64,000 nucleotides of DNA, from assembly GCF_030551255.1 (NCBI RefSeq), contig NZ_CP130630.1:868001-932000 (forward strand). The letters run 5' to 3'. Each line of letters begins with the position of its first letter. Within the stretch, counting starts at the first letter, position 1. This document shows positions 1 to 64,000 of the stretch, piece after piece. Source of the stretch: Streptomyces sp. NL15-2K (GTDB lineage: Bacteria > Actinomycetota > Actinomycetes > Streptomycetales > Streptomycetaceae). The position numbers were made by a program, and so were the translations under genes. A model generated the notes under the pieces. The model was not told the DNA's origin, did not search any database, and saw nothing but the letters and a program-made list of their open reading frames with translations.

Positions 1-44
1 GGAGGTACTCGCGTGTCGCCCGACCGAAGCGAAGGGAGTTCGTC

Positions 45-308
45 GTGGTCGACCACCGTCACGAAGCACCCGGTGACCCCGTTCCTCGGGACCTGCCGGA
101 CCAGCAGGCAGACGCGGGCGAGGACCCCTGGGAGGTCACTTCCGACCGAGGGGAGGGGGACAGCGGCGACGCCGAGGAACCCGAAGAGACCACCGAGTCC
201 ACCACCGACGTCCCCGACACCGACGAGGCGGGCACCGGCAGGCAGGGAGCGCCGCACTCGGGCTCCGTGCACCCCGAGAACCCGGTACCGGACGAGTCCT
301 CCGCTTGA
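45..308 (+). CDS. small acidic hypothetical protein
   Basis: This encodes an 87-residue, very acidic, Asp/Glu/Pro/Thr-rich protein with no membrane segment and no motif I recognise. The GTG start was chosen because a GAAGGGAG ribosome site lies 6-7 nt upstream and the frame has strong GC bias at third codon positions. The overlapping frame starting at position 13 gives an Arg/Thr/Pro-rich product typical of a shadow. The composition suggests an intrinsically disordered protein. The stop lies 31 bp from the convergent epimerase gene. Function is unknown. Confidence 0.55.
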   Translation: MVDHRHEAPGDPVPRDLPDQQADAGEDPWEVTSDRGEGDSGDAEEPEETTESTTDVPDTDEAGTGRQGAPHSGSVHPENPVPDESSA

Positions 309-339
309 CCTCTGTGCGATGACCTGTGGGTGACTTCCG

Positions 340-1368
340 TCAGCCGACCTTGCGGCCCTTCATCGGTTCCGTCCTCGTCCCCGCGCCCTGCTGCACGCCC
401 TGCAGGAACTCCTCCAGCACCTCGGTCGCCGTGTGCTCCGGGCGCCAGCCGAGTTCCGTACGCGCGCGCGTGCAGTCCATCAGGGGCAGCCTGAGGACCG
501 CGTCGAAGAGGTGCGGCGAGGCGGGCAGCAGGTGCAGGCCCCACGCGGCGGCGATCGCCGAGCGGGCCGCGGTGCGCGGCAGCCGTACCGGACGGGCGTC
601 GAGCATCTCGCCGAGCAGTTCCGCGTCGACCGGCGGTTCGCCCGCCAGGTTGAAGGCGCCGCGGACGTCGGAGTGCACCGCGAGCCGGTACGCCTTCGCC
701 GCGTCGTCGGTGTGCAGCGCCTGGACGCGCAGGCCCGGGATGTCGGGCAGGAACGGCAGCAGCTCCGGCCGTGCCAGCGGGCCCGGCAGGAAACGGCCGC
801 CGAAGATCCGGCGCTGCTCGCTCGCCGACTCCCGCTTGAAGAGGAACGCCGGCCGCATCCGCACCACCCGGACCCCTGGGTGCTCGCGCTCGAAGGTGTC
901 CAGGGCGCGCTCCAGGTAGGCCTTCTCCCGGCAGTACGCGGCGTCCGGCCAGCCGTGCGTCGGCCACGACTCGTCCACGGCCTGCTCCTTCGGCCCCGGC
1001 GAGTACGCGCCGACGGACGACGCGTGCACCAGCGCCGGCACGCCGGCCGCGGCAACCGCGTCGAACACCCGCATCGTGCCGAGCACGTTGGTGCGCCAGG
1101 TCGCCGCCGGGTCGTGCGTCGGCTGGAACGCCCAGGCCAGATGGACCACGGCGTCGGCGCCCTCGAACTCCTTGACGAGGTCGGCCTGGTCGGACGCCAG
1201 ATCGATCCCCGACCAGTCCGTCTTCGCAGGCGCCCACTCGGGGATCCGCCGGGCCATGCCCAGCACGGACCCCACCTCCGGGTCCTCGGAGAGGAGGCGC
1301 ACCAGGCTGGTGCCGACGTTGCCGGTGGCGCCCGTGACGACAATCCTGCTGCCCGTTGAAGTGGTCAC
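340..1368 (-). CDS. NAD-dependent epimerase/dehydratase family protein
   Basis: A 342-residue extended short-chain dehydrogenase. The Rossmann motif GATGNVG is at about residues 12-18, and the catalytic Tyr/Lys pair appears as YCREK near residue 155. The core and the C-terminal substrate-binding region are typical of sugar-nucleotide or sterol-type epimerases; the exact substrate cannot be read from sequence. The GTG start is preceded by AAGGAG about 6 nt upstream, and this excludes a much longer N-terminal extension in the same frame. It is divergent from the truncated VanX-like gene, with a 75-bp gap. Confidence 0.85.
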   Translation of the reverse strand: MTTSTGSRIVVTGATGNVGTSLVRLLSEDPEVGSVLGMARRIPEWAPAKTDWSGIDLASDQADLVKEFEGADAVVHLAWAFQPTHDPAATWRTNVLGTMRVFDAVAAAGVPALVHASSVGAYSPGPKEQAVDESWPTHGWPDAAYCREKAYLERALDTFEREHPGVRVVRMRPAFLFKRESASEQRRIFGGRFLPGPLARPELLPFLPDIPGLRVQALHTDDAAKAYRLAVHSDVRGAFNLAGEPPVDAELLGEMLDARPVRLPRTAARSAIAAAWGLHLLPASPHLFDAVLRLPLMDCTRARTELGWRPEHTATEVLEEFLQGVQQGAGTRTEPMKGRKVG

Positions 1369-1443
1369 CTTCGACTCCTTACGGCCGCTCGGTCGACGGG
1401 GGAGTGCCCCGAGTACCCCGGCCGGAGGCGATGCACGCGGCCT

Positions 1444-1902
1444 ATGAGTGTCTTCGTCGAGGGGTACCGCCCGCCGGTCCTCCAGCGCCGTTACTTCGAG
1501 AGTTCCGCGGACGCACTGCGTGCCGAGCACCCGGACTGGTCCCCCGACCGGCTCCGCTCCGCGGCCGGCCGGTACGTCTCCCCGCCCGAGATCGCCCCGC
1601 ACACCGCGGGAGCCGCCGCGGACCTGACGCTCGTCGACACCGCCGGCCGCGAACTCGACCTCGGCACCCCCATGAACGCCACCCCGGAACAGAGCGACGT
1701 CGCCTGCTACACGGCGGCCGTGGGCATCACCGACGAGGCATGGGCCCACCGCGCCGTCCTGGGCGAAACCCTGAGCGCGGCGGGCCTCGTGAACTACCCC
1801 ACCGAGTGGTGGCACTGGTCGTACGGCGACCGTTACTGGGCCCTGGCCACCGGCGCGCCCGCCGCGCTCTACGGACCCCGCGCGATCGACGCCTCCTGCT
1901 GA
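1444..1902 (+). pseudogene. VanX-like D-Ala-D-Ala dipeptidase (M15D), 5'-truncated
   Basis: The 152 residues match the catalytic part of M15D dipeptidases such as VanX, which are usually about 200 residues or longer. The zinc/catalytic segment PHTAGAAADLTL is at about residues 53-64, and the C-terminal EWWHWSYGDRYWA segment carries the general base and third zinc ligand. The protein begins directly at VEGYRPPVLQRR, which lies roughly 60-70 residues into full-length relatives, so the first alpha/beta segment is missing. The upstream sequence in this frame shows no family similarity. The nearest good ribosome site (GGAGG at 1424) is placed for an ATG at 1431 in a different frame. I infer a 5' deletion; a short functional product is not excluded. 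Confidence 0.65.
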
Positions 1903-1903
1903 A

Positions 1904-2039
1904 GGCCTCCCAGAGGCCGCCCGACGCCTTCCAGACGCCGCCCGACGCCTTCCAGACGCCGCCGGACGCCTCCTGGACGCCGCCGGACGCCTCCTGGACG
2001 CCGCCGGACGCCTCCTGGACGCCGCCGGACGACTCCTAG
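1904..2039. repeat. 21-bp tandem repeat (minisatellite)
   Basis: Five complete 21-bp units start at 1923, 1944, 1965, 1986 and 2007, with partial units on both sides. The last three full units are identical; the earlier two differ at a few positions. The tract fills the whole gap between the convergent VanX-like and SDR genes and ends on the stop codon of the SDR. Read on the + strand in one frame it would give a DASWTPP heptapeptide repeat, but no plausible gene uses that frame. Confidence 0.9.
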
Positions 2040-2995
2040 GCGAACGCGTTCACGCCCGTCCGCTCCGCCGACAGGTCCCACAGGCGGGCCGCCTGGCCGG
2101 GGTCCACGGCGTGGTCCTTGACGCCCTTGCGTTCGCCGTCGGCCGGGGCGGGCTCGGCGATGTCGCAGTCCTCCAGGTACACCCCGCCCAGGCCGGCCAG
2201 CTGGGGCGACGTCGCCGCCCAGACCTGGGTGGCCGCGCCCTGCTCGGGCGTCTTCATGCCCTCGACGTCCAGCGGGTTGCCGTCCTCGTCGATCCAGCCC
2301 CTCGCCATCATCTCCTCCTTCGGCAGGTGCCGCTGGAGCGGCGTGAGGATGCCGCCGGGGTGGAGTGAGAAGGCCCGTACGCCCCGGTCCCGGGCGAGCC
2401 GGTCGAGCTGCACGGCGAACAGGACGTTCGCCGTCTTCGCCTGCCCGTACGCCTCCCACTTGTCGTAGCCGCGGCGCCAGTCGATGTCGTCCCAGCGGAT
2501 GCCGGAGAAGTGGTGGCCGCTCGAGGACACGGAGACCACGCGGGAGCCGCCGGGCTCGATCGCCGGCCACAGGCGGTTGACGAGAGCGAAGTGCCCGAGG
2601 TGGTTCGTCGCGAACTGTGCCTCCCAGCCGGGTCCGACCCGCGTCTCGGGGCAGGCCATGATCCCGGCGTTGTCGATGACGAAGTCGAGCGTGCGGCCAG
2701 AGGCGAGGAACCGCTCGGCGAAGGCGCGCACGCTGTCCAGGTCACCGAGGTCCAGCTCGTCCACCTCGACGCCGCCGAGGCCGGCCAGTGCCTCCCGCGC
2801 GGCGCCGGGGCGGCGGGCGGGCACGACGACTCTGGCGCCGGCCTTGGTGAGCGCGCGGGTGGTCTCCAGGCCGAGGCCCGAGTAGCCGCCGGTGACGAGG
2901 GCGAGCCGTCCGGTCAGGTCGATGCCGGCCAGGACGTCGTCGGCGGTGCTCCGGGCGTCGAAGCCCGAGCCGATTTTGTGCTGTGCGGTGTTCAT
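2036..2995 (-). CDS. SDR family NAD(P)-dependent oxidoreductase
   Basis: A 319-residue classical short-chain dehydrogenase. TGGYSGLG is the dinucleotide-binding motif (about residue 37), NAGIM is the structural NNAG equivalent, serines in VSVSSSG supply the catalytic Ser, and YGQAK gives the catalytic Tyr-x-x-x-Lys. The C-terminal half resembles the retinol dehydrogenase/protochlorophyllide reductase-like branch. The ATG lies only about 7 nt after a -10 box and has no Shine-Dalgarno sequence, so the mRNA is probably leaderless. The promoter has MerR-family architecture (see 3003-3033). The substrate is unknown. Confidence 0.88.
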   Translation of the reverse strand: MNTAQHKIGSGFDARSTADDVLAGIDLTGRLALVTGGYSGLGLETTRALTKAGARVVVPARRPGAAREALAGLGGVEVDELDLGDLDSVRAFAERFLASGRTLDFVIDNAGIMACPETRVGPGWEAQFATNHLGHFALVNRLWPAIEPGGSRVVSVSSSGHHFSGIRWDDIDWRRGYDKWEAYGQAKTANVLFAVQLDRLARDRGVRAFSLHPGGILTPLQRHLPKEEMMARGWIDEDGNPLDVEGMKTPEQGAATQVWAATSPQLAGLGGVYLEDCDIAEPAPADGERKGVKDHAVDPGQAARLWDLSAERTGVNAFA

Positions 2996-3002
2996 GCCCG
3001 GA

Positions 3003-3033
3003 ACGTTAGGAATTGGAGCGCTCTCGAAGTCAA
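3003..3033 (-). promoter_or_regulatory. MerR-type promoter with 19-bp spacer
   Basis: On the minus strand a TTGACT -35 box (3028-3033) and a TAACGT -10 box (3003-3008) are separated by exactly 19 bp. The spacer carries the imperfect palindrome TTCGAGAGCGCTCCAA (12 of 16 positions symmetric). An overlong spacer with an inverted repeat is the hallmark of MerR-family activators, which untwist the promoter. The start of transcription should fall at or next to the ATG at 2995. No MerR regulator is encoded in this window, so it would act in trans. Confidence 0.7.
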
Positions 3034-3115
3034 GCCGCCGGGCCGCCCTGTCCGATGGACAACACGGCCCCCCTGTCCCATGGCGACCGGGCGGCCCCCC
3101 GGTGGACATGAGGAA

Positions 3116-3148
3116 GCCCCGACCGGACGGGGGAATCACGGTCGGGGC
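3116..3148 (-). terminator. hairpin, probable terminator of the FUSC transcript
   Basis: The arms GCCCCGACCG and CGGTCGGGGC form a perfect 10-bp stem around a 13-nt loop. No gene ends nearby on the + strand. On the minus strand it lies downstream of the FUSC gene and of the small coupled frame at 3206-3340, so it most likely terminates that transcript. There is no clear U tract, as is usual in Streptomyces. The rest of the 2996-3336 gap shows nothing else I can assign apart from the SDR promoter and the small frame. Confidence 0.55.
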
Positions 3149-3205
3149 GGTCTGGTGTGTGGGCACGGATGGCGGTCGCCTCTCGGCGAAAGGCTCCACA
3201 GGGCT

Positions 3206-3340
3206 TCAGCCGAACGATCGTCCCTGTGGGCGAATGGTGAGGCCCGGGGACACTGTCCCATCCGCACCCACGGCTTGTTCAACGGACAACCACCCCTGGC
3301 TGTTCCGCAGTTCGCCGTGTGGCGCGGTGATGTGTGTCAC
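3206..3340 (-). CDS. possible 44-aa protein coupled to the FUSC gene
   Basis: A GTG start overlaps the TGA stop of the FUSC gene in a GTGA arrangement, the usual form of translational coupling in this genome. The frame gives 44 residues starting VTHITAPHGELRNSQGWL. Third-position GC is weaker than in neighbouring genes and I recognise no family. It ends before the hairpin at 3116-3148, so it would share the FUSC transcript. It could be a chance frame. Confidence 0.25.
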   Translation of the reverse strand: MTHITAPHGELRNSQGWLSVEQAVGADGTVSPGLTIRPQGRSFG

Positions 3341-4485
3341 CGCCGCCACGCCCTCGGAACGGCCTCGCTCCACAGGTTCTCCGCCTGCAGCAGCAGGGTC
3401 CCCAGGACGGCCGTCCGGTCGGGCCCCTGTACGGCCTCCTCCCGCAGCCCGTCCTGCAACCGCTCGTGCAGCTCCCGCATCGCCTCCTCGGCCCGCTCGC
3501 CCGGCGGCGTGCCGTCCCCGCCGTCCAGCAGACGGCGGCTCTCCGCGTGGCAGGCGTCCCCGATCCACTCCAGCAGCCGGGCGTACGAGCCCAGTGCCTG
3601 GCCGTCGGGCGGGGACGGCGTCCGGTCGGCGTCGGCCGCCACCGCCAGGGTCCGGGTCAGCGCGCCGATGTGTCCGGTGATACGGCTCCACCGCTCGTCC
3701 TCCTCCTCGGAGGGGACGTCCGTAGGAACCCGGCGGACGGCACGCAGTGGGCCGGTGGTCAGCCGCAGGCTCTCCCGGCTCCACCCGCGCGCCGACCGCA
3801 GCGCGTCCCGACGCCGCTCCAGCCGCGCCGAGGCACTCGACCATCCGGCGGCGGACTGCGCGTCCCACTCGGCCTCCCGCAGGTCGTCGGCGACGCCGTG
3901 CAGCACGTCCCCCGCCTCCCCGGCGAGGGCCGCGAGGTTCTCCCGTACGTCCCGCAGATGGATCGGCGGCAGGATCAGCGCGTTGACGGCGACCCCGATG
4001 ACAGCGCCCAGCGCCGCCTGCGAGACACGGTGCCCGACCGCCGACGCCGAGACGGTGCCCGAGGTGAGGGTGAACAGCGCGGTGGTCGCCGCGTAGATGC
4101 CCTGGTCGCCGAAGCGCGGCCAGTTCGCGAGCAGCATCAGCACCGGTACCGACAGGGCCAGCGCGTCCAGCGTGTCACCGGTCAGCACCTGCGCCGCCGA
4201 CGCCAGCAGTGTCCCGGCGCAGATCGCGGCGAACTGCTGCGCGGCCTGGCGCAGCGAGCTGTAGACGGTGGCCTGCACGAGCACCACGGCGACCCAGGGC
4301 GCCATCAGGGCCAACGGGTCGCCCAGCCATTCGCTCGCCACGACCCAGGCCAGCAGCGCGGCCGCCGCGGCCTTGAGCGACTGCACGACCAGATCGCGCT
4401 CACGGCCGGGACCGCGCAGGGCCGCCCTGGCGGCCCTGCCGACGTATTCGGCTTCCCTTCGTACGGCATCGGTCACACGGGTCAT
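3337..4485 (-). CDS. FUSC/aromatic acid exporter-like membrane protein
   Basis: A 382-residue protein. Its N-terminal half (residues 30-175) has about six hydrophobic helices, starting with KAAAAALLAWVVASEWLG and including LILPPIHLRDVRENLAALA, a pattern typical of FUSC/ArAE (fusaric acid resistance, aromatic acid exporter) proteins. The C-terminal half is a cytoplasmic helical, charged domain. Family members are thought to export aromatic acids or small hydrophobic compounds; here the substrate is unknown. The start is assigned to the first ATG, with no strong ribosome site. The HAD gene lies 71 bp upstream on the same strand. A second, similar protein is encoded at 15190-16443. Confidence 0.8.
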   Translation of the reverse strand: MTRVTDAVRREAEYVGRAARAALRGPGRERDLVVQSLKAAAAALLAWVVASEWLGDPLALMAPWVAVVLVQATVYSSLRQAAQQFAAICAGTLLASAAQVLTGDTLDALALSVPVLMLLANWPRFGDQGIYAATTALFTLTSGTVSASAVGHRVSQAALGAVIGVAVNALILPPIHLRDVRENLAALAGEAGDVLHGVADDLREAEWDAQSAAGWSSASARLERRRDALRSARGWSRESLRLTTGPLRAVRRVPTDVPSEEEDERWSRITGHIGALTRTLAVAADADRTPSPPDGQALGSYARLLEWIGDACHAESRRLLDGGDGTPPGERAEEAMRELHERLQDGLREEAVQGPDRTAVLGTLLLQAENLWSEAVPRAWRR

Positions 4486-4556
4486 CGGCTGCGGGTATCC
4501 GCGCCGCCCGCCGCCTCACTCGGCGCCGTCGCGGGCGGGGCGGTCGATCGCGGACC

Positions 4557-5213
4557 TCACGCCAAGGGGCTCTCAGCCAGGGACGCCAGCAGGTGCGCGG
4601 GATCGTCGTAGATCGCCTCCGCTCCCGCTTCCTCCAGGTCGGCGCGGGGGATGCCGCCGCACAGGACGCCCACGCAACGCACCCCGGCCCGGCTGCCCGC
4701 GCGCATGTCCCAGACGGTGTCGCCGACGAACACCGCGTGCTCGGCGGGCACCCCGGCCAGTTCCAGGGCGTGTTCGACGGGCTCGGGCGCGGGCTTGCCC
4801 GCGTCGACGTCGTCGGCGCTCGCCGTGGCGGTGATCGCGTCGTCCGCGTCGATCGCCCGGCGCAGCGCGGACAGCTCGGCGCCGCCCGCCGAGGTGGCGA
4901 GCACCACCGACCAGCCGTCGCGGTCGAGGCGCCGCAGCAGCGGCCCGGCGTCCTCGAGGGCGGGCAGCCGGTCGAAGTACTGCCCGTAGAGCGTCTTGTG
5001 CGCGGCGCTCAGCTCGGCGTCGCGGTCCGTGTCCCGGTCGTCGCCGAGGAGGTGGGCGACGAGGTCGGTGGAGCCGAGGCCCACGGCCCGGTGGATGGCG
5101 TGCATCGGCACCTGGTGGCCCGCCTGCCGGAAGGCCTCCCACCACGTGGCCACATGGAGGTGGTTGGTGTCGACGAGCGTCCCGTCGACGTCGAACACGG
5201 CGGCCCGTCCCAT
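4557..5213 (-). CDS. HAD family hydrolase
   Basis: A 218-residue haloacid dehalogenase-type phosphatase with all four motifs: FDVDGTLVD (motif I, residues 7-15, with Asp8 and Asp10), LATSAGG (motif II), the lysine of DAGKPAPEP (motif III) and VGDTVWDM (motif IV). The helical cap between motifs I and II resembles phosphoglycolate phosphatase or beta-phosphoglucomutase, so it probably dephosphorylates a small sugar or organic phosphate in the cytoplasm. GAAGGGA precedes the ATG. It lies between the FUSC and PHP genes on the same strand, with gaps of about 65-70 bp. Confidence 0.88.
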   Translation of the reverse strand: MGRAAVFDVDGTLVDTNHLHVATWWEAFRQAGHQVPMHAIHRAVGLGSTDLVAHLLGDDRDTDRDAELSAAHKTLYGQYFDRLPALEDAGPLLRRLDRDGWSVVLATSAGGAELSALRRAIDADDAITATASADDVDAGKPAPEPVEHALELAGVPAEHAVFVGDTVWDMRAGSRAGVRCVGVLCGGIPRADLEEAGAEAIYDDPAHLLASLAESPLA

Positions 5214-5277
5214 GCGCCCGTCCCTTCGTCTCGTACCTCCCGATCACCACGTCGGGGATGCAGGGTCGAGTACCACC

Positions 5278-6315
5278 TCAGCCGCTCGCCACCCGTTCCG
5301 GAACGCGTCCCTCCCGGGTCCAGGCCAGCAGTTCCTCCACGGACCAGGTGGTGACCACGCGCTCCGCGGGCACCCCGCACTCCTCCGCCCGGGCGCACCC
5401 GTGGATCTGCCAGTCCAGCTGGCCGGGCGCGTGCGCGTCGGTGTCGATCGAGAACAGCACGCCCGCCTCCACAGCGCGCCGCAGCAGCCGACGGGGCGGA
5501 TCGAGCCGCTCGGGCCGGCTGTTGATCTCCACGGCCGTGCCCGACTCGACGCACGCGGCGAACACCTCGTCCGCGTCGAACTCCGACTCGGGCCGCCCCC
5601 GCCCGCTCACCAGCCGCCCGGTGCAGTGCCCCAGCACGTCCGCGTGCGGATCGCGTACGGCGGCCACCATGCGCCGGGTCATCGAGCGGGCGTCCATGCG
5701 CAGCTTGGAGTGCACGGACACCACCACGACGTCCAACCGGTCCAGCAGTTCCGGTTCCTGGTCGAGCGAGCCGTCGTCGAGGATGTCGCACTCGATGCCG
5801 GTCAACAGCCGGAACGGCGCCCACGTCTCGTTCAGTTCCGCCACGATGTCCAGCTGTCTGCGCAGTCGCTCGGGCGACAGGCCGCGTGCCACGGTCAGCC
5901 GGGGCGAGTGGTCGGTCAGCGCCGCCCACTCGTGGCCGAGCTCCGCCGCCGTGCGGCCCATCTCCTCGATCGGGCTGCCGCCGTCCGACCAGTCCGAGTG
6001 CACATGGCAGTCCCCGCGCAGCAGGGCCCGCAGCCGCGCGCCGCCCCCGGCCGGCGGCGCGTCGGTCTTGTCCTCCAGCTTCTCCAGGTACCCGGGCACA
6101 TAGCCGTCCAGCACCTCCCGCACGACCAGCGCCGTCTTCGGGCCGACACCCCGGAGGGACTCCAGCGTCCCGGCGTACGTCCGCTCGCGCACCTCGTCCT
6201 CGGGCAGGGCCGCCAGCACCCGGGCCGCCGTACGGAAGGCGCGCACGCGGTACGTCGGCGCGCGGGACCGCTCCAGCAGGAAGGCGATCCGGTCCAGGGT
6301 CTCGACGGGGTCCAT
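5278..6315 (-). CDS. PHP domain-containing protein (PolX C-terminal type)
   Basis: A 345-residue protein. The N-terminal 80 residues contain a helix-hairpin-helix with LRGVGPKTALVV (about 54-65), like the 8-kDa/fingers region of X-family polymerases. The rest is a PHP metallo-phosphoesterase domain with metal-binding motifs HVHSD (103-107), LTDHS (133-137), GIECDIL (173-179), SVHS (200-203), GHCTGR (229-234) and DTDAHAP (291-297). The polymerase palm found in full PolX is absent. A nuclease or phosphatase role linked to DNA repair is plausible but unproven. GGAGGTGG precedes the ATG at 6315. Confidence 0.85.
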   Translation of the reverse strand: MDPVETLDRIAFLLERSRAPTYRVRAFRTAARVLAALPEDEVRERTYAGTLESLRGVGPKTALVVREVLDGYVPGYLEKLEDKTDAPPAGGGARLRALLRGDCHVHSDWSDGGSPIEEMGRTAAELGHEWAALTDHSPRLTVARGLSPERLRRQLDIVAELNETWAPFRLLTGIECDILDDGSLDQEPELLDRLDVVVVSVHSKLRMDARSMTRRMVAAVRDPHADVLGHCTGRLVSGRGRPESEFDADEVFAACVESGTAVEINSRPERLDPPRRLLRRAVEAGVLFSIDTDAHAPGQLDWQIHGCARAEECGVPAERVVTTWSVEELLAWTREGRVPERVASG

Positions 6316-6372
6316 CGCCACCTCCACCTCCAGAGTTGCCCAACGGCACGGCGGCCGCACCGCGGGCGGCCG

Positions 6373-6397
6373 GTTTGTCGGGTACGCGGCCGGGTAC
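6373..6397 (+). promoter_or_regulatory. SigB-type stress promoter
   Basis: GTTT at 6373-6376, a 15-bp spacer and GGGTAC at 6392-6397 match the Streptomyces SigB-group consensus GNNT-N14-16-GGGTA(C/T). A second GGGTAC lies at 6380-6385. The -10 box is 45 bp upstream of the SDR start codon. General-stress control of an SDR of this kind fits the known biology of SigB regulons. Confidence 0.6.
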
Positions 6398-6442
6398 TGC
6401 GATGCCTCATCACCTCGCAACGCGTCCACGAGGAGGCCTGCC

Positions 6443-7252
6443 ATGTCCGCCCCCACCGCACCGCGCAGCAAGGTGGCCGTGATCACCGGTGCCGACTCCG
6501 GCATTGGCAGGGCCACCGCCGTTCGGCTGGCCCGGGCGGGGATGGACATCGGCATCACCTGGCACAGCGACCTCAAGGGCGCCGAGGAGACCGCGGAGGA
6601 AGTCCGCGCCCACGGGCAGCGGGCCGCCGTGGCGCAGATGGACCTCACCAGGCTGCCCGTCGCCGCCGGCACCGTCGACGAGCTGTGCGACCGGCTCGGC
6701 CGCCTCGATGTCCTGGTCAACAACGCCGGTACGGGCACCATGACGCCCTTCCTCGACCTGGAACTGGACGATGTGCGCGAGGTCATCGAGGTCGACCTCG
6801 TCGGCCCCTTCCTGTGCGGGCAGAAGGCGGCCCGGCACATGATCCGGCAGGGCGACGGGGGCCGGATCATCAACGTGACGTCCGTGCACGAACACCAGCC
6901 GCGGGTCGGAGCCGCGCCGTACTGCGCGGCCAAGGGCGGGCTCGGACTGCTCACCCAGGTCATGGCCCTGGAGCTCGCCGAGCACGGCATCACCGTCAAC
7001 GCGGTGGCGCCCGGCGAGATCGCGACGCCGATGACCGGACAGGAGGACATCGACCCGCACACCGAGGACCGCCCCGGCGTGCCGCTCGGACGCCCCGGTG
7101 ACGCCCGCGAGGTGGCGGCCGTGATCGCCTTCCTCGCCGGCCCCGACGCCACGTACGTCACCGGCGCGTCCTGGAGCGTGGACGGCGGCATGCTCCGGAT
7201 GGGCCCGCAGGCCGGCTCCCACCTGGGCAGCGACGACTGGCGGCGGCCTTGA
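6443..7252 (+). CDS. SDR family oxidoreductase (glucose 1-dehydrogenase-like)
   Basis: A 269-residue classical SDR. TGADSGIG (about residues 15-22) binds the dinucleotide, NNAGTG is the structural motif, the serine in INVTSVHE and the YCAAK segment form the catalytic site, and the C terminus ends in the usual YVTGASWSVDGGM motif. Overall it resembles glucose 1-dehydrogenase/3-oxoacyl-ACP reductase-type enzymes, including stress-induced members. GAGGAGG lies just upstream of the ATG. A SigB-type promoter upstream suggests osmotic or oxidative stress induction. The real substrate is not known. Confidence 0.9.
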   Translation: MSAPTAPRSKVAVITGADSGIGRATAVRLARAGMDIGITWHSDLKGAEETAEEVRAHGQRAAVAQMDLTRLPVAAGTVDELCDRLGRLDVLVNNAGTGTMTPFLDLELDDVREVIEVDLVGPFLCGQKAARHMIRQGDGGRIINVTSVHEHQPRVGAAPYCAAKGGLGLLTQVMALELAEHGITVNAVAPGEIATPMTGQEDIDPHTEDRPGVPLGRPGDAREVAAVIAFLAGPDATYVTGASWSVDGGMLRMGPQAGSHLGSDDWRRP

Positions 7253-7265
7253 CCCCACGACCTAG

Positions 7266-7533
7266 GGGCCTGTCCGGCGGATCATGCCGCAGACGCGGGG
7301 TCGCAGTGACACTAGCCGCTACGCGGCGGGCGCCCATCTGCCGCGTTGTCGTCGGTCGCCGACTCCCCCACTCTCGGCTTCGCTCGAGCGGGGGGACCCC
7401 CATCGCGTCGCCCGCCGCGGCAGCGGCTGATGTCACAGCCTCCTCCGCCTTGCAGATGGACGCACCAGACCCCGCTCACCGGCGATGATGGGGTGCCGCC
7501 GATGTCCTGCGACCTGATCCGCCGGACAGGCCC
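7266..7533. mobile_element. MITE-like element A (19-bp TIRs)
   Basis: A 268-bp noncoding segment bounded by a perfect 19-bp terminal inverted repeat, GGGCCTGTCCGGCGGATCA. Weaker symmetry extends inward for about another 10 bp. There is no transposase gene inside; only short frames occur. It fills most of the 349-bp gap between the SDR and the next small gene. The internal sequence looks like an interspersed repeat I recognise from other Streptomyces chromosomes. It was probably mobilised in trans by a DDE transposase. A target duplication is not obvious. Confidence 0.75.
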
Positions 7534-7601
7534 TCGACCCCGTGACCTGGGCGGGTGACGCACGCCTCTCCCTCCGGCGGGATGCGCTTTACGCTCTATC
7601 C

Positions 7602-7838
7602 ATGACCGAAATCGCGAGCCCGCACATGACGTATCCGCGGATCCTGGTGCTCGGGGTACAGCCGGGCACGCCGCCCTTCCGGATCGTGGAGATCGACGGT
7701 CAGGTGGTCGGTGAGGCGACGGCCGTCACCGACGTCCTGGAGGCCGCCGCCGCGTTCGGCATCACTGTCCACGACCTGGACGACCCGGATGTGGTCCGCT
7801 GGGTGGGCGGCGACAAGTTCACCTGGACCCGGCACTGA
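7602..7838 (+). CDS. small conserved-type hypothetical protein
   Basis: A 78-residue protein with no membrane segment or cysteine. It contains PFRIVEIDGQVVGEAT and VHDLDDPDVVRWVGGD, a compact alpha/beta pattern with good third-position GC. The ATG at 7602 lies about 7 nt after a TACGCT -10 box (7590-7595) and has no ribosome site, so translation is probably leaderless. It sits downstream of MITE-like element A and converges on the VanZ gene. I do not recognise a function. Confidence 0.6.
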   Translation: MTEIASPHMTYPRILVLGVQPGTPPFRIVEIDGQVVGEATAVTDVLEAAAAFGITVHDLDDPDVVRWVGGDKFTWTRH

Positions 7839-7899
7839 CCGACCGCTCGGCCGGCCGCCGGTGGGCAGCAAGCGCCCTCCTCGTTCACCGCCACCGACC

Positions 7900-8496
7900 T
7901 CAGCTGTGCACCGCCCGGCTCAGCCGCCGCCCCAGCAGCAGATAGCCCACCAGGGCCCCGGTCGTGTTGAGGATGACGTCGTCGATGTCGAAGGCCCGGC
8001 CGGTGACCAGCGCGCCCTGGGCGAACTCCACCAGGAGCATCACGAACGCGGTCAGCAGGAGCACGCGCAGGATCCCGCGGGCACGCGGGGCGAGGACCGG
8101 CACCAGGATGCCGAAGGGGACGCCCAGCAGCAGGTTTCCGCCGATCTGCTTGACGGCGTCCCGCAGTGCGGGCTGGTCCAGGTAGGCCCGCAACGAGCGT
8201 CCCGGGCGCATGTTGGTGTGCGTCAGTGCCTCCGAGGCGGGGGAGGGCTGCAGGGTCAGCCGGGCCAGCACGACGGCGAACGCCACCATGACCGCGAAGG
8301 CGCACAGCATCACCAGCAGGCGGAGGAGAAAGGGAAGAGGGCGTCGTCCGGTCGTCCCGCCCGACTTGGTGGGCTTGCCGGTCTTGGGCTTGCCGGTCCT
8401 GGCCTTGCCGGTCCTGGACTTGTCGCTCTTGGGCTTGCCGGACATGGGGTTGCGCAGGCGTGACGAGACACGCGGACGTGCGGCTGCACGGGCCAT
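7900..8496 (-). CDS. VanZ family protein
   Basis: A 198-residue membrane protein. The first 50 residues are cytoplasmic and rich in Lys, Gly and Thr, with a pentapeptide repeat (KTGKP-like). Hydrophobic helices follow at about 55-78, 118-136, 141-160 and 172-188. The segment GNLLLGVPFGILVP and the DIDDVILNTTGALVGYLLL ending are typical of the VanZ domain. VanZ was first described with teicoplanin resistance, but most family members have no known function. GGAGG lies upstream of the ATG. Confidence 0.85.
   Translation of the reverse strand: MARAAARPRVSSRLRNPMSGKPKSDKSRTGKARTGKPKTGKPTKSGGTTGRRPLPFLLRLLVMLCAFAVMVAFAVVLARLTLQPSPASEALTHTNMRPGRSLRAYLDQPALRDAVKQIGGNLLLGVPFGILVPVLAPRARGILRVLLLTAFVMLLVEFAQGALVTGRAFDIDDVILNTTGALVGYLLLGRRLSRAVHS
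8371..8445. repeat. 15-bp tandem repeat coding KTGKP-type pentapeptides
   Basis: Five consecutive 15-bp units (8371, 8386, 8401, 8416, 8431) lie inside the VanZ gene. The first three are nearly identical and the last two diverged. They encode a positively charged pentapeptide repeat in the N-terminal cytoplasmic tail, a form prone to gain or loss of units without a frameshift. Confidence 0.8.
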
Positions 8497-8765
8497 GCGG
8501 TCCTCCAGTCTTCAACTTCCCTGCGTAACAAGGTGATTACCCGCGAACCGCCCGAGAATGCGGCCGCGCCGCCCCCGGTCCGTATGACGCCCCCGGTTTC
8601 CCTCCGTGCTGTGGGGGCACTCCGGCTGAGACCCGCGCGCGCCGCCACCGCCCGCACCCGGAGCGGTGTTTGGATGGCGCGGAACGCGCGCAACGGACAT
8701 TTCTCCGCAAAGGCGCATGAGTGCAGGGCGCAGGGACGGCCGTGCAGGCTCCGAGGAGGTGGCGC

Positions 8766-8948
8766 TTGACTCCCCGTACGACGCTCCTCGCCGGGGCCGA
8801 GCTCACGGCCTGGTGGGCCGGGCTCGCGGTGCTGTGGCTGGTGCTGATCAGCGCCGTGGACGCACTGGAACTCGCCGTCGGCGCGGGCGTCGCCGCCATG
8901 GGGGCCCTCGCGGCCCGGGCCGCCCGACGGGCGGTGGCCGGACGGTGA
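8766..8948 (+). CDS. MnhE/MrpE-like antiporter subunit (short)
   Basis: A 60-residue protein with two hydrophobic helices (WWAGLAVLWLVLIS and ELAVGAGVAAMGALAA). Length, pattern and position at the head of an Mrp operon indicate a short MnhE-like subunit of a multisubunit cation/H+ antiporter. Canonical MrpE is about 150-160 residues, so this is a reduced form. The TTG start at 8766 was chosen because GAGGAGGT ends about 5 nt before it. The stop overlaps the next gene by 4 nt (GTGA). Confidence 0.65.
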   Translation: MTPRTTLLAGAELTAWWAGLAVLWLVLISAVDALELAVGAGVAAMGALAARAARRAVAGR

Positions 8949-9397
8949 ACGGCTGGATGCTCGCGGCCACCGTGACGCTCGGCGGCGGCGTGGGAGCCAC
9001 GCTGTGGGGCGTCGCCACCGGACCACTGCGGCGCCGGGTCGTCGCGCAGAACCTCACCACCGCACTGGCCTGCCCCGCCCTGCTGCTGCTCTCCCAGGGC
9101 TACGACCGCCCGTCCTACGTCGATCTCGCCCTGGTCCTCGCACTGCTGGGCCCGGTCGGCACGCTCGTCTTCGCCCGGCTGCTCGCCGACGAGCTGACCG
9201 AGGACCCGCCACGCACCTGGGGCGTGACGTACGCGGCCGCGGGCGTCGGCGCGGCGGTCGTCCTGGCGCTGTGCGTGGCCACCGGGCCCGGCCGGGCGAT
9301 GGTCAAACTCCTGGTCGTCGGGGCGCTGCTGATCGGCGGGAACGTCGTCGCCTCGCGGGCGCTGTCCGGCGGCTTCCGGGGGGTCGGCCGTGGCTGA
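8945..9397 (+). CDS. MnhF-MnhG-like fused antiporter subunit
   Basis: A 150-residue membrane protein. Residues 1-80 match MnhF/MrpF: a first helix, then GPLRRRVVAQNLTTALACPA, then DLALVLALLGPVGTLVFARL. The C-terminal half contributes a pair of helices ending in MVKLLVVGALLIGGNVVASR, similar to MnhG/MrpG. In standard operons F and G are separate genes, so this looks like a fusion; the G part is my weaker assignment. It overlaps both neighbours (4 nt and 8 nt), indicating one coupled operon. Confidence 0.65.
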   Translation: MNGWMLAATVTLGGGVGATLWGVATGPLRRRVVAQNLTTALACPALLLLSQGYDRPSYVDLALVLALLGPVGTLVFARLLADELTEDPPRTWGVTYAAAGVGAAVVLALCVATGPGRAMVKLLVVGALLIGGNVVASRALSGGFRGVGRG

Positions 9398-9656
9398 CGC
9401 GGTGATCGTCGTCGCGCTGCTGCTGGTCGCCGTGTCCGCGACCACGGCGGTGACGGTCCGCGATCCGGTGCGCCAGGCCCTCGTCCTGGCCGTCCTCGGT
9501 GTGGTGCTCGCGGTGCTGTTCACCGTGGTGCAGGCGCCCGACGTGGCGCTGTCGCAGCTGGCGGTGGGTTCCGCGCTCACCCCGTTGTTGCTGCTGCTCA
9601 CGGTCCGCAAGGTCAAACGGCGCGGCCGGAAGCCGAAGGAGGGACGCCGCCGGTGA
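9390..9656 (+). CDS. DUF4040/MbhD-type antiporter subunit
   Basis: An 88-residue protein with three hydrophobic helices and the DUF4040 signature QAPDVALSQLAVGSALTPLLLLLT, followed by a basic tail. This domain forms part of the C-terminal half of MrpA in full Mrp antiporters and is the separate MbhD subunit in membrane-bound hydrogenases. Here it is a free-standing subunit, and no NuoL-like MrpA N-terminal gene is present. It overlaps MnhB by 4 nt (GTGA). Confidence 0.75.
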   Translation: MADAVIVVALLLVAVSATTAVTVRDPVRQALVLAVLGVVLAVLFTVVQAPDVALSQLAVGSALTPLLLLLTVRKVKRRGRKPKEGRRR

Positions 9657-10402
9657 GCCGGCGCGTGCGGCTGTGGCTCGTGGCGGTGGGCGGCGCGGGG
9701 CTGGCCGCCCTGCTCGTCGCCGCGTGCCTGGACCTGCCGGACTTCGGCGGCGACCAGCACCCCTACGGCGACCGTGCCGTGCGCGAGTCCCTCGCCCGGC
9801 ACACCGCCAACACCGTCGCCTCCGTCAACTTCGACCAGCGTGCCTTCGACACCCTCGGCGAGATGACCATCCTGTTCTCCGCGGTCCTGGGCTGTGTGGT
9901 CCTGCTGCGGCAGACCCGCGGCGAAGAGCGCGCCCGGCCCGAACCGGAGCCGGTGGCCCGCCCCGTACGCCGCTACGCCCTGATCGTCCTGCCCGTCGCC
10001 CTGCTCACCGGCCTGTACGTGATCGCCCATGGGCAGCTCAGCCCCGGCGGCGGCTTCCAGGGCGGCGTCGTCGCCGCGACCGCCCTGCACCTGCTCTACC
10101 TGGGTGCCGACTACCGCGCCCTGGAACGCATCCGCCCGATCGGCCTGTACGAGGTCGGTGACGCCGTCGCCGCCTCCGCTTACCTGGTCACCGGCGTCGC
10201 GGGGCTCATCGGCGGCAGCGCCTTCCTCGCCAACACCCTGCTGTCGTACGGCACGTTCAACACGTTGTCCTCCGGCGGCACCGTGCCGCTGCTGAACGCG
10301 GCCATCGGCATGGAGGTCGCCTGCGCGGTCGTCGTGCTGCTCGCCCGTTTCCTCGACCAGGCCGTGGAGATCGAGGACTCCAAGGAGGTGAGAGCGCCGT
10401 GA
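9653..10402 (+). CDS. mnhB: MnhB-type Na+/H+ antiporter subunit B
   Basis: A 249-residue membrane protein. The N-terminal 100 residues (one helix, a periplasmic loop with [19 protein letters not shown] and a second helix) resemble the MbhE/MrpA C-terminal extension. The C-terminal 140 residues are the MnhB domain, with [18 protein letters not shown] [17 protein letters not shown] and four helices. It is part of an Mrp-type cation/proton antiporter in the plasma membrane. GTGA overlaps on both sides show translational coupling with the DUF4040 and MnhC genes. Confidence 0.85.
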
Positions 10403-10749
10403 CGCACGTCCTTCCGTACCTGGTCGCCGTGTGGGTCTTCCTGGCCGGCTGCTACGGCCTGGCCACCAGCCGCAACCTGATCCACGCCGTCGGCTGCCTG
10501 TCCGTCTGCCAGGCCGGCACCTACGTCCTGCTGCTGGCCGTCGGCTACCGCGACGACGCCACCGCGCCCGTCTTCTCCGACGTCGAGCCCGGCTCCCGGC
10601 CGGTCGTCGACCCGGTGGTGCAGGCGCTGGCGCTGACCGATGTCGTCGTCGGCGCCACCGTCACCGCGCTGCTGCTCGCGCTCGTCGTGCAGATCGCCAA
10701 ACGCCACGGCACGGTCGATCCCGACGAACTCTCCGAGCTGCGCGGCTGA
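10399..10749 (+). CDS. mnhC: MnhC-type Na+/H+ antiporter subunit C
   Basis: A 116-residue protein with three hydrophobic helices and the NuoK/MnhC signatures [20 protein letters not shown] and [22 protein letters not shown]. MrpC/MnhC is the NuoK-like subunit adjacent to the proton/sodium pumping modules. It starts with a GTG overlapping MnhB and ends in TGATG, sharing one base with the MnhD start. Confidence 0.88.
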
Positions 10750-12263
10750 TGACCGACCTGCTGCCGCTCCTCGTCGCCGGCCCGCTGCTCGGGGCCGCCC
10801 TGCTGGTGGCCTGCGGCCGCCGCGTGCCCCGGGTCGTCGCCGAGTCGGTCGGCTGCGCCGTCTCGGGCGGCACGGCCGGCCTCGCGCTCGTGCTGCTCCT
10901 GAACTCCTCGCCGCCCATGGTCGAGTGGGTCGGCGGCTGGGTGCCCGTGAACGGGCGGAGCGTCGGCATCGTCCTGGTCGGGGACGGCCCGGGCCTCGGC
11001 ATGGCCGCGCTCGCCTCGCTGCTGACCCTGGCGGCCCTGGCGTACTCCTGGCACTACTTCGACGAACCACCGCGCGGTCACGCCGGTTCGTTCCCCGCGC
11101 TGGTGCTGCTCTTCCAGGCCGGCATGTGCGGCTTCGCCGTCGCGGGAGACCTGTTCAACGCCTTCGTGTGGTTCGAGCTGATGAGCGTCGTCGCGTACGC
11201 GCTGACCGGCCACCGGGTCGAGGAGGCCAAGGCCGTGCAGGGCGCGCTGACCTTCGCGGTCGTCAACTCCCTCGGCGCGTACGCGATGCTGATGGGCATC
11301 GCGCTCCTCTACGGCCGCACCGGCGAGCTGGCGATGACACAGATCGGGCGGGGGCTCGACGCGCACGGCGGGCCCGACGCGCTGGTCCTCGCAGCCTTCG
11401 TCCTCGTCCTGACCGGACTGCTGGTCAAGGCCGCCGCCGTGCCCTTCCACTTCTGGCTGCCGGACGCGCACGCCGTCGCGCCCACGCCCGTGTGCATGCT
11501 GCTGTCGGGCGTGATGGTCGAGCTCGGCGCGTACGGCGTGTGGCGCGTGTACGGCACCGTGTTCTCCGGGCCCGGTGGGGTTCCGGCACAGGACTTCGAA
11601 CGGGCGCTGGTCGTACTGGGCGCGCTGACGGCGGCGGTCGGTGCCCTCATGTGCTGGTACCAGCGGCACATCAAGCGGCTGCTGGCGTACTCGACGGTCG
11701 CCCACATGGGGCTCTTTCTCGTCGGCATCGGCGTCCTGAAGCCCGAGGCCGACGACGGGATCGCTCTGTACATCCTGGGCCACGCCGGAGTGAAGGCGTC
11801 CCTGTTCGCCTGCGCCGGCATCCTCCTCGACCGGTACGGCAGCGTCGACGAACACGCCCTGCACGGGAGAGCCCGGGAACTGCGCGGTGTGGCCGTCCTG
11901 TTCGCCGCCGCGGCCCTCGGCCTCGCCGGGCTGCCGCCGTTCAGCACCGCACTCGGCAAGTCCGTCACGGAGGAGGCCGTGGGCGGCCCCCTCACCGTGC
12001 TCTACGTCGTGGCGACCGCCGTCACCGCCGGAGCGGTGCTGCGGGTCGCCGCGCGCGTGTTCCTCGGCCTCGGCCCCGCGCCCGAGGACGGCGACGCCTA
12101 CGAGACGACCGGTTCCGGCGAACGGCCCGAGACTCGGCACCGGACGCGTCCCCGGAACAGGCGGTGCCCGCCCCTTCCGGGGCGCCGAAGCGGGCGAGGG
12201 TGTGCCACACCATCTTCAGGTCCTGGAGCGCGTGGCGGCCCGTGCGGGCGGCGTCGCCGATGA
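10749..12263 (+). CDS. mnhD: MnhD/complex I subunit 5-type antiporter subunit, altered 3' end
   Basis: A 504-residue frame. Residues 1-445 are a typical NuoN/MrpD pumping subunit with about 12 helices, including the conserved lysine region [20 protein letters not shown] and [13 protein letters not shown]. After [23 protein letters not shown] the sequence turns Arg/Gly/Pro-rich and lies antisense to the DUF3626 gene, with no final helix. Relatives normally continue with one or two more helices. I infer that the original 3' end, and perhaps further antiporter genes, was lost by a deletion joining two convergent genes near 12130-12185. Confidence 0.75.
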
Positions 12264-13014
12264 TCCGCGGGTCGAGGCGGCCGTCCTGGGCGATGCGAGC
12301 ACCCAGCTCCACGTACTCCCGCCCCCGGTAGTCCGCGTGGCGGCGCAGTCCGGCCACGGTGAGGTGGTAGCCGGGGTGCCACTCGACCGGGCAGGGCAGC
12401 AGGCGGGCCGCCGTCTCGACGGACGTGCCGCGGTAGCTCGCGTCGAGGACGAGCGCCTCCGCGTCCCGGGCGAGCACGACTCCGGCGTGGACCTGGGCCT
12501 CGATGTAATCGTTGAGGGCGTCCTGTTCGTCCCCCTCGGCCAGCGCGATCAGGGACATACCGGCCGTGACCCCGAAGTGGGCCGGTTCGGCCGCGCTGTC
12601 CGGGTAGCAGAACGTGGCACGGGCGAGTGCCGCGCCGGTCAGCCGGAAGTGGGAGGAGCCGAACCGGGGGGCCGCGCCGACCACTTGGCGGCGGAAGTTC
12701 AGCGCGCCGTACACGGGCCGGTCGTGCGCGGGCGCGTCGTCGTAGGCACCGCCGAAGATCCGGCTCTCCCAGCGCCAGCGGTCACCGCCGGGATGCGCGG
12801 TGAGGCCGCCGTTGCTGGTGCCCGTGACGAACTGCGAATGATAGGTGCCATCCTGGGCCAGCGCGGCGAGGATGGGCTGCCCGCGTACCAGCCGGTCCGG
12901 GTGGAAGTTCAGCGTGATGCGCACGTCGGCGGCGACGGCCGGCCCGTCGGAGCGGGCCGCGACATGGCGCAGCGCCGCTCGCGCCCGCGACGACCCGACC
13001 TCGCGGAAATCCAC
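12022..13014 (-). CDS. DUF3626 domain-containing protein, altered C terminus
   Basis: A 330-residue frame. The first 275 residues match DUF3626: [39 protein letters not shown] and the closing GREYVELG...DARTGR-type region ending [11 protein letters not shown]. After that point the frame continues about 60 residues through Arg-rich sequence antisense to mnhD, as if its own stop codon were missing. A GTG start at 13014 is preceded by GAGGGGG. DUF3626 has no established role that I know. The abnormal 242-bp convergent overlap with mnhD marks a rearrangement. Confidence 0.7.
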
Positions 13015-13039
13015 TGGCTCCCCCTCACTTTGCCTGCCT

Positions 13040-13070
13040 AACCTAGGCTCTTTCCTAGGGACCCTAGGTT
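13040..13070. promoter_or_regulatory. inverted repeat in divergent promoter region
   Basis: AACCTAGG (13040-13047) and CCTAGGTT (13063-13070) form an inverted repeat with a 15-bp spacer that contains a third CCTAGG (13054-13059). Each outer arm holds an outward-facing TAGGTT that could serve as a -10 box, one for DUF3626 and one for the FBP gene. It may be a shared regulator site. It fits the DtxR iron-box consensus poorly. Confidence 0.35.
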
Positions 13071-13098
13071 TGTCCCCCCGATGCACAGGAGGCTCCCC

Positions 13099-13593
13099 AT
13101 GAGATCACTCACCGAACAGGACATCCGCAACTCATTTGTCAACTGCTCGAAGGGCGAGGCCAAACGCCTGGCCGTGCCCCGGGACCTCGACGAACGCCCG
13201 TGGGGCGACCTGGACTTCCTCGGCTGGCGGGATCCAGGAGCACCCGACCGCAGCTATCTGGTGACCGAACGGGACGGGCGACTCACCGGCGTGACTCTGC
13301 GGTTCCCGTCCTCGCAGCGAGGCTTTATGCACCGCAGCATGTGTTCGCTGTGCCTGACCACCCACCCGGGTGGCGGCGTCTCACTGATGACGGCCCGCAA
13401 GGCGGGCGCGGCGGGCCGAGAGGGCAACTCGGTGGGCCTGTACATGTGCACCGACCTCGCCTGTTCCCTCTACGTCCGTGGCAGGAAGGTCCCCGAGACG
13501 GGAGCCCGATTCGAGGAGAGCCTCACCTTGGAGGAGCAGATCGCCCGGATGACGGGCAACCTGTCCGCCTTCCTGGACAAGCTCTACGTCTGA
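13099..13593 (+). CDS. FBP domain-containing protein (EF-G-binding-like, zinc finger)
   Basis: A 164-residue protein. Two cysteine pairs, CSLCLTTHPGGG (about residues 82-93) and CTDLACSLYVRG (about 117-128), form the treble-clef zinc-binding motif of the FBP/FusB C-terminal domain, and LTEQDIRNSFVNCSKGEAKR is the usual N terminus of actinobacterial members. FusB-type proteins bind elongation factor G and rescue it from fusidic acid; whether this one does is unknown. AGGAGG precedes the ATG at 13099, which excludes a 6-residue upstream extension. Confidence 0.82.
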   Translation: MRSLTEQDIRNSFVNCSKGEAKRLAVPRDLDERPWGDLDFLGWRDPGAPDRSYLVTERDGRLTGVTLRFPSSQRGFMHRSMCSLCLTTHPGGGVSLMTARKAGAAGREGNSVGLYMCTDLACSLYVRGRKVPETGARFEESLTLEEQIARMTGNLSAFLDKLYV

Positions 13594-13624
13594 CCTGGTC
13601 GGCACCTGGTTGGCATCTGGTCGG

Positions 13625-14968
13625 CTACTGGTCCCGTAGTCGCGCCGCCTCCACCCGGTGAAGGTGGATCAGGACGTCATGGCTGCGGGCGAGCGCGATG
13701 TCGTGCGGGCCGTCCGGATAGGCGGTGCCGATGCCGCGCGTCGGCCGGGCGCGGTGCAGCCACTCGCGGGCCGGTGATCCGGCTGAGCGCAGGTCGAGTA
13801 TGTAGTCGCGGTGGCCCACTCGGTCGAGGGTCCGCTCGTTGCCGCCCGGGCCGGGCGGTCCCAGTGTCCAGCGACGGATGGCGGCGCCGTCCTGGCCGGT
13901 GGCGTGGAACGAGCCGTGGTGGAAGGTCAGGCCGACGCTCACATACCCCGCGCCGAGGCTGTCGCGCAGGAACGCACCCTGCACCTCGGGGTTTTCGGCG
14001 GGTTCCTCCGGCACATAGCCGACATGGTTGTTGTGCGCCGACAGCAGCACCTTGGTGCCGGTCTCCTGCTGCCACCGGACGACGTTGGCGGCCATCGTCC
14101 TGTCCCGGTAGCGCATGGCCTCGGCGACCTGCGTGGGATCCGCCACGTCGAACGCGTACTGGCGGGCGGTCTGGTCGATCGCCGTCGCGTTCCGCACGGC
14201 CCGGTCGTACGCCTCCCGGTCGGCCCCGGGGGCCTGGCTCCTGAGCAACTCCAGCGCCCGGCCCGTACGGTCGGCCATCTCCCGGCGCTCGGCGTACGGC
14301 TTGGTCAGGTACCGCTCGATGTACGTCCCTGTCGGCACGGTGGGCGGCAGGCCGCGGTAGAGCTCGGCGAGCCGGGCGCTCGACTCGGGATGCGTGGCGG
14401 CCACGTAGTCCGTGACCGCGTCGTATACCTCGGGCCCGGTCCAGGCGATGTCGTCGCCCATGAAGCGGACGGGGTCGTCGGGATGGCGGACGTTGTACGC
14501 CCGCATCCACTCCACGAGCCGCAGATAGTCGGTGTTGTTCCACCACAGGTAGTCGCGCTGGAACTCGTCGCGCATGATGCGGCGGGGGTCGCCCTCGCCG
14601 TGCACCACGTAGTCGTCGAGGCGCAGGCCGGTGCTCCAGGGGGCCTCCAGGGCGAAGGTGCGAAAGCCCTTCTCCTCGACGAGGTGGCGGAAGACGCGGT
14701 CCTTGAGGGCGAAGAAGTCGTGGGAGCCGTGGGTGGCCTCGCCCAGGCCGACGACGTCGGCGTCGCCGACCATCCGGTCCAGGGCGCGCAGGTCGCCGCT
14801 GTCGCCGTCCGGTTCGACGGTCCTGAGCGGGTGGGCCGCGCGGTCGAGGGCCTCGACGACGGCCGGGGTGGGTGAGGGGGTCGCCGCCGTGGCCGGGCCG
14901 GCGGCCACGGCGGTGGTACCGGGGGTGAGGAGCAGGGTCAGGAGTGCTCCGGTCCGTTGCCATGTCAT
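13625..14968 (-). CDS. secreted erythromycin esterase family protein
   Basis: A 447-residue protein with a signal peptide (residues 1-29, ending ATA-A) followed by an erythromycin-esterase/succinoglycan biosynthesis-type domain. The conserved active-site segments are GLGEATHGSHDFFALKDR (Glu and His), FALEAPWS, FMGDD and LLSAHNNHVGY. Ere esterases hydrolyse macrolide lactones, but most homologues have unknown substrates, so resistance should not be assumed. It converges on the FBP gene and diverges from the FUSC gene at 15190. Confidence 0.85.
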   Translation of the reverse strand: MTWQRTGALLTLLLTPGTTAVAAGPATAATPSPTPAVVEALDRAAHPLRTVEPDGDSGDLRALDRMVGDADVVGLGEATHGSHDFFALKDRVFRHLVEEKGFRTFALEAPWSTGLRLDDYVVHGEGDPRRIMRDEFQRDYLWWNNTDYLRLVEWMRAYNVRHPDDPVRFMGDDIAWTGPEVYDAVTDYVAATHPESSARLAELYRGLPPTVPTGTYIERYLTKPYAERREMADRTGRALELLRSQAPGADREAYDRAVRNATAIDQTARQYAFDVADPTQVAEAMRYRDRTMAANVVRWQQETGTKVLLSAHNNHVGYVPEEPAENPEVQGAFLRDSLGAGYVSVGLTFHHGSFHATGQDGAAIRRWTLGPPGPGGNERTLDRVGHRDYILDLRSAGSPAREWLHRARPTRGIGTAYPDGPHDIALARSHDVLIHLHRVEAARLRDQ

Positions 14969-15189
14969 GATCCAAGGCTTTCGTCCCGCAGCGGCGGGGG
15001 CCATCCGGCTGTCCGCAGAAAAGGGGTGCGGACAACCACGGGGCGAGGGCTGGGGTTTTCCTCAGGAACAGCCCGCCCCGCTCTCCTGCCGTACCGGAAT
15101 GACCATCTACGCTTCCTTGCGGACAGTCGCGGACAGTCACGGTCCTCAATGAGTACCTTCGGTCCATCTGTGGAAGGGACAGCCCGAGG

Positions 15190-16443
15190 ATGCGAGATGT
15201 ACGTGAGGGGACGGCGTCCCTTGTGCGGTTCGTGAAGCGGCGCCGGGATCCCGTGGTGGTCCAAACGCTGCGGTCGGCGGCCGCGGCGACGATCGCGTAC
15301 GTCATCGCGCTGCGTCTGAGTCCCGAGGCGGCGCCGCTGACCGCACCCCTGACCGCGCTGCTGGTCGTCCAGGTCACCTTGTTCGCCACGCTCACCAACG
15401 GCATCCGCCGGGTGAACGCCGTGGTGGCCGGCGTCCTGGTCGCCATCGCCTTCAGTCTCCTGGTCGGCCTGACCTGGTGGAGCCTCGGGCTGCTGATCGT
15501 GGCCTCGCTGGTGGTCGGGCATCTGGTGCGAGTCGACGAGTACGTGCCCGAGGTGGCGATCAGCGCGATGCTGGTCCTCGGAGTGACGACCCACGGGGAC
15601 ACGGCGTGGGCGCGGGTGCTGGAGACGCTGATCGGCGCGGTCGTCGGGCTCGGCTTCAATCTGCTCCTCGCGCCGCCGGTGTGGGTGGAGGAGGCCGGTG
15701 AGTCGCTGGAGGGACTGGCTCGGCGGCTGCGGCAGTTGATGCTGCGCATCGGCGAGGAGGCCGCCGGCCGCACGCCGGTCGAACAGGCCGCGGCCCGGCT
15801 GCACGAGGCGCGTCGGCTCGACCACGACATCGTCGAGGTGGACGCGGCGCTGAAGCAGGCCGAGGACAGTCTGCGGCTCAATCCCCGGGTGAGCGAGGGC
15901 CTGCTGCACCGGGTCGTGCTGCGTACCGGGCTGGACACGCTGGAGATCTGCACGGTGGTCCTGCGGGTACTCGCGCGTACGCTCACCGACCTCACGAAGG
16001 AGCGTGAGCCCGAGCCGCTGTTCGCGAAGGAGACGGGCGCGGCCGTGGAGCGGTTGCTGTCCGAGATCGCCGACGCGGTGGTCAGCTTCTCGGTGCTGGT
16101 CACCACACACGTCAGCCTCAACGCCGACGCGGCGGAGTCCCGGCTCGCCGCGGAGTTGCGCGCGGCGGTGGCCACCCGCGACAGGCTCGCCCCGCTGCTG
16201 CGGGAGGAGGCCGAGCGCGAGACCCGGAACTGGCATCTGCTCGGCGCCGTCCTGACCGAGGTGAACCGTATCCTCGACGAGCTCGATACCGAGCACCGCT
16301 CGCGTCGCCTGCTGGAGGAACTGGACCGCGCATCAGGGGAGCAGCGCGCGCGGATGCCGCGTCTGACCCGGCTGCGCGAACGTATGGGCGTTCAGGAGCG
16401 GCTGTGGCGGAACCGTACCGGGCTCGGCGGGCGTTCTTGGTGA
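15190..16443 (+). CDS. FUSC/aromatic acid exporter family membrane protein
   Basis: A 417-residue protein. Residues 20-165 form about six hydrophobic helices (LRSAAAATIAYVIALRL, LVVQVTLFATLTNGIRR, LLIVASLVVGHLV and others) ending LGFNLLLAPPVWVEEAGESLEGLA, which is very close in pattern to the FUSC protein at 3337-4485. A long charged helical cytoplasmic domain follows (residues 170-417). A probable export function for aromatic or amphipathic compounds is a family-level inference. GAGG precedes the ATG. Confidence 0.82.
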   Translation: MRDVREGTASLVRFVKRRRDPVVVQTLRSAAAATIAYVIALRLSPEAAPLTAPLTALLVVQVTLFATLTNGIRRVNAVVAGVLVAIAFSLLVGLTWWSLGLLIVASLVVGHLVRVDEYVPEVAISAMLVLGVTTHGDTAWARVLETLIGAVVGLGFNLLLAPPVWVEEAGESLEGLARRLRQLMLRIGEEAAGRTPVEQAAARLHEARRLDHDIVEVDAALKQAEDSLRLNPRVSEGLLHRVVLRTGLDTLEICTVVLRVLARTLTDLTKEREPEPLFAKETGAAVERLLSEIADAVVSFSVLVTTHVSLNADAAESRLAAELRAAVATRDRLAPLLREEAERETRNWHLLGAVLTEVNRILDELDTEHRSRRLLEELDRASGEQRARMPRLTRLRERMGVQERLWRNRTGLGGRSW

Positions 16444-16489
16444 GGGGATGCCGGGACAGGGCCGGCACCGGATGTGAGGGAGCGGGCCG

Positions 16490-17530
16490 ATGACCGACAC
16501 CACCGTGCGGATCGACGGGAACACACTGCGGCTGCCGGGCGGTGTGGCCGTACGGTTCGTCCGCACGCTGCGCCTGCCCGAGACGGGCACCCATCCGCTG
16601 CCACCGGGCCTCGGCGAGTTCCCCCTGCGCCGGGTCTCCGACTACCCGGACACGGTCCCCGAGCAGTGGCGGGCACGGGGCGGGGTGATGCTGCCGGTGT
16701 ACCTGCGCGAGGCGATGTGGCTGAGCTTCGCGGGTACGACGGAGCCGGCCGCCCTCCAGGTCGGGGCGGGCAAGGTGTGCGCCGTCTCGGGCCTGCCGTG
16801 GAGCGGCCGGCTCTCCCGCGAGCCGCAGAACTACGTCGTCCTTCCGCGCCAGCCGTGGCTGGACGGCATCAACTCCGGCAAGGGGACGGTCCGCCAGTTC
16901 GTGGCGGTGCCGCTGGGGATGGGCGCGACCGTCGAGGGCCAGGTCACGGGCGAGGAGACCTGGGGCGGCGTACAGCTGCAGGCGTTCCGGCTGAACGACG
17001 GGGAGCTGGCCCGGTGGCGCGAGGAGGAGCGGCTGCGGGTGGAGCGGGAGAGGTCGATCACCCTGCCGCCTCCGGGGTACGGAGCCGCGATGCCCATGGC
17101 CGCCCCGGCCGGGGGCGCGGCCCCCTCGGGCCGGCCCCGTCAGGCGGCGGCCGCGATGGGCCTCGGCGTCGGCGGTTCGATGCGGCAGGAGGTCTACCGG
17201 GACGACCGGCCCCTGACGGACTGGTCCGAGCAGTCCGCCGGGCGCGTGTTCGTGCACCTGGTGACGCCTCCCGAGTGGCGCCGTATCACCGGCGAGGCTC
17301 CCCCGCCCTCGCTCGTGGACCGTGCCGCGTACACCCGCGCCGGGCTGCCCTGGTTCGACTACTACGACCAGGACGCCGAGGACCTCGCCCCCACGGACAC
17401 CCTCGGGGGCGTCAAGCCGGTCGGCGAGTGGATCGGGGACGACCACGACCCCTGGGAGGCACCCTCGGCGCAGCAGGTGCAGCCGCTCAAGGACGCGCCG
17501 GGGAAGCCGGTCGAGGACGGTGACTGGTAG
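16490..17530 (+). CDS. hypothetical protein
   Basis: A 346-residue soluble protein with no signal peptide or membrane segment. It contains a two-part region (residues 1-190, with FPLRRVSDYPDTVPEQW and WLDGINSGKGTVRQFVAVPLG), a low-complexity Ala/Pro/Gly linker at about 195-225, and a C-terminal part with WFDYYDQDAEDLAPT and an acidic end. I do not recognise a named domain. GAGGGAGCGGG lies upstream of the ATG, 46 bp after the FUSC gene, so the two may be cotranscribed. It ends before a strong hairpin pair at 17549-17590. Confidence 0.7.
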   Translation: MTDTTVRIDGNTLRLPGGVAVRFVRTLRLPETGTHPLPPGLGEFPLRRVSDYPDTVPEQWRARGGVMLPVYLREAMWLSFAGTTEPAALQVGAGKVCAVSGLPWSGRLSREPQNYVVLPRQPWLDGINSGKGTVRQFVAVPLGMGATVEGQVTGEETWGGVQLQAFRLNDGELARWREEERLRVERERSITLPPPGYGAAMPMAAPAGGAAPSGRPRQAAAAMGLGVGGSMRQEVYRDDRPLTDWSEQSAGRVFVHLVTPPEWRRITGEAPPPSLVDRAAYTRAGLPWFDYYDQDAEDLAPTDTLGGVKPVGEWIGDDHDPWEAPSAQQVQPLKDAPGKPVEDGDW

Positions 17531-17548
17531 ACATCCGGGTCCGTGTCT

Positions 17549-17590
17549 GTTGCGTGCTGCGCAACGCGGGGTGCCGTTGTTGCACCCCGC
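17549..17590 (+). terminator. tandem hairpins, probable terminator
   Basis: Two adjacent hairpins follow the hypothetical gene: GTTGCG/CGCAAC (6 bp, 17549-17565) and GCGGGGTGC/GCACCCCGC (9 bp with a 7-nt loop, 17566-17590). They lie between the hypothetical gene and the lactonase gene and probably end the 15190-17530 transcript. Confidence 0.6.
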
Positions 17591-17651
17591 GGGTGATCCA
17601 CGCCAAGGTGGCTGTCGCGACCGGGACGATGTGACGACCTGAGGTGTGGAC

Positions 17652-18860
17652 ATGGGCAGTGGTGGCTGGAGCAGGCGCCGGTTCGTCGGCGCCCTCGCGG
17701 GAACGGCCGCCACGGCCGCCCTGCCGGCGTGCGGTGACGCGCCGTCGGAGACGGAGCCGCCGGCGTCCGAGCCCGGTACGAGTGCCCCGCGCGCCACGAC
17801 GAGTGCCCCGCGCGCCACCGGCAAGCCCTCCGGCCCCCGCCCGCTCTACCTCGGCACCTACACGTCGGTCGAGGGCGGCGGCACGGGCATCGGTCTCGCC
17901 ACGTACGACGCCGAAAGCGGCCGTATCACGGGAGGCGGAACCCTCACCGGCGTCGCCGACCCGTCGTACCTCGCGCTGCGTCCGGACGGCCGCACGCTGT
18001 ACGCCGTGAACGAGCAGGACGACGGTGCGGTGACCGCCGTCCGGCTGTCCGACCGCAAGATCCTCGGGAGCCGGAGCACCGGAGGCGGGGGGCCCTGCCA
18101 TCTGTCCGTGCATCCGGGCGGGCGCTGGCTGCTCAGCGCCAACTACACCTCCGGCAGCGTGGCCGTGCACCCCATCGCCGCCTCCGGCGCGCTCGGCGAG
18201 CGCGCCGACCTGGTCACGCACTCCAGCCCGCCGCCCGGTCCCGGCCAGGACGGCCCGCACGCCCACCAGTTCATCACCAGCCCCGACGGCGGCCATGTCC
18301 TCGCCGTCGACCTGGGCACGGACACCGTGTACACCTACCGTCTGGACGAGAAGACCGGCAGGCTCACCGAGGTCGCTCAGGCGCACACCCGGCCGGGCGC
18401 CGGGCCGCGTCATCTCACCTTCCATCCCGGGGGCCGCCACGCCTATCTGGCCAACGAGGTCGACAACACGGTCGCGGTCTGCGGCTACGACCCGGACACC
18501 GGCCGCCTGGGCGTCGGTGAGGCCCAGTCCACGGGAACGGGATCGGGCACCAGCTACCCGGCGCAGATCCTGGTGACGTCGAACGGCGCGTACGCCTATC
18601 TCGCCAACCGGGGCCACAACAGCATCACGCGCTACGCGGTGGAGGCGGACGGCGCCCGGCTCAGGCTGCTGGACACGGTGCCGGTGGCCGGTGACTTCCC
18701 GCGCCAGATCGCCTTCTCGCCGGACGGATCGCTGCTGTTCGCGGCGAACCAGAAGTCCTCCACCGTGAGCGTGTTCCAGGTGAACACGCGCAGCGGTGAA
18801 CTGCGGCTCGCGGGCGAGCCGTTCGCCTCACCCGTCGCCGTCTGTGCGCTGCCGCTGTAG
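17652..18860 (+). CDS. secreted lactonase family beta-propeller lipoprotein
   Basis: A 402-residue protein. The N terminus carries a Tat motif (SRRRFVGAL) and a lipobox (LPAC, Cys about residue 26), so it should be a Tat-exported lipoprotein. A low-complexity linker follows with a repeated SAPRATT unit. The rest is a seven-bladed propeller of the 6-phosphogluconolactonase/YbhE type, with LYLGTYTS, HPGGRWLLSANY, PHAHQF, HLTFHPGGRHAYLANE and FSPDGSLLFAAN. Extracellular location makes a role in the pentose phosphate pathway unlikely; it may open some other lactone. GAGG fits the ATG at 17652 better than a GTG 6 bp upstream. Confidence 0.85.
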   Translation: MGSGGWSRRRFVGALAGTAATAALPACGDAPSETEPPASEPGTSAPRATTSAPRATGKPSGPRPLYLGTYTSVEGGGTGIGLATYDAESGRITGGGTLTGVADPSYLALRPDGRTLYAVNEQDDGAVTAVRLSDRKILGSRSTGGGGPCHLSVHPGGRWLLSANYTSGSVAVHPIAASGALGERADLVTHSSPPPGPGQDGPHAHQFITSPDGGHVLAVDLGTDTVYTYRLDEKTGRLTEVAQAHTRPGAGPRHLTFHPGGRHAYLANEVDNTVAVCGYDPDTGRLGVGEAQSTGTGSGTSYPAQILVTSNGAYAYLANRGHNSITRYAVEADGARLRLLDTVPVAGDFPRQIAFSPDGSLLFAANQKSSTVSVFQVNTRSGELRLAGEPFASPVAVCALPL

Positions 18861-19553
18861 GGCCCGCGGGCAGGACGCGGCGCCGGCCTGGGTGAGCAGG
18901 ACGTGCATGCGCTCCGTGAGCTGGGCGACGTCGTCGGCGGGTGTGTGGAACGCCAGGCGTACGTCGCCGTGGGCACGGGCGCGTTCGATGCGCAGCGTCA
19001 GTCCGTGCCGGTCGACCGCGAGGGGCTGGACCCGGACCGCGCCGTGCAGGCTGTCGGCGTCGACGAGGCGGGTGAGCCGCTCGACGGCATCGGCGTGGCA
19101 GTCGGCGAGGTGGGTCAGCAGCCGTGCCTCCGCCGTGGCCAGCGGGTCGGGCGCGGCGGCGGCGAACTCGTCGAGGTCGACGACGACCGCACCCGACGGC
19201 GGGCGCAGCACCACGCGCGTGGCCCGGAACGCCAGGTGGCCGTCCTCGGGGACGAACCATCCGGCCATCCAGAGGCGGGCCCGGATCCGGCTGCGCACGG
19301 GGACGGGCGCCGCGTCGGCGAACTCCAGGACGCCGGACGGCTCGCCGCGGGGTGCGCAGATGGCGGCCGCGAGCAGAGTGCTGTCCTCCGGCACGTGCAG
19401 GAGCACGCGGCCGTCCTCGGCCACGGTGTGCGCGCCGACGAACTCCTCGCGGCCGCCCTCCGCGGTCACCGCGCAGGACCACGCGGCGGCGAGCACCGAC
19501 CGGGCCCGCTCCGCCGCGGAAGGCGCAGCCGTCCAGCTTTGGCTGTCACCCAT
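18828..19553 (-). CDS. DUF2470 domain-containing protein, iron-regulated
   Basis: A 241-residue cytoplasmic protein. The N-terminal 140 residues resemble a split-barrel (PNPOx/HugZ-like) fold, with SRIRARLWMAGW. Residues 145-230 match DUF2470, starting ARLLTHLADCHADAVERL. DUF2470 occurs at the C terminus of HugZ-type haem oxygenases and plant haem-binding relatives. An iron box overlaps the ribosome site AAGGAGG, so expression should be derepressed when iron is low. A role in haem-iron use is therefore a good hypothesis. The 3' end overlaps the convergent lactonase gene by 33 bp. Confidence 0.75.
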   Translation of the reverse strand: MGDSQSWTAAPSAAERARSVLAAAWSCAVTAEGGREEFVGAHTVAEDGRVLLHVPEDSTLLAAAICAPRGEPSGVLEFADAAPVPVRSRIRARLWMAGWFVPEDGHLAFRATRVVLRPPSGAVVVDLDEFAAAAPDPLATAEARLLTHLADCHADAVERLTRLVDADSLHGAVRVQPLAVDRHGLTLRIERARAHGDVRLAFHTPADDVAQLTERMHVLLTQAGAASCPRALQRQRTDGDG

Positions 19554-19565
19554 CCCAAAACCTCC

Positions 19566-19584
19566 TTAGGTAAGCCTTGCCTAA
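19566..19584 (-). promoter_or_regulatory. iron box (DtxR/DmdR-type operator)
   Basis: The 19-bp sequence TTAGGTAAGCCTTGCCTAA matches the DtxR-family consensus TWAGGTTAGSCTAACCTWA at 16 of 19 positions and is itself nearly palindromic. It lies 13-31 bp upstream of the DUF2470 start codon and abuts the ribosome site. DmdR1/DtxR bound to Fe2+ should repress the gene. Confidence 0.8.
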
Positions 19585-19638
19585 CCTACAGAAGATCGGA
19601 GGCGAAGCCAACCATGAGGCGACCATGAACCCGTAATG

Positions 19639-20247
19639 TCAGGAGGAGATGACACCCAGCAGCGCCCGCGCACACAGGTCGCGCACCTGCTCCCGCGAGA
19701 GGTCCGAGCCCCGCAGCCACTCCAGGGAGACCGCGGTCATGAAGCCCAGCCACCCGCGGACGGCCAACTTGAGGTCGGCCCGCGCCCGGGAAACCGACCC
19801 GAACTCGGGATCGGCGGCCAGCGCCGCGAGGATCTGCCTCTCCTGCGCGGCCAGCGCCCGCTGATAGACCCTGCGTACGGTCTGGTCGCCCGCAGCATCG
19901 GCCCGGTGGAAGGCCCGGTAGCCGTGCGCGTGGGCCTGGACGTACCCCAGATACGCGTCGAGGCCGGCGGCGAGCTGCTCGCGCACCGGAACTCCCGGCA
20001 CCGGCTGACTCATCCTCAGCATCCGCTCGCTCTCACGCTCGACGACCGCCGCGAAGAAGTCCCGCTTGGTCGGGAAGTAGTGGTAGAGCAGTCCGCGCGA
20101 GACCCCGGCGATCTCGGCGACCTGCTCGATCCACACGTCGTCGTACGGACTCTCCGAGAACAGCCGAGCCCCCACCGACAGCAGCTGCTCACGGCGCTCC
20201 TCGGTGCTGAGCCGGCGGCGAGTGCGCCCGCCCTGGTTCGGGGCCAT
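19639..20247 (-). CDS. TetR/AcrR family transcriptional regulator
   Basis: A 202-residue regulator. The N-terminal helix-turn-helix (about residues 20-65) includes VWIEQVAEIAGVSRGLLYHYFPTK, and the remainder is an all-helical ligand-binding domain. It is divergent from the CYP102-like P450 gene with a 132-bp gap, so it probably controls that gene, as Bm3R1 does for CYP102A1 in Bacillus megaterium. The shared region contains TTGACGTCGGTTCAA (20261-20275) with short symmetric arms, a possible but weak operator. Confidence 0.85.
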   Translation of the reverse strand: MAPNQGGRTRRRLSTEERREQLLSVGARLFSESPYDDVWIEQVAEIAGVSRGLLYHYFPTKRDFFAAVVERESERMLRMSQPVPGVPVREQLAAGLDAYLGYVQAHAHGYRAFHRADAAGDQTVRRVYQRALAAQERQILAALAADPEFGSVSRARADLKLAVRGWLGFMTAVSLEWLRGSDLSREQVRDLCARALLGVISS

Positions 20248-20379
20248 ACCCGCACTTTACTTGACGTCGGTTCAACAGCGGGATGACACTGAGGCCGCTC
20301 TATTGAATCCACGTACAACACCGCGCACCACACGCGCACAGCACGCTCAACATGCCGCTGCCGCAAGGGAGATCGCGTC

Positions 20380-21900
20380 ATGACGGAGACGTCGACAGGG
20401 ACCGGACTGCCGAGGGGATTCCGCGGCGCCGAGCAGGGCTGGCCGGAGCTGCGCCGCATTCCGCGTCCGCCGCGCCGGCTCCCCCTGCTCGGCGACGTGC
20501 TCGGCTCCAGTCGCCGCACGCCGTTGCAGGACACCCTCCGGTACGGCCGGCGGCTGGGGCCGATATTCCGGCGCAAGGCCTTCGGCAGGGAGTTCGTGTT
20601 CGTGTGGGGCGCCGATCTCGTCGCCGACCTGGCGGACGAGTCGCGCTTCGCCAAACATGTCGGCCTCGGGGTCGCCAATCTGCGGCCGGTCGCCGGGGAC
20701 GGGCTGTTCACGGCGTACAACCACGAGCCCAACTGGCAGCTGGCGCACGACGTGCTGGCCCCGGGCTTCAGCCGGGAGGCGATGGAGGGCTACCACCCGA
20801 TGATGCTGGCGGTGGCCGGGCGGCTCACCGACCACTGGGACCGCGAGCTGGCGGCGGGCCGGGCGGTGGACGTGCCCGGTGACATGACCAAGCTGACGCT
20901 GGAGACGATCGCGCGGACCGGGTTCGGCCACGACTTCGGTTCCTTCGAGCGCACCCGGCCGCACCCGTTCGTGACCGCGATGGTGGGCACGCTCACCTAT
21001 GCGCAGCGGCTGAACGCGTTGCCCTTCCCGCGGCTGCTGCGCGCTGCCGCCCGCCGCAACGCGGTCGACATCGCCTACCTCAACCGCACCGTCGACGACC
21101 TGGTCCGCGCCCGGCGTACGGCGGGCGGGGACGGGGACCTGCTGGACCGGATGCTGGACACGGCCCATCCGGAGACCGGTGAGCGGCTGTCGGAGCGGAA
21201 CGTCCGTCGGCAGGTCATCACCTTCCTGGTGGCGGGCCACGAGACCACCTCGGGCGCGCTGTCCTTCGCGCTGCACTACCTCGCCCGGCATCCCGACGTC
21301 GCCGCCCGCGCCCGCGCGGAGGTGGACCGTGTCTGGGGTGGATGGGGTGGAGCGGCGGTGCCGGGGTACGACCAGGTGGCCAGGCTTCGGTACGTCCGCC
21401 GGGTGCTGGACGAGTCGCTGCGACTGTGGCCCACCGCGCCCGCCTTCGCCCGGGAGGCCCGGCAGGACACGGTGCTGGCCGGGACGCACCCGATGCGCCG
21501 GGGCGCGTGGACGCTGGTGCTCACGCCGATGCTGCACCGCGACCCCGCGGTCTGGGGTGCCGACGCCGAACGGTTCGACCCGGACCGATTCGAGGCGCGG
21601 GCCGTACGGTCCCGTCCCCCGCACACCTTCAAGCCGTTCGGAACCGGGGCGCGGGCCTGCATCGGCCGCCAGTTCGCGCTGCACGAGGCCACGCTGGTGC
21701 TCGGCCTGCTGCTGCGCCGCTACGAGCTGCGGCCCGACCCCGCCTACCGGCTGCGGGTGACCGAGCGGCTGACGCTGATGCCGGAGGGTCTGCGGCTGCG
21801 TCTGGAGCGACGGACGGTCACCGGCACGGTCCCGCCCGCTCGGGACCCCGACGAGGCCGCGTCAGAGCTGCGCTGTCCAGTGCGCGGGGCGGGTGACTGA
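20380..21900 (+). CDS. cytochrome P450, CYP102 family (haem domain only)
   Basis: A 506-residue P450. The I-helix motif [12 protein letters not shown], the ExxR motif in ESLRLWP, and the haem loop [26 protein letters not shown] (Cys ligand at about residue 427) are intact. The segments [21 protein letters not shown] and [11 protein letters not shown] are strikingly like CYP102A1 (P450BM3), a fatty-acid hydroxylase. Unlike P450BM3 no reductase domain is fused, and no ferredoxin or reductase gene is adjacent, as in CYP102B-type Streptomyces enzymes. Redox partners must come from elsewhere. GGGAGA precedes the ATG. The end overlaps the convergent pentapeptide gene by 39 bp. Confidence 0.9.
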
Positions 21901-22692
21901 CCCCGGCAGGCGGGTGCCCGCGCTGCCCCTGGCCGCGTTCAGCTGGGGCTGGGTGAGGAAGAACGCGCCGGTCAGGTCCGCGTCGGTGAGGTCGGTGTCG
22001 CGCAGATCGGCGCCGATCAGGTCCGCGCCGCGCAGATCGGCGCCGGTGAGGTCGGCGGCTATCAGGTAGGCGCCGCGGAGGTTGGCGCCCCGCAGGTCGG
22101 CGCCCTTGAGGCGGGCGCCGATCAGGTCCGCGCCCCGGCGGTTCTTCTTCTTGCCGCGGATGCCGGCCCGGGACAGCTCGCTGGTCTTCAGCAGGAGGAC
22201 GTTGACCTCCTGCCGGTGGGCGGGCACGTCCAACGCGCCGAGTTCCTCGGGGGTTCCGCGGGTGAGCGCTTCGGTCCGCTCCAGAGCCCGGCGCAGGTCG
22301 GCGTGGAGGGGGCGGGCCGCCGGCAGGGTGAGCGCCTCGGTGAGGTACCAGAGCAGTTCGTGGAGCTGACGCACGACCGGGAAGACGTCGACCATGCGCC
22401 GGGCGTCCTCGCGCGAGCCCGTGCGCCAGTCCCGGCCGCCGAAGGTGACCTGCGAGACCTTCTGCCCGGCGCCGAAGCAGTCGTAGACCGTGCAGCCGGT
22501 GAAACCCTTCTGCCGCAGTCTCGCGTGGATGCCGCACCGGTGGTCGCCCTGGAGGTTGGGGCAGGGCTTTCCGGCCTGTTTGTCGATGGCGAAGTCCGCG
22601 GAGGCGGCGAAGGGCAGGGCGACGCAGCACAGTCCGAAGCACTGCTCGCAGTCGCCGCGCAGGTCGGGACGGTCCACTGTCTGATCTGGCAT
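21862..22692 (-). CDS. pentapeptide repeat protein with Cys-rich N-terminal domain
   Basis: A 276-residue protein. The N-terminal 75 residues hold a cluster of cysteines ([27 protein letters not shown]) like YkgJ-type metal-binding proteins. The middle (90-180) is helical. Residues 185-250 are A(D/N)LxGA pentapeptide repeats, about 12 units, predicting a right-handed quadrilateral beta-helix. Such helices often mimic DNA or bind gyrase-like targets, but the role here is unknown. No ribosome site precedes the ATG; a TATCCT about 8-9 nt upstream suggests a leaderless transcript. Confidence 0.82.
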
Positions 22693-22835
22693 GGAGTTCA
22701 GGATACGGAACGAAACCTCACCGCTGAGTTTCCGGCCTTGTGGGGGTCCCCTCATCCAACGGAAAACAAGCTCGGCTACTACAGAGGTACGAGCCGACAA
22801 AGGCAGGAGCCCCACCCGGACCGAGGAGAGACGTC

Positions 22836-23036
22836 ATGTGCAACCACCAGCCCGCGTGCCCGACCGCCGACAGCCCCGACCACCACGCCGCCGTGATCGT
22901 GTCGGCCCATCCCGAACAGGGCTGGAGCCTGCTGTGCAACGGCACCATCGTCTTCGACGACACCGGTGAGCTCCTGCCGGACGGGCGGGTCGTGAGCCCG
23001 CACCGCACGCCGGGCACACTGGCGGTGGCCGCCTGA
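22836..23036 (+). CDS. DUF5999 family small protein
   Basis: A 66-residue protein beginning MCNHQPACPTADSPDHHAA, with the conserved core HPEQGWSLLCNGTIVFDDTGELLPDG. This matches a small family that I recall from many Streptomyces genomes (DUF5999). The three cysteines and two histidines near the N terminus could bind a metal, but this is inference. GAGGAGAG lies 5-6 nt before the ATG. It is divergent from the pentapeptide gene and converges on the sigma-factor gene with only a 1-bp gap. Confidence 0.75.
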   Translation: MCNHQPACPTADSPDHHAAVIVSAHPEQGWSLLCNGTIVFDDTGELLPDGRVVSPHRTPGTLAVAA

Positions 23037-23037
23037 C

Positions 23038-23931
23038 TCAGCCGATGTCGTCGGGCAGGTCGAGGCCGGCCAGGCGCTCGGGGTCGGCCAGGATGTGCAT
23101 CGCGACGATTCGGCCGTCGGCGACGGTGACGCCCATGACCGATTGCAGTCGCCCGTCGGCGACATGGACGAATCCGAGCGCGTCGTTGACGAGTGCCACC
23201 CGCGCCGACGGGGCGAACCGCCGGAACAGCATGGCCTGTTCGGCGACGCCCTTCGCGCCGCGCACCACCTTCGACGCGGCCGCACCGCCGACCAGAACCC
23301 CGGAGTCGACCCGCAGCACGACGTCGGGGTGGAGAACGGCGACCAGGGCCTCGAAGTCCCCCGCGTGACTGGCGGCCAGAAACGCGTCGACGACCTCGCG
23401 CTGCCTGCCGAGGTCCGGGTCGGCCGAGGGAGTGGCCCCCTGCACCCGGCGCCGGGCGCGGCTGGCCAGTTGGCGGGTCGCCGCCGAACTGCGGTCCACG
23501 ATCGGCGCGATGTCGTCGAACGGCACGGCGAACATGTCGTGCAGGACGAACGCGAGCCGCTCGGCGGGCTCCAGCGTCTCCAGGACGATCATGAGGGCGA
23601 GGCCCATCGAGTCGGCCTGGAGGACCTCCTGTTCCGGGTCGGTCCGCGTCAGGGGCCGGATCACGGGATCCGGGACGAAGGTGTCGTCCAGGGGATCCTC
23701 GCGGCGGGCGGTGCGCGAGCGCAGCATGTCGAGGCAGACCCGGCCGACCACGGTGGTCAGCCATCCGCCGAGATTCCTGATGTCCCCCGCGTCGGTGCGG
23801 CTCAGCTTCAGCCAGGTCTCCTGGACGGCGTCCTCCGCCTCGGCCAGTGAGCCCAGCATGCGGTATGCCACCGCCCGCAGCTGCCCTCTGTGCTCCTCGA
23901 AGCGCTCCGCCAGCAGCTCGCTGTCATTCAT
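23038..23931 (-). CDS. ECF sigma factor with C-terminal SnoaL-like domain (ECF41/SigJ type)
   Basis: A 297-residue protein. Sigma region 2 (residues 10-80, RAVAYRMLGSLAEAEDAVQETWLK) and region 4 (about 110-165, ERLAFVLHDMFAVPFDDIAPIVDRS) are followed by a NTF2/SnoaL-like domain (170-297) with the LxxDPERLAGL-type ending. This layout defines the ECF41 group, in which the C-terminal domain controls activity in place of a separate anti-sigma factor. GGAGGGGGAG supports the ATG at 23931; an in-frame ATG at 23955 overlaps the stop of the PIG-L gene and is the alternative. Confidence 0.88.
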   Translation of the reverse strand: MNDSELLAERFEEHRGQLRAVAYRMLGSLAEAEDAVQETWLKLSRTDAGDIRNLGGWLTTVVGRVCLDMLRSRTARREDPLDDTFVPDPVIRPLTRTDPEQEVLQADSMGLALMIVLETLEPAERLAFVLHDMFAVPFDDIAPIVDRSSAATRQLASRARRRVQGATPSADPDLGRQREVVDAFLAASHAGDFEALVAVLHPDVVLRVDSGVLVGGAAASKVVRGAKGVAEQAMLFRRFAPSARVALVNDALGFVHVADGRLQSVMGVTVADGRIVAMHILADPERLAGLDLPDDIG

Positions 23932-23951
23932 CGTCGGCTCCCCCTCCGTCG

Positions 23952-24695
23952 TCATCTGCCGAACAGTTCGAACGCCACCGCGGGCCGGCCCCCGAACCGC
24001 TCCCCGGTCTGGGCGGCGTGGCCCGTCAGGAATTCCCGCACGTACGTCTCCGGGTCGGCATCGGTCAACGCCTTGATGTACGTGCGGTGTTCGAGCAGCG
24101 AGCGCACTGCCCTGTCCAGTCCGGGTGTGGCGTCCACGGCGTGGGTGGGCGTGCTGGAGCCGGCGACGGCCACCCAGCGGACGCCGTTCCAGGGCTGAAG
24201 GCCCTGCTCGACGAGTTCCGGGAAGATCCAGCGGTTGCCCGCGTCGCCGGCCGCGTCCAGGGTGGCGCGGCCGACGGCGACGTGGTCGGGGGTGTTCCAG
24301 GCGACGCCGCCCCAGGTGTCCCGGTGGTTGAGGGTGATCACCAGTTCGGGCCGGTGCCGGCGGATCGCGGCGGCGATGTCCCGGCGCAGGGCGGTGCCGT
24401 ACTCGATGACACCGTCCTTGTGGTCGAGGAACTCCACCACCGACACGCCCACGACGGCCGCGCTCGCCCGCTGCTCGCGCTCCCGCAGCGGGCCGCACTT
24501 CGCGGGTTCCATCGTGTCGATGCCCGCCTCGCCACGGCTCGCGAGGACGTAGGCGACCTCGCGCCCGGCGTCGGTCCAGGCGGCGATCGCGGCGGAGCAG
24601 CCGTACTCGAGGTCGTCCGGGTGCGCCACGACCGCGAGGGCGCGCTGCCAGTCGTCGGGCAGGGGCTGGAGCTGAGTGATCGTCGGCTCGGTCAT
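23952..24695 (-). CDS. PIG-L family deacetylase
   Basis: A 247-residue protein of the LmbE/PIG-L zinc-dependent N-acetylglucosaminyl deacetylase superfamily. AHPDD (about residues 24-28) provides the catalytic Asp and zinc ligands, with CSAAIAAW after it and the third ligand in the NTPDHVAVG segment. Relatives act on GlcNAc-inositol, mycothiol intermediates or antibiotic sugars; the substrate here is unknown. The ATG lies 7 nt after a TAGCCT -10 box with no ribosome site, suggesting a leaderless mRNA. It is coupled to the downstream ECF41 sigma gene. Confidence 0.85.
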
Positions 24696-24705
24696 GTTCC
24701 GCAGG

Positions 24706-24937
24706 CTAGTGCCCCGGCAGGCAACGTTCGCCCGTTGAGGAGCGCCCGCCGCGCAGCGGCCAAAGACCGCAGCCGGTGCGTGCTCTCGGCGTGCCGGCCG
24801 GAAGGCCCCGTCGATGGACCGGACGTACTTGGGCTTTCGGCCGGTGCGGCGAGTGGGGGCACCTCCCACGCCTTTAGGGCAGTGGGGGAGCGTGCCGGGC
24901 GCCGCGACGGGGCGAACGTTGCCTGTCGGGGCACTAG
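24706..24937. mobile_element. MITE-like element B (about 30-bp TIRs, CTAG ends)
   Basis: A 232-bp noncoding segment. Its ends read CTAGTGCCCCGGCAGGCAACG and, inverted, CTAGTGCCCCGACAGGCAACG, with further identity into GTTCGCCC, so the TIRs are about 30 bp with one mismatch and one indel. CTAG at both ends could be a palindromic 4-bp target duplication. It carries no transposase. An internal core (about 24770-24860) is shared, in reverse orientation, with element C at 39130-39310. It separates the PIG-L and proline iminopeptidase genes. Confidence 0.8.
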
Positions 24938-24965
24938 TCCGCGCCTACGACATCCCGGGGCCGGA

Positions 24966-26267
24966 TCACACCTCGTCGCGCGTCAGCGCCAGCAGCCGGT
25001 CCAGGACGCGGGGGCCGCCGGACCGTACGCCGTCGTGTTCGAACTCGTCGGTGACCCAGGTGCGCAGGCCGCGGATCGCGCGGGCCGTGGCGAGGGAGTG
25101 GGCGGTGTCGACGTACATGTCGTCGTGGTAGACAGCCGCCGCGACCGGCACTTCGTTGGCGGCCAGGCGGGTGGGGTCGTACAGGGGCTGCCAGTCGGTG
25201 CGGGCGGCGAGGAGGTCGGCGGTCTCGCGCAGCGGGCGCAGGGCCGGGTCGCAGTCGAACATCCATGGGTGGACCGATTCGCCGGTGAACAGCAGCGGGC
25301 CGTCGCCCGTGAGGGTCTTGGCGGCGTCGAACTGCGGGAACTCGGTGCGGACGCGTTCGGCCGACCAGGCGGTGGGGCGCTCGTCCTGGCCGTAGATCGC
25401 CTCGTGGACGAGGGCGTACAGGGGGTGGCTCGCGTACGACAGGAGTCCCTGGACCTCTTCCTGGAACGCGTCGGCGAGGGCCGGGCCCTGCGGGGTGCGG
25501 ACGAAGGCGTGTTCCAGCAGGTAGTGCAGGCGGTGGCTGCCCTCGCTGCCGCCGAGGAGGATGCCGAGGGACTGGAAGGCCTCGGCGGTGAGCCGGTAGC
25601 CGTTCGGCAGGACCGGCTCGTGCCGCAGCAGGTACTCGGCGATCTGCCGGGCGCGGTCGACGTCCTGCGGGTAGCGCGCGTAGTGCGCGGTGACCTTGCG
25701 TTCGATGCGGGGGTAGGCGGCCCGGTAGACGTCGTCGGCGTGGGCGTCGAGCGCGGGCAGGCCGCCGGTGATCAGGGCGGCGGCGAGGCCTTCGGGGGCG
25801 GTGGAGAGATAGGCCACCGTGCAGAAGCCGCCGAAGCTCTGGCCGAGGACGCTCCAGGGGGCGCCGCCGGTGACGGACGGGCGGATCGCCTCGCAGTCGC
25901 GGACGATCGCGTCGGCACGGAAGTGGCCGAGGTAGGCGGCCTGTTCGGCGGGGCCGCCGCGCAGCGGGAGCGTCTGCCGGTTGGCGGGGGTGGAGTGGCC
26001 GGTGCCGCGCTGGTCCAGGAGCAGGACGCGGAACTCCTTCAGGGCGCGGCCGAGCCAGGCCTGCTTGCCGACGAAGCGGTTCGCCCCGAAGCCGGGGCCG
26101 CCCTGGAGGTAGAGCAGCCACGGCAGGTCCTGGTGCGCCTTGTCGCTCGCGACGACCTCGCGGGCGTAGAGCTCGATCGTCTCCCCCGCCGGGTCGTCGT
26201 GGTCGAGGGGCACGGTGAAGTGGCGGTCGGTGAGGACGACGCCGGGCTGGCGGTAGCTGACGGTCAA
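24966..26267 (-). CDS. alpha/beta hydrolase, proline iminopeptidase-like (S33)
   Basis: A 433-residue alpha/beta hydrolase. LYLQGGPGFGANR is the oxyanion segment (HGGPG-like), LLDQRGTGHSTP is typical of prolyl aminopeptidases, GQSFGGFC carries the nucleophilic Ser, and the distal HDDMYVD and EFEHDGVRSGG regions supply acid and His. Such enzymes release N-terminal proline from peptides in the cytoplasm. I chose the TTG at 26267 because CGGGAG lies 5-6 nt upstream; a GTG 22 codons further upstream lacks a ribosome site. Confidence 0.85.
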   Translation of the reverse strand: MTVSYRQPGVVLTDRHFTVPLDHDDPAGETIELYAREVVASDKAHQDLPWLLYLQGGPGFGANRFVGKQAWLGRALKEFRVLLLDQRGTGHSTPANRQTLPLRGGPAEQAAYLGHFRADAIVRDCEAIRPSVTGGAPWSVLGQSFGGFCTVAYLSTAPEGLAAALITGGLPALDAHADDVYRAAYPRIERKVTAHYARYPQDVDRARQIAEYLLRHEPVLPNGYRLTAEAFQSLGILLGGSEGSHRLHYLLEHAFVRTPQGPALADAFQEEVQGLLSYASHPLYALVHEAIYGQDERPTAWSAERVRTEFPQFDAAKTLTGDGPLLFTGESVHPWMFDCDPALRPLRETADLLAARTDWQPLYDPTRLAANEVPVAAAVYHDDMYVDTAHSLATARAIRGLRTWVTDEFEHDGVRSGGPRVLDRLLALTRDEV

Positions 26268-26428
26268 CGGGGCTCCCGGTGCGGACGGACTGCTGGCCGC
26301 GTCCCAGTTCAGCACATGTCCGGCGGGCCGCCACGTCCGGGGATCATGAACGGCCGCTGAACGGCGGCACAGCACAGGCGCCGGCAGCTGCTGAACGCCG
26401 GCTCAGTATGCCGGTGTCGTACGGCGGC

Positions 26429-27454
26429 TCAGCGCGCCGACAGGCTGGAGCGTCGTACCACCAGTTCGGGCTGGAGCACGACCCGCCGGTGCTCGTGCTT
26501 ACGCGGTGAGTTCTCCGTCTCCGTCTCCTCCAGCAGGAGCTCCGCGGCCAGGGCGCCCATGGTGACGGCGGGCTGCCGTACCGAGGTGAGCGGGACGGCC
26601 GCGGCGGCCGCGAACTCGATGTCGTCGTAGCCGACGATCGCGAGGTCGTCGGGGACGCCGACGCCGGCCGCGAACATGGCCTGCAGGACGCCCAGGGCGA
26701 GCAGGTCGTTGGCGCAGAACACGGCGGTCGGCCGGTCGGCGAGGCCGAGGAGTCGGGCACCGGCGTCCCGGCCGGCGGCCACGTCGAGCCGCTCGGTGGG
26801 CAGCTCTCGCAGGCACTGCGGGCCCAGTCCCGCCTCGGCCAGGGCGTTGAGAGCGCCCGTACGGCGGTCGCGGACCTGGTTGAGGCCGGGCGGGCCGCTG
26901 ACGTACGCGATGGAGCGGTGCCCGGCATCGACGAGGTGGCGTACGGCCAGCGCGCCGCCCGCCACGTCGTCGACGGACACCGAGCACTCGGTGGTGCCCT
27001 CGGCGACCCGGTCGACGAGGACGAAGGGGATGCCGTGCCGCCGGAAGGACTCGATGTTGCGGCCGGTGGCGTCGGCGGGGGTGAGCAGCACGCCGCGGAC
27101 CCGCTGCTCGGCGAAGAGCGACAGGTACTCGGCCTCCTCGCTCGGGTTCTGGGCGCTGTTGCAGACCATCACGCCGAGCTGCGCCTCGCGCGCGGCCCGT
27201 TCGGCACCGCGCGCGACGTCGACGAAGAAGGGGTTGCCCATGTCGAGGACGAGCAGGCCCATGATCCGGCTGCGGCCCGCGCGCAGCTGGCGCGCGGACT
27301 CGCTGCGGACGTAGCCCAGCCGGTCTATCGCGGACAGCACCCGTGCCCGGGTCTCGGTCGCGACCGTGTCCGGACGGTTGATGACGTTCGACACCGTGCC
27401 GACGGAGACTCCGGCGGCACGGGCGACGTCCTTGATACCCACCGACTGGGACAT
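26429..27454 (-). CDS. LacI family regulator, probable rhamnose repressor
   Basis: A 341-residue regulator. The N-terminal HTH and hinge (residues 5-60, IKDVARAAGVSVGTVSNVIN and SARQLRAGRS) precede a periplasmic-binding-like effector domain. It is the last gene of the leftward rhamnose operon (importer, mutarotase, propeller enzyme, this gene), 78 bp after the propeller gene. LacI-type palindromes with a central CG or GG lie upstream of the importer, the isomerase and the rhamnosidase (34151, 34328, 45397), and this is the natural candidate to bind them. The inducer is inferred to be rhamnose or a catabolite. GGAGGT precedes the ATG. Confidence 0.85.
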   Translation of the reverse strand: MSQSVGIKDVARAAGVSVGTVSNVINRPDTVATETRARVLSAIDRLGYVRSESARQLRAGRSRIMGLLVLDMGNPFFVDVARGAERAAREAQLGVMVCNSAQNPSEEAEYLSLFAEQRVRGVLLTPADATGRNIESFRRHGIPFVLVDRVAEGTTECSVSVDDVAGGALAVRHLVDAGHRSIAYVSGPPGLNQVRDRRTGALNALAEAGLGPQCLRELPTERLDVAAGRDAGARLLGLADRPTAVFCANDLLALGVLQAMFAAGVGVPDDLAIVGYDDIEFAAAAAVPLTSVRQPAVTMGALAAELLLEETETENSPRKHEHRRVVLQPELVVRRSSLSAR

Positions 27455-27532
27455 CAGGCAGGTACCTCCACGGGAGCGATGGGTTGCCGGAAGGCCTTCA
27501 CATTACCGTCCTTCTTCACGCATCAGGCCCGG

Positions 27533-28957
27533 TCACGCGGGCAACGCGAAGTCGACGACGTGAAGCGCCGAGGGGGTCGTGCCGCTCGACTTCTCCTGGT
27601 ACATGACCGACAGGACGTTGTCGGCCTTGACCCGCATCTCGTCGATCACGACCTCGCCGAAGGCATTGAGGCCGCTGCCGTCGAACAGGATCCTCCAGTC
27701 GGTGTGTCCGGAGGCCGCGGAGGCGCCGGCGATCCGGCCGAACGGGAAGATCGCGTAGGCGTTGTCGTACTTGTCCAGGACCAGCTTGGTGCGCTGGCTG
27801 GAGTTCAGCGGGACCGGGATCTCGGTCTTCTGCCAGGTGCCGGAGGCGTTCTTGCGGACGTGGAAGGCACGGCCGTTGGTGGTGCGGTCGGTCACGTAAT
27901 TCGTCGTGCACTGGCCGAAGCGGCCGGGGACGTAGGAGATGATCGCGTGCGGGCGGCCGGCGGAGTCGGTGGCCTGGCTCTCCTGGTTCATCAGGGAGTG
28001 GTCGGGGTTGAGCGGGTCCACCACGAGGCCGCCGTCGGTGACGGACACCTTGTCGGAGCCGCCGGTGGTGCCGACGACCGCGCCCGCGTTGTTGCGCCAG
28101 GTCCGGCCCCGGTCGTCCGAGTAGACGTAGCCGGTGTCGTGGTTGGTGATGCCGCCGCCGTTGCACATCACGGCGCCGTTCTGCTCGCGCCAGGTGAAGA
28201 AGGAGTGCAGCCGGCCGCCGGCGTCGTAGTCGATGCCGTGCAGGTACATGTTGCGGGCCGTGCTGGAGCCGTGCTCGCTGGTGTAGGTGCCGGTGGAGCT
28301 GGACCACTCGCCGAGGTTGGTCCACTTGGTGCCGTCGTACTCGGCGAGGGCGTTGCGGCCGTTGCCGGAGATCGCGACACGGTAGCTGAGCTGGAGCCGG
28401 CCCTCGGGAGTGGAGACGAACTGGGGGTAGGTGAACTGCGAGGTGAGCGCGAGTCCGTCGAGGGTGGACTGCGGTGCGCCGAAGCGGCTCGTGGTCCAGC
28501 TCAGCCCGGCCGGGTTGTCCATGAGGCCGGCCACCGACTTGACGTAGGTGAAGCCGTCGCTGTGCGAGTCCATGTTGAGGTGGAGGCGGCCGTCCACCTT
28601 GGAGACGCCCATCGAGATGACGTTGTGGGAGTCGTTGTAGCGGAGCGTGTGGCCGACCTTGACGGTGGACCAGGTGCTCGAACCGAGCACCCGGCGGCCC
28701 ACGACGGCGTTGCGGTCGGCGGTGTACCAGACGGCGTACTGGTAGCCCTTGTAGGTCAGCAGGCCGTTCTTCTGGAAGGAGTTGTTGTTGACCAGTCCGT
28801 CGTAGGACACGAAGAAGATGGCCTGGCTGTCGAGCGTGGTGGTGCCCCGCCGGGTGACCGAGGGTCCGGGGTCGGCGGCGCGGGCGGTGCCGGCGGTGAG
28901 GGCAGGGGTCATCACGGCTCCAGCGAGGGCGGCGCCCAGCAGCGTACGTCTCTTCAT
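27533..28957 (-). CDS. secreted BNR-type beta-propeller protein, putative rhamnose-releasing enzyme
   Basis: A 474-residue protein with a Tat signal (MKRRTLLGAALAG, cleavage near ARA-AD at 27). The rest is a seven-bladed propeller of the BNR_4 type, with VSYDGLVNNNS, YNDSHNVISMGV, NMDSHSDGFTY, YPQFVSTPEGRLQLSYR and HGIDYDAGG. Characterised relatives of this fold (GH145 and PL42) act on terminal L-rhamnose linked to glucuronate in arabinogalactan and gum arabic. Its place between mutarotase and regulator genes of a rhamnose operon fits that role. The assignment of activity is inference; polysaccharide lyase or another glycoside specificity is possible. Confidence 0.7.
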   Translation of the reverse strand: MKRRTLLGAALAGAVMTPALTAGTARAADPGPSVTRRGTTTLDSQAIFFVSYDGLVNNNSFQKNGLLTYKGYQYAVWYTADRNAVVGRRVLGSSTWSTVKVGHTLRYNDSHNVISMGVSKVDGRLHLNMDSHSDGFTYVKSVAGLMDNPAGLSWTTSRFGAPQSTLDGLALTSQFTYPQFVSTPEGRLQLSYRVAISGNGRNALAEYDGTKWTNLGEWSSSTGTYTSEHGSSTARNMYLHGIDYDAGGRLHSFFTWREQNGAVMCNGGGITNHDTGYVYSDDRGRTWRNNAGAVVGTTGGSDKVSVTDGGLVVDPLNPDHSLMNQESQATDSAGRPHAIISYVPGRFGQCTTNYVTDRTTNGRAFHVRKNASGTWQKTEIPVPLNSSQRTKLVLDKYDNAYAIFPFGRIAGASAASGHTDWRILFDGSGLNAFGEVVIDEMRVKADNVLSVMYQEKSSGTTPSALHVVDFALPA

Positions 28958-29012
28958 CTCGGGGACTCCGTTGTCGGCGAGGGGGAAAGCGGGGAGCAGG
29001 GCAGGAGGGGTG

Positions 29013-29333
29013 TCAGGCGAGGTGGAACACCTCGGTGAGCGGTTTCATCGCCTCGTCGGGGCGTTCGCCGTCGAGGGATTCGAAGAAGGGGCCCATCTCG
29101 GCCTGCCAGCGGGCGTTGACCTCGGTGGCCTCCATACCGGCCTTGGCGGCCTCGAAGTCCTCGGTCTCCAGGTAGCCGACGAGCAGGCCGTCGTCGCGCA
29201 GGAAGAGGGAGTAGTTGTGCCAGCCGGTGGCCGAGAGCGCCTGAAGCATCTCCGGCCACACGGCGGCATGGCGTTCGCGGTACTCGGCGATCTTGTCCTG
29301 ACGGACCTTGAGCAGGAAACAGACGCGCTGCAT
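29013..29333 (-). CDS. rhaM: L-rhamnose mutarotase
   Basis: A 106-residue ferredoxin-fold protein of the RhaM family. The conserved residues are in MQRVCFLLKVRQDKIAEYRERHAAVWPEM (His22 catalytic in E. coli RhaM), GWHNYSLFL and YLETEDFEAAKAGM. It interconverts alpha and beta anomers of L-rhamnose to feed the isomerase. The full length of the family (about 104 residues) is present. AGGAGAG precedes the ATG, 31 bp after the binding-protein gene. Confidence 0.92.
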   Translation of the reverse strand: MQRVCFLLKVRQDKIAEYRERHAAVWPEMLQALSATGWHNYSLFLRDDGLLVGYLETEDFEAAKAGMEATEVNARWQAEMGPFFESLDGERPDEAMKPLTEVFHLA

Positions 29334-29364
29334 GAAGTACCGCTCTCCTGTCGTGAGTTGGTGA

Positions 29365-30450
29365 TCAGAAGTTGAACTGGTCGATGTTCTTCTTGTCGAA
29401 GACGGTCGGCTTGCCGAGGCTGATCACGCCGTCCTTGCCGATGGTGTACTCGCCCATGGCGCCGGCCTTGAAGGTCTCGCCCTCCTTGCCGGTGATCTGA
29501 CCCGAGACCAGGGCGACGGCCGTACGGGCGGCCAGCTCGCCGAGCTTGGACGGGTCCCACAGCTCGAAGGCGTCGACGGTGCCGTTCTTGACGTACTTGC
29601 GCATGTCGTTCGGGGTGCCGAGGCCGGTCAGCTTGACCTTGCCCTTGTACTTGGAGCCCGACAGGTACTGGGCGGCCGCCTTGATGCCGACGGTGGTCGG
29701 GGAGATGATCCCCTTCAGGTTCGGGTACTCCTGGAGCAGGCCCTGGGTCTGCTGGAAGGACTTCTGGGCGTCGTCGTCACCGTAGGCGACCTTGACGAGC
29801 TTGATGTCCTTGTACTTGGGGTCCTTGAGCTCCTCCTTCATGAAGTTGATCCAGACGTTCTGGTTGGTCGCGGTCTGCGCGGCGGACAGGATCGCGATCT
29901 CGCCCTTGTAGCCGATCTGTTCGGCGAGCAGCTGCACCTCGGTGCGGCCGAGGTCCTCTGCGGACGCCTGCGAGACGAAGGCGTTGCGGCAGTCGGGGTT
30001 GGTGTCGGAGTCGTAGGTGACGACCTTGATGTCGTTCTTCATGGCCTGCTTGAGCGCGGTGCACAGGGCGCCGGGGTCCTGCGCGGAGACGGCCATGGCG
30101 TTGACCTGCTGCTGGGTGAGGGTGTTGACGTAGGACACCTGACCCGCGGTGTCGGTGGCGCTGGAGGGGCCGACCTCCTTGTAGCTGGAGCCGAGCTCCT
30201 TCACGGCCGCCTCGCCGCCCTTGTCGGCGGTGGTGAAGTACGGGTTGTTGACCTGCTTGGGCAGGAAGCCGATGGTCAGGCCCTTCTTGGTGGCCGCGTT
30301 CGGGTCGGCCTTGCCGCCCGAGGCGGCGCCGCCGGAGCTCTCGCTCTTGACGTCCTCCTTGGTGGTGCCGCCGCAGGCGGTGGCGGCCAGGGCGAGGGAG
30401 GTGACTGCGGCGAGGGCCGCACAGGTACGGCGGAGGGATGACTTGCGCAT
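29365..30450 (-). CDS. rhaS: rhamnose ABC transporter substrate-binding lipoprotein
   Basis: A 361-residue precursor with a lipoprotein signal ending in ATACGG (Cys about residue 26) and an Asn/Gly/Ser-rich linker. The mature part is a sugar-binding protein of the ribose/rhamnose type (Peripla_BP_4), with TIGFLPKQVNNPYFTT, PGALCTALKQAMKNDIKVVTYDSD and GLGTPNDMRKYVKNG. It should deliver rhamnose to the two permeases encoded upstream. AGGAACC is a weak ribosome site. A 107-bp gap to the permease gene holds an interspersed repeat. Confidence 0.9.
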   Translation of the reverse strand: MRKSSLRRTCAALAAVTSLALAATACGGTTKEDVKSESSGGAASGGKADPNAATKKGLTIGFLPKQVNNPYFTTADKGGEAAVKELGSSYKEVGPSSATDTAGQVSYVNTLTQQQVNAMAVSAQDPGALCTALKQAMKNDIKVVTYDSDTNPDCRNAFVSQASAEDLGRTEVQLLAEQIGYKGEIAILSAAQTATNQNVWINFMKEELKDPKYKDIKLVKVAYGDDDAQKSFQQTQGLLQEYPNLKGIISPTTVGIKAAAQYLSGSKYKGKVKLTGLGTPNDMRKYVKNGTVDAFELWDPSKLGELAARTAVALVSGQITGKEGETFKAGAMGEYTIGKDGVISLGKPTVFDKKNIDQFNF

Positions 30451-30480
30451 GGCGGTTCCTTTTGGCGGAGGTGAGTGGAT

Positions 30481-30553
30481 GCCCCTAGGGGCGCGGGGCT
30501 GTATCGATATGCGGCTCCGCCGCGTGGGCGCGACCAGCCACAGACGACCCGCA
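30481..30553. repeat. Streptomyces-type interspersed repeat (long form)
   Basis: The segment contains GGCGCGGGGCTGTATCGATA, the hairpin GCGGCTCCGCCGC and GCGCGACCAGCCACAGACG. Its complement shares GTCTGTGGCTGGTCGCGC and CCCGCGCCC with the repeat at 35545-35590, where the hairpin part is replaced by a short AGTTC. I recognise this as a common intergenic repeat of Streptomyces chromosomes. It lies within the rhamnose importer operon, between permease and binding-protein genes. Confidence 0.7.
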
Positions 30554-30557
30554 GGTT

Positions 30558-31559
30558 TCAAACGGCCTTTCCAGCGGAGCGTGCCGCCCTCGCGACGGAG
30601 ATCTGCCGTGCGACCCGGGGGGCGAGCACGGAGAGGACGAGCAGAACGCCGGTGACGACAATCTGCGACTGGGCGGAGACGTCCTGGAGGCTCATCACGT
30701 TCTGCAGCGCGCCGAGCAGGAAGACTCCCGCGATCGCGCCGCCGAGCGTGCCCTTGCCTCCGTCGAAGTCGATGCCGCCCAGCAACACGGCTGCCACGAC
30801 GGAGAGTTCGAGGCCGGTGGCGTTGTCGTAGCGGGCGCTGGCGTAGTGGAGCGCCCAGAAGATGCCGGTGAGGGAGGCCATCAGGCCGGTCACCGTGAAC
30901 AGGATGAGCTTCTGCCGCTTGACCCGGATGCCGGCGAACCGCGCGGCCTCCTCATTGGCGCCGATCGCGAACAGCGACCGTCCGAACGGGGTGGCGTGCA
31001 GGGCGACCAGGGCGATCGCGAGCAGGACCAGGAAGGGCAGGAAGGCCTGCGGGATGAACGTGTCGCCGATGCGCCCGGCGGCGAAGTCCAGGTACTGGGT
31101 GGGGAAGTCGGTCACCGCGTCCGAGCCGAGCACGATCTGCGCGATGCCCCGGTAGGCGGCGAGTGTGCCGATGGTGACGGCGAGGGACGGCAGCCCGAGC
31201 CGGGTCACCAGCAGGCCGTTGATCAGTCCGCAGACCACGCCAAGGAGCAGGCAGATCGGGATGATCGCCTCGATCGTCATGCCCTCGTTCCACAGGGCGC
31301 CCATCACCGCGCCGGACAGGCCGGCCGTGGAGGCGACCGACAGGTCGATCTCGCCGGCGACCACCAGCAGCGTCATCGGCAGGGCGATCAGCGCGATCGG
31401 CAGGGTGTTGCCGAGCAGGAACGACAGGTTGAGGGCGTTGCCGAAGCCGTCGACGGTGGAGAAGGACAGCAGCAACAGGACGATCAGGAGGACGCCGACG
31501 GCCCCATCCCACCTCAAAGAGGCGGACCAGCGGATCGCACGGCTGAGGGACTCAGGCAT
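30558..31559 (-). CDS. rhaQ: rhamnose ABC transporter permease
   Basis: A 333-residue permease of the RbsC/BPD_transp_2 family with about 8-10 hydrophobic helices. Family signatures are VVAGEIDLSVASTAGLSGAVMG, TIGTLAAYRGIAQIVLGS, IGANEEAARFAGIRV and AAVLLGGIDFDGGKGTLGGA. It pairs with the second permease, which it overlaps by 8 nt, to form the membrane channel of the rhamnose importer. The rha names follow the Rhizobium rhaSTPQ system. Confidence 0.88.
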   Translation of the reverse strand: MPESLSRAIRWSASLRWDGAVGVLLIVLLLLSFSTVDGFGNALNLSFLLGNTLPIALIALPMTLLVVAGEIDLSVASTAGLSGAVMGALWNEGMTIEAIIPICLLLGVVCGLINGLLVTRLGLPSLAVTIGTLAAYRGIAQIVLGSDAVTDFPTQYLDFAAGRIGDTFIPQAFLPFLVLLAIALVALHATPFGRSLFAIGANEEAARFAGIRVKRQKLILFTVTGLMASLTGIFWALHYASARYDNATGLELSVVAAVLLGGIDFDGGKGTLGGAIAGVFLLGALQNVMSLQDVSAQSQIVVTGVLLVLSVLAPRVARQISVARAARSAGKAV

Positions 31560-32592
31560 GGCGGGCGTTCCTCTTCTTCAGTGCGGAGGCCACGCGCAGC
31601 GCGACGATCCGGTCGACCGCGATGGCGAGGATGAGCAGGGTGCCGTTGATGGCCATCACCCACACGGAACTGACGCCGAGGGCAGGCAGCACGCTGTTGA
31701 TGGAGGTCAGCAGCAGCGCGCCGAGCGCGGCGCCGTAGACGCTGCCGGAGCCACCGGTGAAGACCACGCCGCCGACCACGACCGCGCTGACGACGGTGAG
31801 TTCGTAGCCGTTGCCGGTGCCGGAGTCGACGTTGCCGAACCGGGCCAGGTACATCGCCCCGGCGAGGCCCGCGAGGGCGCCGCAGAAGGTGTACGCGGTG
31901 AGGGTCCGCTTGCGGACCGCGATGCCGGCGAGCCGGGCGGCCTCCGGGTTGGAGCCGAGCGCGTACAGCTCGCGTCCGCTGCCGAAGTGCTTCAGGTAGT
32001 ACGCGGTCGCCACCAGCACGGCGAGGGCGATCATCGCCAGCCACGGCACCGCGGAGATGCCCCCGGAGCCGAAGTCCACGAAACCGCCGGGCAGGTCGGC
32101 CGCGGTGATCTGGCGGGAGCCCACCCAGATGGAGTCGATGCCGCGGATGATGTACATCGTGCCGAGGGTGACGACGAGCGCGGGCACCTGGCCCAAGCTG
32201 ACCAGCAGGCCGTTGAGCAGGCCGAAGCCGACACCCATCAGGACCGCCAGGAGTACGGCCACGACGGAGTCGCCGCCGCCCTGGAGGTACGTACCGGCGG
32301 CGAAGGCGCTGATGCCGAGGGTGGAGCCGACCGAGAGGTCGACGTTGCGGGTGATGACGACCAGCGCCTGGCCGGTGGCGACCAGCACCAGGATGGTCGC
32401 GTTCAGCAGCAGGTCCTTGATGCCCTGCTCGGACAGGAACTCGCTGTTGCCTGCCTGGGTGATGGCGATCATCACCAGGAAGACGACCAGGATGGCGAGT
32501 TCGCGCATCTTGAAGACGCGGTCGACGAGCCGGGTGCCGCTGGACTTGGGCACGTCGGCGACGGGGGTCTCGTTCGGGGTGAGGACCGTCAT
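31552..32592 (-). CDS. rhaP: rhamnose ABC transporter permease
   Basis: A 346-residue RbsC-type permease with [58 protein letters not shown] and [19 protein letters not shown]. About nine hydrophobic helices are visible. The ATG at 32592 overlaps the stop of the ATPase gene in an ATGA arrangement, and its own stop overlaps the second permease gene, so the three are translationally coupled. Confidence 0.9.
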
Positions 32593-34106
32593 GCGGCGGC
32601 CCTCCCGGTGGCTGCGGCCATCACGGACTCCTCGGTGGCTTCGGCGCGCGGGATCTCGGCGGTGAGGCGGCCCTCGTGCATCACGAGCACGCGGTCGGCC
32701 ATGCCGAGGATCTCGGGCAGGTCGGAGGAGATCATCAGTACGGCCACGCCGTCGGCGGCCAGCCGGCTGAGCAGCCGGTGCACCTCGGCCTTGGTGCCGA
32801 CGTCGATGCCGCGGGTCGGCTCGTCGACGATCAGTACCTTGGGGCCGGTGGCGAGCCACTTGGCCAGGACGACCTTCTGCTGGTTGCCGCCGGACAGCGT
32901 GTTCACGGTGTCGGCGATCCGGGCGTACTTGACCTGGAGCTTGACGGCCCAGTCGAGGGAGCGGCTGCGTTCGGCGCCGCGGTCCACGAGCCCGGCCTTC
33001 ACCGTCGTCCGAAGACCGGTGAGCCCGATGTTGCGCTCGATGGACATGTCCATCACCAGGCCCTGCGCGCGCCGGTCCTCAGGGACGAGGGCGAGCCCGG
33101 CGGCCATCGCGGTGGACGGGGCCCCGTTGGTGAGCTTGCGCCCCTGGACCTCGACCTCGCCCGCGTCCCAGCTGTCGATGCCGAAGACGGCCCGGGCGAC
33201 CTCCGTACGGCCTGCGCCGACGAGCCCGGCGAGACCTACGATCTCCCCGTGCCGTACGTCGAAGGACACGTCGGTGAAGACGCCTTCCCGGGTCAGCCGG
33301 CGCACGCTCAGCGCGACCTCTCCGGGCTTGACCTCCTGCTTCGGATACAGGTCGTCGAGATCGCGGCCGACCATGCGGCGTACGAGGTCGTCCTCGGTCA
33401 TGTCGTCGAGCGGCTCGCTGGCGATCCAGGCGCCGTCGCGCAAGGTGGTCACCCGTTGGCAGATCTGGAAGATCTCCTCGAGGCGGTGCGAGATGAAGAG
33501 GACGGCGGCGCCCTGCTCACGCAGGGTGCGCACGACGCCGAAGAGCCGGGCCACCTCACTGCCGGTGAGGGCGGCCGTCGGCTCGTCCATGATCAGTACG
33601 CGGGCGTCGAAGGAGAGGGCCTTGGCGATCTCGACGATCTGCTGGTCGGCGATCGACAGGCCGCGGGCGGGGCGGTCGGGGTCGAGTTCGACGCCGAGAC
33701 TCTGCATCAGGGCCAGGGTCGCGGCGTGCGTGGCCTTGTGGTCGATCCGGCCGAGGGCACGCCGCGGCTGACGGCCCATGAAGATGTTCTCGGCGATCGA
33801 CAGGTCGGGAAAGAGCGTGGGCTCTTGGTAGATCACGGCGATACCGGCGTCGCGGGCGTCGCCCGGGCCGTGGAAGAGGACGGGCTCACCTTCGAGCAGC
33901 ACCTGGCCGGCATCCGGTCGGTGCACCCCGGCGAGCGTCTTGATGAGGGTCGACTTGCCCGCGCCGTTCTCACCGGCGAGGGCATGGACCTCGCCGGGGA
34001 ACAGCTCCAGGGACACGTCCCGCAGGGCGCGCACCGCTCCGAAGGACTTCGATACGTCCTTGAGCGACAACACCGGGGCCGGACCCGCTTCGGACGGGTG
34101 GGTCAT
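32589..34106 (-). CDS. rhaT: rhamnose ABC transporter ATP-binding protein
   Basis: A 505-residue protein with two ABC domains, as in RbsA/MglA-type sugar importers. Domain 1 has the Walker [10 protein letters not shown] (about residues 46-54) and signature [15 protein letters not shown] with Walker [13 protein letters not shown]. Domain 2 (from about 260) has a degenerate Walker A (GLVGAGRTE), signature [15 protein letters not shown] and Walker [13 protein letters not shown]. First gene of the leftward rhamnose operon; a TGAAA-GG-TTTCA palindrome lies 45-56 bp upstream of the start. Confidence 0.92.
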
Positions 34107-34150
34107 GAGGGGCTCCTCGACGACGCCGGCGGGACTCCGTCACAGCGTCG

Positions 34151-34162
34151 TGAAAGGTTTCA
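34151..34162 (-). promoter_or_regulatory. candidate rhamnose operator 1 (importer side)
   Basis: TGAAAGGTTTCA has perfect 5-bp arms (TGAAA/TTTCA) around a GG centre. It lies 45 bp upstream of the importer ATPase start, in the 250-bp divergent region shared with rhamnose isomerase. The arms resemble those of the palindromes at 34328 and 45397, suggesting one LacI-type regulator. Confidence 0.5.
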
Positions 34163-34327
34163 ACTCGGTTGCCGGGACGTTAGGCGCGCCAGCCATGTCA
34201 CGTCAATGGGTCCGGGTCGAAAAAGTTTCGATAGGTATTCGATAGGCAAAGGTCACGGTCAGAGCACGGGAGACCGGCTGTGCCGGACCCCTTGACACCC
34301 CTACGGACGAGCCATAGCTTCGCGTTT

Positions 34328-34339
34328 TGAATCGATTCA
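34328..34339 (+). promoter_or_regulatory. candidate rhamnose operator 2 (isomerase side)
   Basis: TGAATCGATTCA is a perfect 12-bp palindrome with the central CG typical of LacI-family operators. It ends 4 bp before the ribosome site GAAGGAG and 17 bp before the GTG start of rhamnose isomerase, a position suited to repression. Eleven of 12 bases recur upstream of the GH78 rhamnosidase gene. Confidence 0.65.
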
Positions 34340-34356
34340 TACGAAGGAGCCCTCAA

Positions 34357-35517
34357 GTGACCGAGCTCGCTGCGGTGAAGGCCGCTCTCAAGACCCAGGC
34401 AGTCGAGACGCCGTCGTGGGCGTACGGGAACTCGGGCACCCGCTTCAAGGTGTTCGCGCAGGCGGGTGTCCCCCGGAACCCGTGGGAGAAGCTGGCGGAC
34501 GCGGCCAAGGTGCACGAGTTCACCGGCGTGGCCCCGACGGTCGCGCTGCACATCCCGTGGGACAAGGTCGAGGACTACGCGGCGCTGGCGAAGTACGCCG
34601 AGGAACACGGCGTGAAGCTGGGCGCGATCAATTCGAACACGTTCCAGGACGACGACTACAAGCTGGGCAGCATCTGTCACGCGGACGCGGCGGTGCGGCG
34701 CAAGGCGCTGGACCACCTGCTGGAGTGCGTCGACATCATGGACGCCACCGGGTCGCGGGATCTGAAGCTGTGGTTCGCCGACGGCACGAACTATCCCGGG
34801 CAGGACGACATCCGGGAGCGACAGGACCGGCTCGCGGAGGGTCTGGCCGAGGTGTACGAGCGGCTGGGCGACGGGCAGCGGATGCTGCTGGAGTACAAGT
34901 TCTTCGAGCCGGCGTTCTACACGACCGATGTGCCGGACTGGGGCACCGCGTACGCCCACTGCCTCAAGCTCGGTGAGAAGGCGCAGGTCGTGGTGGACAC
35001 GGGGCATCACGCGCCCGGTACCAACATCGAGTTCATCGTGGCGACGCTGCTGCGGGAGGGGAAGCTCGGTGGGTTCGACTTCAACTCGCGGTTCTATGCG
35101 GACGACGACCTGATGGTCGGGGCGGCGGATCCGTTCCAGCTGTTCCGGATCATGTACGAGGTCATCCGCGGCGGTGGTTTCGCCCCTGAGGTCGCGTTCA
35201 TGCTGGATCAGTGCCACAACATCGAGGCGAAGATTCCGGCGATCATCCGGTCGGTGATGAATGTGCAGGAGGCCACGGCCAAGGCTCTGCTGGTTGACCG
35301 GGAGGCGTTGGTTGCGGCACAGCGGTCCGGTGATGTGCTGGAGGCCAATGCCGTGCTGATGGACGCGTACAACACGGATGTGCGGCCGCTGCTCGCCGAG
35401 GTGCGGGAAGAGATGGAGCTGGATGCGGACCCAATTGCGGCGTATCGGCGGTCCGGGTGGGCCGAGAAGATCGTGGCTGAGCGGGTTGGTGGACAGCAGG
35501 CCGGTTGGGGGGCGTGA
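34357..35517 (+). CDS. rhaI: L-rhamnose isomerase
   Basis: A 386-residue TIM-barrel sugar isomerase of the RhaI type found in Rhizobium, Pseudomonas and actinobacteria, distinct from E. coli RhaA. Metal and substrate residues lie in [46 protein letters not shown] and [15 protein letters not shown]. It converts L-rhamnose to L-rhamnulose in the cytoplasm. A GTG start with GAAGGAG 8 nt upstream was chosen; the short in-frame upstream extension runs through the operator and is unlikely. First gene of the rightward rhamnose operon. Confidence 0.92.
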
Positions 35518-35544
35518 GCGTCTGCCGAGATCTGTCGTACGCGG

Positions 35545-35590
35545 ACTGCGGGCCCGTCTGTGGCTGGTCGCGCAGTTCCCCGCGCCCTTG
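35545..35590. repeat. Streptomyces-type interspersed repeat (short form)
   Basis: The segment CGGGCCCGTCTGTGGCTGGT followed by CGCGCAGTTCCCCGCGCCC lies in the 111-bp gap between rhaI and the aldolase gene. It shares its ends with the repeat at 30481-30553 in inverted orientation, lacking the central hairpin. Both copies therefore sit inside rhamnose operons. Confidence 0.6.
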
Positions 35591-35628
35591 AGTTCACTCA
35601 CCCTCTCTCATGTAAGGACTGAAGGTTC

Positions 35629-37668
35629 ATGGCACCCCATCCCGAGGCCGCTGCTCTGCTCGCCCGTTCCCATCGGCTCGGCGCCGACCCCCGCAACACC
35701 AACTACGCCGGCGGCAACGCGTCCGCCAAGGGCACCGACACCGATCCCGTCACCGGTGGTGACGTCGAGTTGATGTGGGTGAAGGGGTCCGGGGGTGACC
35801 TCGGGACGTTGACCGAGGCCGGGCTGGCCGTGTTGCGGCTGGATCGGCTGCGGGCGATGAAGGGGGTGTACCCCGGGGTCGAGCGGGAGGACGAGATGGT
35901 CGCCGCCTTCGACTACTGCCTGCACGGCAAGGGCGGGGCTGCTCCCTCCATCGACACCGCCATGCACGGGCTGGTGGAAGCCGCGCACGTCGATCATCTG
36001 CACCCGGACTCCGGGATCGCGCTGGCCTGCGCGGCCGACGGGGAGAAGCTGACCGCCGAGTGTTTCGGCGACACCGTCGTGTGGGTGCCGTGGCGGCGGC
36101 CCGGTTTTCAGCTGGGGCTGGACATCGCGGCCGTGAAGGAGGCCAACCCGCAGGCGATCGGGTGCGTCCTCGGCGGGCACGGGATCACGGCCTGGGGTGA
36201 CACGTCCGAGGAGTGCGAGCGCAACTCGCTGCACATCATCCGGACGGCGGAGGCGTTCCTCGCCGAGCGGGGCAAGGCGGAGCCCTTCGGGCCGGTCATC
36301 GAGGGATTCGCGGCGCTCGGTGCCGCCGAGCGCCGGGAGCGGGCCGCCGCTCTCGCGCCGGTGATCCGGTCGCTGGCCTCGCAGGACCGCCCGCAGGTCG
36401 GTCACTTCACCGACTCCGAGGTCGTCCTCGACTTCCTCGCCAGTGCCGAGCACCCGCGCCTCGCGGCCCTCGGCACCTCCTGCCCCGACCACTTCCTCCG
36501 TACGAAGGTCAGGCCGCTGGTCCTCGACCTGCCGCCGACGGCCGACCTGGACGAGGCGATCGCGCGCCTGAAGGAGCTGCACGCCGAGTACCGGGAGGAG
36601 TACGCCGCCTACTACCAGCGGCACGCCGAGCCCGACTCCCCCGCGATGCGCGGCGCCGACCCGGCGATCGTGCTCGTGCCGGGCGTGGGCATGTTCTCCT
36701 TCGGCAAGGACAAGCAGACCGCCCGTGTCGCCGGCGAGTTCTATGTCAACGCGATCAACGTGATGCGCGGGGCCGAGGCGGTCTCGACGTACGCGCCGAT
36801 CGAGGAGTCGGAGAAGTTCCGCATCGAGTACTGGGCGCTGGAGGAGGCCAAGCTCCAGCGGATGCCGAAGCCCAAGCCGCTGGCGACGCGCATCGCGCTC
36901 GTCACGGGCGCGGGCAGCGGGATCGGCAGGGCCATCGCGCAGCGGCTGGTCGCCGAGGGCGCGTGTGTCGTGATCGCGGACCTCAACGCCGACAACGCCC
37001 AGGCCGTCGCCGAGGAGCTCGGCGGGCCCGACAAGGCCGTCGCCGTGACCGTCGACGTGACGTCCGAGGAGCAGATCGCCGAGGCCTTCAAGGCGGCGGC
37101 GCTGGCCTTCGGCGGCGTGGACCTGGTGGTCAACAACGCCGGGATCTCCATCTCCAAGCCGCTGCTGGAGACCTCCGCGAAGGACTGGGACCTGCAGCAC
37201 GACATCATGGCGCGCGGCTCCTTCCTCGTCTCGCGCGAGGCGGCCCGGGTGATGATCGCGCAGGGGCTGGGCGGCGACATCGTCTACATCGCCTCTAAGA
37301 ACGCCGTCTTCGCCGGGCCCAACAACATCGCCTACTCGGCGACCAAGGCCGACCAGGCCCATCAGGTGCGGCTGCTGGCCGCCGAGCTGGGTGAGCACGG
37401 CATCCGCGTCAACGGTGTCAACCCGGACGGCGTCGTGCGCGGCTCCGGGATCTTCGCGGGCGGCTGGGGCGCCAAGCGGGCGGCCGTGTACGGCGTGCCC
37501 GAGGAGAAGCTGGGCGAGTTCTACGCCCAGCGGACCATCCTCAAGCGCGAGGTGCTGCCCGACCACGTGGCCAACGCGGTGTTCGCGCTGACCGGCGGAG
37601 AGCTGTCGCACACCACCGGGCTGCACGTCCCGGTCGACGCCGGCGTCGCGGCCGCCTTCCTGCGGTGA
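35629..37668 (+). CDS. rhaE: bifunctional rhamnulose-1-phosphate aldolase/short-chain dehydrogenase
   Basis: A 679-residue two-domain enzyme. Residues 1-400 are a class II aldolase domain, with zinc ligands in HVDHLHPDSG and GGHGITAWG. From about residue 420 an SDR domain follows with TGAGSGIG, NNAGISI, a serine in YIASKN and YSATKA, and it ends in DAGVAAAFLR. In known RhaE proteins the first domain cleaves L-rhamnulose-1-phosphate to DHAP and L-lactaldehyde, and the second oxidises the lactaldehyde to L-lactate. This links the pathway to lutABC downstream. The stop overlaps rhaB by 4 nt. Confidence 0.92.
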   Translation: MAPHPEAAALLARSHRLGADPRNTNYAGGNASAKGTDTDPVTGGDVELMWVKGSGGDLGTLTEAGLAVLRLDRLRAMKGVYPGVEREDEMVAAFDYCLHGKGGAAPSIDTAMHGLVEAAHVDHLHPDSGIALACAADGEKLTAECFGDTVVWVPWRRPGFQLGLDIAAVKEANPQAIGCVLGGHGITAWGDTSEECERNSLHIIRTAEAFLAERGKAEPFGPVIEGFAALGAAERRERAAALAPVIRSLASQDRPQVGHFTDSEVVLDFLASAEHPRLAALGTSCPDHFLRTKVRPLVLDLPPTADLDEAIARLKELHAEYREEYAAYYQRHAEPDSPAMRGADPAIVLVPGVGMFSFGKDKQTARVAGEFYVNAINVMRGAEAVSTYAPIEESEKFRIEYWALEEAKLQRMPKPKPLATRIALVTGAGSGIGRAIAQRLVAEGACVVIADLNADNAQAVAEELGGPDKAVAVTVDVTSEEQIAEAFKAAALAFGGVDLVVNNAGISISKPLLETSAKDWDLQHDIMARGSFLVSREAARVMIAQGLGGDIVYIASKNAVFAGPNNIAYSATKADQAHQVRLLAAELGEHGIRVNGVNPDGVVRGSGIFAGGWGAKRAAVYGVPEEKLGEFYAQRTILKREVLPDHVANAVFALTGGELSHTTGLHVPVDAGVAAAFLR

Positions 37669-39110
37669 CGGCCGTGAAGTCGTACGCCGCGGTCGACCTG
37701 GGCGCCTCCAGCGGGCGTGTCATGGTCGGCCGCGTCGGCCCCGACAGCCTGGAGCTGGCCGAGGCGCACCGCTTCCCCAACCGGCCGGTCCGGGTGCCCG
37801 AGGGGCTGCGCTGGGACGTGCTCTCGCTGTACGGGGGCGTCCTGGAGGGGCTTCGGGCGGCGGGGCACGTCGATTCCGTCGGCATCGACAGCTGGGCCGT
37901 GGACTACGGCCTGCTCGACGCCGACGGGGCGTTGCTCGGCAATCCCGTGCACTACCGGGACGCCCGTACCGAGGGCATCGCGGAGAAGGTGTGGGCGACG
38001 GTGCCAGCCGACGAGCTGTACTCGGCGACCGGGCTGCAGTACGCGCCCTTCAACACGCTGTACCAGCTGGTCGCGGCGCGATCGTCGGCTCAACTGCCGT
38101 ATGCCGAGCGGTTGTTGCTCATCCCGGACCTGCTGACGTACTGGCTCACGGGCGAGCAGGGCACCGAGCTGACCAACGCCTCCACCACCCAGCTGATCGA
38201 CCCCCGCACGCGCACGTGGTCGTCCGACGTCGCCGCTCGGCTCGGCATCGACCTCGGCCTGTTCGCGCCGCTGCGGCAGCCCGGCGATCCGGCGGGCGTG
38301 CTGCGGCCGGAAGTGCTGGAGGAGACCGGGCTGGCCGGGCCGGTTCCGGTGACGACGGTCGGTTCGCACGACACGGCGTCCGCCGTGGCGGCCGTCCCGG
38401 CGGGCGGCGAGCGGTTCGCGTACATCTGCACCGGCACCTGGTCCCTGGCGGGCCTGGAGCTGGACGCGCCGGTGCTGACGGAGGAGAGCCGCCTGGCCAA
38501 CTTCACCAATGAGCTGGGGCTGGACGGCACGGTCCGGTATCTGCGCAACATCATGGGCCTGTGGCTGCTCCAGGAGTGTGTACGGGCCTGGGGGGACCCC
38601 GACTTGGGCGGGCTGCTGCTCGATGCCGCGAAGGTGCCGGCGCTGCGGTCGGTCGTGGACGCGGGCGACGCGGCGTTCCTGGCGCCGGGCCGGATGCCGG
38701 AGCGGATCGCCGAGGCCTGCCGTGCCTCGGGGCAGCCGGTGCCCGAGTCCCCCGCCGAGGTCACGCGCTGCATCCTCGACTCCCTCGCCCTGGCCCACCG
38801 CAGGGCCGTCGAGGACGCGCAGCGTCTGGCCGGCCATCCGGTCGACGTCGTGTACGTCGTCGGGGGCGGCACCCGCAACGCCCTGCTGTGCCAGCTGACG
38901 GCCGACGCCTGCGGGCTGCCGGTCGTCGCGGGCCCGACGGAGGCCGCCGCTCTGGGCAACGTCCTGGTCCAGGCCCGGGCCCACGGACTCGTCGGCGACC
39001 TGGCGGGGATGCGCGGACTGCTCACCCGTACGCAGCCGCTGACCCGGTACGAGCCGCAGGGCGACACGGCCCGGTGGCGCGCGGCGCAGGCGAGGCTCGC
39101 CGTGGGGTGA
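37665..39110 (+). CDS. rhaB: rhamnulokinase
   Basis: A 481-residue FGGY-family carbohydrate kinase. The N-terminal phosphate motif AAVDLGASSGRVMVG, SWAVDYGLLDADG, GSHDTASAV and the C-terminal adenosine motif VYVVGGGTRNALLCQ are all present. It phosphorylates L-rhamnulose at O1 for the aldolase. The GTG start overlaps the aldolase stop (GTGA). It is the last gene before MITE-like element C. Confidence 0.92.
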   Translation: MTAVKSYAAVDLGASSGRVMVGRVGPDSLELAEAHRFPNRPVRVPEGLRWDVLSLYGGVLEGLRAAGHVDSVGIDSWAVDYGLLDADGALLGNPVHYRDARTEGIAEKVWATVPADELYSATGLQYAPFNTLYQLVAARSSAQLPYAERLLLIPDLLTYWLTGEQGTELTNASTTQLIDPRTRTWSSDVAARLGIDLGLFAPLRQPGDPAGVLRPEVLEETGLAGPVPVTTVGSHDTASAVAAVPAGGERFAYICTGTWSLAGLELDAPVLTEESRLANFTNELGLDGTVRYLRNIMGLWLLQECVRAWGDPDLGGLLLDAAKVPALRSVVDAGDAAFLAPGRMPERIAEACRASGQPVPESPAEVTRCILDSLALAHRRAVEDAQRLAGHPVDVVYVVGGGTRNALLCQLTADACGLPVVAGPTEAAALGNVLVQARAHGLVGDLAGMRGLLTRTQPLTRYEPQGDTARWRAAQARLAVG

Positions 39111-39129
39111 CGGGGACTCCCCCGGGCCC

Positions 39130-39310
39130 CTAGGGCCTGTGTCGAAAGTGGCGCCTGCCGGGCGACGCCTGGCACGCACTCTCGCCGCACCGGGCGAAAG
39201 CCCAAGTACGTCCAGTACGAGGGCTTCCGCCCGGCACGCCGAGAGCACGCACCAGACGCCGCCCGGCCCGCCCTTCGGGCGGACGACGCCACTTTCGACA
39301 CAGGCCCTAG
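39130..39310. mobile_element. MITE-like element C (24-bp perfect TIRs, CTAG ends)
   Basis: A 181-bp noncoding segment bounded by perfect 24-bp inverted repeats that begin CTAGGGCCTGTGTCGAAAGT (39130-39153 and 39287-39310). Like element B it has CTAG at both ends. Its interior contains a palindromic core (GAAAGCCCAAGTACGTCC and GAGAGCACGCACC regions) also found in element B. It lies between rhaB and lutA and carries no gene. Confidence 0.85.
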
Positions 39311-39324
39311 GCCCGGACTACGCT
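39295..39324 (+). promoter_or_regulatory. candidate lutABC promoter using the MITE end
   Basis: TCGACA (39295-39300), 5 of 6 matches to a -35 box, lies in the right terminal repeat of element C. An 18-bp spacer later is TACGCT (39319-39324), a common Streptomyces -10 box. A start near 39331 would leave a short leader with ribosome site AGGAG before the lutA ATG. The assignment is by inspection only. Confidence 0.4.
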
Positions 39325-39358
39325 TCACTCATCCGATGATCGACTACTAGGAGCCGCG

Positions 39359-40114
39359 ATGCGTGTCGCCCTGTTCCTGACCTGCGTCAACGACACGCTC
39401 TATCCGGACACCGGGCGCGCCGTGGTGAAACTGCTGACCAGACTGGGCGTCGAGGTCGACTTCCCGATGGCCCAGACCTGCTGCGGACAGGCGCACTACA
39501 ACACCGGATACCGGCATGAGGCGGAACCGCTCGCCCGGCATTTCTCCGATGTCTTCCGGGACTATGAGGCGATCGTGACGCCGTCCGGGTCGTGCGGTGC
39601 GATGGTGCGGGAGTTGTACCCGCGGATGGGTGAGCGAGCCCGGGCCGAAGGACGCGGGGACACCCTCTCCGCCACCTTGGCGCCGGTCGTGCCGAAGACG
39701 TACGAGCTCACGGAGTTCCTGGTGGACGTGCTGGGGGTGACGGACGTCGGGGCGTACTACCCGCACACGGTGACGTACCACCCGACCTGCCACGGGCTGC
39801 GCGGGCTGGGCCTGGGCGAGCGGCCCCGGCGGCTGCTCCAGGCCGTGAAGGGGCTGGAGCTGGTCGAGTTGCCGGGGGCGGACGAGTGCTGCGGCTTCGG
39901 CGGCACCTTCGCCCTGAAGAACTCCGATGTCTCGGCGGCGATGGGCGCCGACAAGGTGCGCAACGCCGAGTCGACCGGTGCGGATGTGCTGTGCGCGGCG
40001 GACAACTCCTGTCTGATGCACATCGGCGGGACGATGACCCGGCTCAGGACGGGCATGCGGCCCGTGCACCTCGCGGAGATCCTGGCGAGCACGGAGGAGG
40101 AACCGGCGGCATGA
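39359..40114 (+). CDS. lutA: L-lactate utilisation protein A, (Fe-S)-binding oxidoreductase
   Basis: A 251-residue protein with two cysteine-rich CCG domains: FPMAQTCCGQAHYNTGYRH (about residues 35-53) and ADECCGFGGTFALKN (about 177-191), with HPTCHGLRGL between. These bind iron-sulfur or related clusters in GlpC/HdrD/LutA proteins. LutABC together oxidise L-lactate to pyruvate at the membrane. AGGAG precedes the ATG, and the stop overlaps lutB by 4 nt. Confidence 0.92.
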   Translation: MRVALFLTCVNDTLYPDTGRAVVKLLTRLGVEVDFPMAQTCCGQAHYNTGYRHEAEPLARHFSDVFRDYEAIVTPSGSCGAMVRELYPRMGERARAEGRGDTLSATLAPVVPKTYELTEFLVDVLGVTDVGAYYPHTVTYHPTCHGLRGLGLGERPRRLLQAVKGLELVELPGADECCGFGGTFALKNSDVSAAMGADKVRNAESTGADVLCAADNSCLMHIGGTMTRLRTGMRPVHLAEILASTEEEPAA

Positions 40115-41598
40115 GCGGCACGTTCGTAGGAATGCCGGCCTTCCCGAAGGCCGCGCACGAGGCGGTCAACAACCCGACCCTGCGCGGCAATCTGCGCCAC
40201 GCCACGCACACGATCCGCGCCAAGCGGGCCAAGGCCGTCGCGGAGGTGTCCGACTGGGCGGAGTTGCGGGAGGCGGGCAAGCGGATCAAGGACCATACGC
40301 TCCGTCATCTCGACCACTACCTGGAGCAGTTGGAGGAGTCGGTCACGGCGGCGGGCGGCACCGTCCACTGGGCCGCCGACGCCGACGAGGCCAACCGGAT
40401 CGTGACCGAACTCGTCCAGCGGACCGGCGAGTCGGAGGTCGTCAAGGTCAAGTCGATGGCCACGCAGGAGATCGGACTCAACGAGGCCCTTCTCGAAGAG
40501 GGAATCCACGCCTACGAGACCGATCTCGCCGAACTGATCGTGCAGTTGGGCAAGGACCGGCCCTCGCACATCCTCGTCCCGGCGATCCACCGCAACCGGG
40601 GCGAGATCCGGGACATCTTCACGCGCGAGATGAGCGAGTGGGGCCGCCCCGCCCCCGAGGGCCTCACCGACACGCCCGCCGAACTCGCCGAGGCCGCCCG
40701 CCTCCACCTGCGCGAGAAGTTCCTGCGCGCCAAGGTCGGCATCTCCGGCGCCAATTTCATGGTCGCCGAGACCGGCACGCTGGTCGTCGTGGAGTCCGAG
40801 GGCAACGGGCGGATGTGCCTCACCCTGCCCGAGACCCTCATCTCGGTCGTCGGTATCGAGAAGATCGTGCCTACCTGGCGGGACCTGGAGGTGTTCCTGC
40901 AGACACTCCCCCGCTCCTCGACGGCCGAGCGCATGAACCCGTACACGTCGACCTGGACGGGTACGACAGACTCCGAGACGGCTGACGGCCCGCAGACCTT
41001 CCACCTGGTCCTGCTCGACAACGGCCGCACCGACACGCTCGCCGACGAGGTCGGCCGCCAGGCCCTGCGCTGCATCCGCTGCTCGGCGTGTCTGAACGTC
41101 TGCCCGGTGTACGAGCGGGCCGGCGGCCACGCGTACGGGTCGGTGTACCCGGGCCCGATCGGCGCCATCCTGAGCCCCCAGCTGCGGGGCACGGGCAGCG
41201 AGATCGACGCCTCCCTGCCGTATGCCTCGTCGCTGTGCGGTGCCTGCTACGAGGTGTGCCCGGTCGCCATCGACATCCCCGAGGTGCTGGTGCATCTGCG
41301 GGAGCGGGTCGTGGAGGGCGGGCCGGTGACGCGCGAGGGCAACAAGGTGGTGCTCAAGCCCGCGAAGGGGCACGCCGCCGAGCGGGCGGCCATGCGCGCG
41401 GCACGCTGGGCGTTCACGCGTCCGGGTGCCCTGCGCACCGGCCAGAGGCTGGCGTCGCGTACCCGACGCCTCCATCCGCGCACGCTTCCCGGCCCCGGCA
41501 GCGCGTGGAGCGGCACGCGGGATCTGCCATCGGTGCCGGCGGAGCCGTTCCGTGACTGGTGGCAGCGCACGAATGGCGGAAAGGACGGAGCGAAGTGA
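40111..41598 (+). CDS. lutB: L-lactate utilisation iron-sulfur protein B
   Basis: A 495-residue protein. The N-terminal 300 residues form a LUD domain (EVVKVKSMATQEIGLNEAL, GISGANFMVAETGTLVVVE). From about residue 320 two 4Fe-4S motifs follow, CIRCSACLNVCPVYERAGGHA and CGACYEVCPVAIDIPEV. This is the LutB/LldF layout. The ATG at 40111 overlaps the lutA stop (ATGA); an earlier in-frame start inside lutA is rejected. Confidence 0.93.
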   Translation: MSGTFVGMPAFPKAAHEAVNNPTLRGNLRHATHTIRAKRAKAVAEVSDWAELREAGKRIKDHTLRHLDHYLEQLEESVTAAGGTVHWAADADEANRIVTELVQRTGESEVVKVKSMATQEIGLNEALLEEGIHAYETDLAELIVQLGKDRPSHILVPAIHRNRGEIRDIFTREMSEWGRPAPEGLTDTPAELAEAARLHLREKFLRAKVGISGANFMVAETGTLVVVESEGNGRMCLTLPETLISVVGIEKIVPTWRDLEVFLQTLPRSSTAERMNPYTSTWTGTTDSETADGPQTFHLVLLDNGRTDTLADEVGRQALRCIRCSACLNVCPVYERAGGHAYGSVYPGPIGAILSPQLRGTGSEIDASLPYASSLCGACYEVCPVAIDIPEVLVHLRERVVEGGPVTREGNKVVLKPAKGHAAERAAMRAARWAFTRPGALRTGQRLASRTRRLHPRTLPGPGSAWSGTRDLPSVPAEPFRDWWQRTNGGKDGAK

Positions 41599-42272
41599 GC
41601 AGCAGGGAGCGGATCCTGGGCCGGGTGCGGCGCGCGCTGGCGGACGTGGAGGACGTACGACAGGACGACATGCCGTACGAGCAGGCGGTTCCCCGCGACT
41701 ACCTGCGCGAGCACGGTGACCGGAGTGTCGAGCAGACGGTGGATCTGCTGGCCGAGAACCTGGCGGACTACCGGGCGATCGTGCACCGCTGCACCGCCGC
41801 CGACCTGCCGGCGACGATCGCCGGGATGCTGGCCGCACGGGGCGCGAAGACGGTGCTCGTCCCGCCGGGCCTGGATCCGGAGTGGCTCGCGGCGGCGGAG
41901 GCCGAGCGGGTCCCCGACCGGGCGGAGAGCACCCCGCACGAGCTGGACCGGGTCGACAGCGTGATCACGGCTTGCGCGGTGGCCGTCGCCGAGACCGGCA
42001 CGATCGTGCTGGACGGTTCGCCCGACCAGGGGCGCCGCCGTATCAGCCTCGTCCCCGACCACCACGTCTGTGTCGTGCGGGTTCCCGAGCAGGTCGTCTC
42101 GTCGGTCCCCCAGGCCCTCGAACGCCTCGACCCGGCCCGCCCGTTGACCTGGATCTCCGGGCCGTCGGCGACCAGCGACATCGAGCTGGACCGGGTCGAG
42201 GGGGTGCACGGTCCGCGCACCCTGGAGGTCGTGCTGGTGGGCGGTCAGGCGAGCGCGGACGTCAGTTCGTAG
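41595..42272 (+). CDS. lutC: L-lactate utilisation protein C (LUD domain)
   Basis: A 225-residue LUD-domain protein, with RERILGRVRRALAD at the N terminus and the family core TACAVAVAETGTIVLDG and RRISLVPDHHVCVV. The GTG start overlaps the lutB stop (GTGA), completing a tightly coupled lutABC unit. Its 3' end overlaps the convergent rhamnosidase gene by 28 bp. In this setting its likely job is to consume the lactate formed from rhamnose. Confidence 0.9.
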   Translation: MSSRERILGRVRRALADVEDVRQDDMPYEQAVPRDYLREHGDRSVEQTVDLLAENLADYRAIVHRCTAADLPATIAGMLAARGAKTVLVPPGLDPEWLAAAEAERVPDRAESTPHELDRVDSVITACAVAVAETGTIVLDGSPDQGRRRISLVPDHHVCVVRVPEQVVSSVPQALERLDPARPLTWISGPSATSDIELDRVEGVHGPRTLEVVLVGGQASADVSS

Positions 42273-45200
42273 CGGCCGGACGGCAGCCGGTAGGAGGCGA
42301 CGCCGTCCGCGAAGCCGAGGTGTTCGACGCCGTCGACCCGGGACAGGGGTGTCCTGCCCTCGCGGACGGTGGACGGATCGGCGGTGGGAAGACGGAGGGT
42401 CGCGGTGCTGTTCGCGGGCACGGCGGCCCGGTAGGCCAGCTTCCGGCCGTTCACCTGCCACTCGCTGACGATCTCGCCGTACGGCGAGACATGTGACCCG
42501 CCCACATGCGTGATCTTCCCTGTCGGGTCGAGGTGCGGGCGCAGGAAGAAGTGCCGGAAGCCCGGGTGCGCCGGGTCCTTGGCGATGCCGGCCATGCTCT
42601 CGTACATCCACTCCATGATCGCGCCGTAGGAGTAGTGGTTGAACGAGTTCATGTCGACCGGGCCGAAGCCGTCCTCCTTGGAGTACGAGTTCCAGCGCTC
42701 CCAGATGGTGGTGGCGCCGTTGGACACGGAGTACAGCCAGGACGGCATCGCGTTCTGGTGCAGCAGCTTGTACGCCAGGTCGACGCGGCCCTCGTCGGTG
42801 AGGACGGGGGCGAGGACGTTCACGCCGAGGAAGCCGACGGAGAGGGTGTTCTCCGCGTACTTGACGCGCGTGCTGTCGGGGTGGGCCTTCTTGTAGGCCT
42901 CGCCGTTGGCGATGTTCTCGGCGAGCAGCTCGACGAGCCCGCGGCGCTGGGCCTGCGTGTCGTACAGGCCGAGCTTGAGGACCCACAGCAGGGCGGTCTG
43001 GGTGTCGTCCTCGGTCTTGCGCGGGCTGTCGCCGGGCGTGGGCGGCGGGTCGCCCAGGCTCGATCGGACCGTGATCCGGCCCGTGGTCGCGTCGGTGGCG
43101 AGGTACTTGGTGATGAAGGCCCGCTTGATCCGGGAGAAGAGCTGCTCGTAGGTGCGGATCTCGGCGGTGCGGCCGGTGGCGCGGGCCATGTCCGCCATGA
43201 GCCGGGCGCTGTAGCCGTAGTAGACGTCGCTGATGAGCTGGGTGCTGGTGTCCTGGAAGGCCAGCCAGTCGCCGAAGATCGCGCCCTGTCCGGCGTAGGT
43301 GTCGCCGGTGCGCCCCCGGATCCAGTCCATGTACGTCGTCATCGCGGTCCAGCTGCGGTCGATGACGGTGGTGTCGCCGGACATCTGCCACACCGTCCAC
43401 GGCACGACCACCCCGCAGTCCGCCCAACCGCTCGCCGGGACCGGCTGGTTGTAGCGGGCGCCGGGCGCGATCCAGGTGAACTGGGCGCCGTCCGCGCCGT
43501 AGGTGCGCTGCGAGTCGATCAGGGTGTCCTGGAAGTGGCTGAGGAAGTTGACGGCGTCGGCGTTGTACAGGCCGGTGTGGGAGAACAGTTGGGTGTCGCC
43601 GGTCCAGCCGCAGCGTTCGTCGCGCTGCGGGCAGTCGGTGGGCACCCAGAGGTAGTTGCCGCGCTGGCCCCAACGGACGTTGTTGATCAGCTGGTTGGTG
43701 TCGGGGTCGTTCGTGGTGATGGTGCCGATGTCGTTCAGGGCGGAGGTGGCGACCTTGCCGGTGAACTCGGTGAGGGTGACGGTGTCGGTCGCGGTGACGG
43801 AGACATAGCGGAAGCCGTAGAAGGTCAGCGAGTCCTGGTGGGTCTCGCCGTGCGGGTCGCCCTTGAGGACGTACGTGCTGGTCGCCTTGGCCGTGCGCAG
43901 GTTGGCGCGGTAGACCGAGCCGACGGGCCCGTCGGCGCCCGCGCTGGCGTCGTTGAGCATCTCGCCCGGCTTGAAGGTGACTTGGGCGCCCGCCGGGCCG
44001 CGCAGGGTGTAGCGGGGCACGCCGACCATGTTCTGGCCGAGGTCGATCACGGCGGTGTCGCCGGGGTGCAGCGTCACGGTGGCGGTGGCCGCCGCGGCCG
44101 GGTCGGTGACCGTGCGGGAGTCGTCGACGACGATGCGGCCCTTGCCGTCGGGGCTGCCGTCCTGGCCCGTCACGCCGGTGCAGACGGTGATCGAGTGCGG
44201 CTTTCGGTCCCACTCGGGCATCAGGCGGGCGCTCTCGCCGGGGTAGGCGACGAGTTTCGCGTCGGGGAAGGCGGTGGCGTGGTCGTGCTCCTCGGTGCCC
44301 GCCCATCCCGAGGTGTCGAAGCCGCCTGCGGTCCAGCCCTTCAGCTCCTTGCGGGCGTCGTAGGTCTGTCCGTCGTAGATGTCGTCGGCGCCGTGAGGGC
44401 CGGTGTCGGTGGCTTTCCAGTCGGTGCCGGGTGCGGTGACGACCGTCTGTTCGGATCCATCGGCGTACCGGATGAGGAGCTTGGCCTTGAGGGCGAGGCG
44501 GTTGCCGTCCGCGGAGTAGTAGACGCTGTTGTCGGAGATGCGGCCGTTGTACCAGCCGTTGCCGAGCACGGCCGCGAGGGTGACCTGCCGGCTGCCCGCC
44601 ACGAGGGTCGTGACGTCGTAGGTCAGGTAGTTGACGGTGGTGTCGTAGTTGGTCCAGCCCGGGGCCAGGAGTTCGTGGGTGGTGGAGTCGCCCTGCGGTA
44701 CGCAGACCCGGTGACCGTTGACGTAGGCGTCGTACACGCCGAGGGCGGTGATGTAGAGGCGCGCCTCACGGACTTGACGGCCCGTCAGGTCCGTCTGCCG
44801 TCGCAGGAGGGGTGCGCCGGGGGTGCCCGGTTCCTTGCCCGCCATGGTGATCCAGCGCGCGCCGGCCCAGCCGGTGACACCGTCGGTGCTGAGCAGGGCG
44901 GTCTCGAAGTGGGCGGTCGGGGCGGCGGGGACCACGCGGCCGTTCTCGTCCCAGACCGTCACCGCCCAGTGGTAGCGGGTGGAGGCGCGGAGCGCGGGTC
45001 CGGCATAGCGCACCGCGACCGAGTCGGGTGAGGTGACACGGCCGCTGTTCCAGACGTCCGCGCGGGCGGGGGTCAGCCGGTCGGGCGCGGTCGCCACCAG
45101 GATCCGGTACGCCGTCTGACGGCGGCCGCGGACCGGGGAGACCGTACGCCAGCCGAACCGCGGTCGTGGCGCGTCCACGCCGAGCGGGTTCGTGCGGTGC

Positions 45201-45370
45201 TCGACGGTCAGTCCCGTCACGGCGGTCCGGTGCGGAGCGGGTGCCGCCGAGGCCGTGGCCCCGGTACCGATGCCTCCGGCCATGGCCACGGGTACCGCCC
45301 CCAAAGCTGTCGTCAGGACCGTTCTGCGGCGCACCGTTCGGCGGGTCGAGTCGTTCACTCCGTCGTTCAT
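42245..45370 (-). CDS. secreted alpha-L-rhamnosidase (GH78)
   Basis: A 1041-residue protein with a Tat signal (RRTVRRRTVLTTALGA, cleavage near ASA-AP). The domain order is typical of GH78: an N-terminal fibronectin-like region (PRPRFGW), the Bac_rhamnosid_N jelly roll (ARLYITALGVYDAYVNGHRV), then the (alpha/alpha)6 catalytic barrel from about residue 550 with DCPQRDERCGWTGD, and a C-terminal beta domain. Retaining the DERCGW acid region suggests activity. It releases terminal L-rhamnose from plant glycans or glycosides. AAGGGA precedes the ATG at 45370. A TGTATCGATTCA operator-like site lies 27 bp upstream. Confidence 0.92.
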   Translation of the reverse strand: MNDGVNDSTRRTVRRRTVLTTALGAVPVAMAGGIGTGATASAAPAPHRTAVTGLTVEHRTNPLGVDAPRPRFGWRTVSPVRGRRQTAYRILVATAPDRLTPARADVWNSGRVTSPDSVAVRYAGPALRASTRYHWAVTVWDENGRVVPAAPTAHFETALLSTDGVTGWAGARWITMAGKEPGTPGAPLLRRQTDLTGRQVREARLYITALGVYDAYVNGHRVCVPQGDSTTHELLAPGWTNYDTTVNYLTYDVTTLVAGSRQVTLAAVLGNGWYNGRISDNSVYYSADGNRLALKAKLLIRYADGSEQTVVTAPGTDWKATDTGPHGADDIYDGQTYDARKELKGWTAGGFDTSGWAGTEEHDHATAFPDAKLVAYPGESARLMPEWDRKPHSITVCTGVTGQDGSPDGKGRIVVDDSRTVTDPAAAATATVTLHPGDTAVIDLGQNMVGVPRYTLRGPAGAQVTFKPGEMLNDASAGADGPVGSVYRANLRTAKATSTYVLKGDPHGETHQDSLTFYGFRYVSVTATDTVTLTEFTGKVATSALNDIGTITTNDPDTNQLINNVRWGQRGNYLWVPTDCPQRDERCGWTGDTQLFSHTGLYNADAVNFLSHFQDTLIDSQRTYGADGAQFTWIAPGARYNQPVPASGWADCGVVVPWTVWQMSGDTTVIDRSWTAMTTYMDWIRGRTGDTYAGQGAIFGDWLAFQDTSTQLISDVYYGYSARLMADMARATGRTAEIRTYEQLFSRIKRAFITKYLATDATTGRITVRSSLGDPPPTPGDSPRKTEDDTQTALLWVLKLGLYDTQAQRRGLVELLAENIANGEAYKKAHPDSTRVKYAENTLSVGFLGVNVLAPVLTDEGRVDLAYKLLHQNAMPSWLYSVSNGATTIWERWNSYSKEDGFGPVDMNSFNHYSYGAIMEWMYESMAGIAKDPAHPGFRHFFLRPHLDPTGKITHVGGSHVSPYGEIVSEWQVNGRKLAYRAAVPANSTATLRLPTADPSTVREGRTPLSRVDGVEHLGFADGVASYRLPSGRYELTSALA

Positions 45371-45396
45371 GCCGTCATCCCTTCGGCCGTCGGAGT

Positions 45397-45408
45397 TGTA
45401 TCGATTCA
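45397..45408 (-). promoter_or_regulatory. candidate rhamnose operator 3 (rhamnosidase)
   Basis: TGTATCGATTCA differs at one base from the perfect palindrome upstream of rhaI (34328). It lies 27-38 bp upstream of the GH78 start codon. A weaker arm pair, TTGAA and TTCAA around ACCG, is at 45519-45532. The shared site argues that the rhamnosidase is controlled with the catabolic operon although it is 10 kb away. Confidence 0.6.
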
Positions 45409-45548
45409 GTCCGATCGCCGGTTGAACATAGTGGCGCCTGTGACACGTGTCCACGGCCCCAACAGGACAATTTACGAACAGAGTTGAACGGAAACCGTCA
45501 AGCCGACCCGATGGCCCTTTGAAACCGTTCAAAAACGGAATGCTGCCT

Positions 45549-46142
45549 TCAGTGTCCGTAGGCGGGCTCGACGCAGCCGCCCTCCATGTAGGGGCCGTGG
45601 GCCTCGATGGTGTTCCGGTGGCTCGGCACCAGCGTCCCCGTGACGCACACGCCGTCCAGGCCGATGACGAATTGGACGGTGTCGTCCACGGAACGCAGCT
45701 GCTCGACCTCGTAGCCGTAGTCGAGGCGGGAAAGTTCGGTGTCGACCCGGACCTTGTCCACGGGGACGTCCTTGAGCCTCTCGGTCAGCCGCTTCACGTG
45801 AACCTCGCCCCGGCAGACCGAGAGGCCCTTCAGGGGCAGTGCGCGCCGGTAGGCGTTGTTGTCCGCGTAGTTCGGGGGCTGGTCCCCCACCGCTTCCGTC
45901 GCGGGTGGCGAGGAGGTCTCTTCGGCCGTCGGCCGCGGTGCCGTCGTACCGCAGGCCGCGTCTTCCAGCTTCCTCAACTCGGTGCTGATGTGACGCGGCT
46001 GCGGCGATGACGACGTCGGGGTGGAGGCGCTCGGGGCCGAGGTCGTGGGCTGCGACCCGCTGTCGGCGCGGGTGCTTCCGCACCCGGTCAGGGCGAGGAC
46101 GACGGTGGCGGCCAGGGTCGCCAGGGCGGTGCTTCTGTGCAT
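45549..46142 (-). CDS. hypothetical lipoprotein
   Basis: A 197-residue precursor. The N terminus ends in the lipobox ALTGCGS (Cys about residue 21), followed by a Ser/Thr/Pro-rich linker. The mature part has three further cysteines and no domain I recognise; LGLDGVCVTGTLVPSH near the C terminus resembles small secreted Streptomyces proteins with two beta strands. It should be anchored on the outer face of the membrane. It lies upstream of the GH78 gene on the same strand but 178 bp away, with operator-like sequences between. Confidence 0.7.
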   Translation of the reverse strand: MHRSTALATLAATVVLALTGCGSTRADSGSQPTTSAPSASTPTSSSPQPRHISTELRKLEDAACGTTAPRPTAEETSSPPATEAVGDQPPNYADNNAYRRALPLKGLSVCRGEVHVKRLTERLKDVPVDKVRVDTELSRLDYGYEVEQLRSVDDTVQFVIGLDGVCVTGTLVPSHRNTIEAHGPYMEGGCVEPAYGH

Positions 46143-46209
46143 CCGCCGAGTTGATCAGGACAAGGCCCGTCCGGCTATGGCGGAGGCCATACCTCCGGTC
46201 ACGGCCCTG

Positions 46210-46854
46210 TCACGACTCCCGCAGGAGGACCGTGGGCAGGGTCTCCTCCAGGATCCGCCCCCGGGGCAGAGAGAGGTCGAAGTGCTGCTGGAGGACCTCC
46301 AGTGAGGTCCTGTGCACGGTGCGGTGGTCCAGGTCGTGGTCGGGCAGTCCGGCGGCGGTCAGCAGTTGCTCGACGCCGGACGCCACCTCGGGGTCTCCCT
46401 GTACGCCGTCGTACCCCCAGGAGCCGTCCAGGTGCAGGTTGAACGCGCACATCAGTCGCTCGTCGTGGCGGTAGGCGAACTGCGGGGGCACCGGCTTGCC
46501 GTTCTCCTCCTCGAACTCCAGGTGGAAGACGTGGGCCCCACCACGGTCGATCAGTGGTGTGCCGCCGAACTCCCCCTGCCAGCCGCCGTACTTGACCACG
46601 TACGCCCATTCGCCGATCTCCCCGTGGCGCAGGGCGATCCCCAGGAAGACGTCCCCGAAGAGGCCTTCGAGCACATCCTGCACCTGGCGGCCGGTGAGTT
46701 CTCCGATGGAGCGCGGTCTCAGCTTTTGGCGGAACACGGTCTCGGCGACCCGCTTCGCGAGCGTTTCCGAGGCGAGGTCACGGGCGATCACGATGCTGTA
46801 GCCGCCCCAGGCGATGGACTGGGGTTCGGCGAGCCAGGATAATCCGTCAGTCAT
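46210..46854 (-). CDS. hypothetical protein (possibly DUF6461-like)
   Basis: A 214-residue soluble protein with Trp- and Gly-rich early part (WLAEPQSIAWGGYSIVIARDL) and the segment GEWAYVVKYGGWQGEFGG. The overall look, beginning with WL-E and containing an EWA-VEY-like motif, recalls DUF6461 proteins of Streptomyces, but I cannot confirm this. The ATG at 46854 was chosen over one six codons upstream; neither has a clear ribosome site. It is divergent from the ABC exporter genes. Confidence 0.6.
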   Translation of the reverse strand: MTDGLSWLAEPQSIAWGGYSIVIARDLASETLAKRVAETVFRQKLRPRSIGELTGRQVQDVLEGLFGDVFLGIALRHGEIGEWAYVVKYGGWQGEFGGTPLIDRGGAHVFHLEFEEENGKPVPPQFAYRHDERLMCAFNLHLDGSWGYDGVQGDPEVASGVEQLLTAAGLPDHDLDHRTVHRTSLEVLQQHFDLSLPRGRILEETLPTVLLRES

Positions 46855-46987
46855 GTGATCATCTTGGCGCATCGGGCCCGGGGTGTCACTGAATACACCC
46901 TCCGATACGGGTTCTGCGCCCCATGTGCCCCGGCCTCCGTCTCCGTAGCTTCTTGAGCGAGGCACACGGCGTGCCGGACGGAGAGTG

Positions 46988-47779
46988 ATGACGATGTTTC
47001 GCACAGGCTCGCGACGCACCCACGACACGGGACCCGCCCCCGAAGCGCTGCGGCTGGTCAAAGTCAGCAAGACCTACGGGACGGACGACAGTGCCGTGAC
47101 CGCTCTCGACGGGGTCACGCTCTGCCTCGGTCGCGGCACCTTCACCGCCGTGATGGGGCCGTCGGGCTCGGGCAAGTCCACCCTGCTGCAGTGCGCGGCC
47201 GGGCTCGACCTGCCCGACAGCGGCATCGTGCGCGTGGACGGCACGGAGTTGACCGGCGGCGGCGAGGCGGAGCTGGCGAGGTTCCGGCGCGGGCGGATCG
47301 GGTTCGTGTTCCAGCAGTACAACCTGCTCGACACGCTGACCGTCGCCCAGAACACGGTGCTGCCGCTCAAGCTGGCCGGGCGGCGCGTCGACCGTGAGCG
47401 GGCCCGGGAGGTGCTGACGGCCGTCGGTCTGGGCGACCGGCTCGGGCACCGACCCGACCAGCTCTCCGGTGGTCAGCGGCAGCGGGTGGCGATCGCCCGG
47501 GCCCTGGTCACCGAACCCCGGGTGATCTTCGCGGACGAGCCGACCGGCGCCCTGGACACACGCTCCGCGCGGGAGGTGCTGCGGCTGCTCCAGGACGCGG
47601 TGCGGGTGCACGGCCGGACCGTGGTGATGGTGACGCACGACCCGGTCGCCGCCTCCTACGCCGGCTCCGTGCTGTTCCTCGCCGACGGGCGGCTGGCCGG
47701 GCGGATGGACGCGCCGACGCCGGACGCGGTCGCCGAGCGGCTGGCACACCTGGGCGACGACATGATGGCGGGGCTGTGA
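46988..47779 (+). CDS. ABC transporter ATP-binding protein (MacB/LolD type)
   Basis: A 263-residue ATPase. Walker [10 protein letters not shown] (about residue 58), Q-loop in [13 protein letters not shown], signature [15 protein letters not shown], Walker [13 protein letters not shown] and the H-loop VMVTHD are all intact. This is the MacB/FtsE subfamily, which pairs with FtsX-type permeases. GGAG precedes the ATG at 46988; a further ATG two codons on is the alternative. The permease gene starts 3 bp after the stop. Confidence 0.9.
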
Positions 47780-47782
47780 GCG

Positions 47783-49093
47783 ATGTTCGTACTGGCGATG
47801 CGGTCGATACGGCAACGGCCCGGGCGGTTCCTCGCGACGCTGCTGTCCGCCTTCCTGGGCGCGGCGATCATCATGACGTTCAACTCGATGCACGACACGG
47901 CGGGGCAGCCCGGCGTGGACTCCGTGAGCGCCGAGACCCTGTCCACCGCGGCGGGCGTGGTCGGCGGCTACGGCACCCTGCTGGTGTTCTTCGCCGTCGC
48001 CTCGACGCTGACGGTCAACGTGCGCCAGCGCACCACCGAGCTGGAGCTGCTGCGCTGCTCGGGGGCGACCCCGGCGCAGCTCAAGCGGATGGTCGTGGGT
48101 GAGGCGGTGGCCGTGGCCCTGGTGGGCGCCGTGCTGGCGATCGGCCCGGCGATGCTGGGCGGGCGGGCGCTGCTGGAGGTGTTCCAGGACAGTGGGCAGG
48201 TCGCGCGGTCCGTCGAGCACTCCTTCGGTCCGATCGCGCTGATGTCGGGCGTCGACATCACCCTGCTCGCGGCGGCGGGCGCGGCGTTCCTCGCCGTACG
48301 GCGGGCGACGCGCGGACGGCGGCAGCGAGGCGGGGCACGGCAGTTCTTCGCCTACGCCGCTCTGGTGGCCGGCGCCGTGTCGGTGTCCTCCGCCTTCGCG
48401 TTCTCGGCGACGGACTCGGCGCTGATGGCCCCGCCGGCCTACGGGGCGATCCTGCTGTCGGTGGGATTCGCTCTGCTGTCGCCGCGGCTGCTGAAGGGCC
48501 TGCTGGACCGGCTGCCGCTGACCGGCGCGAGCGGCTGGCTGGCGGTGCGCAACCTGCGCCGCCGGGCGGACCACCTCGCCGGGATCCTGATGTCGCTGAT
48601 CCTGTTCACGGCGGTCGCCACGGCCACGCTGTACATGCAGGCGGTGGAGAGCGACGCCGTCGAGGCCTCGGGCCTGACCAAGTCGGTCGACGCCAAGAAC
48701 CTCGAGACGCTGAACTTCACCGTCGTCGGCATCATCGTGGTCTTCGTCTGCGTCATGCTGGTCAACTCGCTGTACGCGGCGACCACGTACCGCGGCCGGG
48801 AGTTCGGGCAGCAGCGCCTGGCGGGGGCGACGCCGGGGCAGGTGCTCGGCACGGTCGGCGCCGAGGGGCTGATCCTGACGGTGACCGGGCTGTTCTTCGG
48901 CACGGTGGCCGCGCTGGCCGGGATCGTCCCGTTCACCGTCGTGCGCACCGACTCGGTGCTGCCGGACCAGGGCCTGGGGATCTGGCTCGGGGTCGTGTCG
49001 GTCGCGGCGGCGGCGACGCTGGGGACGAGTCTGGCCACGGCCCGGCGGGTGCTGCGGACTCCTCCCGTGGGGGCGGTCGCGGTGGCGGCGTGA
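47783..49093 (+). CDS. ABC transporter permease (FtsX-like)
   Basis: A 436-residue membrane protein with about eight hydrophobic helices. A first helix at 15-38 is followed by a short extracellular loop, then a two-unit FtsX arrangement: residues 55-170 (VNVRQRTTELELLRCSGATPAQLKRMVVGEA) and 310-430 (TYRGREFGQQRLAGATPGQVLGTVGAEG). These RxxE-LRxxGA motifs are the FtsX coupling region. Partner of the preceding ATPase; the substrate is unknown, with export of a peptide, lipid or antibiotic plausible. A strong terminator follows. Confidence 0.88.
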   Translation: MFVLAMRSIRQRPGRFLATLLSAFLGAAIIMTFNSMHDTAGQPGVDSVSAETLSTAAGVVGGYGTLLVFFAVASTLTVNVRQRTTELELLRCSGATPAQLKRMVVGEAVAVALVGAVLAIGPAMLGGRALLEVFQDSGQVARSVEHSFGPIALMSGVDITLLAAAGAAFLAVRRATRGRRQRGGARQFFAYAALVAGAVSVSSAFAFSATDSALMAPPAYGAILLSVGFALLSPRLLKGLLDRLPLTGASGWLAVRNLRRRADHLAGILMSLILFTAVATATLYMQAVESDAVEASGLTKSVDAKNLETLNFTVVGIIVVFVCVMLVNSLYAATTYRGREFGQQRLAGATPGQVLGTVGAEGLILTVTGLFFGTVAALAGIVPFTVVRTDSVLPDQGLGIWLGVVSVAAAATLGTSLATARRVLRTPPVGAVAVAA

Positions 49094-49105
49094 GGACGAC
49101 GACGA

Positions 49106-49133
49106 AGGGGCGGCCGTGTCGACGGCCGCCCCT
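49106..49133 (+). terminator. terminator of the ABC exporter operon
   Basis: AGGGGCGGCCGT and ACGGCCGCCCCT form a perfect 12-bp stem with a GTCG tetraloop, 13 bp after the permease stop codon. No U tract follows, which is usual for this GC content. Confidence 0.85.
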
Positions 49134-49250
49134 GACTCGTGCCCGGGGGTCCAAGAGGGCTACTTCACGCCGGCCGTGACAGAAGCGGTGAACAAGCGCT
49201 TAGATAGGTGACCGACCGACCAGGTACCGCCGCCGACCGGGAGGCCCCTG

Positions 49251-50108
49251 TTGTTCACATCCGTCGACGACGTCTCCGCACGTCTCGCCGAGACCGGTTA
49301 CCTCGCGTCGCCGGCGGTCGCCACGACCGTCTTCCTCGCCGACCGCCTGGGCAAGCCGCTGCTCGTGGAGGGACCGGCCGGAGTCGGCAAGACCGAGCTC
49401 GCCAAGGCCGTGGCGCAGGTCGCTCAGGCACGGCTGGTGCGTCTGCAGTGCTACGAGGGCGTCGACGAGTCCCGGGCGCTGTACGAGTGGAACCACGCCA
49501 AGCAGTTGCTGCGCATCAGCGCGGGCCGCGACGAGACGTGGGACGAGACGCGCACGGACATCTTCAGCGAGGAGTTCCTGCTCCCCCGCCCGCTGCTGAC
49601 CGCCATCCGCGGCGACGAGCCGAAGGTCCTGCTGATCGACGAGACCGACAAGGCGGACGTCGAGGTGGAGGGCCTGCTCCTGGAGGTGCTCAGCGACTTC
49701 CAGGTCACCGTCCCCGAGCTGGGCACGATCACCGCGACCCGCCGCCCCTTCGTCGTGCTCACCTCGAACGCGAGCCGCGAGCTGTCCGAGGCCCTGCGCC
49801 GCCGCTGTCTGTTCCTGCACATCGGCTTCCCGGACGAGGAGTTGGAGCGGCGGATCGTCCGGCTGAAGGTGCCGGAGCTGGACGAGGCGCCGGCCCGGTC
49901 GGTGGTCCGCGTCGTCGGGGCGCTGAGGGCGATGGACCTGCGGAAGGTGCCGTCGGTCGCGGAGACCATCGACTGGGCGCGCACGCTCCTCGCGCTGGGC
50001 GCCGACACGCTCGACGAGACGGTCGTCCGCGACAGCCTGGGGGTGCTGCTCAAGCACCAGGACGACGTTCTGAAGGCGACCGCCAAGCTCGATCTGGACG
50101 CCCTGTGA
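49251..50108 (+). CDS. MoxR family AAA ATPase
   Basis: A 285-residue AAA+ ATPase. Walker A is GPAGVGKTE (about residues 43-51), Walker B is VLLIDETDKAD, and sensor 1 is VLTSNASRELS. The segment LQCYEGVDESRALYEWNHAKQLL places it in the MoxR subgroup that works with CoxE-type VWA proteins, chaperones for metalloenzyme maturation or complex remodelling. The TTG start was chosen because GGGAGG lies 7 nt upstream; a GTG or ATG in frame is not available nearby. The stop overlaps the VWA gene by 4 nt. Confidence 0.88.
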   Translation: MFTSVDDVSARLAETGYLASPAVATTVFLADRLGKPLLVEGPAGVGKTELAKAVAQVAQARLVRLQCYEGVDESRALYEWNHAKQLLRISAGRDETWDETRTDIFSEEFLLPRPLLTAIRGDEPKVLLIDETDKADVEVEGLLLEVLSDFQVTVPELGTITATRRPFVVLTSNASRELSEALRRRCLFLHIGFPDEELERRIVRLKVPELDEAPARSVVRVVGALRAMDLRKVPSVAETIDWARTLLALGADTLDETVVRDSLGVLLKHQDDVLKATAKLDLDAL

Positions 50109-51462
50109 GCACGCCGGCGGGCGTCGCCGAGCGGCTGACGTCCCTGGTCGGGGCGCTGCGCGCGCACGGCATCCGGATCGGCACCGGCGAGACCGTGGAC
50201 GCGGCCCGGGCGGTGACGGTGCTGGGCCTCGCGGATCGTGAGCGGCTGCGGGAGGGGCTGGCCGCGACGTTGCTGCACGGCACGGCCCAGCGGCCGGTGT
50301 TCGACCCGGTCTTCGACCTGTACTTCCCGGCGGGCGTCGGCGGGCCCGAGCAGGAGCCCGCGGACCGGGACGACCTGCGGGAGCGGCTCGCGGCCGCGCT
50401 GGCCGCCGACGACCAGGCCCTGCTGGGGCGGTTGGCGGCCGAGGCGGTCGACGGCTTCGGCGGGTACGGTTCCTCGCCGGCGTCGGACGGCTGGTCGTCG
50501 CACCAGACGCTCGACCGGCTCCGCCCGCAGACGCTCCTGGCGCGCGTCCGCGACACCGTCCGTGGGCGGCACGGCGGTTCGGGATTCACCGACCGGCTGC
50601 TGGAGGACGAGATCCGGCGGCGCATCGAGGCGTTCCGGGGCATGGTGGCCGCTCAGGCGCGGCGGCGGGTCGCCGAGCGGCGCGGCCGGGACGAGATCGC
50701 CCGGCGGGCGGTGGCCCCGACCGCCGACCGGGTCGACTTCCTGTTCGCGGGCAGGGACCGGCTGGCCGAGCTGCGCAGGACGGTGCGGCCGCTGGCCCGC
50801 AAGCTCGCCACCCGGCTGGCCGCCCGCCGGCGCCGGGCGCGCGCGGCACGATCGATCTGCGGCGCACCCTGCGCGGGTCGCTGTCGACGGGCGGCGTGCC
50901 GATGAAGCCGGTGCTGCGCCGACGCCGTCCCGCCCGCCCCGAACTGGTGCTGCTGTGCGACGTGTCGGGCTCGGTGTCCGGGTTCTCGGACTTCACGATG
51001 CTGCTGGTGCAGGCGTTGCACGACCAGTTCAGCAAGGTGCGGATGTTCGCCTTCGTCAACCGGATCGACGAGGTGACCCGGCTGCTCGTGCACGGCGCGG
51101 CCGATCCGGAGGGACTCGGTGCCCGGATCCGGGCGGAGGCGACCCTCACGGGCTGGCACGGCAGCAGCGACTACGGCGTCGCACTGGGCGAGTTCGCGGA
51201 GCGGTACGGCGACGCGGTCGGCCCGCGCACGACCGTGTTCGTCCTCGGCGACGCCCGTACGAACATGAGCGACCCGAACCTCCCGGCCGTACGGCACCTC
51301 ACCGAACGGGCCCGCCGCGTCTACTGGTTGAACCCGGAAGCGCGCTCGCACTGGGGCACGGGCGACTCCGCGGCCCTCGCCTACGCCGAGCTGGCCGAGA
51401 TGCACGAGTGCCGCAACGCGCGGCAGCTCGGGGACATCGTCGGACGCCTTCTGCCGATCTGA
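50105..51462 (+). pseudogene. CoxE-type VWA domain protein, frameshifted
   Basis: The coding region is split in two frames. From the GTG at 50105 (GTGA overlap with moxR) the protein reads normally for about 245 residues (VAERLTSLVGALRAHGIRIG, DEIRRRIEAFRGMVAAQARRR) and then becomes garbage after RLAARRRRARAARS. From about 50850 the next frame continues the family: the + strand encodes GTIDLRRTLRGSLSTGGVPM, then the VWA domain with CDVSGSVSGFSDF (MIDAS DxSxS), WHGSSDYG and GDARTNMSDP to the stop at 51462. One C missing in the GCGCGCG run at 50838-50847 explains it. It may be a real mutation or a sequencing error. Confidence 0.85.
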
Positions 51463-51584
51463 TCACGCGGCCAACTGCGGGTACAGAGCGGGTTTCAGGG
51501 ATTTCTCGGGGAGAACCAGGGCTTGTCCCTGATGTCCGTCCCGCCGATCCGGCCTTACGCTCCGCGGTAACAAAGGGGGGACCC

Positions 51585-52559
51585 ATGAAGGCAGTGGTCC
51601 AGGACCGGTACGGCACGACGGACGCGCTGGAGCTCAGGGAGGTCGATCAGCCGGTGCCCGCGGCCCGCGAGGTGCTGGTGCGGGTGCACGCGGCCGCGGT
51701 CAACGCGTACGACTGGCACCTCATGCACGGCGATCCCAAGATCGCACGCCTGGTGCTCGGGCTCCGCGCGCCGAAGGCGCGGATCCGGGGCAGGGACTTC
51801 GCGGGCCGGGTGGAGGCGGTCGGCAGCGAGGTGACAGGGCTCCATCCGGGCGACGAGGTGTTCGGCGAGGCCGACGGGGCGTTCGCGGAGTTCGTGTGCG
51901 CCCAGGACAGCGCGGTGGACCTGAAACCGGCGGGCTTCACGTTCGAACAGGCCGCCGCGATGCCTCTGGCCGCGAACACGGCCCTCATCGGTCTGCGGGA
52001 CGTGGCCGGGGTGCGGGCGGGTCAGACGGTCCTGGTGAACGGGGCCTCGGGCGGGGTCGGTCCGTTCGCCGTGCAGATCGCCAAGGCGTACGGCGCGGAG
52101 GTGACCGGCGTGTGCCGGACGAGGAACGTGGAGCTCGTCCGATCGCTCGGCGCGGACCACGTCGTCGACTACACCCAGGAGGACTTCACGCGCGGCGGGC
52201 GCCGGTACGACGTCGTGCTGGACCTGGTGGGCAATCGCTCGCTGGGCGAGTTCCGGCGCGCACTGACTCCGACCGGGACGCTCGTGCTGTCCGGCGGGGG
52301 CGTGTACGAGGGCGGCAGCGTCCTCGGCCCCATGTCGCTGTTCTTCAAGCGCCGCCTGGTGTCCCCTTTCGTCCGCCAGCGGCTGCTCGAACTCCCGGCG
52401 AAGCCCAGCAAGGAGAACCTCGCGGCGCTCCGGGAGCTCGCCGAGTCCGGGAAGGTCACCCCGGTCATCGAACGGACGTATCCCCTCAGCGAGGCGGCCG
52501 AGGCCATCCGGCACCTGGAGCAGGAGCACGCACGCGCGAAGATCGTCGTCACCGTGTGA
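51585..52559 (+). CDS. NAD(P)-dependent alcohol dehydrogenase/quinone oxidoreductase (MDR)
   Basis: A 324-residue zinc-independent medium-chain reductase. The N-terminal GroES-like domain (RIRGRDFAGRVEAVGSEVTGLHPGDEVFGE) is followed by the Rossmann domain with NGASGGVGPFAVQIAKAYGAEVTGVC and LGADHVVDYTQEDFT. It resembles quinone oxidoreductase-like proteins that reduce enones or quinones with NADPH. The ATG at 51585 follows AAGGGGGG. A TTACGC-type -10 box lies about 25 bp upstream. It converges on the cupin gene. Confidence 0.88.
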   Translation: MKAVVQDRYGTTDALELREVDQPVPAAREVLVRVHAAAVNAYDWHLMHGDPKIARLVLGLRAPKARIRGRDFAGRVEAVGSEVTGLHPGDEVFGEADGAFAEFVCAQDSAVDLKPAGFTFEQAAAMPLAANTALIGLRDVAGVRAGQTVLVNGASGGVGPFAVQIAKAYGAEVTGVCRTRNVELVRSLGADHVVDYTQEDFTRGGRRYDVVLDLVGNRSLGEFRRALTPTGTLVLSGGGVYEGGSVLGPMSLFFKRRLVSPFVRQRLLELPAKPSKENLAALRELAESGKVTPVIERTYPLSEAAEAIRHLEQEHARAKIVVTV

Positions 52560-52580
52560 GGCGCACGCCTTCGAGCGGGA

Positions 52581-52940
52581 TCAGTCCGACTTCGCGTACT
52601 CCTTCGCCATGGCTCCCGCGAAGTCGTACGCGACGACCTGTTCGTCACCCACGACCCAGGCGTCGTGCCCCGGCGGGCACACGAAGACGTCACCGGGACC
52701 CAGCTCACCCTCGGCGCCGTCGTCCATGCGGATGCGCAGGCGTCCCTGGACGATGTAGCCGTTGTGGTGGATCTGGCAGCTGTCCGTGCCCGCTATCGGT
52801 GCCACGGACTCCGTCCAGCGCCAGCCCGGTTCGAAGGTCGCCACGGCGAAGTCCAGTCCGGTGAGGTGGACGGCTTCGAGGTGGCCCCGGGGGAAATCGC
52901 GGCGCTCGTCCGGCTTGTCGAGCGTCTTGATCTCAAGCAT
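52581..52940 (-). CDS. cupin domain-containing protein
   Basis: A 119-residue single-domain cupin. Motif 1 (CQIHHNGYIVQGRLRIRMDDG) supplies His ligands, and motif 2 is GPGDVFVCPPGHDAWVVGDE. The fold and metal ligands fit a small-molecule binding protein or dioxygenase-like enzyme; function is unknown. AAGGAGAG lies upstream of the ATG. It lies 21 bp from the end of the convergent MDR gene. Confidence 0.85.
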   Translation of the reverse strand: MLEIKTLDKPDERRDFPRGHLEAVHLTGLDFAVATFEPGWRWTESVAPIAGTDSCQIHHNGYIVQGRLRIRMDDGAEGELGPGDVFVCPPGHDAWVVGDEQVVAYDFAGAMAKEYAKSD

Positions 52941-53092
52941 GACGGCTCTCCTTCCGGCCGTTGTCAGTACGGCCCGGGGCCGGTCTCCGTCGCCCGCTCA
53001 CCATGAGCGGCACCAACGGGGGCCGAGCCCCCATCACTCCATCGTCCGCCTGTCCACCCGGCGCCGCCATTCGGGTGACGGCGGTGCCGGTG

Positions 53093-54070
53093 TCAGGACG
53101 CGGGCCCGCAGAGCCGGGCGAAGCGCTCGGCGTCGACGTTCCCGCCCGAGATGATCGCGCCGACCCGGCGCGGGAGGGGGCCCGCCCGGCCGGAGAGCAG
53201 GGCGGCCAGCGGGGTGGCACCGCTGGGCTCGACGACGATCTTCAGGCGTTCGAACGCGAACCGCATCGCGTCCCGGATCTCGTCGTCGGACACCAGGGCG
53301 ATGGCGTCGACGAGCAGCCGGTTCATGGAGAAGGTCAGTTCGCCGGGGGTGTGCAGCGCCTGGCCGTCGGCGATGGTGTGCGGCACGGGGATCGCGACGC
53401 GCCGGCCCGCCTCCAGAGACCGCTTCGTGTCGTCCCCGGTCTCCGGCTCGACGCCGATCACGCGCACGCCCGCGTACAGGCCCTTGGCCGCCGTGGCGCT
53501 CCCGGCGATCAGTCCGCCGCCGCCGACCGGTGCCATCAGGGCGTCCAGCTCCCCCACCTCTTCGAGGAGTTCGAGCGCGGCCGTGCCCTGCCCGGCGATC
53601 ACGTGCGGGTGCTCGTACGGCGGGATCAGCGCCAGGCCCCGTTCGGCGGCCAGGGCCTCGGCGATGGCCATTCGGTCGCCGCTGTAGCGGTCGTACGACA
53701 CGATCTCGGCGCCGTAGCCCGCGGTGGCGTCCCGCTTGAAGGGCGGGGCGTCCTCGGGCATGACGATCACCGCGGTCGTGCCCAGTTCCCGCGCGGCCAG
53801 GGCGACGGCCTGGGCGTGGTTCCCGGAGGAGTAGGCGGCGATGCCCCGGGCCAGCTGCTCGGGAGTGAGCCGGGAAGCCGCGTTGTAGGCGCCGCGGAAC
53901 TTGAAGGCCCCCACACGCTGGAAGTTCTCGCACTTGAGGTGGACCTCGGCGCCGACGAGCGCGTCCAGCGTGCGCGAGCGCAGCACCGGCGTGCGGTGTG
54001 CGACGCCCTTGAGCCGGGCGGCCGCGTCACGGATGTCGTCGAGGGTGACCGGCGGGGTGGTGGTCGTCAC
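53093..54070 (-). CDS. PLP-dependent serine/threonine dehydratase family protein
   Basis: A 325-residue fold-type II PLP enzyme. FKFRGAYNA (Lys about residue 55 binds PLP), SSGNHAQAVALAA (phosphate and substrate loop) and VGGGGLIAG (PLP phosphate loop) are intact. No C-terminal ACT domain is present, so it is the catabolic or racemase-like form (threonine dehydratase, serine racemase or 3-hydroxyaspartate dehydratase). The GTG start overlaps the stop of the PAS-HTH regulator gene, coupling it to that regulator and suggesting an amino-acid catabolic role. Confidence 0.88.
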   Translation of the reverse strand: MTTTTPPVTLDDIRDAAARLKGVAHRTPVLRSRTLDALVGAEVHLKCENFQRVGAFKFRGAYNAASRLTPEQLARGIAAYSSGNHAQAVALAARELGTTAVIVMPEDAPPFKRDATAGYGAEIVSYDRYSGDRMAIAEALAAERGLALIPPYEHPHVIAGQGTAALELLEEVGELDALMAPVGGGGLIAGSATAAKGLYAGVRVIGVEPETGDDTKRSLEAGRRVAIPVPHTIADGQALHTPGELTFSMNRLLVDAIALVSDDEIRDAMRFAFERLKIVVEPSGATPLAALLSGRAGPLPRRVGAIISGGNVDAERFARLCGPAS

Positions 54071-54765
54071 GCGTGCCCTCCAGCGGAGTCGGAAGTCGTG
54101 TCGGTCGCGGCCCGGGCCTGGGCGAGGTAGCTGTACGCGGAGGCGCGGGAGATGCCGAGCCGGCCGGCCACCTGCTCGACCGACCGGCGCACCGCGAACA
54201 CCCCCCGCTCGTCCAGGCCGCGGAACAGCTCCAGGCGTGCCGCCCGGTCGAGGCCCGCCCAGCCCTGGTTCTGTCCCAGCTGGTGGTCGTCGAGGATGAC
54301 GTCGACGACGGAATCGATGTCGTTGCCGAAGGTGGTGACCGGCAGTTCGGCGGAGGTCCGGCCGATGCCCGCGAGCCCGCCGAGCAGGGCGTGGGCTTCG
54401 GTGACCGCGGTGACGTCCAGGTTCACGCACACCGCGCCGAACACCGCGCCGGTGGAGTCCCGCAGCACCATCGTGGACGACTTGACGGTCTTCCCGGTCC
54501 GGGTGCGCGTCACGTAGTTCAGCTCGTCGCCCGCCTCCTCGCCCCGGGCGACGATCCGCATGCCGATCTCGCTCATGGCACCGCCCACGGCACGACCCGT
54601 CACCGAACCGGCGAGGGCGACCACCGACTCCTCCGGCCGTCGGTAGTCATGGAGGACCACCTCGCACATCGGGCCGAAGGTCGCCGCGATCCCGTCGACG
54701 ACGGGCGTCAGCGCGGCGATGATCGCGTCGCGCTCGGCCTCCACGCTCGCTTCGTCCACCGGCAC
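54067..54765 (-). CDS. YheO-like PAS/HTH transcriptional regulator
   Basis: A 232-residue regulator. Residues 15-125 are a YheO-like PAS domain (AATFGPMCEVVLHDYRRPEESVVALAGSVTGRAVG, FGAVCVNLDVTAV). Residues 175-220 form an HTH_22 domain (RLELFRGLDERGVFAVRRSVEQVAGRLGISRASAYSYL). This is the layout of DauR, the repressor of D-arginine catabolism in Pseudomonas. It is the first gene of a two-gene unit with the dehydratase. GTG start with GGAGGCGG upstream. Confidence 0.85.
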   Translation of the reverse strand: MPVDEASVEAERDAIIAALTPVVDGIAATFGPMCEVVLHDYRRPEESVVALAGSVTGRAVGGAMSEIGMRIVARGEEAGDELNYVTRTRTGKTVKSSTMVLRDSTGAVFGAVCVNLDVTAVTEAHALLGGLAGIGRTSAELPVTTFGNDIDSVVDVILDDHQLGQNQGWAGLDRAARLELFRGLDERGVFAVRRSVEQVAGRLGISRASAYSYLAQARAATDTTSDSAGGHA

Positions 54766-54866
54766 ACCCCCGCCTCCCTGCCACTGCCCGGATCCTTAGA
54801 CTACAGGTCCAGGTGCTGGACGAACAGTCCAACATCGGCCTTTCCCCGCCACCCTTGTCCGGGATC

Positions 54867-54901
54867 TTGACGACAGTGATGTTACCGGTAACATCACTGT
54901 C
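54867..54901 (+). promoter_or_regulatory. promoter with 30-bp perfect palindromic operator
   Basis: TTGACG (54867-54872) and TAACAT (54889-54894) form a promoter with a 16-bp spacer. The sequence from 54872 to 54901, centred on GTTACC-GGTAAC, is a perfect 30-bp palindrome covering the spacer, the -10 box and the start region. The central CG and the ATGTTACC/GGTAACAT arms fit LacI/GntR(gnt)-type operators. The LacI gene at 60531 closes the same operon and is the likely repressor. A position over the promoter predicts tight repression. Confidence 0.8.
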
Positions 54902-54926
54902 CGTCGGAGCGATTGAGAGGTGTGCT

Positions 54927-56126
54927 GTGCCGGGGGAAAAGCGCGTCGTCGACACCAGGCCCATGGCTTCCGCACCGCCGGACGCCCCGGTCTTCAGCCC
55001 CGCCGCCGTGGTCGCCTCCTGCGTGGGCTTCGTCCTCATCGGCGCCCTCCAGGCCCTGTACGGCCCGGCCATCCCCGCCTTCCGCGAGGAGTTCGGGCTG
55101 ACGCCCTCGGGCGCCGGGCTGGGGCTGAGCGCCCACTTCGTCGGCGGCGTGGCCGGGGTGCTGCTGTTCGACCGGCTCTACGGCCGGATCGGCAACCGGC
55201 AGATCCTCGGCGCCTCGTACCTGCTGATGGCCGTCGGCGCGGCGGGCTTCGCGCTGGCGCCGAACTGGCCCACCGCACTGGCCATGGCCCTCCTCGCCGG
55301 GCTCGGCTTCGGCGGCATCGACTACGGCCTCAACCAGCTGTTCGCCGTCGGCTTCGGCCACCGCTCGACCGCGATGCTGAACATCCTCAACGCGCACTTC
55401 GGCATCGGCGCGATCCTGGGTCCGGCACTGATCGGCGCGGTCGGCTCCGAGCACTACCCGGCGGTCTTCCTCGGTTTCGCGCTCGCCAACCTGCCGCTGC
55501 TGCTGTGCCTGCGGGGTGTACGCGACCGCGCGCCGGGGCCGCAGTCCGGCCCCGAGACCGACGGCGGGCGGGTCCTCGGCCGCAGCCTGGGCTCCGTACT
55601 CGCGATGTTCGTCGCGCTCTACGTCCTGCACGTCGGCATCGAGGCGGGCGTCGGCGGCTGGGAGCCCACGCATCTGGAGACCGTCGGTTACGGCGCCGGG
55701 GTCGCCGCGACCGCCACCTCCGTCTACTGGCTGATGATGACCGTCGGCCGGTTCCTGGTCGCCCCGATCGCCCTGCGCTTCTCCGCCCAGGCCATCATCA
55801 CGGCCTCGTGCGCCGGTATGACGGTCTGTCTGCTGCTCGCCGCGATACCGGCCCTGGCCCCGTACGCGTACGCCGGTGTGGGGCTGTTCATCGCCCCGAT
55901 CTTCCCCACCGGCCTGCCCTGGCTGCACCGCGCCGCCCCGCGTGCCCGGCGGGCGGGAGCCCTGGTCATCGCCGCGTCCATGGTCGGCGGCGTCGCCGCG
56001 GGACCGGCGCTCGGCAAGGCCATCGAAGAGGCCGGCATCCGCGCGGTCCCGCTCCTGCTGTGCGGCGTCTCGGCGTTGTGCCTGGCCGCGACGCTCTGGC
56101 TGATCCGCAATACCCGAACCCGCTGA
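54927..56126 (+). CDS. MFS transporter, probable galactoside/sugar permease
   Basis: A 399-residue major facilitator protein with 12 predicted helices in two halves. The loop 2-3 motif appears as FDRLYGRIGNRQ and the helix-4 region is GLGFGGIDYGLNQLF. It resembles the FucP/YcaD-like or general sugar MFS branch more than drug efflux pumps. First gene of the GH35 operon, so a galactoside or oligosaccharide is a likely substrate. The GTG start follows GAGAGG by 6 nt; an internal ATG at 54963 is an alternative. It lies 26 bp after the palindromic operator. Confidence 0.82.
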   Translation: MPGEKRVVDTRPMASAPPDAPVFSPAAVVASCVGFVLIGALQALYGPAIPAFREEFGLTPSGAGLGLSAHFVGGVAGVLLFDRLYGRIGNRQILGASYLLMAVGAAGFALAPNWPTALAMALLAGLGFGGIDYGLNQLFAVGFGHRSTAMLNILNAHFGIGAILGPALIGAVGSEHYPAVFLGFALANLPLLLCLRGVRDRAPGPQSGPETDGGRVLGRSLGSVLAMFVALYVLHVGIEAGVGGWEPTHLETVGYGAGVAATATSVYWLMMTVGRFLVAPIALRFSAQAIITASCAGMTVCLLLAAIPALAPYAYAGVGLFIAPIFPTGLPWLHRAAPRARRAGALVIAASMVGGVAAGPALGKAIEEAGIRAVPLLLCGVSALCLAATLWLIRNTRTR

Positions 56127-56235
56127 GCCCGCTGAACCCACGCCCCGGCCGAACCGATGAACCCCGCGCCCCGGCCGAACCCGCCCAACCCTCTGGACCA
56201 AGGCCCCGCATTCCGAACTCGAAGGGAAGCTCCGC

Positions 56236-57996
56236 ATGCCCGCTCTGACCACGTCGTCCGACGGTTTCCTCCTGCACGGCGAGCCGTTCCGGATCATCTC
56301 CGGGGCACTGCACTACTTCCGCGTCCACCCGGACCAGTGGACCGACCGGCTGCGCAAGGCGCGGCTGATGGGGCTCAACACCGTCGAGATGTACCTGCCG
56401 TGGAACCTGCACGAGCCCGAACCCGGCACGCTCGTCCTCGACGGCATGCTCGACCTGCCCCGCTTCCTGAGCCTGGCGCAGGCGGAGGGCCTGCACGTCC
56501 TGCTGCGCCCCGGGCCGTACATCTGCGCCGAATGGGACGACGGCGGGCTGCCCGCGTGGCTCCTCTCGGACCCCGGCATCCGGCTGCGCACCAGCGACCC
56601 GCGCTTCACCGAGGCCTTCGACCGCTACCTCGACCAGCTGCTGCCCCCGCTGCTGCCGCACCTCGCCGCGAACGGCGGACCGGTGATCGCCGTACAGGTG
56701 GAGAACGAGTACGGGGCCTACGGCGACGACACCGCGTACCTCAAGCATGTCGAACAGGCCCTGCGCTCCCGCGGTGTCGACGAGTTGCTGTTCACCTGCG
56801 ACCAGGCCAACGCCCAGCACCTGGCCGCCGGCAGCCTGCCCGGCACGGTCGCCACCGGCACCTTCGGCAGCCGGGTCGAGGAACATCTGGCCGCGCTGCG
56901 CGCCCACCGGCCCGAGGGCCCGCTGATGTGCGCGGAGTTCTGGATCGGCTGGTTCGACCACTGGGGCGGGCCCCACCATGTGCGGTCGGCCGAGGACGCG
57001 GCGGCCGACCTGGACCGGCTGTTGTCCGCGGGGGCCTCCGTCAACATCTACATGTTCCACGGCGGCACCAACTTCGGCTTCACCAACGGTGCCAACCACA
57101 AGCACGCCTACGAGCCGACCGTGACGTCGTACGACTACGACGCCCCGCTCACCGAATGCGGCGACCCGGGCCCCAAGTACCACGCGTTCCGCGAGGTCAT
57201 CGCCCGGCACGCGTCCGTCCCCGAGGAGCCGGCTCCCGCGCCGGGCCCCAAACTCCCGCCCACCGCTGTCGAGTTGGACCGCCGGGCGCCGCTGCTGCCG
57301 TATCTCCGCACCCTGGACGGAGCGGTGCGCACCCAGGACCCGGTGACGATGAACGAGCTCGGGGCGCACTCCGGGTACGTCCTCTACCGCACCACCGTTC
57401 CCGCCTCCGGCGACGGTCTGCTGCACTTCGCGGGCGGCGTCGGCGACCGCGCCCAGGTCTTCGTGGACGGTGCCTCCGTCGGCGTACTGGAACGCAAGCG
57501 CCACGACGAGACGCTGCCCGTGCGGGTGCCGAAGCCCGGTGCCGTCCTCGAGGTCCTGGTCGAGAACCAGGGCGGGGTCAACTACGGGCCGCGCATCGGG
57601 GCGCCGAAGGGACTGCTCGGCCCGGTGTCCTTCCAGGGCGCCGCCCTGCACGACTGGGAGTGCCGGCCCCTCCCGCTGGGCGACCTGGGCGCGGTGCCGT
57701 TCGTGCCGTCCGACGCGGACGCGGACGCCGTGCCCGCCTTCCACCACGGGACGTTCGAGGTGGACACCCCGGCCGACACGTTCCTCGCCCTGCCCGGCTG
57801 GACCAAGGGCCAGGCGTGGGTCAACGGCTTCCATCTCGGCCGCTACTGGAACCGCGGCCCGCAGCACACGCTGTACGTCCCCGGCCCGGTGCTGCGCCCC
57901 GGCACCAACGAGCTCGTCGTGCTGGAGCTGCACGCCACGACCGGCACCCGCGCGCAGCTCACCGACACCCCCGACCTCGGACCGGAGAACGACTGA
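56236..57996 (+). CDS. beta-galactosidase (GH35)
   Basis: A 586-residue glycoside hydrolase of family 35 without a signal peptide, hence cytoplasmic. The TIM barrel starts at FLLHGEPFRIISGALHYFR; the acid/base Glu is about residue 158 in VENEYGAYG and the nucleophile about 234 in CAEFWIGWFDHWG. Two beta domains follow (from about 340 and 500), including QVFVDGASVGVLE and WVNGFHLGRYWNRGPQ. It should hydrolyse imported beta-galactosides. Good ribosome site GAAGGGAAG before the ATG; 109 bp after the MFS gene. Confidence 0.92.
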   Translation: MPALTTSSDGFLLHGEPFRIISGALHYFRVHPDQWTDRLRKARLMGLNTVEMYLPWNLHEPEPGTLVLDGMLDLPRFLSLAQAEGLHVLLRPGPYICAEWDDGGLPAWLLSDPGIRLRTSDPRFTEAFDRYLDQLLPPLLPHLAANGGPVIAVQVENEYGAYGDDTAYLKHVEQALRSRGVDELLFTCDQANAQHLAAGSLPGTVATGTFGSRVEEHLAALRAHRPEGPLMCAEFWIGWFDHWGGPHHVRSAEDAAADLDRLLSAGASVNIYMFHGGTNFGFTNGANHKHAYEPTVTSYDYDAPLTECGDPGPKYHAFREVIARHASVPEEPAPAPGPKLPPTAVELDRRAPLLPYLRTLDGAVRTQDPVTMNELGAHSGYVLYRTTVPASGDGLLHFAGGVGDRAQVFVDGASVGVLERKRHDETLPVRVPKPGAVLEVLVENQGGVNYGPRIGAPKGLLGPVSFQGAALHDWECRPLPLGDLGAVPFVPSDADADAVPAFHHGTFEVDTPADTFLALPGWTKGQAWVNGFHLGRYWNRGPQHTLYVPGPVLRPGTNELVVLELHATTGTRAQLTDTPDLGPEND

Positions 57997-60407
57997 TGGC
58001 CCACCCGCACCACCTGCGCGTCCCCTCCCCCGCCGGTCCCCCGCTCACCGGGCATCTGCCCTTCGCCGACGCGCCCGGGGTGCCCGATCCCATCGAGGTC
58101 ACCAGCCGTTGGCTCACGCGCGGCGGCCGTCCCTGGTTCCCGGTCTCCGGCGAGTTCCACTACTCCCGCTACCCGGCCGCGGAGTGGGAGGAGGAGCTGC
58201 TGAAGATGAAGGCGGGCGGGGTGAGCGCCGTCGCCAGCTACATCATCTGGATCCACCACGAGGAGATCGAGGGCCGTGTCCGCTTCGACGGCGACCGCGA
58301 CCTGCGCGGCTTCGCCGAGCTGTGTGCCCGGCACGGCCTGGACTTCATCCCGCGCATCGGTCCCTGGTCCCACGCGGAGGTCCGGGGCGGCGGCCTGCCC
58401 GACTGGCTGCTGGCCCGCGACTGCACCCCGCGCACCGACGACCCGGCCTATCTGGAGCCCGTGCGTGCCTGGTTCGCGGCCATCGCCGAGCAGTTGCACG
58501 GCCTGGACCGGGCCCACGGCGGCCCGATCGTGGCGATCCAGATCGAGAACGAGCTCTACGACCAGCCCGGCCACCTCCTCACCCTCAAGCGGATGGCCCA
58601 GGAGGCCGGGCTGAGCGCCCCGCTGTGGACGTCGACCGCCTGGGGCGGGGTCCGGCTCCCGCCGGACGAGTTGCTTCCGCTGTACGGCGGCTACACCGAG
58701 ACCTTCTGGACCGAGGCCGACGGCGGCTGGCCCGACACCTGCCGCAAGCACTTCTTCTTCACCCACCAGCGCGACGACGAGGGCATCGGCGCCGACCTCA
58801 GGCCGACGACCGTGCGCGGCGGCACCCCGGACGCCTACGCCGGCCGTTTCCCGTGGGCCACCTGCGAGTTGGGCGGCGGCATGGCGGTGTCGTACCACCG
58901 CCGGCCGCGCGTCGACGCCGACGACATCGGCGCGCTCGGCCTCACCAAGATCGGCTGCGGCTCGGTCTGGCAGGGCTTCTACATGTTCCACGGCGGCACG
59001 AACCCGACCGGGGAGCTCACCACCCTGCAGGAGTCCCACGCCACCGGCTATCCCAACGACCTGCCGGTCCTGACGTACGACTTCCAGGCGCCGCTCGGCG
59101 AGTACGGCCAGTACCGGCGGACGTACCACGAACTGCGGCTCCAGCACCTGCTGCTGGCCGACTTCGGCGACCGCATCGCACCCATGGAGTCCGTGCTGCC
59201 GGAGCGCCGGCCGAGCGGGCAGGACGACCGCGACACCCTGCGGTGGGCCGTGCGCACCGACGGCGCCTCGGGCTTCCTGTTCGTCAACAACCACCAGCCG
59301 CACGAGCCGCTGCCCGACCATCCCGAGACGTCGTTCACCGTCGAATTCCCCGGTGACGGAGGCTCCTTGACCCTGCCGACCCTCCCCGTCACCGTGCCCC
59401 GCGGCGCCTACTTCTGCTGGCCGCTGCGGCTCGACGTGGCGGGTCTGCGGCTGGAGTGGGCCACCGCCCAGCCGGTGTGCACGGTCGACGTGGACGGCCG
59501 TACGGTCCTGGTGCTGGCCGCGACCGAGGGCATCGACCCCGAACTGGCCCTGGACGCTTCGACGGTGACGTCGGTCAGCACGCCGTCCGGGGACGTCACT
59601 CCCGTCGGCGGCCGGGTGCTGGTCAGCGGACTGCGACCCGGTACCGACGCGCTGGTCGAGGTGGAGACGGCGGACGGCGGCCGGGTCGGTCTGCTGGTCC
59701 TGGACGCGGCGACGGCACGCACCGCCTACCGGGGTGTGGCCTGGGGCGCCGAGCGGCTGGTGCTGTGCGAGGCGGGTGTCGTCTTCGACCCGTCCGGCCG
59801 GGAGGAGGTACGGCTGCACGGCTCGGACGCGCCGGTGTCGTTCGCGGTGCTGCCCGCGCCGGAGCAGGCGCCGGTGGTGGACGGGGCGGCGGTGAGCGCG
59901 GCGGCGGACGGGATGTTCACCCGGTACGCGGTCGAGGTCGACACAGATGCCGGTGCCGGTGCCGGTGCCGGTGACACCTCAGTGCCGGTCACCCTGGTAC
60001 GGCCCGCCGGGCCCGCCCCCGACACCGCCACCGGCGTGCTGGACCGGGCGAGCGCGCCCGCGGACAAGCACTTCGACACCGTGGCCGCCGAGTACCGCGT
60101 CGACGTCCCGGACGACCTGCCGCCGGGGACGATCCTGCGCCTGCACTGGAGCGGGGACGTGGGGCGGGCGTACGTGGGCGACACGCTCGTCGCCGACCAG
60201 TACTTCTCCGGGCTCGCCTGGGACATCGGCGTCGACCGGCTGCCCGCCGACACCCTGCGCGCCGAGGGCCTGCGGCTGCGGGTGCTGCCGCTGCACCCTG
60301 ACGCGCCCGTGTACGTGCCCCGGGAAGCGGCCGGTGCCGCAGAGAGCGTCGCCATCACGCACGCCGAGTGGATCACCCGCCGCCGCTGGTCCGTCCGGGC
60401 CGGCTGA
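57996..60407 (+). CDS. GH35-like beta-galactosidase (large form)
   Basis: An 803-residue relative of GH35 without a signal peptide. The barrel begins PWFPVSGEFHYSRYP; the acid/base Glu is about 186 in IENELYDQPGH and the nucleophile about 291 in CELGGGMAVSYH. Two later jelly-roll domains follow, the last with HWSGDVGRAYVGDTLVADQYF. An internal GAGAGAGD tract from a 6-bp repeat (about 59950-59975) separates them. It is distinct from the preceding GH35 enzyme, so the two may act on different linkages. TGATG overlaps the previous stop by 1 nt, showing coupling. Confidence 0.85.
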   Translation: MAHPHHLRVPSPAGPPLTGHLPFADAPGVPDPIEVTSRWLTRGGRPWFPVSGEFHYSRYPAAEWEEELLKMKAGGVSAVASYIIWIHHEEIEGRVRFDGDRDLRGFAELCARHGLDFIPRIGPWSHAEVRGGGLPDWLLARDCTPRTDDPAYLEPVRAWFAAIAEQLHGLDRAHGGPIVAIQIENELYDQPGHLLTLKRMAQEAGLSAPLWTSTAWGGVRLPPDELLPLYGGYTETFWTEADGGWPDTCRKHFFFTHQRDDEGIGADLRPTTVRGGTPDAYAGRFPWATCELGGGMAVSYHRRPRVDADDIGALGLTKIGCGSVWQGFYMFHGGTNPTGELTTLQESHATGYPNDLPVLTYDFQAPLGEYGQYRRTYHELRLQHLLLADFGDRIAPMESVLPERRPSGQDDRDTLRWAVRTDGASGFLFVNNHQPHEPLPDHPETSFTVEFPGDGGSLTLPTLPVTVPRGAYFCWPLRLDVAGLRLEWATAQPVCTVDVDGRTVLVLAATEGIDPELALDASTVTSVSTPSGDVTPVGGRVLVSGLRPGTDALVEVETADGGRVGLLVLDAATARTAYRGVAWGAERLVLCEAGVVFDPSGREEVRLHGSDAPVSFAVLPAPEQAPVVDGAAVSAAADGMFTRYAVEVDTDAGAGAGAGDTSVPVTLVRPAGPAPDTATGVLDRASAPADKHFDTVAAEYRVDVPDDLPPGTILRLHWSGDVGRAYVGDTLVADQYFSGLAWDIGVDRLPADTLRAEGLRLRVLPLHPDAPVYVPREAAGAAESVAITHAEWITRRRWSVRAG

Positions 60408-60424
60408 GACGCCGTCCCACGCGT

Positions 60425-60461
60425 GGTCCCGAGGGCTCGGCTCCCCCGAGTCCTCGGGACC
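60425..60461 (+). terminator. strong hairpin between GH35 and lacI genes
   Basis: Two 16-nt arms, GGTCCCGAGGGCTCGG and CCGAGTCCTCGGGACC, pair with one G-T mismatch around a CTCCC loop. It lies 18 bp after the GH35 stop and should terminate or attenuate the operon before the LacI gene. A TATGCT -10 box just downstream (60470-60475) may give the regulator its own promoter. Confidence 0.7.
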
Positions 60462-60530
60462 GTCCCGCCTATGCTGTGGTCCTGCCGGGCGGGACCAGGC
60501 CGCCGTAACGACGTCGAGGAAACTGCCACC

Positions 60531-61595
60531 ATGACCCGAAGCGCCGCCGACGGAGCGGTTCCGAAGTGGCGCAGCAGACGGAACTTCGCGGGCTCGCGTC
60601 CCGTGATGGACGACGTGGCCCGGCTGGCCGGAGTCTCCAAGCAGACCGTCTCCCGCGTGCTCAACGACCACCCGTCCGTCCGCCCCGCGACACGCGAGGC
60701 GGTCGTCCAGGCCATGCGCACACTCGGCTACCGGCCCAGCCGCAGCGCCAGGTCGCTGGCCAGCGGGCGAACCCGGATGCTCGGGGTCATCTCCTTCGAC
60801 GCCGCCCGCTACGGACCCGCCTCCATCCTCACCGCGATCAACACGGCGGCGCAGGAGGCCGGCTACCTGGTGAGCTCCATCGCCCTCGACACGGCCGACC
60901 ACGACACGGTGGTCGAGGCCGTGGACCGGCTGTCGGCCGAGGGCGCGGACGGCGTGATCGCCATCGCCCCGCAGCTGTGGGTGGGCCGGGCGCTGGCCGA
61001 CACCCACCTCGACACCCCGCTGGTGGTGCTGGAGAACGGCCTCGACACCGAGACCCACCTGGTCACCGGCGACTCCCGGGCCGGGGCCCGCAAGGCCACC
61101 GAGCACCTGCTCGGGCTCGGCCACTCCACCGTCTGGCACCTCGCGGGCCCCACCGGCTGGACCTCGGCCGACCATCGGCGGACCAGTTGGCGTTCGACCC
61201 TGGAGGCGGCCGGTGCCCACGTCCCCGAGCCGCTCGTCGGGGACTGGAGCGCCGACTCCGGCTACGACCTGGGGCGCCGGCTGGCCGCCCGGCCGGACGT
61301 CACGGCGGTGTTCGTCTCCAACGACCAGATGGCGCTCGGCGTCCTGCACGCCCTGCACGAGGCCGGGCGGCCGGTGCCGGACGAGGTCAGCGTGGTCGGC
61401 TACGACGACATCCCGGAGGCCGCCCATCTGCTGCCTCCGCTGACCACCGTCCGTACCGACTTCGCGGAGATCGGCACCCGCTCCCTGCGGCTCCTGCTGA
61501 ACCGCATCGACGGCTCCACCGAGCCGCCGAAGCCCGAGTCGCTCGTCCCCGTCGACCTCGTCGTCCGCCGCAGCAGCGGACCGGCGCCGCGCTGA
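60531..61595 (+). CDS. LacI family regulator of the GH35 operon
   Basis: A 354-residue regulator. A basic N-terminal arm (about 24 residues) precedes the HTH and hinge (residues 26-78, VMDDVARLAGVSKQTVSRVLN and SARSLASGRTRMLG), followed by a periplasmic-binding-like effector domain with HLAGPTGWTSADHR and VGYDDIPEAAHLLPPLTTVRTD. The second helix sequence (SKQTVSRVLN) is typical of LacI proteins that bind operators with a central CG, in line with the 54872-54901 palindrome. GAGGAAA lies 10 nt before the ATG. It converges on the membrane protein gene. Confidence 0.9.
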   Translation: MTRSAADGAVPKWRSRRNFAGSRPVMDDVARLAGVSKQTVSRVLNDHPSVRPATREAVVQAMRTLGYRPSRSARSLASGRTRMLGVISFDAARYGPASILTAINTAAQEAGYLVSSIALDTADHDTVVEAVDRLSAEGADGVIAIAPQLWVGRALADTHLDTPLVVLENGLDTETHLVTGDSRAGARKATEHLLGLGHSTVWHLAGPTGWTSADHRRTSWRSTLEAAGAHVPEPLVGDWSADSGYDLGRRLAARPDVTAVFVSNDQMALGVLHALHEAGRPVPDEVSVVGYDDIPEAAHLLPPLTTVRTDFAEIGTRSLRLLLNRIDGSTEPPKPESLVPVDLVVRRSSGPAPR

Positions 61596-61603
61596 GGGTC
61601 GGA

Positions 61604-63253
61604 TCAGCAGCCGGCCGAGCCCGACGGCGAGGCGGACGCGAGGTATGCCGAGTCGATCCGGTACACGCCCGGAGTGTCGACGGTCAGGCGCGTGAACTCG
61701 CCCTCCTCCCGCAGGCAGGCGCCCTCGACGCGCAGCCACGGCGAGTACGCCACCCGCACGGTCACCGAACCCGGCTTCGGTATCCGTACGTCGAGCGCGG
61801 CGTCCGAGGTGCGCACGACGGTGGCGGGCGCCGACACCAGCGGCACCGCGTCACGCACCCGGTACACCCGCCAGTGCGCGTCGCTCCACACGGGTTCCAG
61901 CCACGCGGGCAGGCTGTCGCGCAGCAGGCGTGCCTCGGCCTCCCCGAACCGGTCGGGTTCGGCTTCGGGCAGCACGACGAAGCCGACGGCCCAGTGGTCC
62001 AACCAGGCGCGGTACGTCGTCGGGGTGAGCGTGCCGTCGTAGAAGAGGCGGCCGCGGGTCATGTCGAGCTGGGTGTTCCAGCCGCGTGCCAGATTCACGT
62101 ACGGGGCCAGCACGGCGGACTCGCGGTGGTCGTGGGCCGGGACGACCTCCACCCGGGTGCGGTCGGCGCCGAGCCGGTCCAGGGCCCGTACGACACCCTG
62201 GCTGTCGGCGGCCCAGGCCGGGACCTGCCCCGTCCCCCGCAGGAACGAGGTGGGCGTGCCCGATCCCAGCCAGAGCAGGGAGCCGGCGAGCGCCACGGCC
62301 AGCGCACCGCGCCCGTACCGGGGCCGCCGGTCCGCCGAGAGCACGGCGGCGAGCAGCACGGCGGGCGCGAACAGCAGGGCGAACCGCTCCACGTTGGCGC
62401 CGATCGGCGAGGGGATCAGGTACGTCAGGAGGACACCCACCGCGTATACGGCACCGCCCAGCCGCACCACCCGCCAGCGGCGCGGCGAGAAGACCGCCAC
62501 GGCCACGCCCAGCAGCGCGGGCCACGGGATCCGACCCGCCGCCATCGGCTCCTCCCCATGGAAGGGGAACATCAGCGTGGTCGTCCCCACCACCAGGAAC
62601 GGCGGGACCGTCAGCGCGGCGGCCCGCTTCCAGTCGCGGAGCAGGCCGTAGGCCGCGCCCGCCACGACGAGGAAGAGCCCGGCCACCGGGCTGCCCGCCG
62701 TCGCGAGCATCGCGTACCCGGCGGCCAGCCACACGCGCCGCTCACCCACCAGCAGCACACAAGCGGCGAGAGCGAAGGCGACGCCGAGCGCGAAGGTCAC
62801 GCGTCCCGCCGCGATGTTGACCCAGAGGCCGAACGCGGCCATCAGGGCCGGAGGCAGCGGGCGCCGGATCCCGGACCGTTCGAAGAGGACCGCGGCCAGC
62901 CACCCGGCGGCCAGTCCGGAGGCGACGCCGATCGTGCGCACGCCGAAGAAGCCCATCAGGTACGGGGAGATCACGCTGTAGTTCGCGGTGTGGATCCCGC
63001 CGAACCAGAACAGGCCGTAGGCGGAATCGCCGTGCTCGGCGGCGAACCGTGCCCAGGTCTCCTGGGCCGCGAGATCTCCGCCGCCGTTGGCGCGGAAGAG
63101 CGCCCACACCAGATACAGCGGCAGCATGGTCACGGTGGCGAGCAGCGGCACACGTCGACGACGCAGAAACGATGCGACCCGGCGGTACGGCGGCTTCCGA
63201 GGCGGGGCGGCGATGTCCGCCGGGGCAGGGGCCGACGCGGCACGAACTGTCAT
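61604..63253 (-). CDS. polytopic membrane protein of unknown function
   Basis: A 549-residue protein. A basic N-terminal tail (RRVASFLRRRR) precedes about ten hydrophobic helices between residues 36 and 345, with FWFGGIHTANYSVISPYLM and GLWVNIAAGRVTFALGVAFAL. The C-terminal 200 residues are soluble and extracellular, with VVPAHDHRESAVLAPYVNLARGWNTQLDM and a DxxAVGFVVLPEAEPD segment. The layout is like glycosyltransferase-type (GT-C) integral membrane proteins, but no catalytic signature is clear. The role is unknown. Confidence 0.7.
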   Translation of the reverse strand: MTVRAASAPAPADIAAPPRKPPYRRVASFLRRRRVPLLATVTMLPLYLVWALFRANGGGDLAAQETWARFAAEHGDSAYGLFWFGGIHTANYSVISPYLMGFFGVRTIGVASGLAAGWLAAVLFERSGIRRPLPPALMAAFGLWVNIAAGRVTFALGVAFALAACVLLVGERRVWLAAGYAMLATAGSPVAGLFLVVAGAAYGLLRDWKRAAALTVPPFLVVGTTTLMFPFHGEEPMAAGRIPWPALLGVAVAVFSPRRWRVVRLGGAVYAVGVLLTYLIPSPIGANVERFALLFAPAVLLAAVLSADRRPRYGRGALAVALAGSLLWLGSGTPTSFLRGTGQVPAWAADSQGVVRALDRLGADRTRVEVVPAHDHRESAVLAPYVNLARGWNTQLDMTRGRLFYDGTLTPTTYRAWLDHWAVGFVVLPEAEPDRFGEAEARLLRDSLPAWLEPVWSDAHWRVYRVRDAVPLVSAPATVVRTSDAALDVRIPKPGSVTVRVAYSPWLRVEGACLREEGEFTRLTVDTPGVYRIDSAYLASASPSGSAGC

Positions 63254-63507
63254 CAGGCGGCGTCTCCGTTCGGACGAGGTCGCAGCCTGGTCGGCCGCCG
63301 GGAACGGGGCGCGAACGACCGGGACACCACGGCGCCGATGCCGTGCGCAGGAATCACCTGGTCAGAGGCTTTCTCCGGCTGCGATCTCATTCTTGGCGGC
63401 GGCCGGAGCTCGCGTCATCGGCCGATCGGCCAGAGGCATCCGCGGTCGGGCGGCCGGGCATCGGCCTTATGACCGAGGTGCCGTCAACGGCCGCTGTGGG
63501 CCTCGCC

Positions 63508-63525
63508 TGCCTGTCGGGGCACTAG
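63508..63525. repeat. solo end of MITE-like element B
   Basis: TGCCTGTCGGGGCACTAG is identical to the right end of element B (24920-24937). The matching opposite end was not seen in the preceding 268-bp gap, so this is a relic or solo end. The CTAG supplies the TAG stop codon of the DUF4333 gene on the other strand. Confidence 0.65.
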
Positions 63526-63887
63526 CGTTCGAACACCCAGGTGATGGAGTCGCTCGTCGCGCTGACGGTCCGCACGGGGACGTCGATCAGCGAGCCGTCG
63601 GCACTCGTGCCGTGGCAGGTGAGGGTGGCTCCGGCGACGGCCTTCAGCGCGGCCGGGCAGGACAGGTCGCCGATCGATGTCCCGACCCAGGGTAGCGGGT
63701 GGTACATGCCCAGCGTCCGCCCCGCGACGATGTTGGGTTTCAGGGCCTGCTGACCGTCGATTGTCACAGCGCTGAACTTGTCCAACGAGGTGGTCGACTC
63801 CGTACCGCTGAGCTCGTGGGTGACCAGGACGAGGGGTACGACGACGACCGCCACGCCCACGACGGCACCGAGGACCTTGCTCCGCAC
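63522..63887 (-). CDS. DUF4333 domain-containing membrane-anchored protein
   Basis: A 121-residue protein with one N-terminal transmembrane helix (KVLGAVVGVAVVVVPLVLVTH) and an extracellular domain. Two cysteines frame SCPAALKAVAGATLTCHGTSADG, the CP-L-AxxGxxxxC pattern of DUF4333 proteins of actinobacteria, which probably form one disulfide. The GTG start at 63887 is preceded by AGGAG. The stop codon lies in a MITE-B end, so the last residues may be altered relative to relatives. Confidence 0.78.
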   Translation of the reverse strand: MRSKVLGAVVGVAVVVVPLVLVTHELSGTESTTSLDKFSAVTIDGQQALKPNIVAGRTLGMYHPLPWVGTSIGDLSCPAALKAVAGATLTCHGTSADGSLIDVPVRTVSATSDSITWVFER

Positions 63888-64000
63888 CGAAACTCCTGAC
63901 CGCAGCCCCGTAACCGGCGGCAGCGTAGTGAAAGAAGCGGTCGCCGGCCATGCCGTAGGACACAGCTTGGGGTCGCGTCGCCCCACCTTCCCACGACTCC

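Follow-up and report, generated by a model that had tools for sequence, protein, structure and literature searches.

We consider it quite probable that the window (the whole stretch of 64,000 nucleotides of Streptomyces sp. NL15-2K DNA that was analysed) carries a local beta-galactoside catabolic operon that is repressed by a LacI-family protein through a core operator of 16-18 bp, and that the outer arms that complete a perfect 30-bp palindrome in its promoter are a lineage-specific extension, with template switching as its likeliest, though unproven, origin. This would be an ordinary LacI regulon with a well-supported operator; neither this operator nor a Streptomyces LacI-GH35 regulon was found described in the one open-licence literature collection that we searched.

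Gene order and putative promoters of the cluster

The operon, its regulator gene and the elements between them are arranged as follows:

54867..54894, + strand: sigma-70-like promoter TTGACG-16-TAACAT, the sole consensus match within 54700-61700
54872..54901, no strand: 30-bp perfect palindrome with arms GACAGTGATGTTACC/GGTAACATCACTGTC, 100% complementary and without spacer
54879..54894, no strand: operator core ATGTTACCGGTAACAT, conserved, with the next three pairs weakly G/C, T/A and G/C
54927..56126, + strand: MFS permease, 399 aa (PF07690, 104.7 bits)
56236..57996, + strand: GH35 enzyme a, 586 aa, BgaC-like (PF01301, 392.1 bits), no signal peptide by eye
57996..60407, + strand: GH35 enzyme b, 803 aa, divergent (PF01301, 169 bits in two stretches), no signal peptide by eye
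60425..60461, + strand: hairpin with a 16-bp stem, -35.4 kcal/mol, without a T run; probable end of the operon transcript
60462..60495, + strand: lacI promoter-like element CTATGCTG, flanking partial GC-rich inverted repeat GTCCCGC...GCGGGAC
60531..61595, + strand: LacI-family repressor, 354 aa, with K17, Q18 and R22 in E. coli LacI numbering (PF00356, PF13377)

The first-pass annotation had described a 30-bp palindrome without mismatches that overlies the spacer and -10 region of the operon promoter, and this description is exact at 54872-54901, with TTGACG-16-TAACAT lying beneath the palindrome. Matches to the promoter consensus arise by chance at 0.2 per shuffle of the region 54700-61700. 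No further copy of the palindrome with up to 3 mismatches turned up in the window or in 100 shuffles, and the genome search for additional copies that had been proposed as a check found exactly one occurrence of the inner 14-mer in the organism's own 12.4-Mb genome, and this favours a local regulator with a single target operon. A role of the palindrome as an RNA element was rejected because the -10 sits inside it, so that a transcript from this promoter begins only after the palindrome.

For the MFS permease we chose a GTG start inside a listed open frame that begins at 54813, and no close solved relative of this protein was found. Both GH35 proteins score above the curated Glyco_hydro_35 cut-off of 27 bits. 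The best solved relative of GH35a is 4mad (585 bits over residues 6-582), with which both catalytic-glutamate motifs align at what we take to be the motif positions; that of GH35b reaches 112 bits only, and its candidate IENE and CELGG motifs were recognised by eye. At least 3 more genes with a stretch above the cut-off lie elsewhere in the same genome, at 0.46, 3.49 and 6.10 Mb. The LacI protein exceeds the cut-offs of both of its family domains (the N-terminal LacI HTH, PF00356, with 72.5 bits, and the Peripla_BP_3 effector domain, PF13377, with 125.8 bits) and matches NF007075 below cut-off.

A search with the LacI protein returned 176 relatives, and the best 80 loci were used for comparison (78 with Streptomyces in their titles and 2 with Actinobacteria bacterium). 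Next to the operon, a PALP enzyme and a YheO-like PAS/HTH regulator (53093-54765) are present in 28/80 and 30/80 of these loci, respectively. A membrane protein encoded downstream of lacI (61604-63253) has no match in the 80 loci.

The first-pass annotation had further seen the four genes as one packed unidirectional set. Their order, MFS-GH35-GH35-lacI, stands, and the start of GH35b overlaps the stop of GH35a at 57996; the packing does not hold throughout, given 109 nt between the MFS gene and the first GH35 gene and 123 nt, containing the 16-bp-stem hairpin, between the last GH35 gene and lacI. Some 50-nt stretch below -25 kcal/mol, often another hairpin, lies within 160 nt before lacI in 68 of the 80 loci. 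The motif CTAT[G/C]CTG is present in the same interval in 72/81 cases (the 80 loci plus the window); for 53 of these 72 its distance to the ATG is 61-64 or 70-71 nt. Some relatives carry CTATCCTG in place of CTATGCTG. The CTATGCTG region is promoter-like and possibly a second regulatory site; the consensus search of 54700-61700 found no -35 match at this putative promoter. Since lacI is set apart from the operon by a stable hairpin followed by a conserved sequence that resembles a promoter, it is probably its own transcription unit, with read-through possible, and the idea of lacI as the last gene of a single packed unit finds no support in that form.

Conservation of the operator core with operon and regulator

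An exact 12-mer core, GTTACCGGTAAC, occurs in 71/80 loci (the best 80 of 176), and all 71 copies are followed on the same strand by an MFS or GH35 homolog that starts at most 298 bp downstream. Judged by coordinates, the nine loci that lack the core comprise 7 truncated at a contig end, L060, whose site has one mismatch, and L076, with lacI but no operon homologs. By a strict cut, 43 of the 80 loci contain MFS, GH35a and GH35b, 10 contain MFS and GH35a, 9 contain both GH35 genes, and 18, contig ends among them, contain other subsets.

In an independent scan, the 16-mer turned up in 48/392 genomes of the same genus (the organism's own included), once in each. The sequence around these 48 sites was available as 3-kb loci for 30, with 1 kb for 11, and from the earlier set for 7. 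Had most copies of the palindrome in other Streptomyces preceded unrelated genes, its assignment to LacI would have fallen; as it is, 47 of the 48 copies of the 16-mer adjoin an MFS or GH35 homolog with at least 40% identity, and the 48th (L169, with 1 kb fetched) shows a weak MFS match and has a LacI ortholog about 5 kb away. Of 26 genomes tested among the 48, 25 encode a LacI ortholog with 77-100% identity no more than 7 kb away from the site. In G009, site and operon homologs are present, and no LacI was found at E<=1e-90. A looser 14-mer, searched in another sample, gave 2 sites in the genus for which the surrounding 1.5 kb showed no operon homologs. The same holds for 8 sites with this core palindrome (L190-L194, L203, L205, L211) from a different genus of the order, so that the half-site evidently serves in other contexts as well. 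The annotation's assignment of the palindrome to LacI as the operator of this operon is borne out for the core, which is conserved together with the operon and with LacI; the core is well supported as the predicted binding site.

When 83 distinct sites were aligned, pairs 1-6 did not vary because the search core fixes them, symmetry was seen in 79/83 at pair 7 and in 68/83 at pair 8, and pairs 9-11 showed weak preferences for G/C, T/A and G/C. The conserved putative operator is the inner 16-18 bp, of which only ATGTTACCGGTAACAT is strongly kept. From the start of TTGAC to the operator centre the distance is 20 bp in 52/82 sites and 23 bp in 20/82, and the motif lies elsewhere or is absent in 10/82; a -35 at a fixed distance from the centre would agree with a repressor that sterically blocks the promoter. 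The LacI dimer, whose gene is probably read from a promoter of its own, would bind the 16-18 bp core and cover the spacer and -10, and would in this way block the start of the MFS-GH35-GH35 transcript by RNA polymerase, as the position and conservation of the core suggest.

The recognition residues K17/Q18/R22 are invariant in 80/80 orthologs. A paralog in the same genome, 45% identical, has Y17/Q18 and adjoins two copies of TGTGACCGGTCACA, which stand as tandem palindromes before its gene (L002/L003, G000:C1:8471460-8471500); the TGTGACCGGTCACA motif occurs in 7/61 genomes searched. With Y17/Q18 beside TGTGACCGGTCACA in the paralog and K17/Q18 beside GTTA here, the change from Y to K appears to go with that from GTGA to GTTA, as a natural specificity pair. 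The half-site of the lac operator, with Y17/Q18 in its repressor, points the same way.

Variable symmetry beyond the core

Perfect symmetry spans 12-36 bp among the 71 sites, with the floor of 12 bp set by the search core, and reaches at least 16 bp in 58 of them. Expressed as half-lengths with the number of sites in brackets, the values are 6 (3), 7 (10), 8 (21), 9 (21), 10 (3), 11 (5), 12 (1), 13 (3), 14 (1), 17 (1) and 18 (2). The longest sites (L023 and L058 with 36 bp, L043 with 34 bp, L042 with 28 bp) differ in the sequence of their outer arms, and of the 58 sites whose symmetry reaches 16 bp or more, 42 extend by no more than one pair beyond that. Given this range and the differing outer arms, the 30-bp perfection seems to be a lineage-specific extra and no property of the operator. 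The first-pass annotation had taken it to signal very tight repression, and we abandoned length as such a sign because symmetry varies over 12-36 bp between species at orthologous sites whose repressors have identical recognition residues. The variation also suggests that, of the 30 bp, the outermost 12-14 would not be needed for recognition and may be best described as an addition, particular to this lineage, to a short palindrome that is conserved.

It is therefore unlikely that the full 30 bp form the operator, with LacI contacting up to 15 bp per side and perfection selected for tight repression. The arm preferences at positions 9-11 (left/right G 53/C 66, T 31/A 40 and G 46/C 43, of 83) would agree with such contacts, and so would the fact that long symmetric sites are commoner than chance. 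However, LacI-family dimers contact about 20 bp, and beyond position 11 the arms of L023, L058, L043 and L042 share no letter, which disfavours selection for extra contacts because shared letters would then be expected; besides, 42/58 sites stop at one further pair or fewer although K17/Q18/R22 are identical throughout.

How far chance could account for the long runs was assessed on the same 71 sites that had prompted the symmetry hypothesis, leaving out L086-L100, for which the search pattern had already required symmetric flanks, and the window itself. On this basis, at least 4 further pairs beyond pair 8 were observed in 8/58 sites, compared with 0.63 by permutation (reached in 0 of 20000) and 0.62 in simulations on the LacI tree (0 of 1500), and at least 9 further pairs in 3/58, compared with 0.05 by permutation (1 of 20000) and 0.001 by tree simulation (0 of 1500). 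Summed over positions 9-20, the matched pairs show no clear excess on the tree, with 154 of 1500 simulations reaching the observed value. Symmetry arrives in whole runs or hardly at all.

These numbers bear on the idea that the -35 TTGACGG happens to be mirrored by a CCGTCGGAG-like stretch that commonly follows the operator, the rest being luck. In several of the longest sites the symmetry does stop right at the GAC of the -35 (L023 and L058, and L170 nearly), but the pairs between core and -35 must match as well, and column-preserving permutation and tree simulation hardly ever reach the counts, so that we regard coincidence as improbable. Outer symmetry might also be kept for DNA shape, with cruciform or hairpin extrusion under supercoiling modulating the promoter: such selection would produce symmetry without sequence conservation and an excess of perfect runs, both of which are seen, yet most orthologs should then show the symmetry, whereas it is absent in 42/58 and scattered on the LacI tree. 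We hold this explanation to be improbable.

Hairpin-templated (template-switch) copying of one arm yields runs of any sequence and is favoured for this reason; template-switch homogenisation is the likeliest single cause of the outer symmetry, although unproven and, taken by itself, less likely than not. In the same 71 sites, perfect arms run on more often than chance would have it while their sequence is not conserved, and this is how we would recognise the process. Homogenisation of short inverted repeats by template switching is an established process (PMC8604942), and the likeness to the case described there lies in perfect arms of changing sequence round a kept core; that case concerns yeast strains, whereas here the process would have acted between species and at a bacterial operator. 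Nothing on point about template switching at operators was found in one open-licence literature collection. The 19 distinct sites that were found later contain the L058-type 36-bp sequence again (2/19) and the near-perfect L170 (17 of 18 pairs), and otherwise 8 or 9 pairs; with no new perfect long palindrome among them, they add no independent support. A comparison of arms by eye along the LacI tree found no clean one-arm rewriting between sisters; the candidates are L022 and L054, plus L097 outside the tree, none of them clean.

As for control operators, long extension was seen in 0/32 CebR-like sites and in 0/9 distinct sites of the paralog motif, and a DasR-like control motif, in the form that we presume for it, had no exact match in 41 genomes. 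Within 1.6 Mb of the organism's own genome, 7 spacerless perfect palindromes of at least 24 bp were counted vs 0.5 per Markov simulation, and 2 of at least 30 bp vs 0 in 8 simulations. A perfect 30-bp palindrome is thus rarer than chance models allow, yet not unique. Examples from the 1.6 Mb (L213-L292) are L264, with a palindrome of 40 bp, and L275, with one of 32 bp. Two of the 7 palindromes lie inside likely ORFs, and the excess exists both inside and outside ORFs. This excess in the 1.6-Mb sample suggests a process beyond this operator, though it may have other causes. We tentatively propose, as one possibility that others may well displace, that short operators seed palindrome growth, with hairpin-templated copying repeatedly rewriting the adjacent promoter DNA so that each lineage acquires its own long palindrome and has its spacer and start region changed in one step.

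Inducer, substrate and related systems

The positions R197, W220, N246, Q248 and D274 of the E. coli LacI pocket are kept in 80/80 orthologs and S193 in 77/80, while D149 is not kept in the LacI of the window; we take all seven to be galactose contacts. The beta-galactoside theme of the first-pass annotation gains from these pocket residues, which resemble those of E. coli LacI, and from the two GH35 proteins. A beta-galactoside inducer is likely, judging from the pocket, and may differ from that of E. coli LacI because D149 is not kept. A galactose-containing sugar or its product, imported by the MFS permease, would release LacI, and the two apparently cytoplasmic GH35 enzymes would remove galactose, as expected for their family.

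The annotation had also connected the operon with arabinogalactan side chains and with a nearby rhamnose island:

26429-45454: rhamnose island, with a LacI regulator, a BNR_4 protein, a mutarotase, a sugar-binding protein, an isomerase-like protein, a kinase, an aldolase-dehydrogenase and a bacterial alpha-L-rhamnosidase-domain protein

Its isomerase-like gene and the operator are about 14-31 kb apart in 13/26 genomes and far apart in the other 13/26, which have kept the operator. The link thus survives as a weak one, and the island was rejected as a necessary partner.

Compared with E. coli lac, the system shares the LacI fold, Q18/R22 and most of the presumed galactose-contact positions, as well as an operator in the promoter and the pairing of a permease with a galactosidase-family enzyme. 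It differs in residue 17 (K17, not Y17) and in the half-site (GTTA, not GTGA), in using MFS and GH35 proteins in place of LacY and GH2, and in having the regulator gene downstream. The lac-repressor type combines a tetramerisation tail with several operators, whereas here the alignment ends at residue 349 of 354 without a C-terminal tetramer helix, and there is a single operator, other sites within 2 mismatches not being beside the operon.

CebR-type LacI-family sugar regulators of Streptomyces likewise use a short perfect palindrome. The CebR motif, which we take to be TGGGAGCGCTCCCA, differs in occurring up to 12 times per genome and in 35/41 genomes, whereas the operator described here is found once per genome, and also in the absence of long extension from its 32 sites. 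Among the enzymes, GH35a is homologous over its full length to the GH35 proteins of Bacillus circulans (4mad, presumably the enzyme named BgaC) and Streptococcus pneumoniae (4e8c), while the cluster here adds the far more divergent GH35b. Gal-beta-1,3-GlcNAc was studied as a ligand of the 4mad and 4e8c enzymes by docking and dynamics, according to PMC6637243.

Taken at this strength, the analysis provides an operon that is found in many Streptomyces with its regulator, its operator and a probable class of inducer, and it offers a natural Y17/K17 specificity pair for recognition by LacI. It also implies that the strength of an operator can hardly be judged from how far its perfect symmetry extends. 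If template switching did produce the outer arms, bacterial operators would be a place to watch a mutation process remodel promoters.
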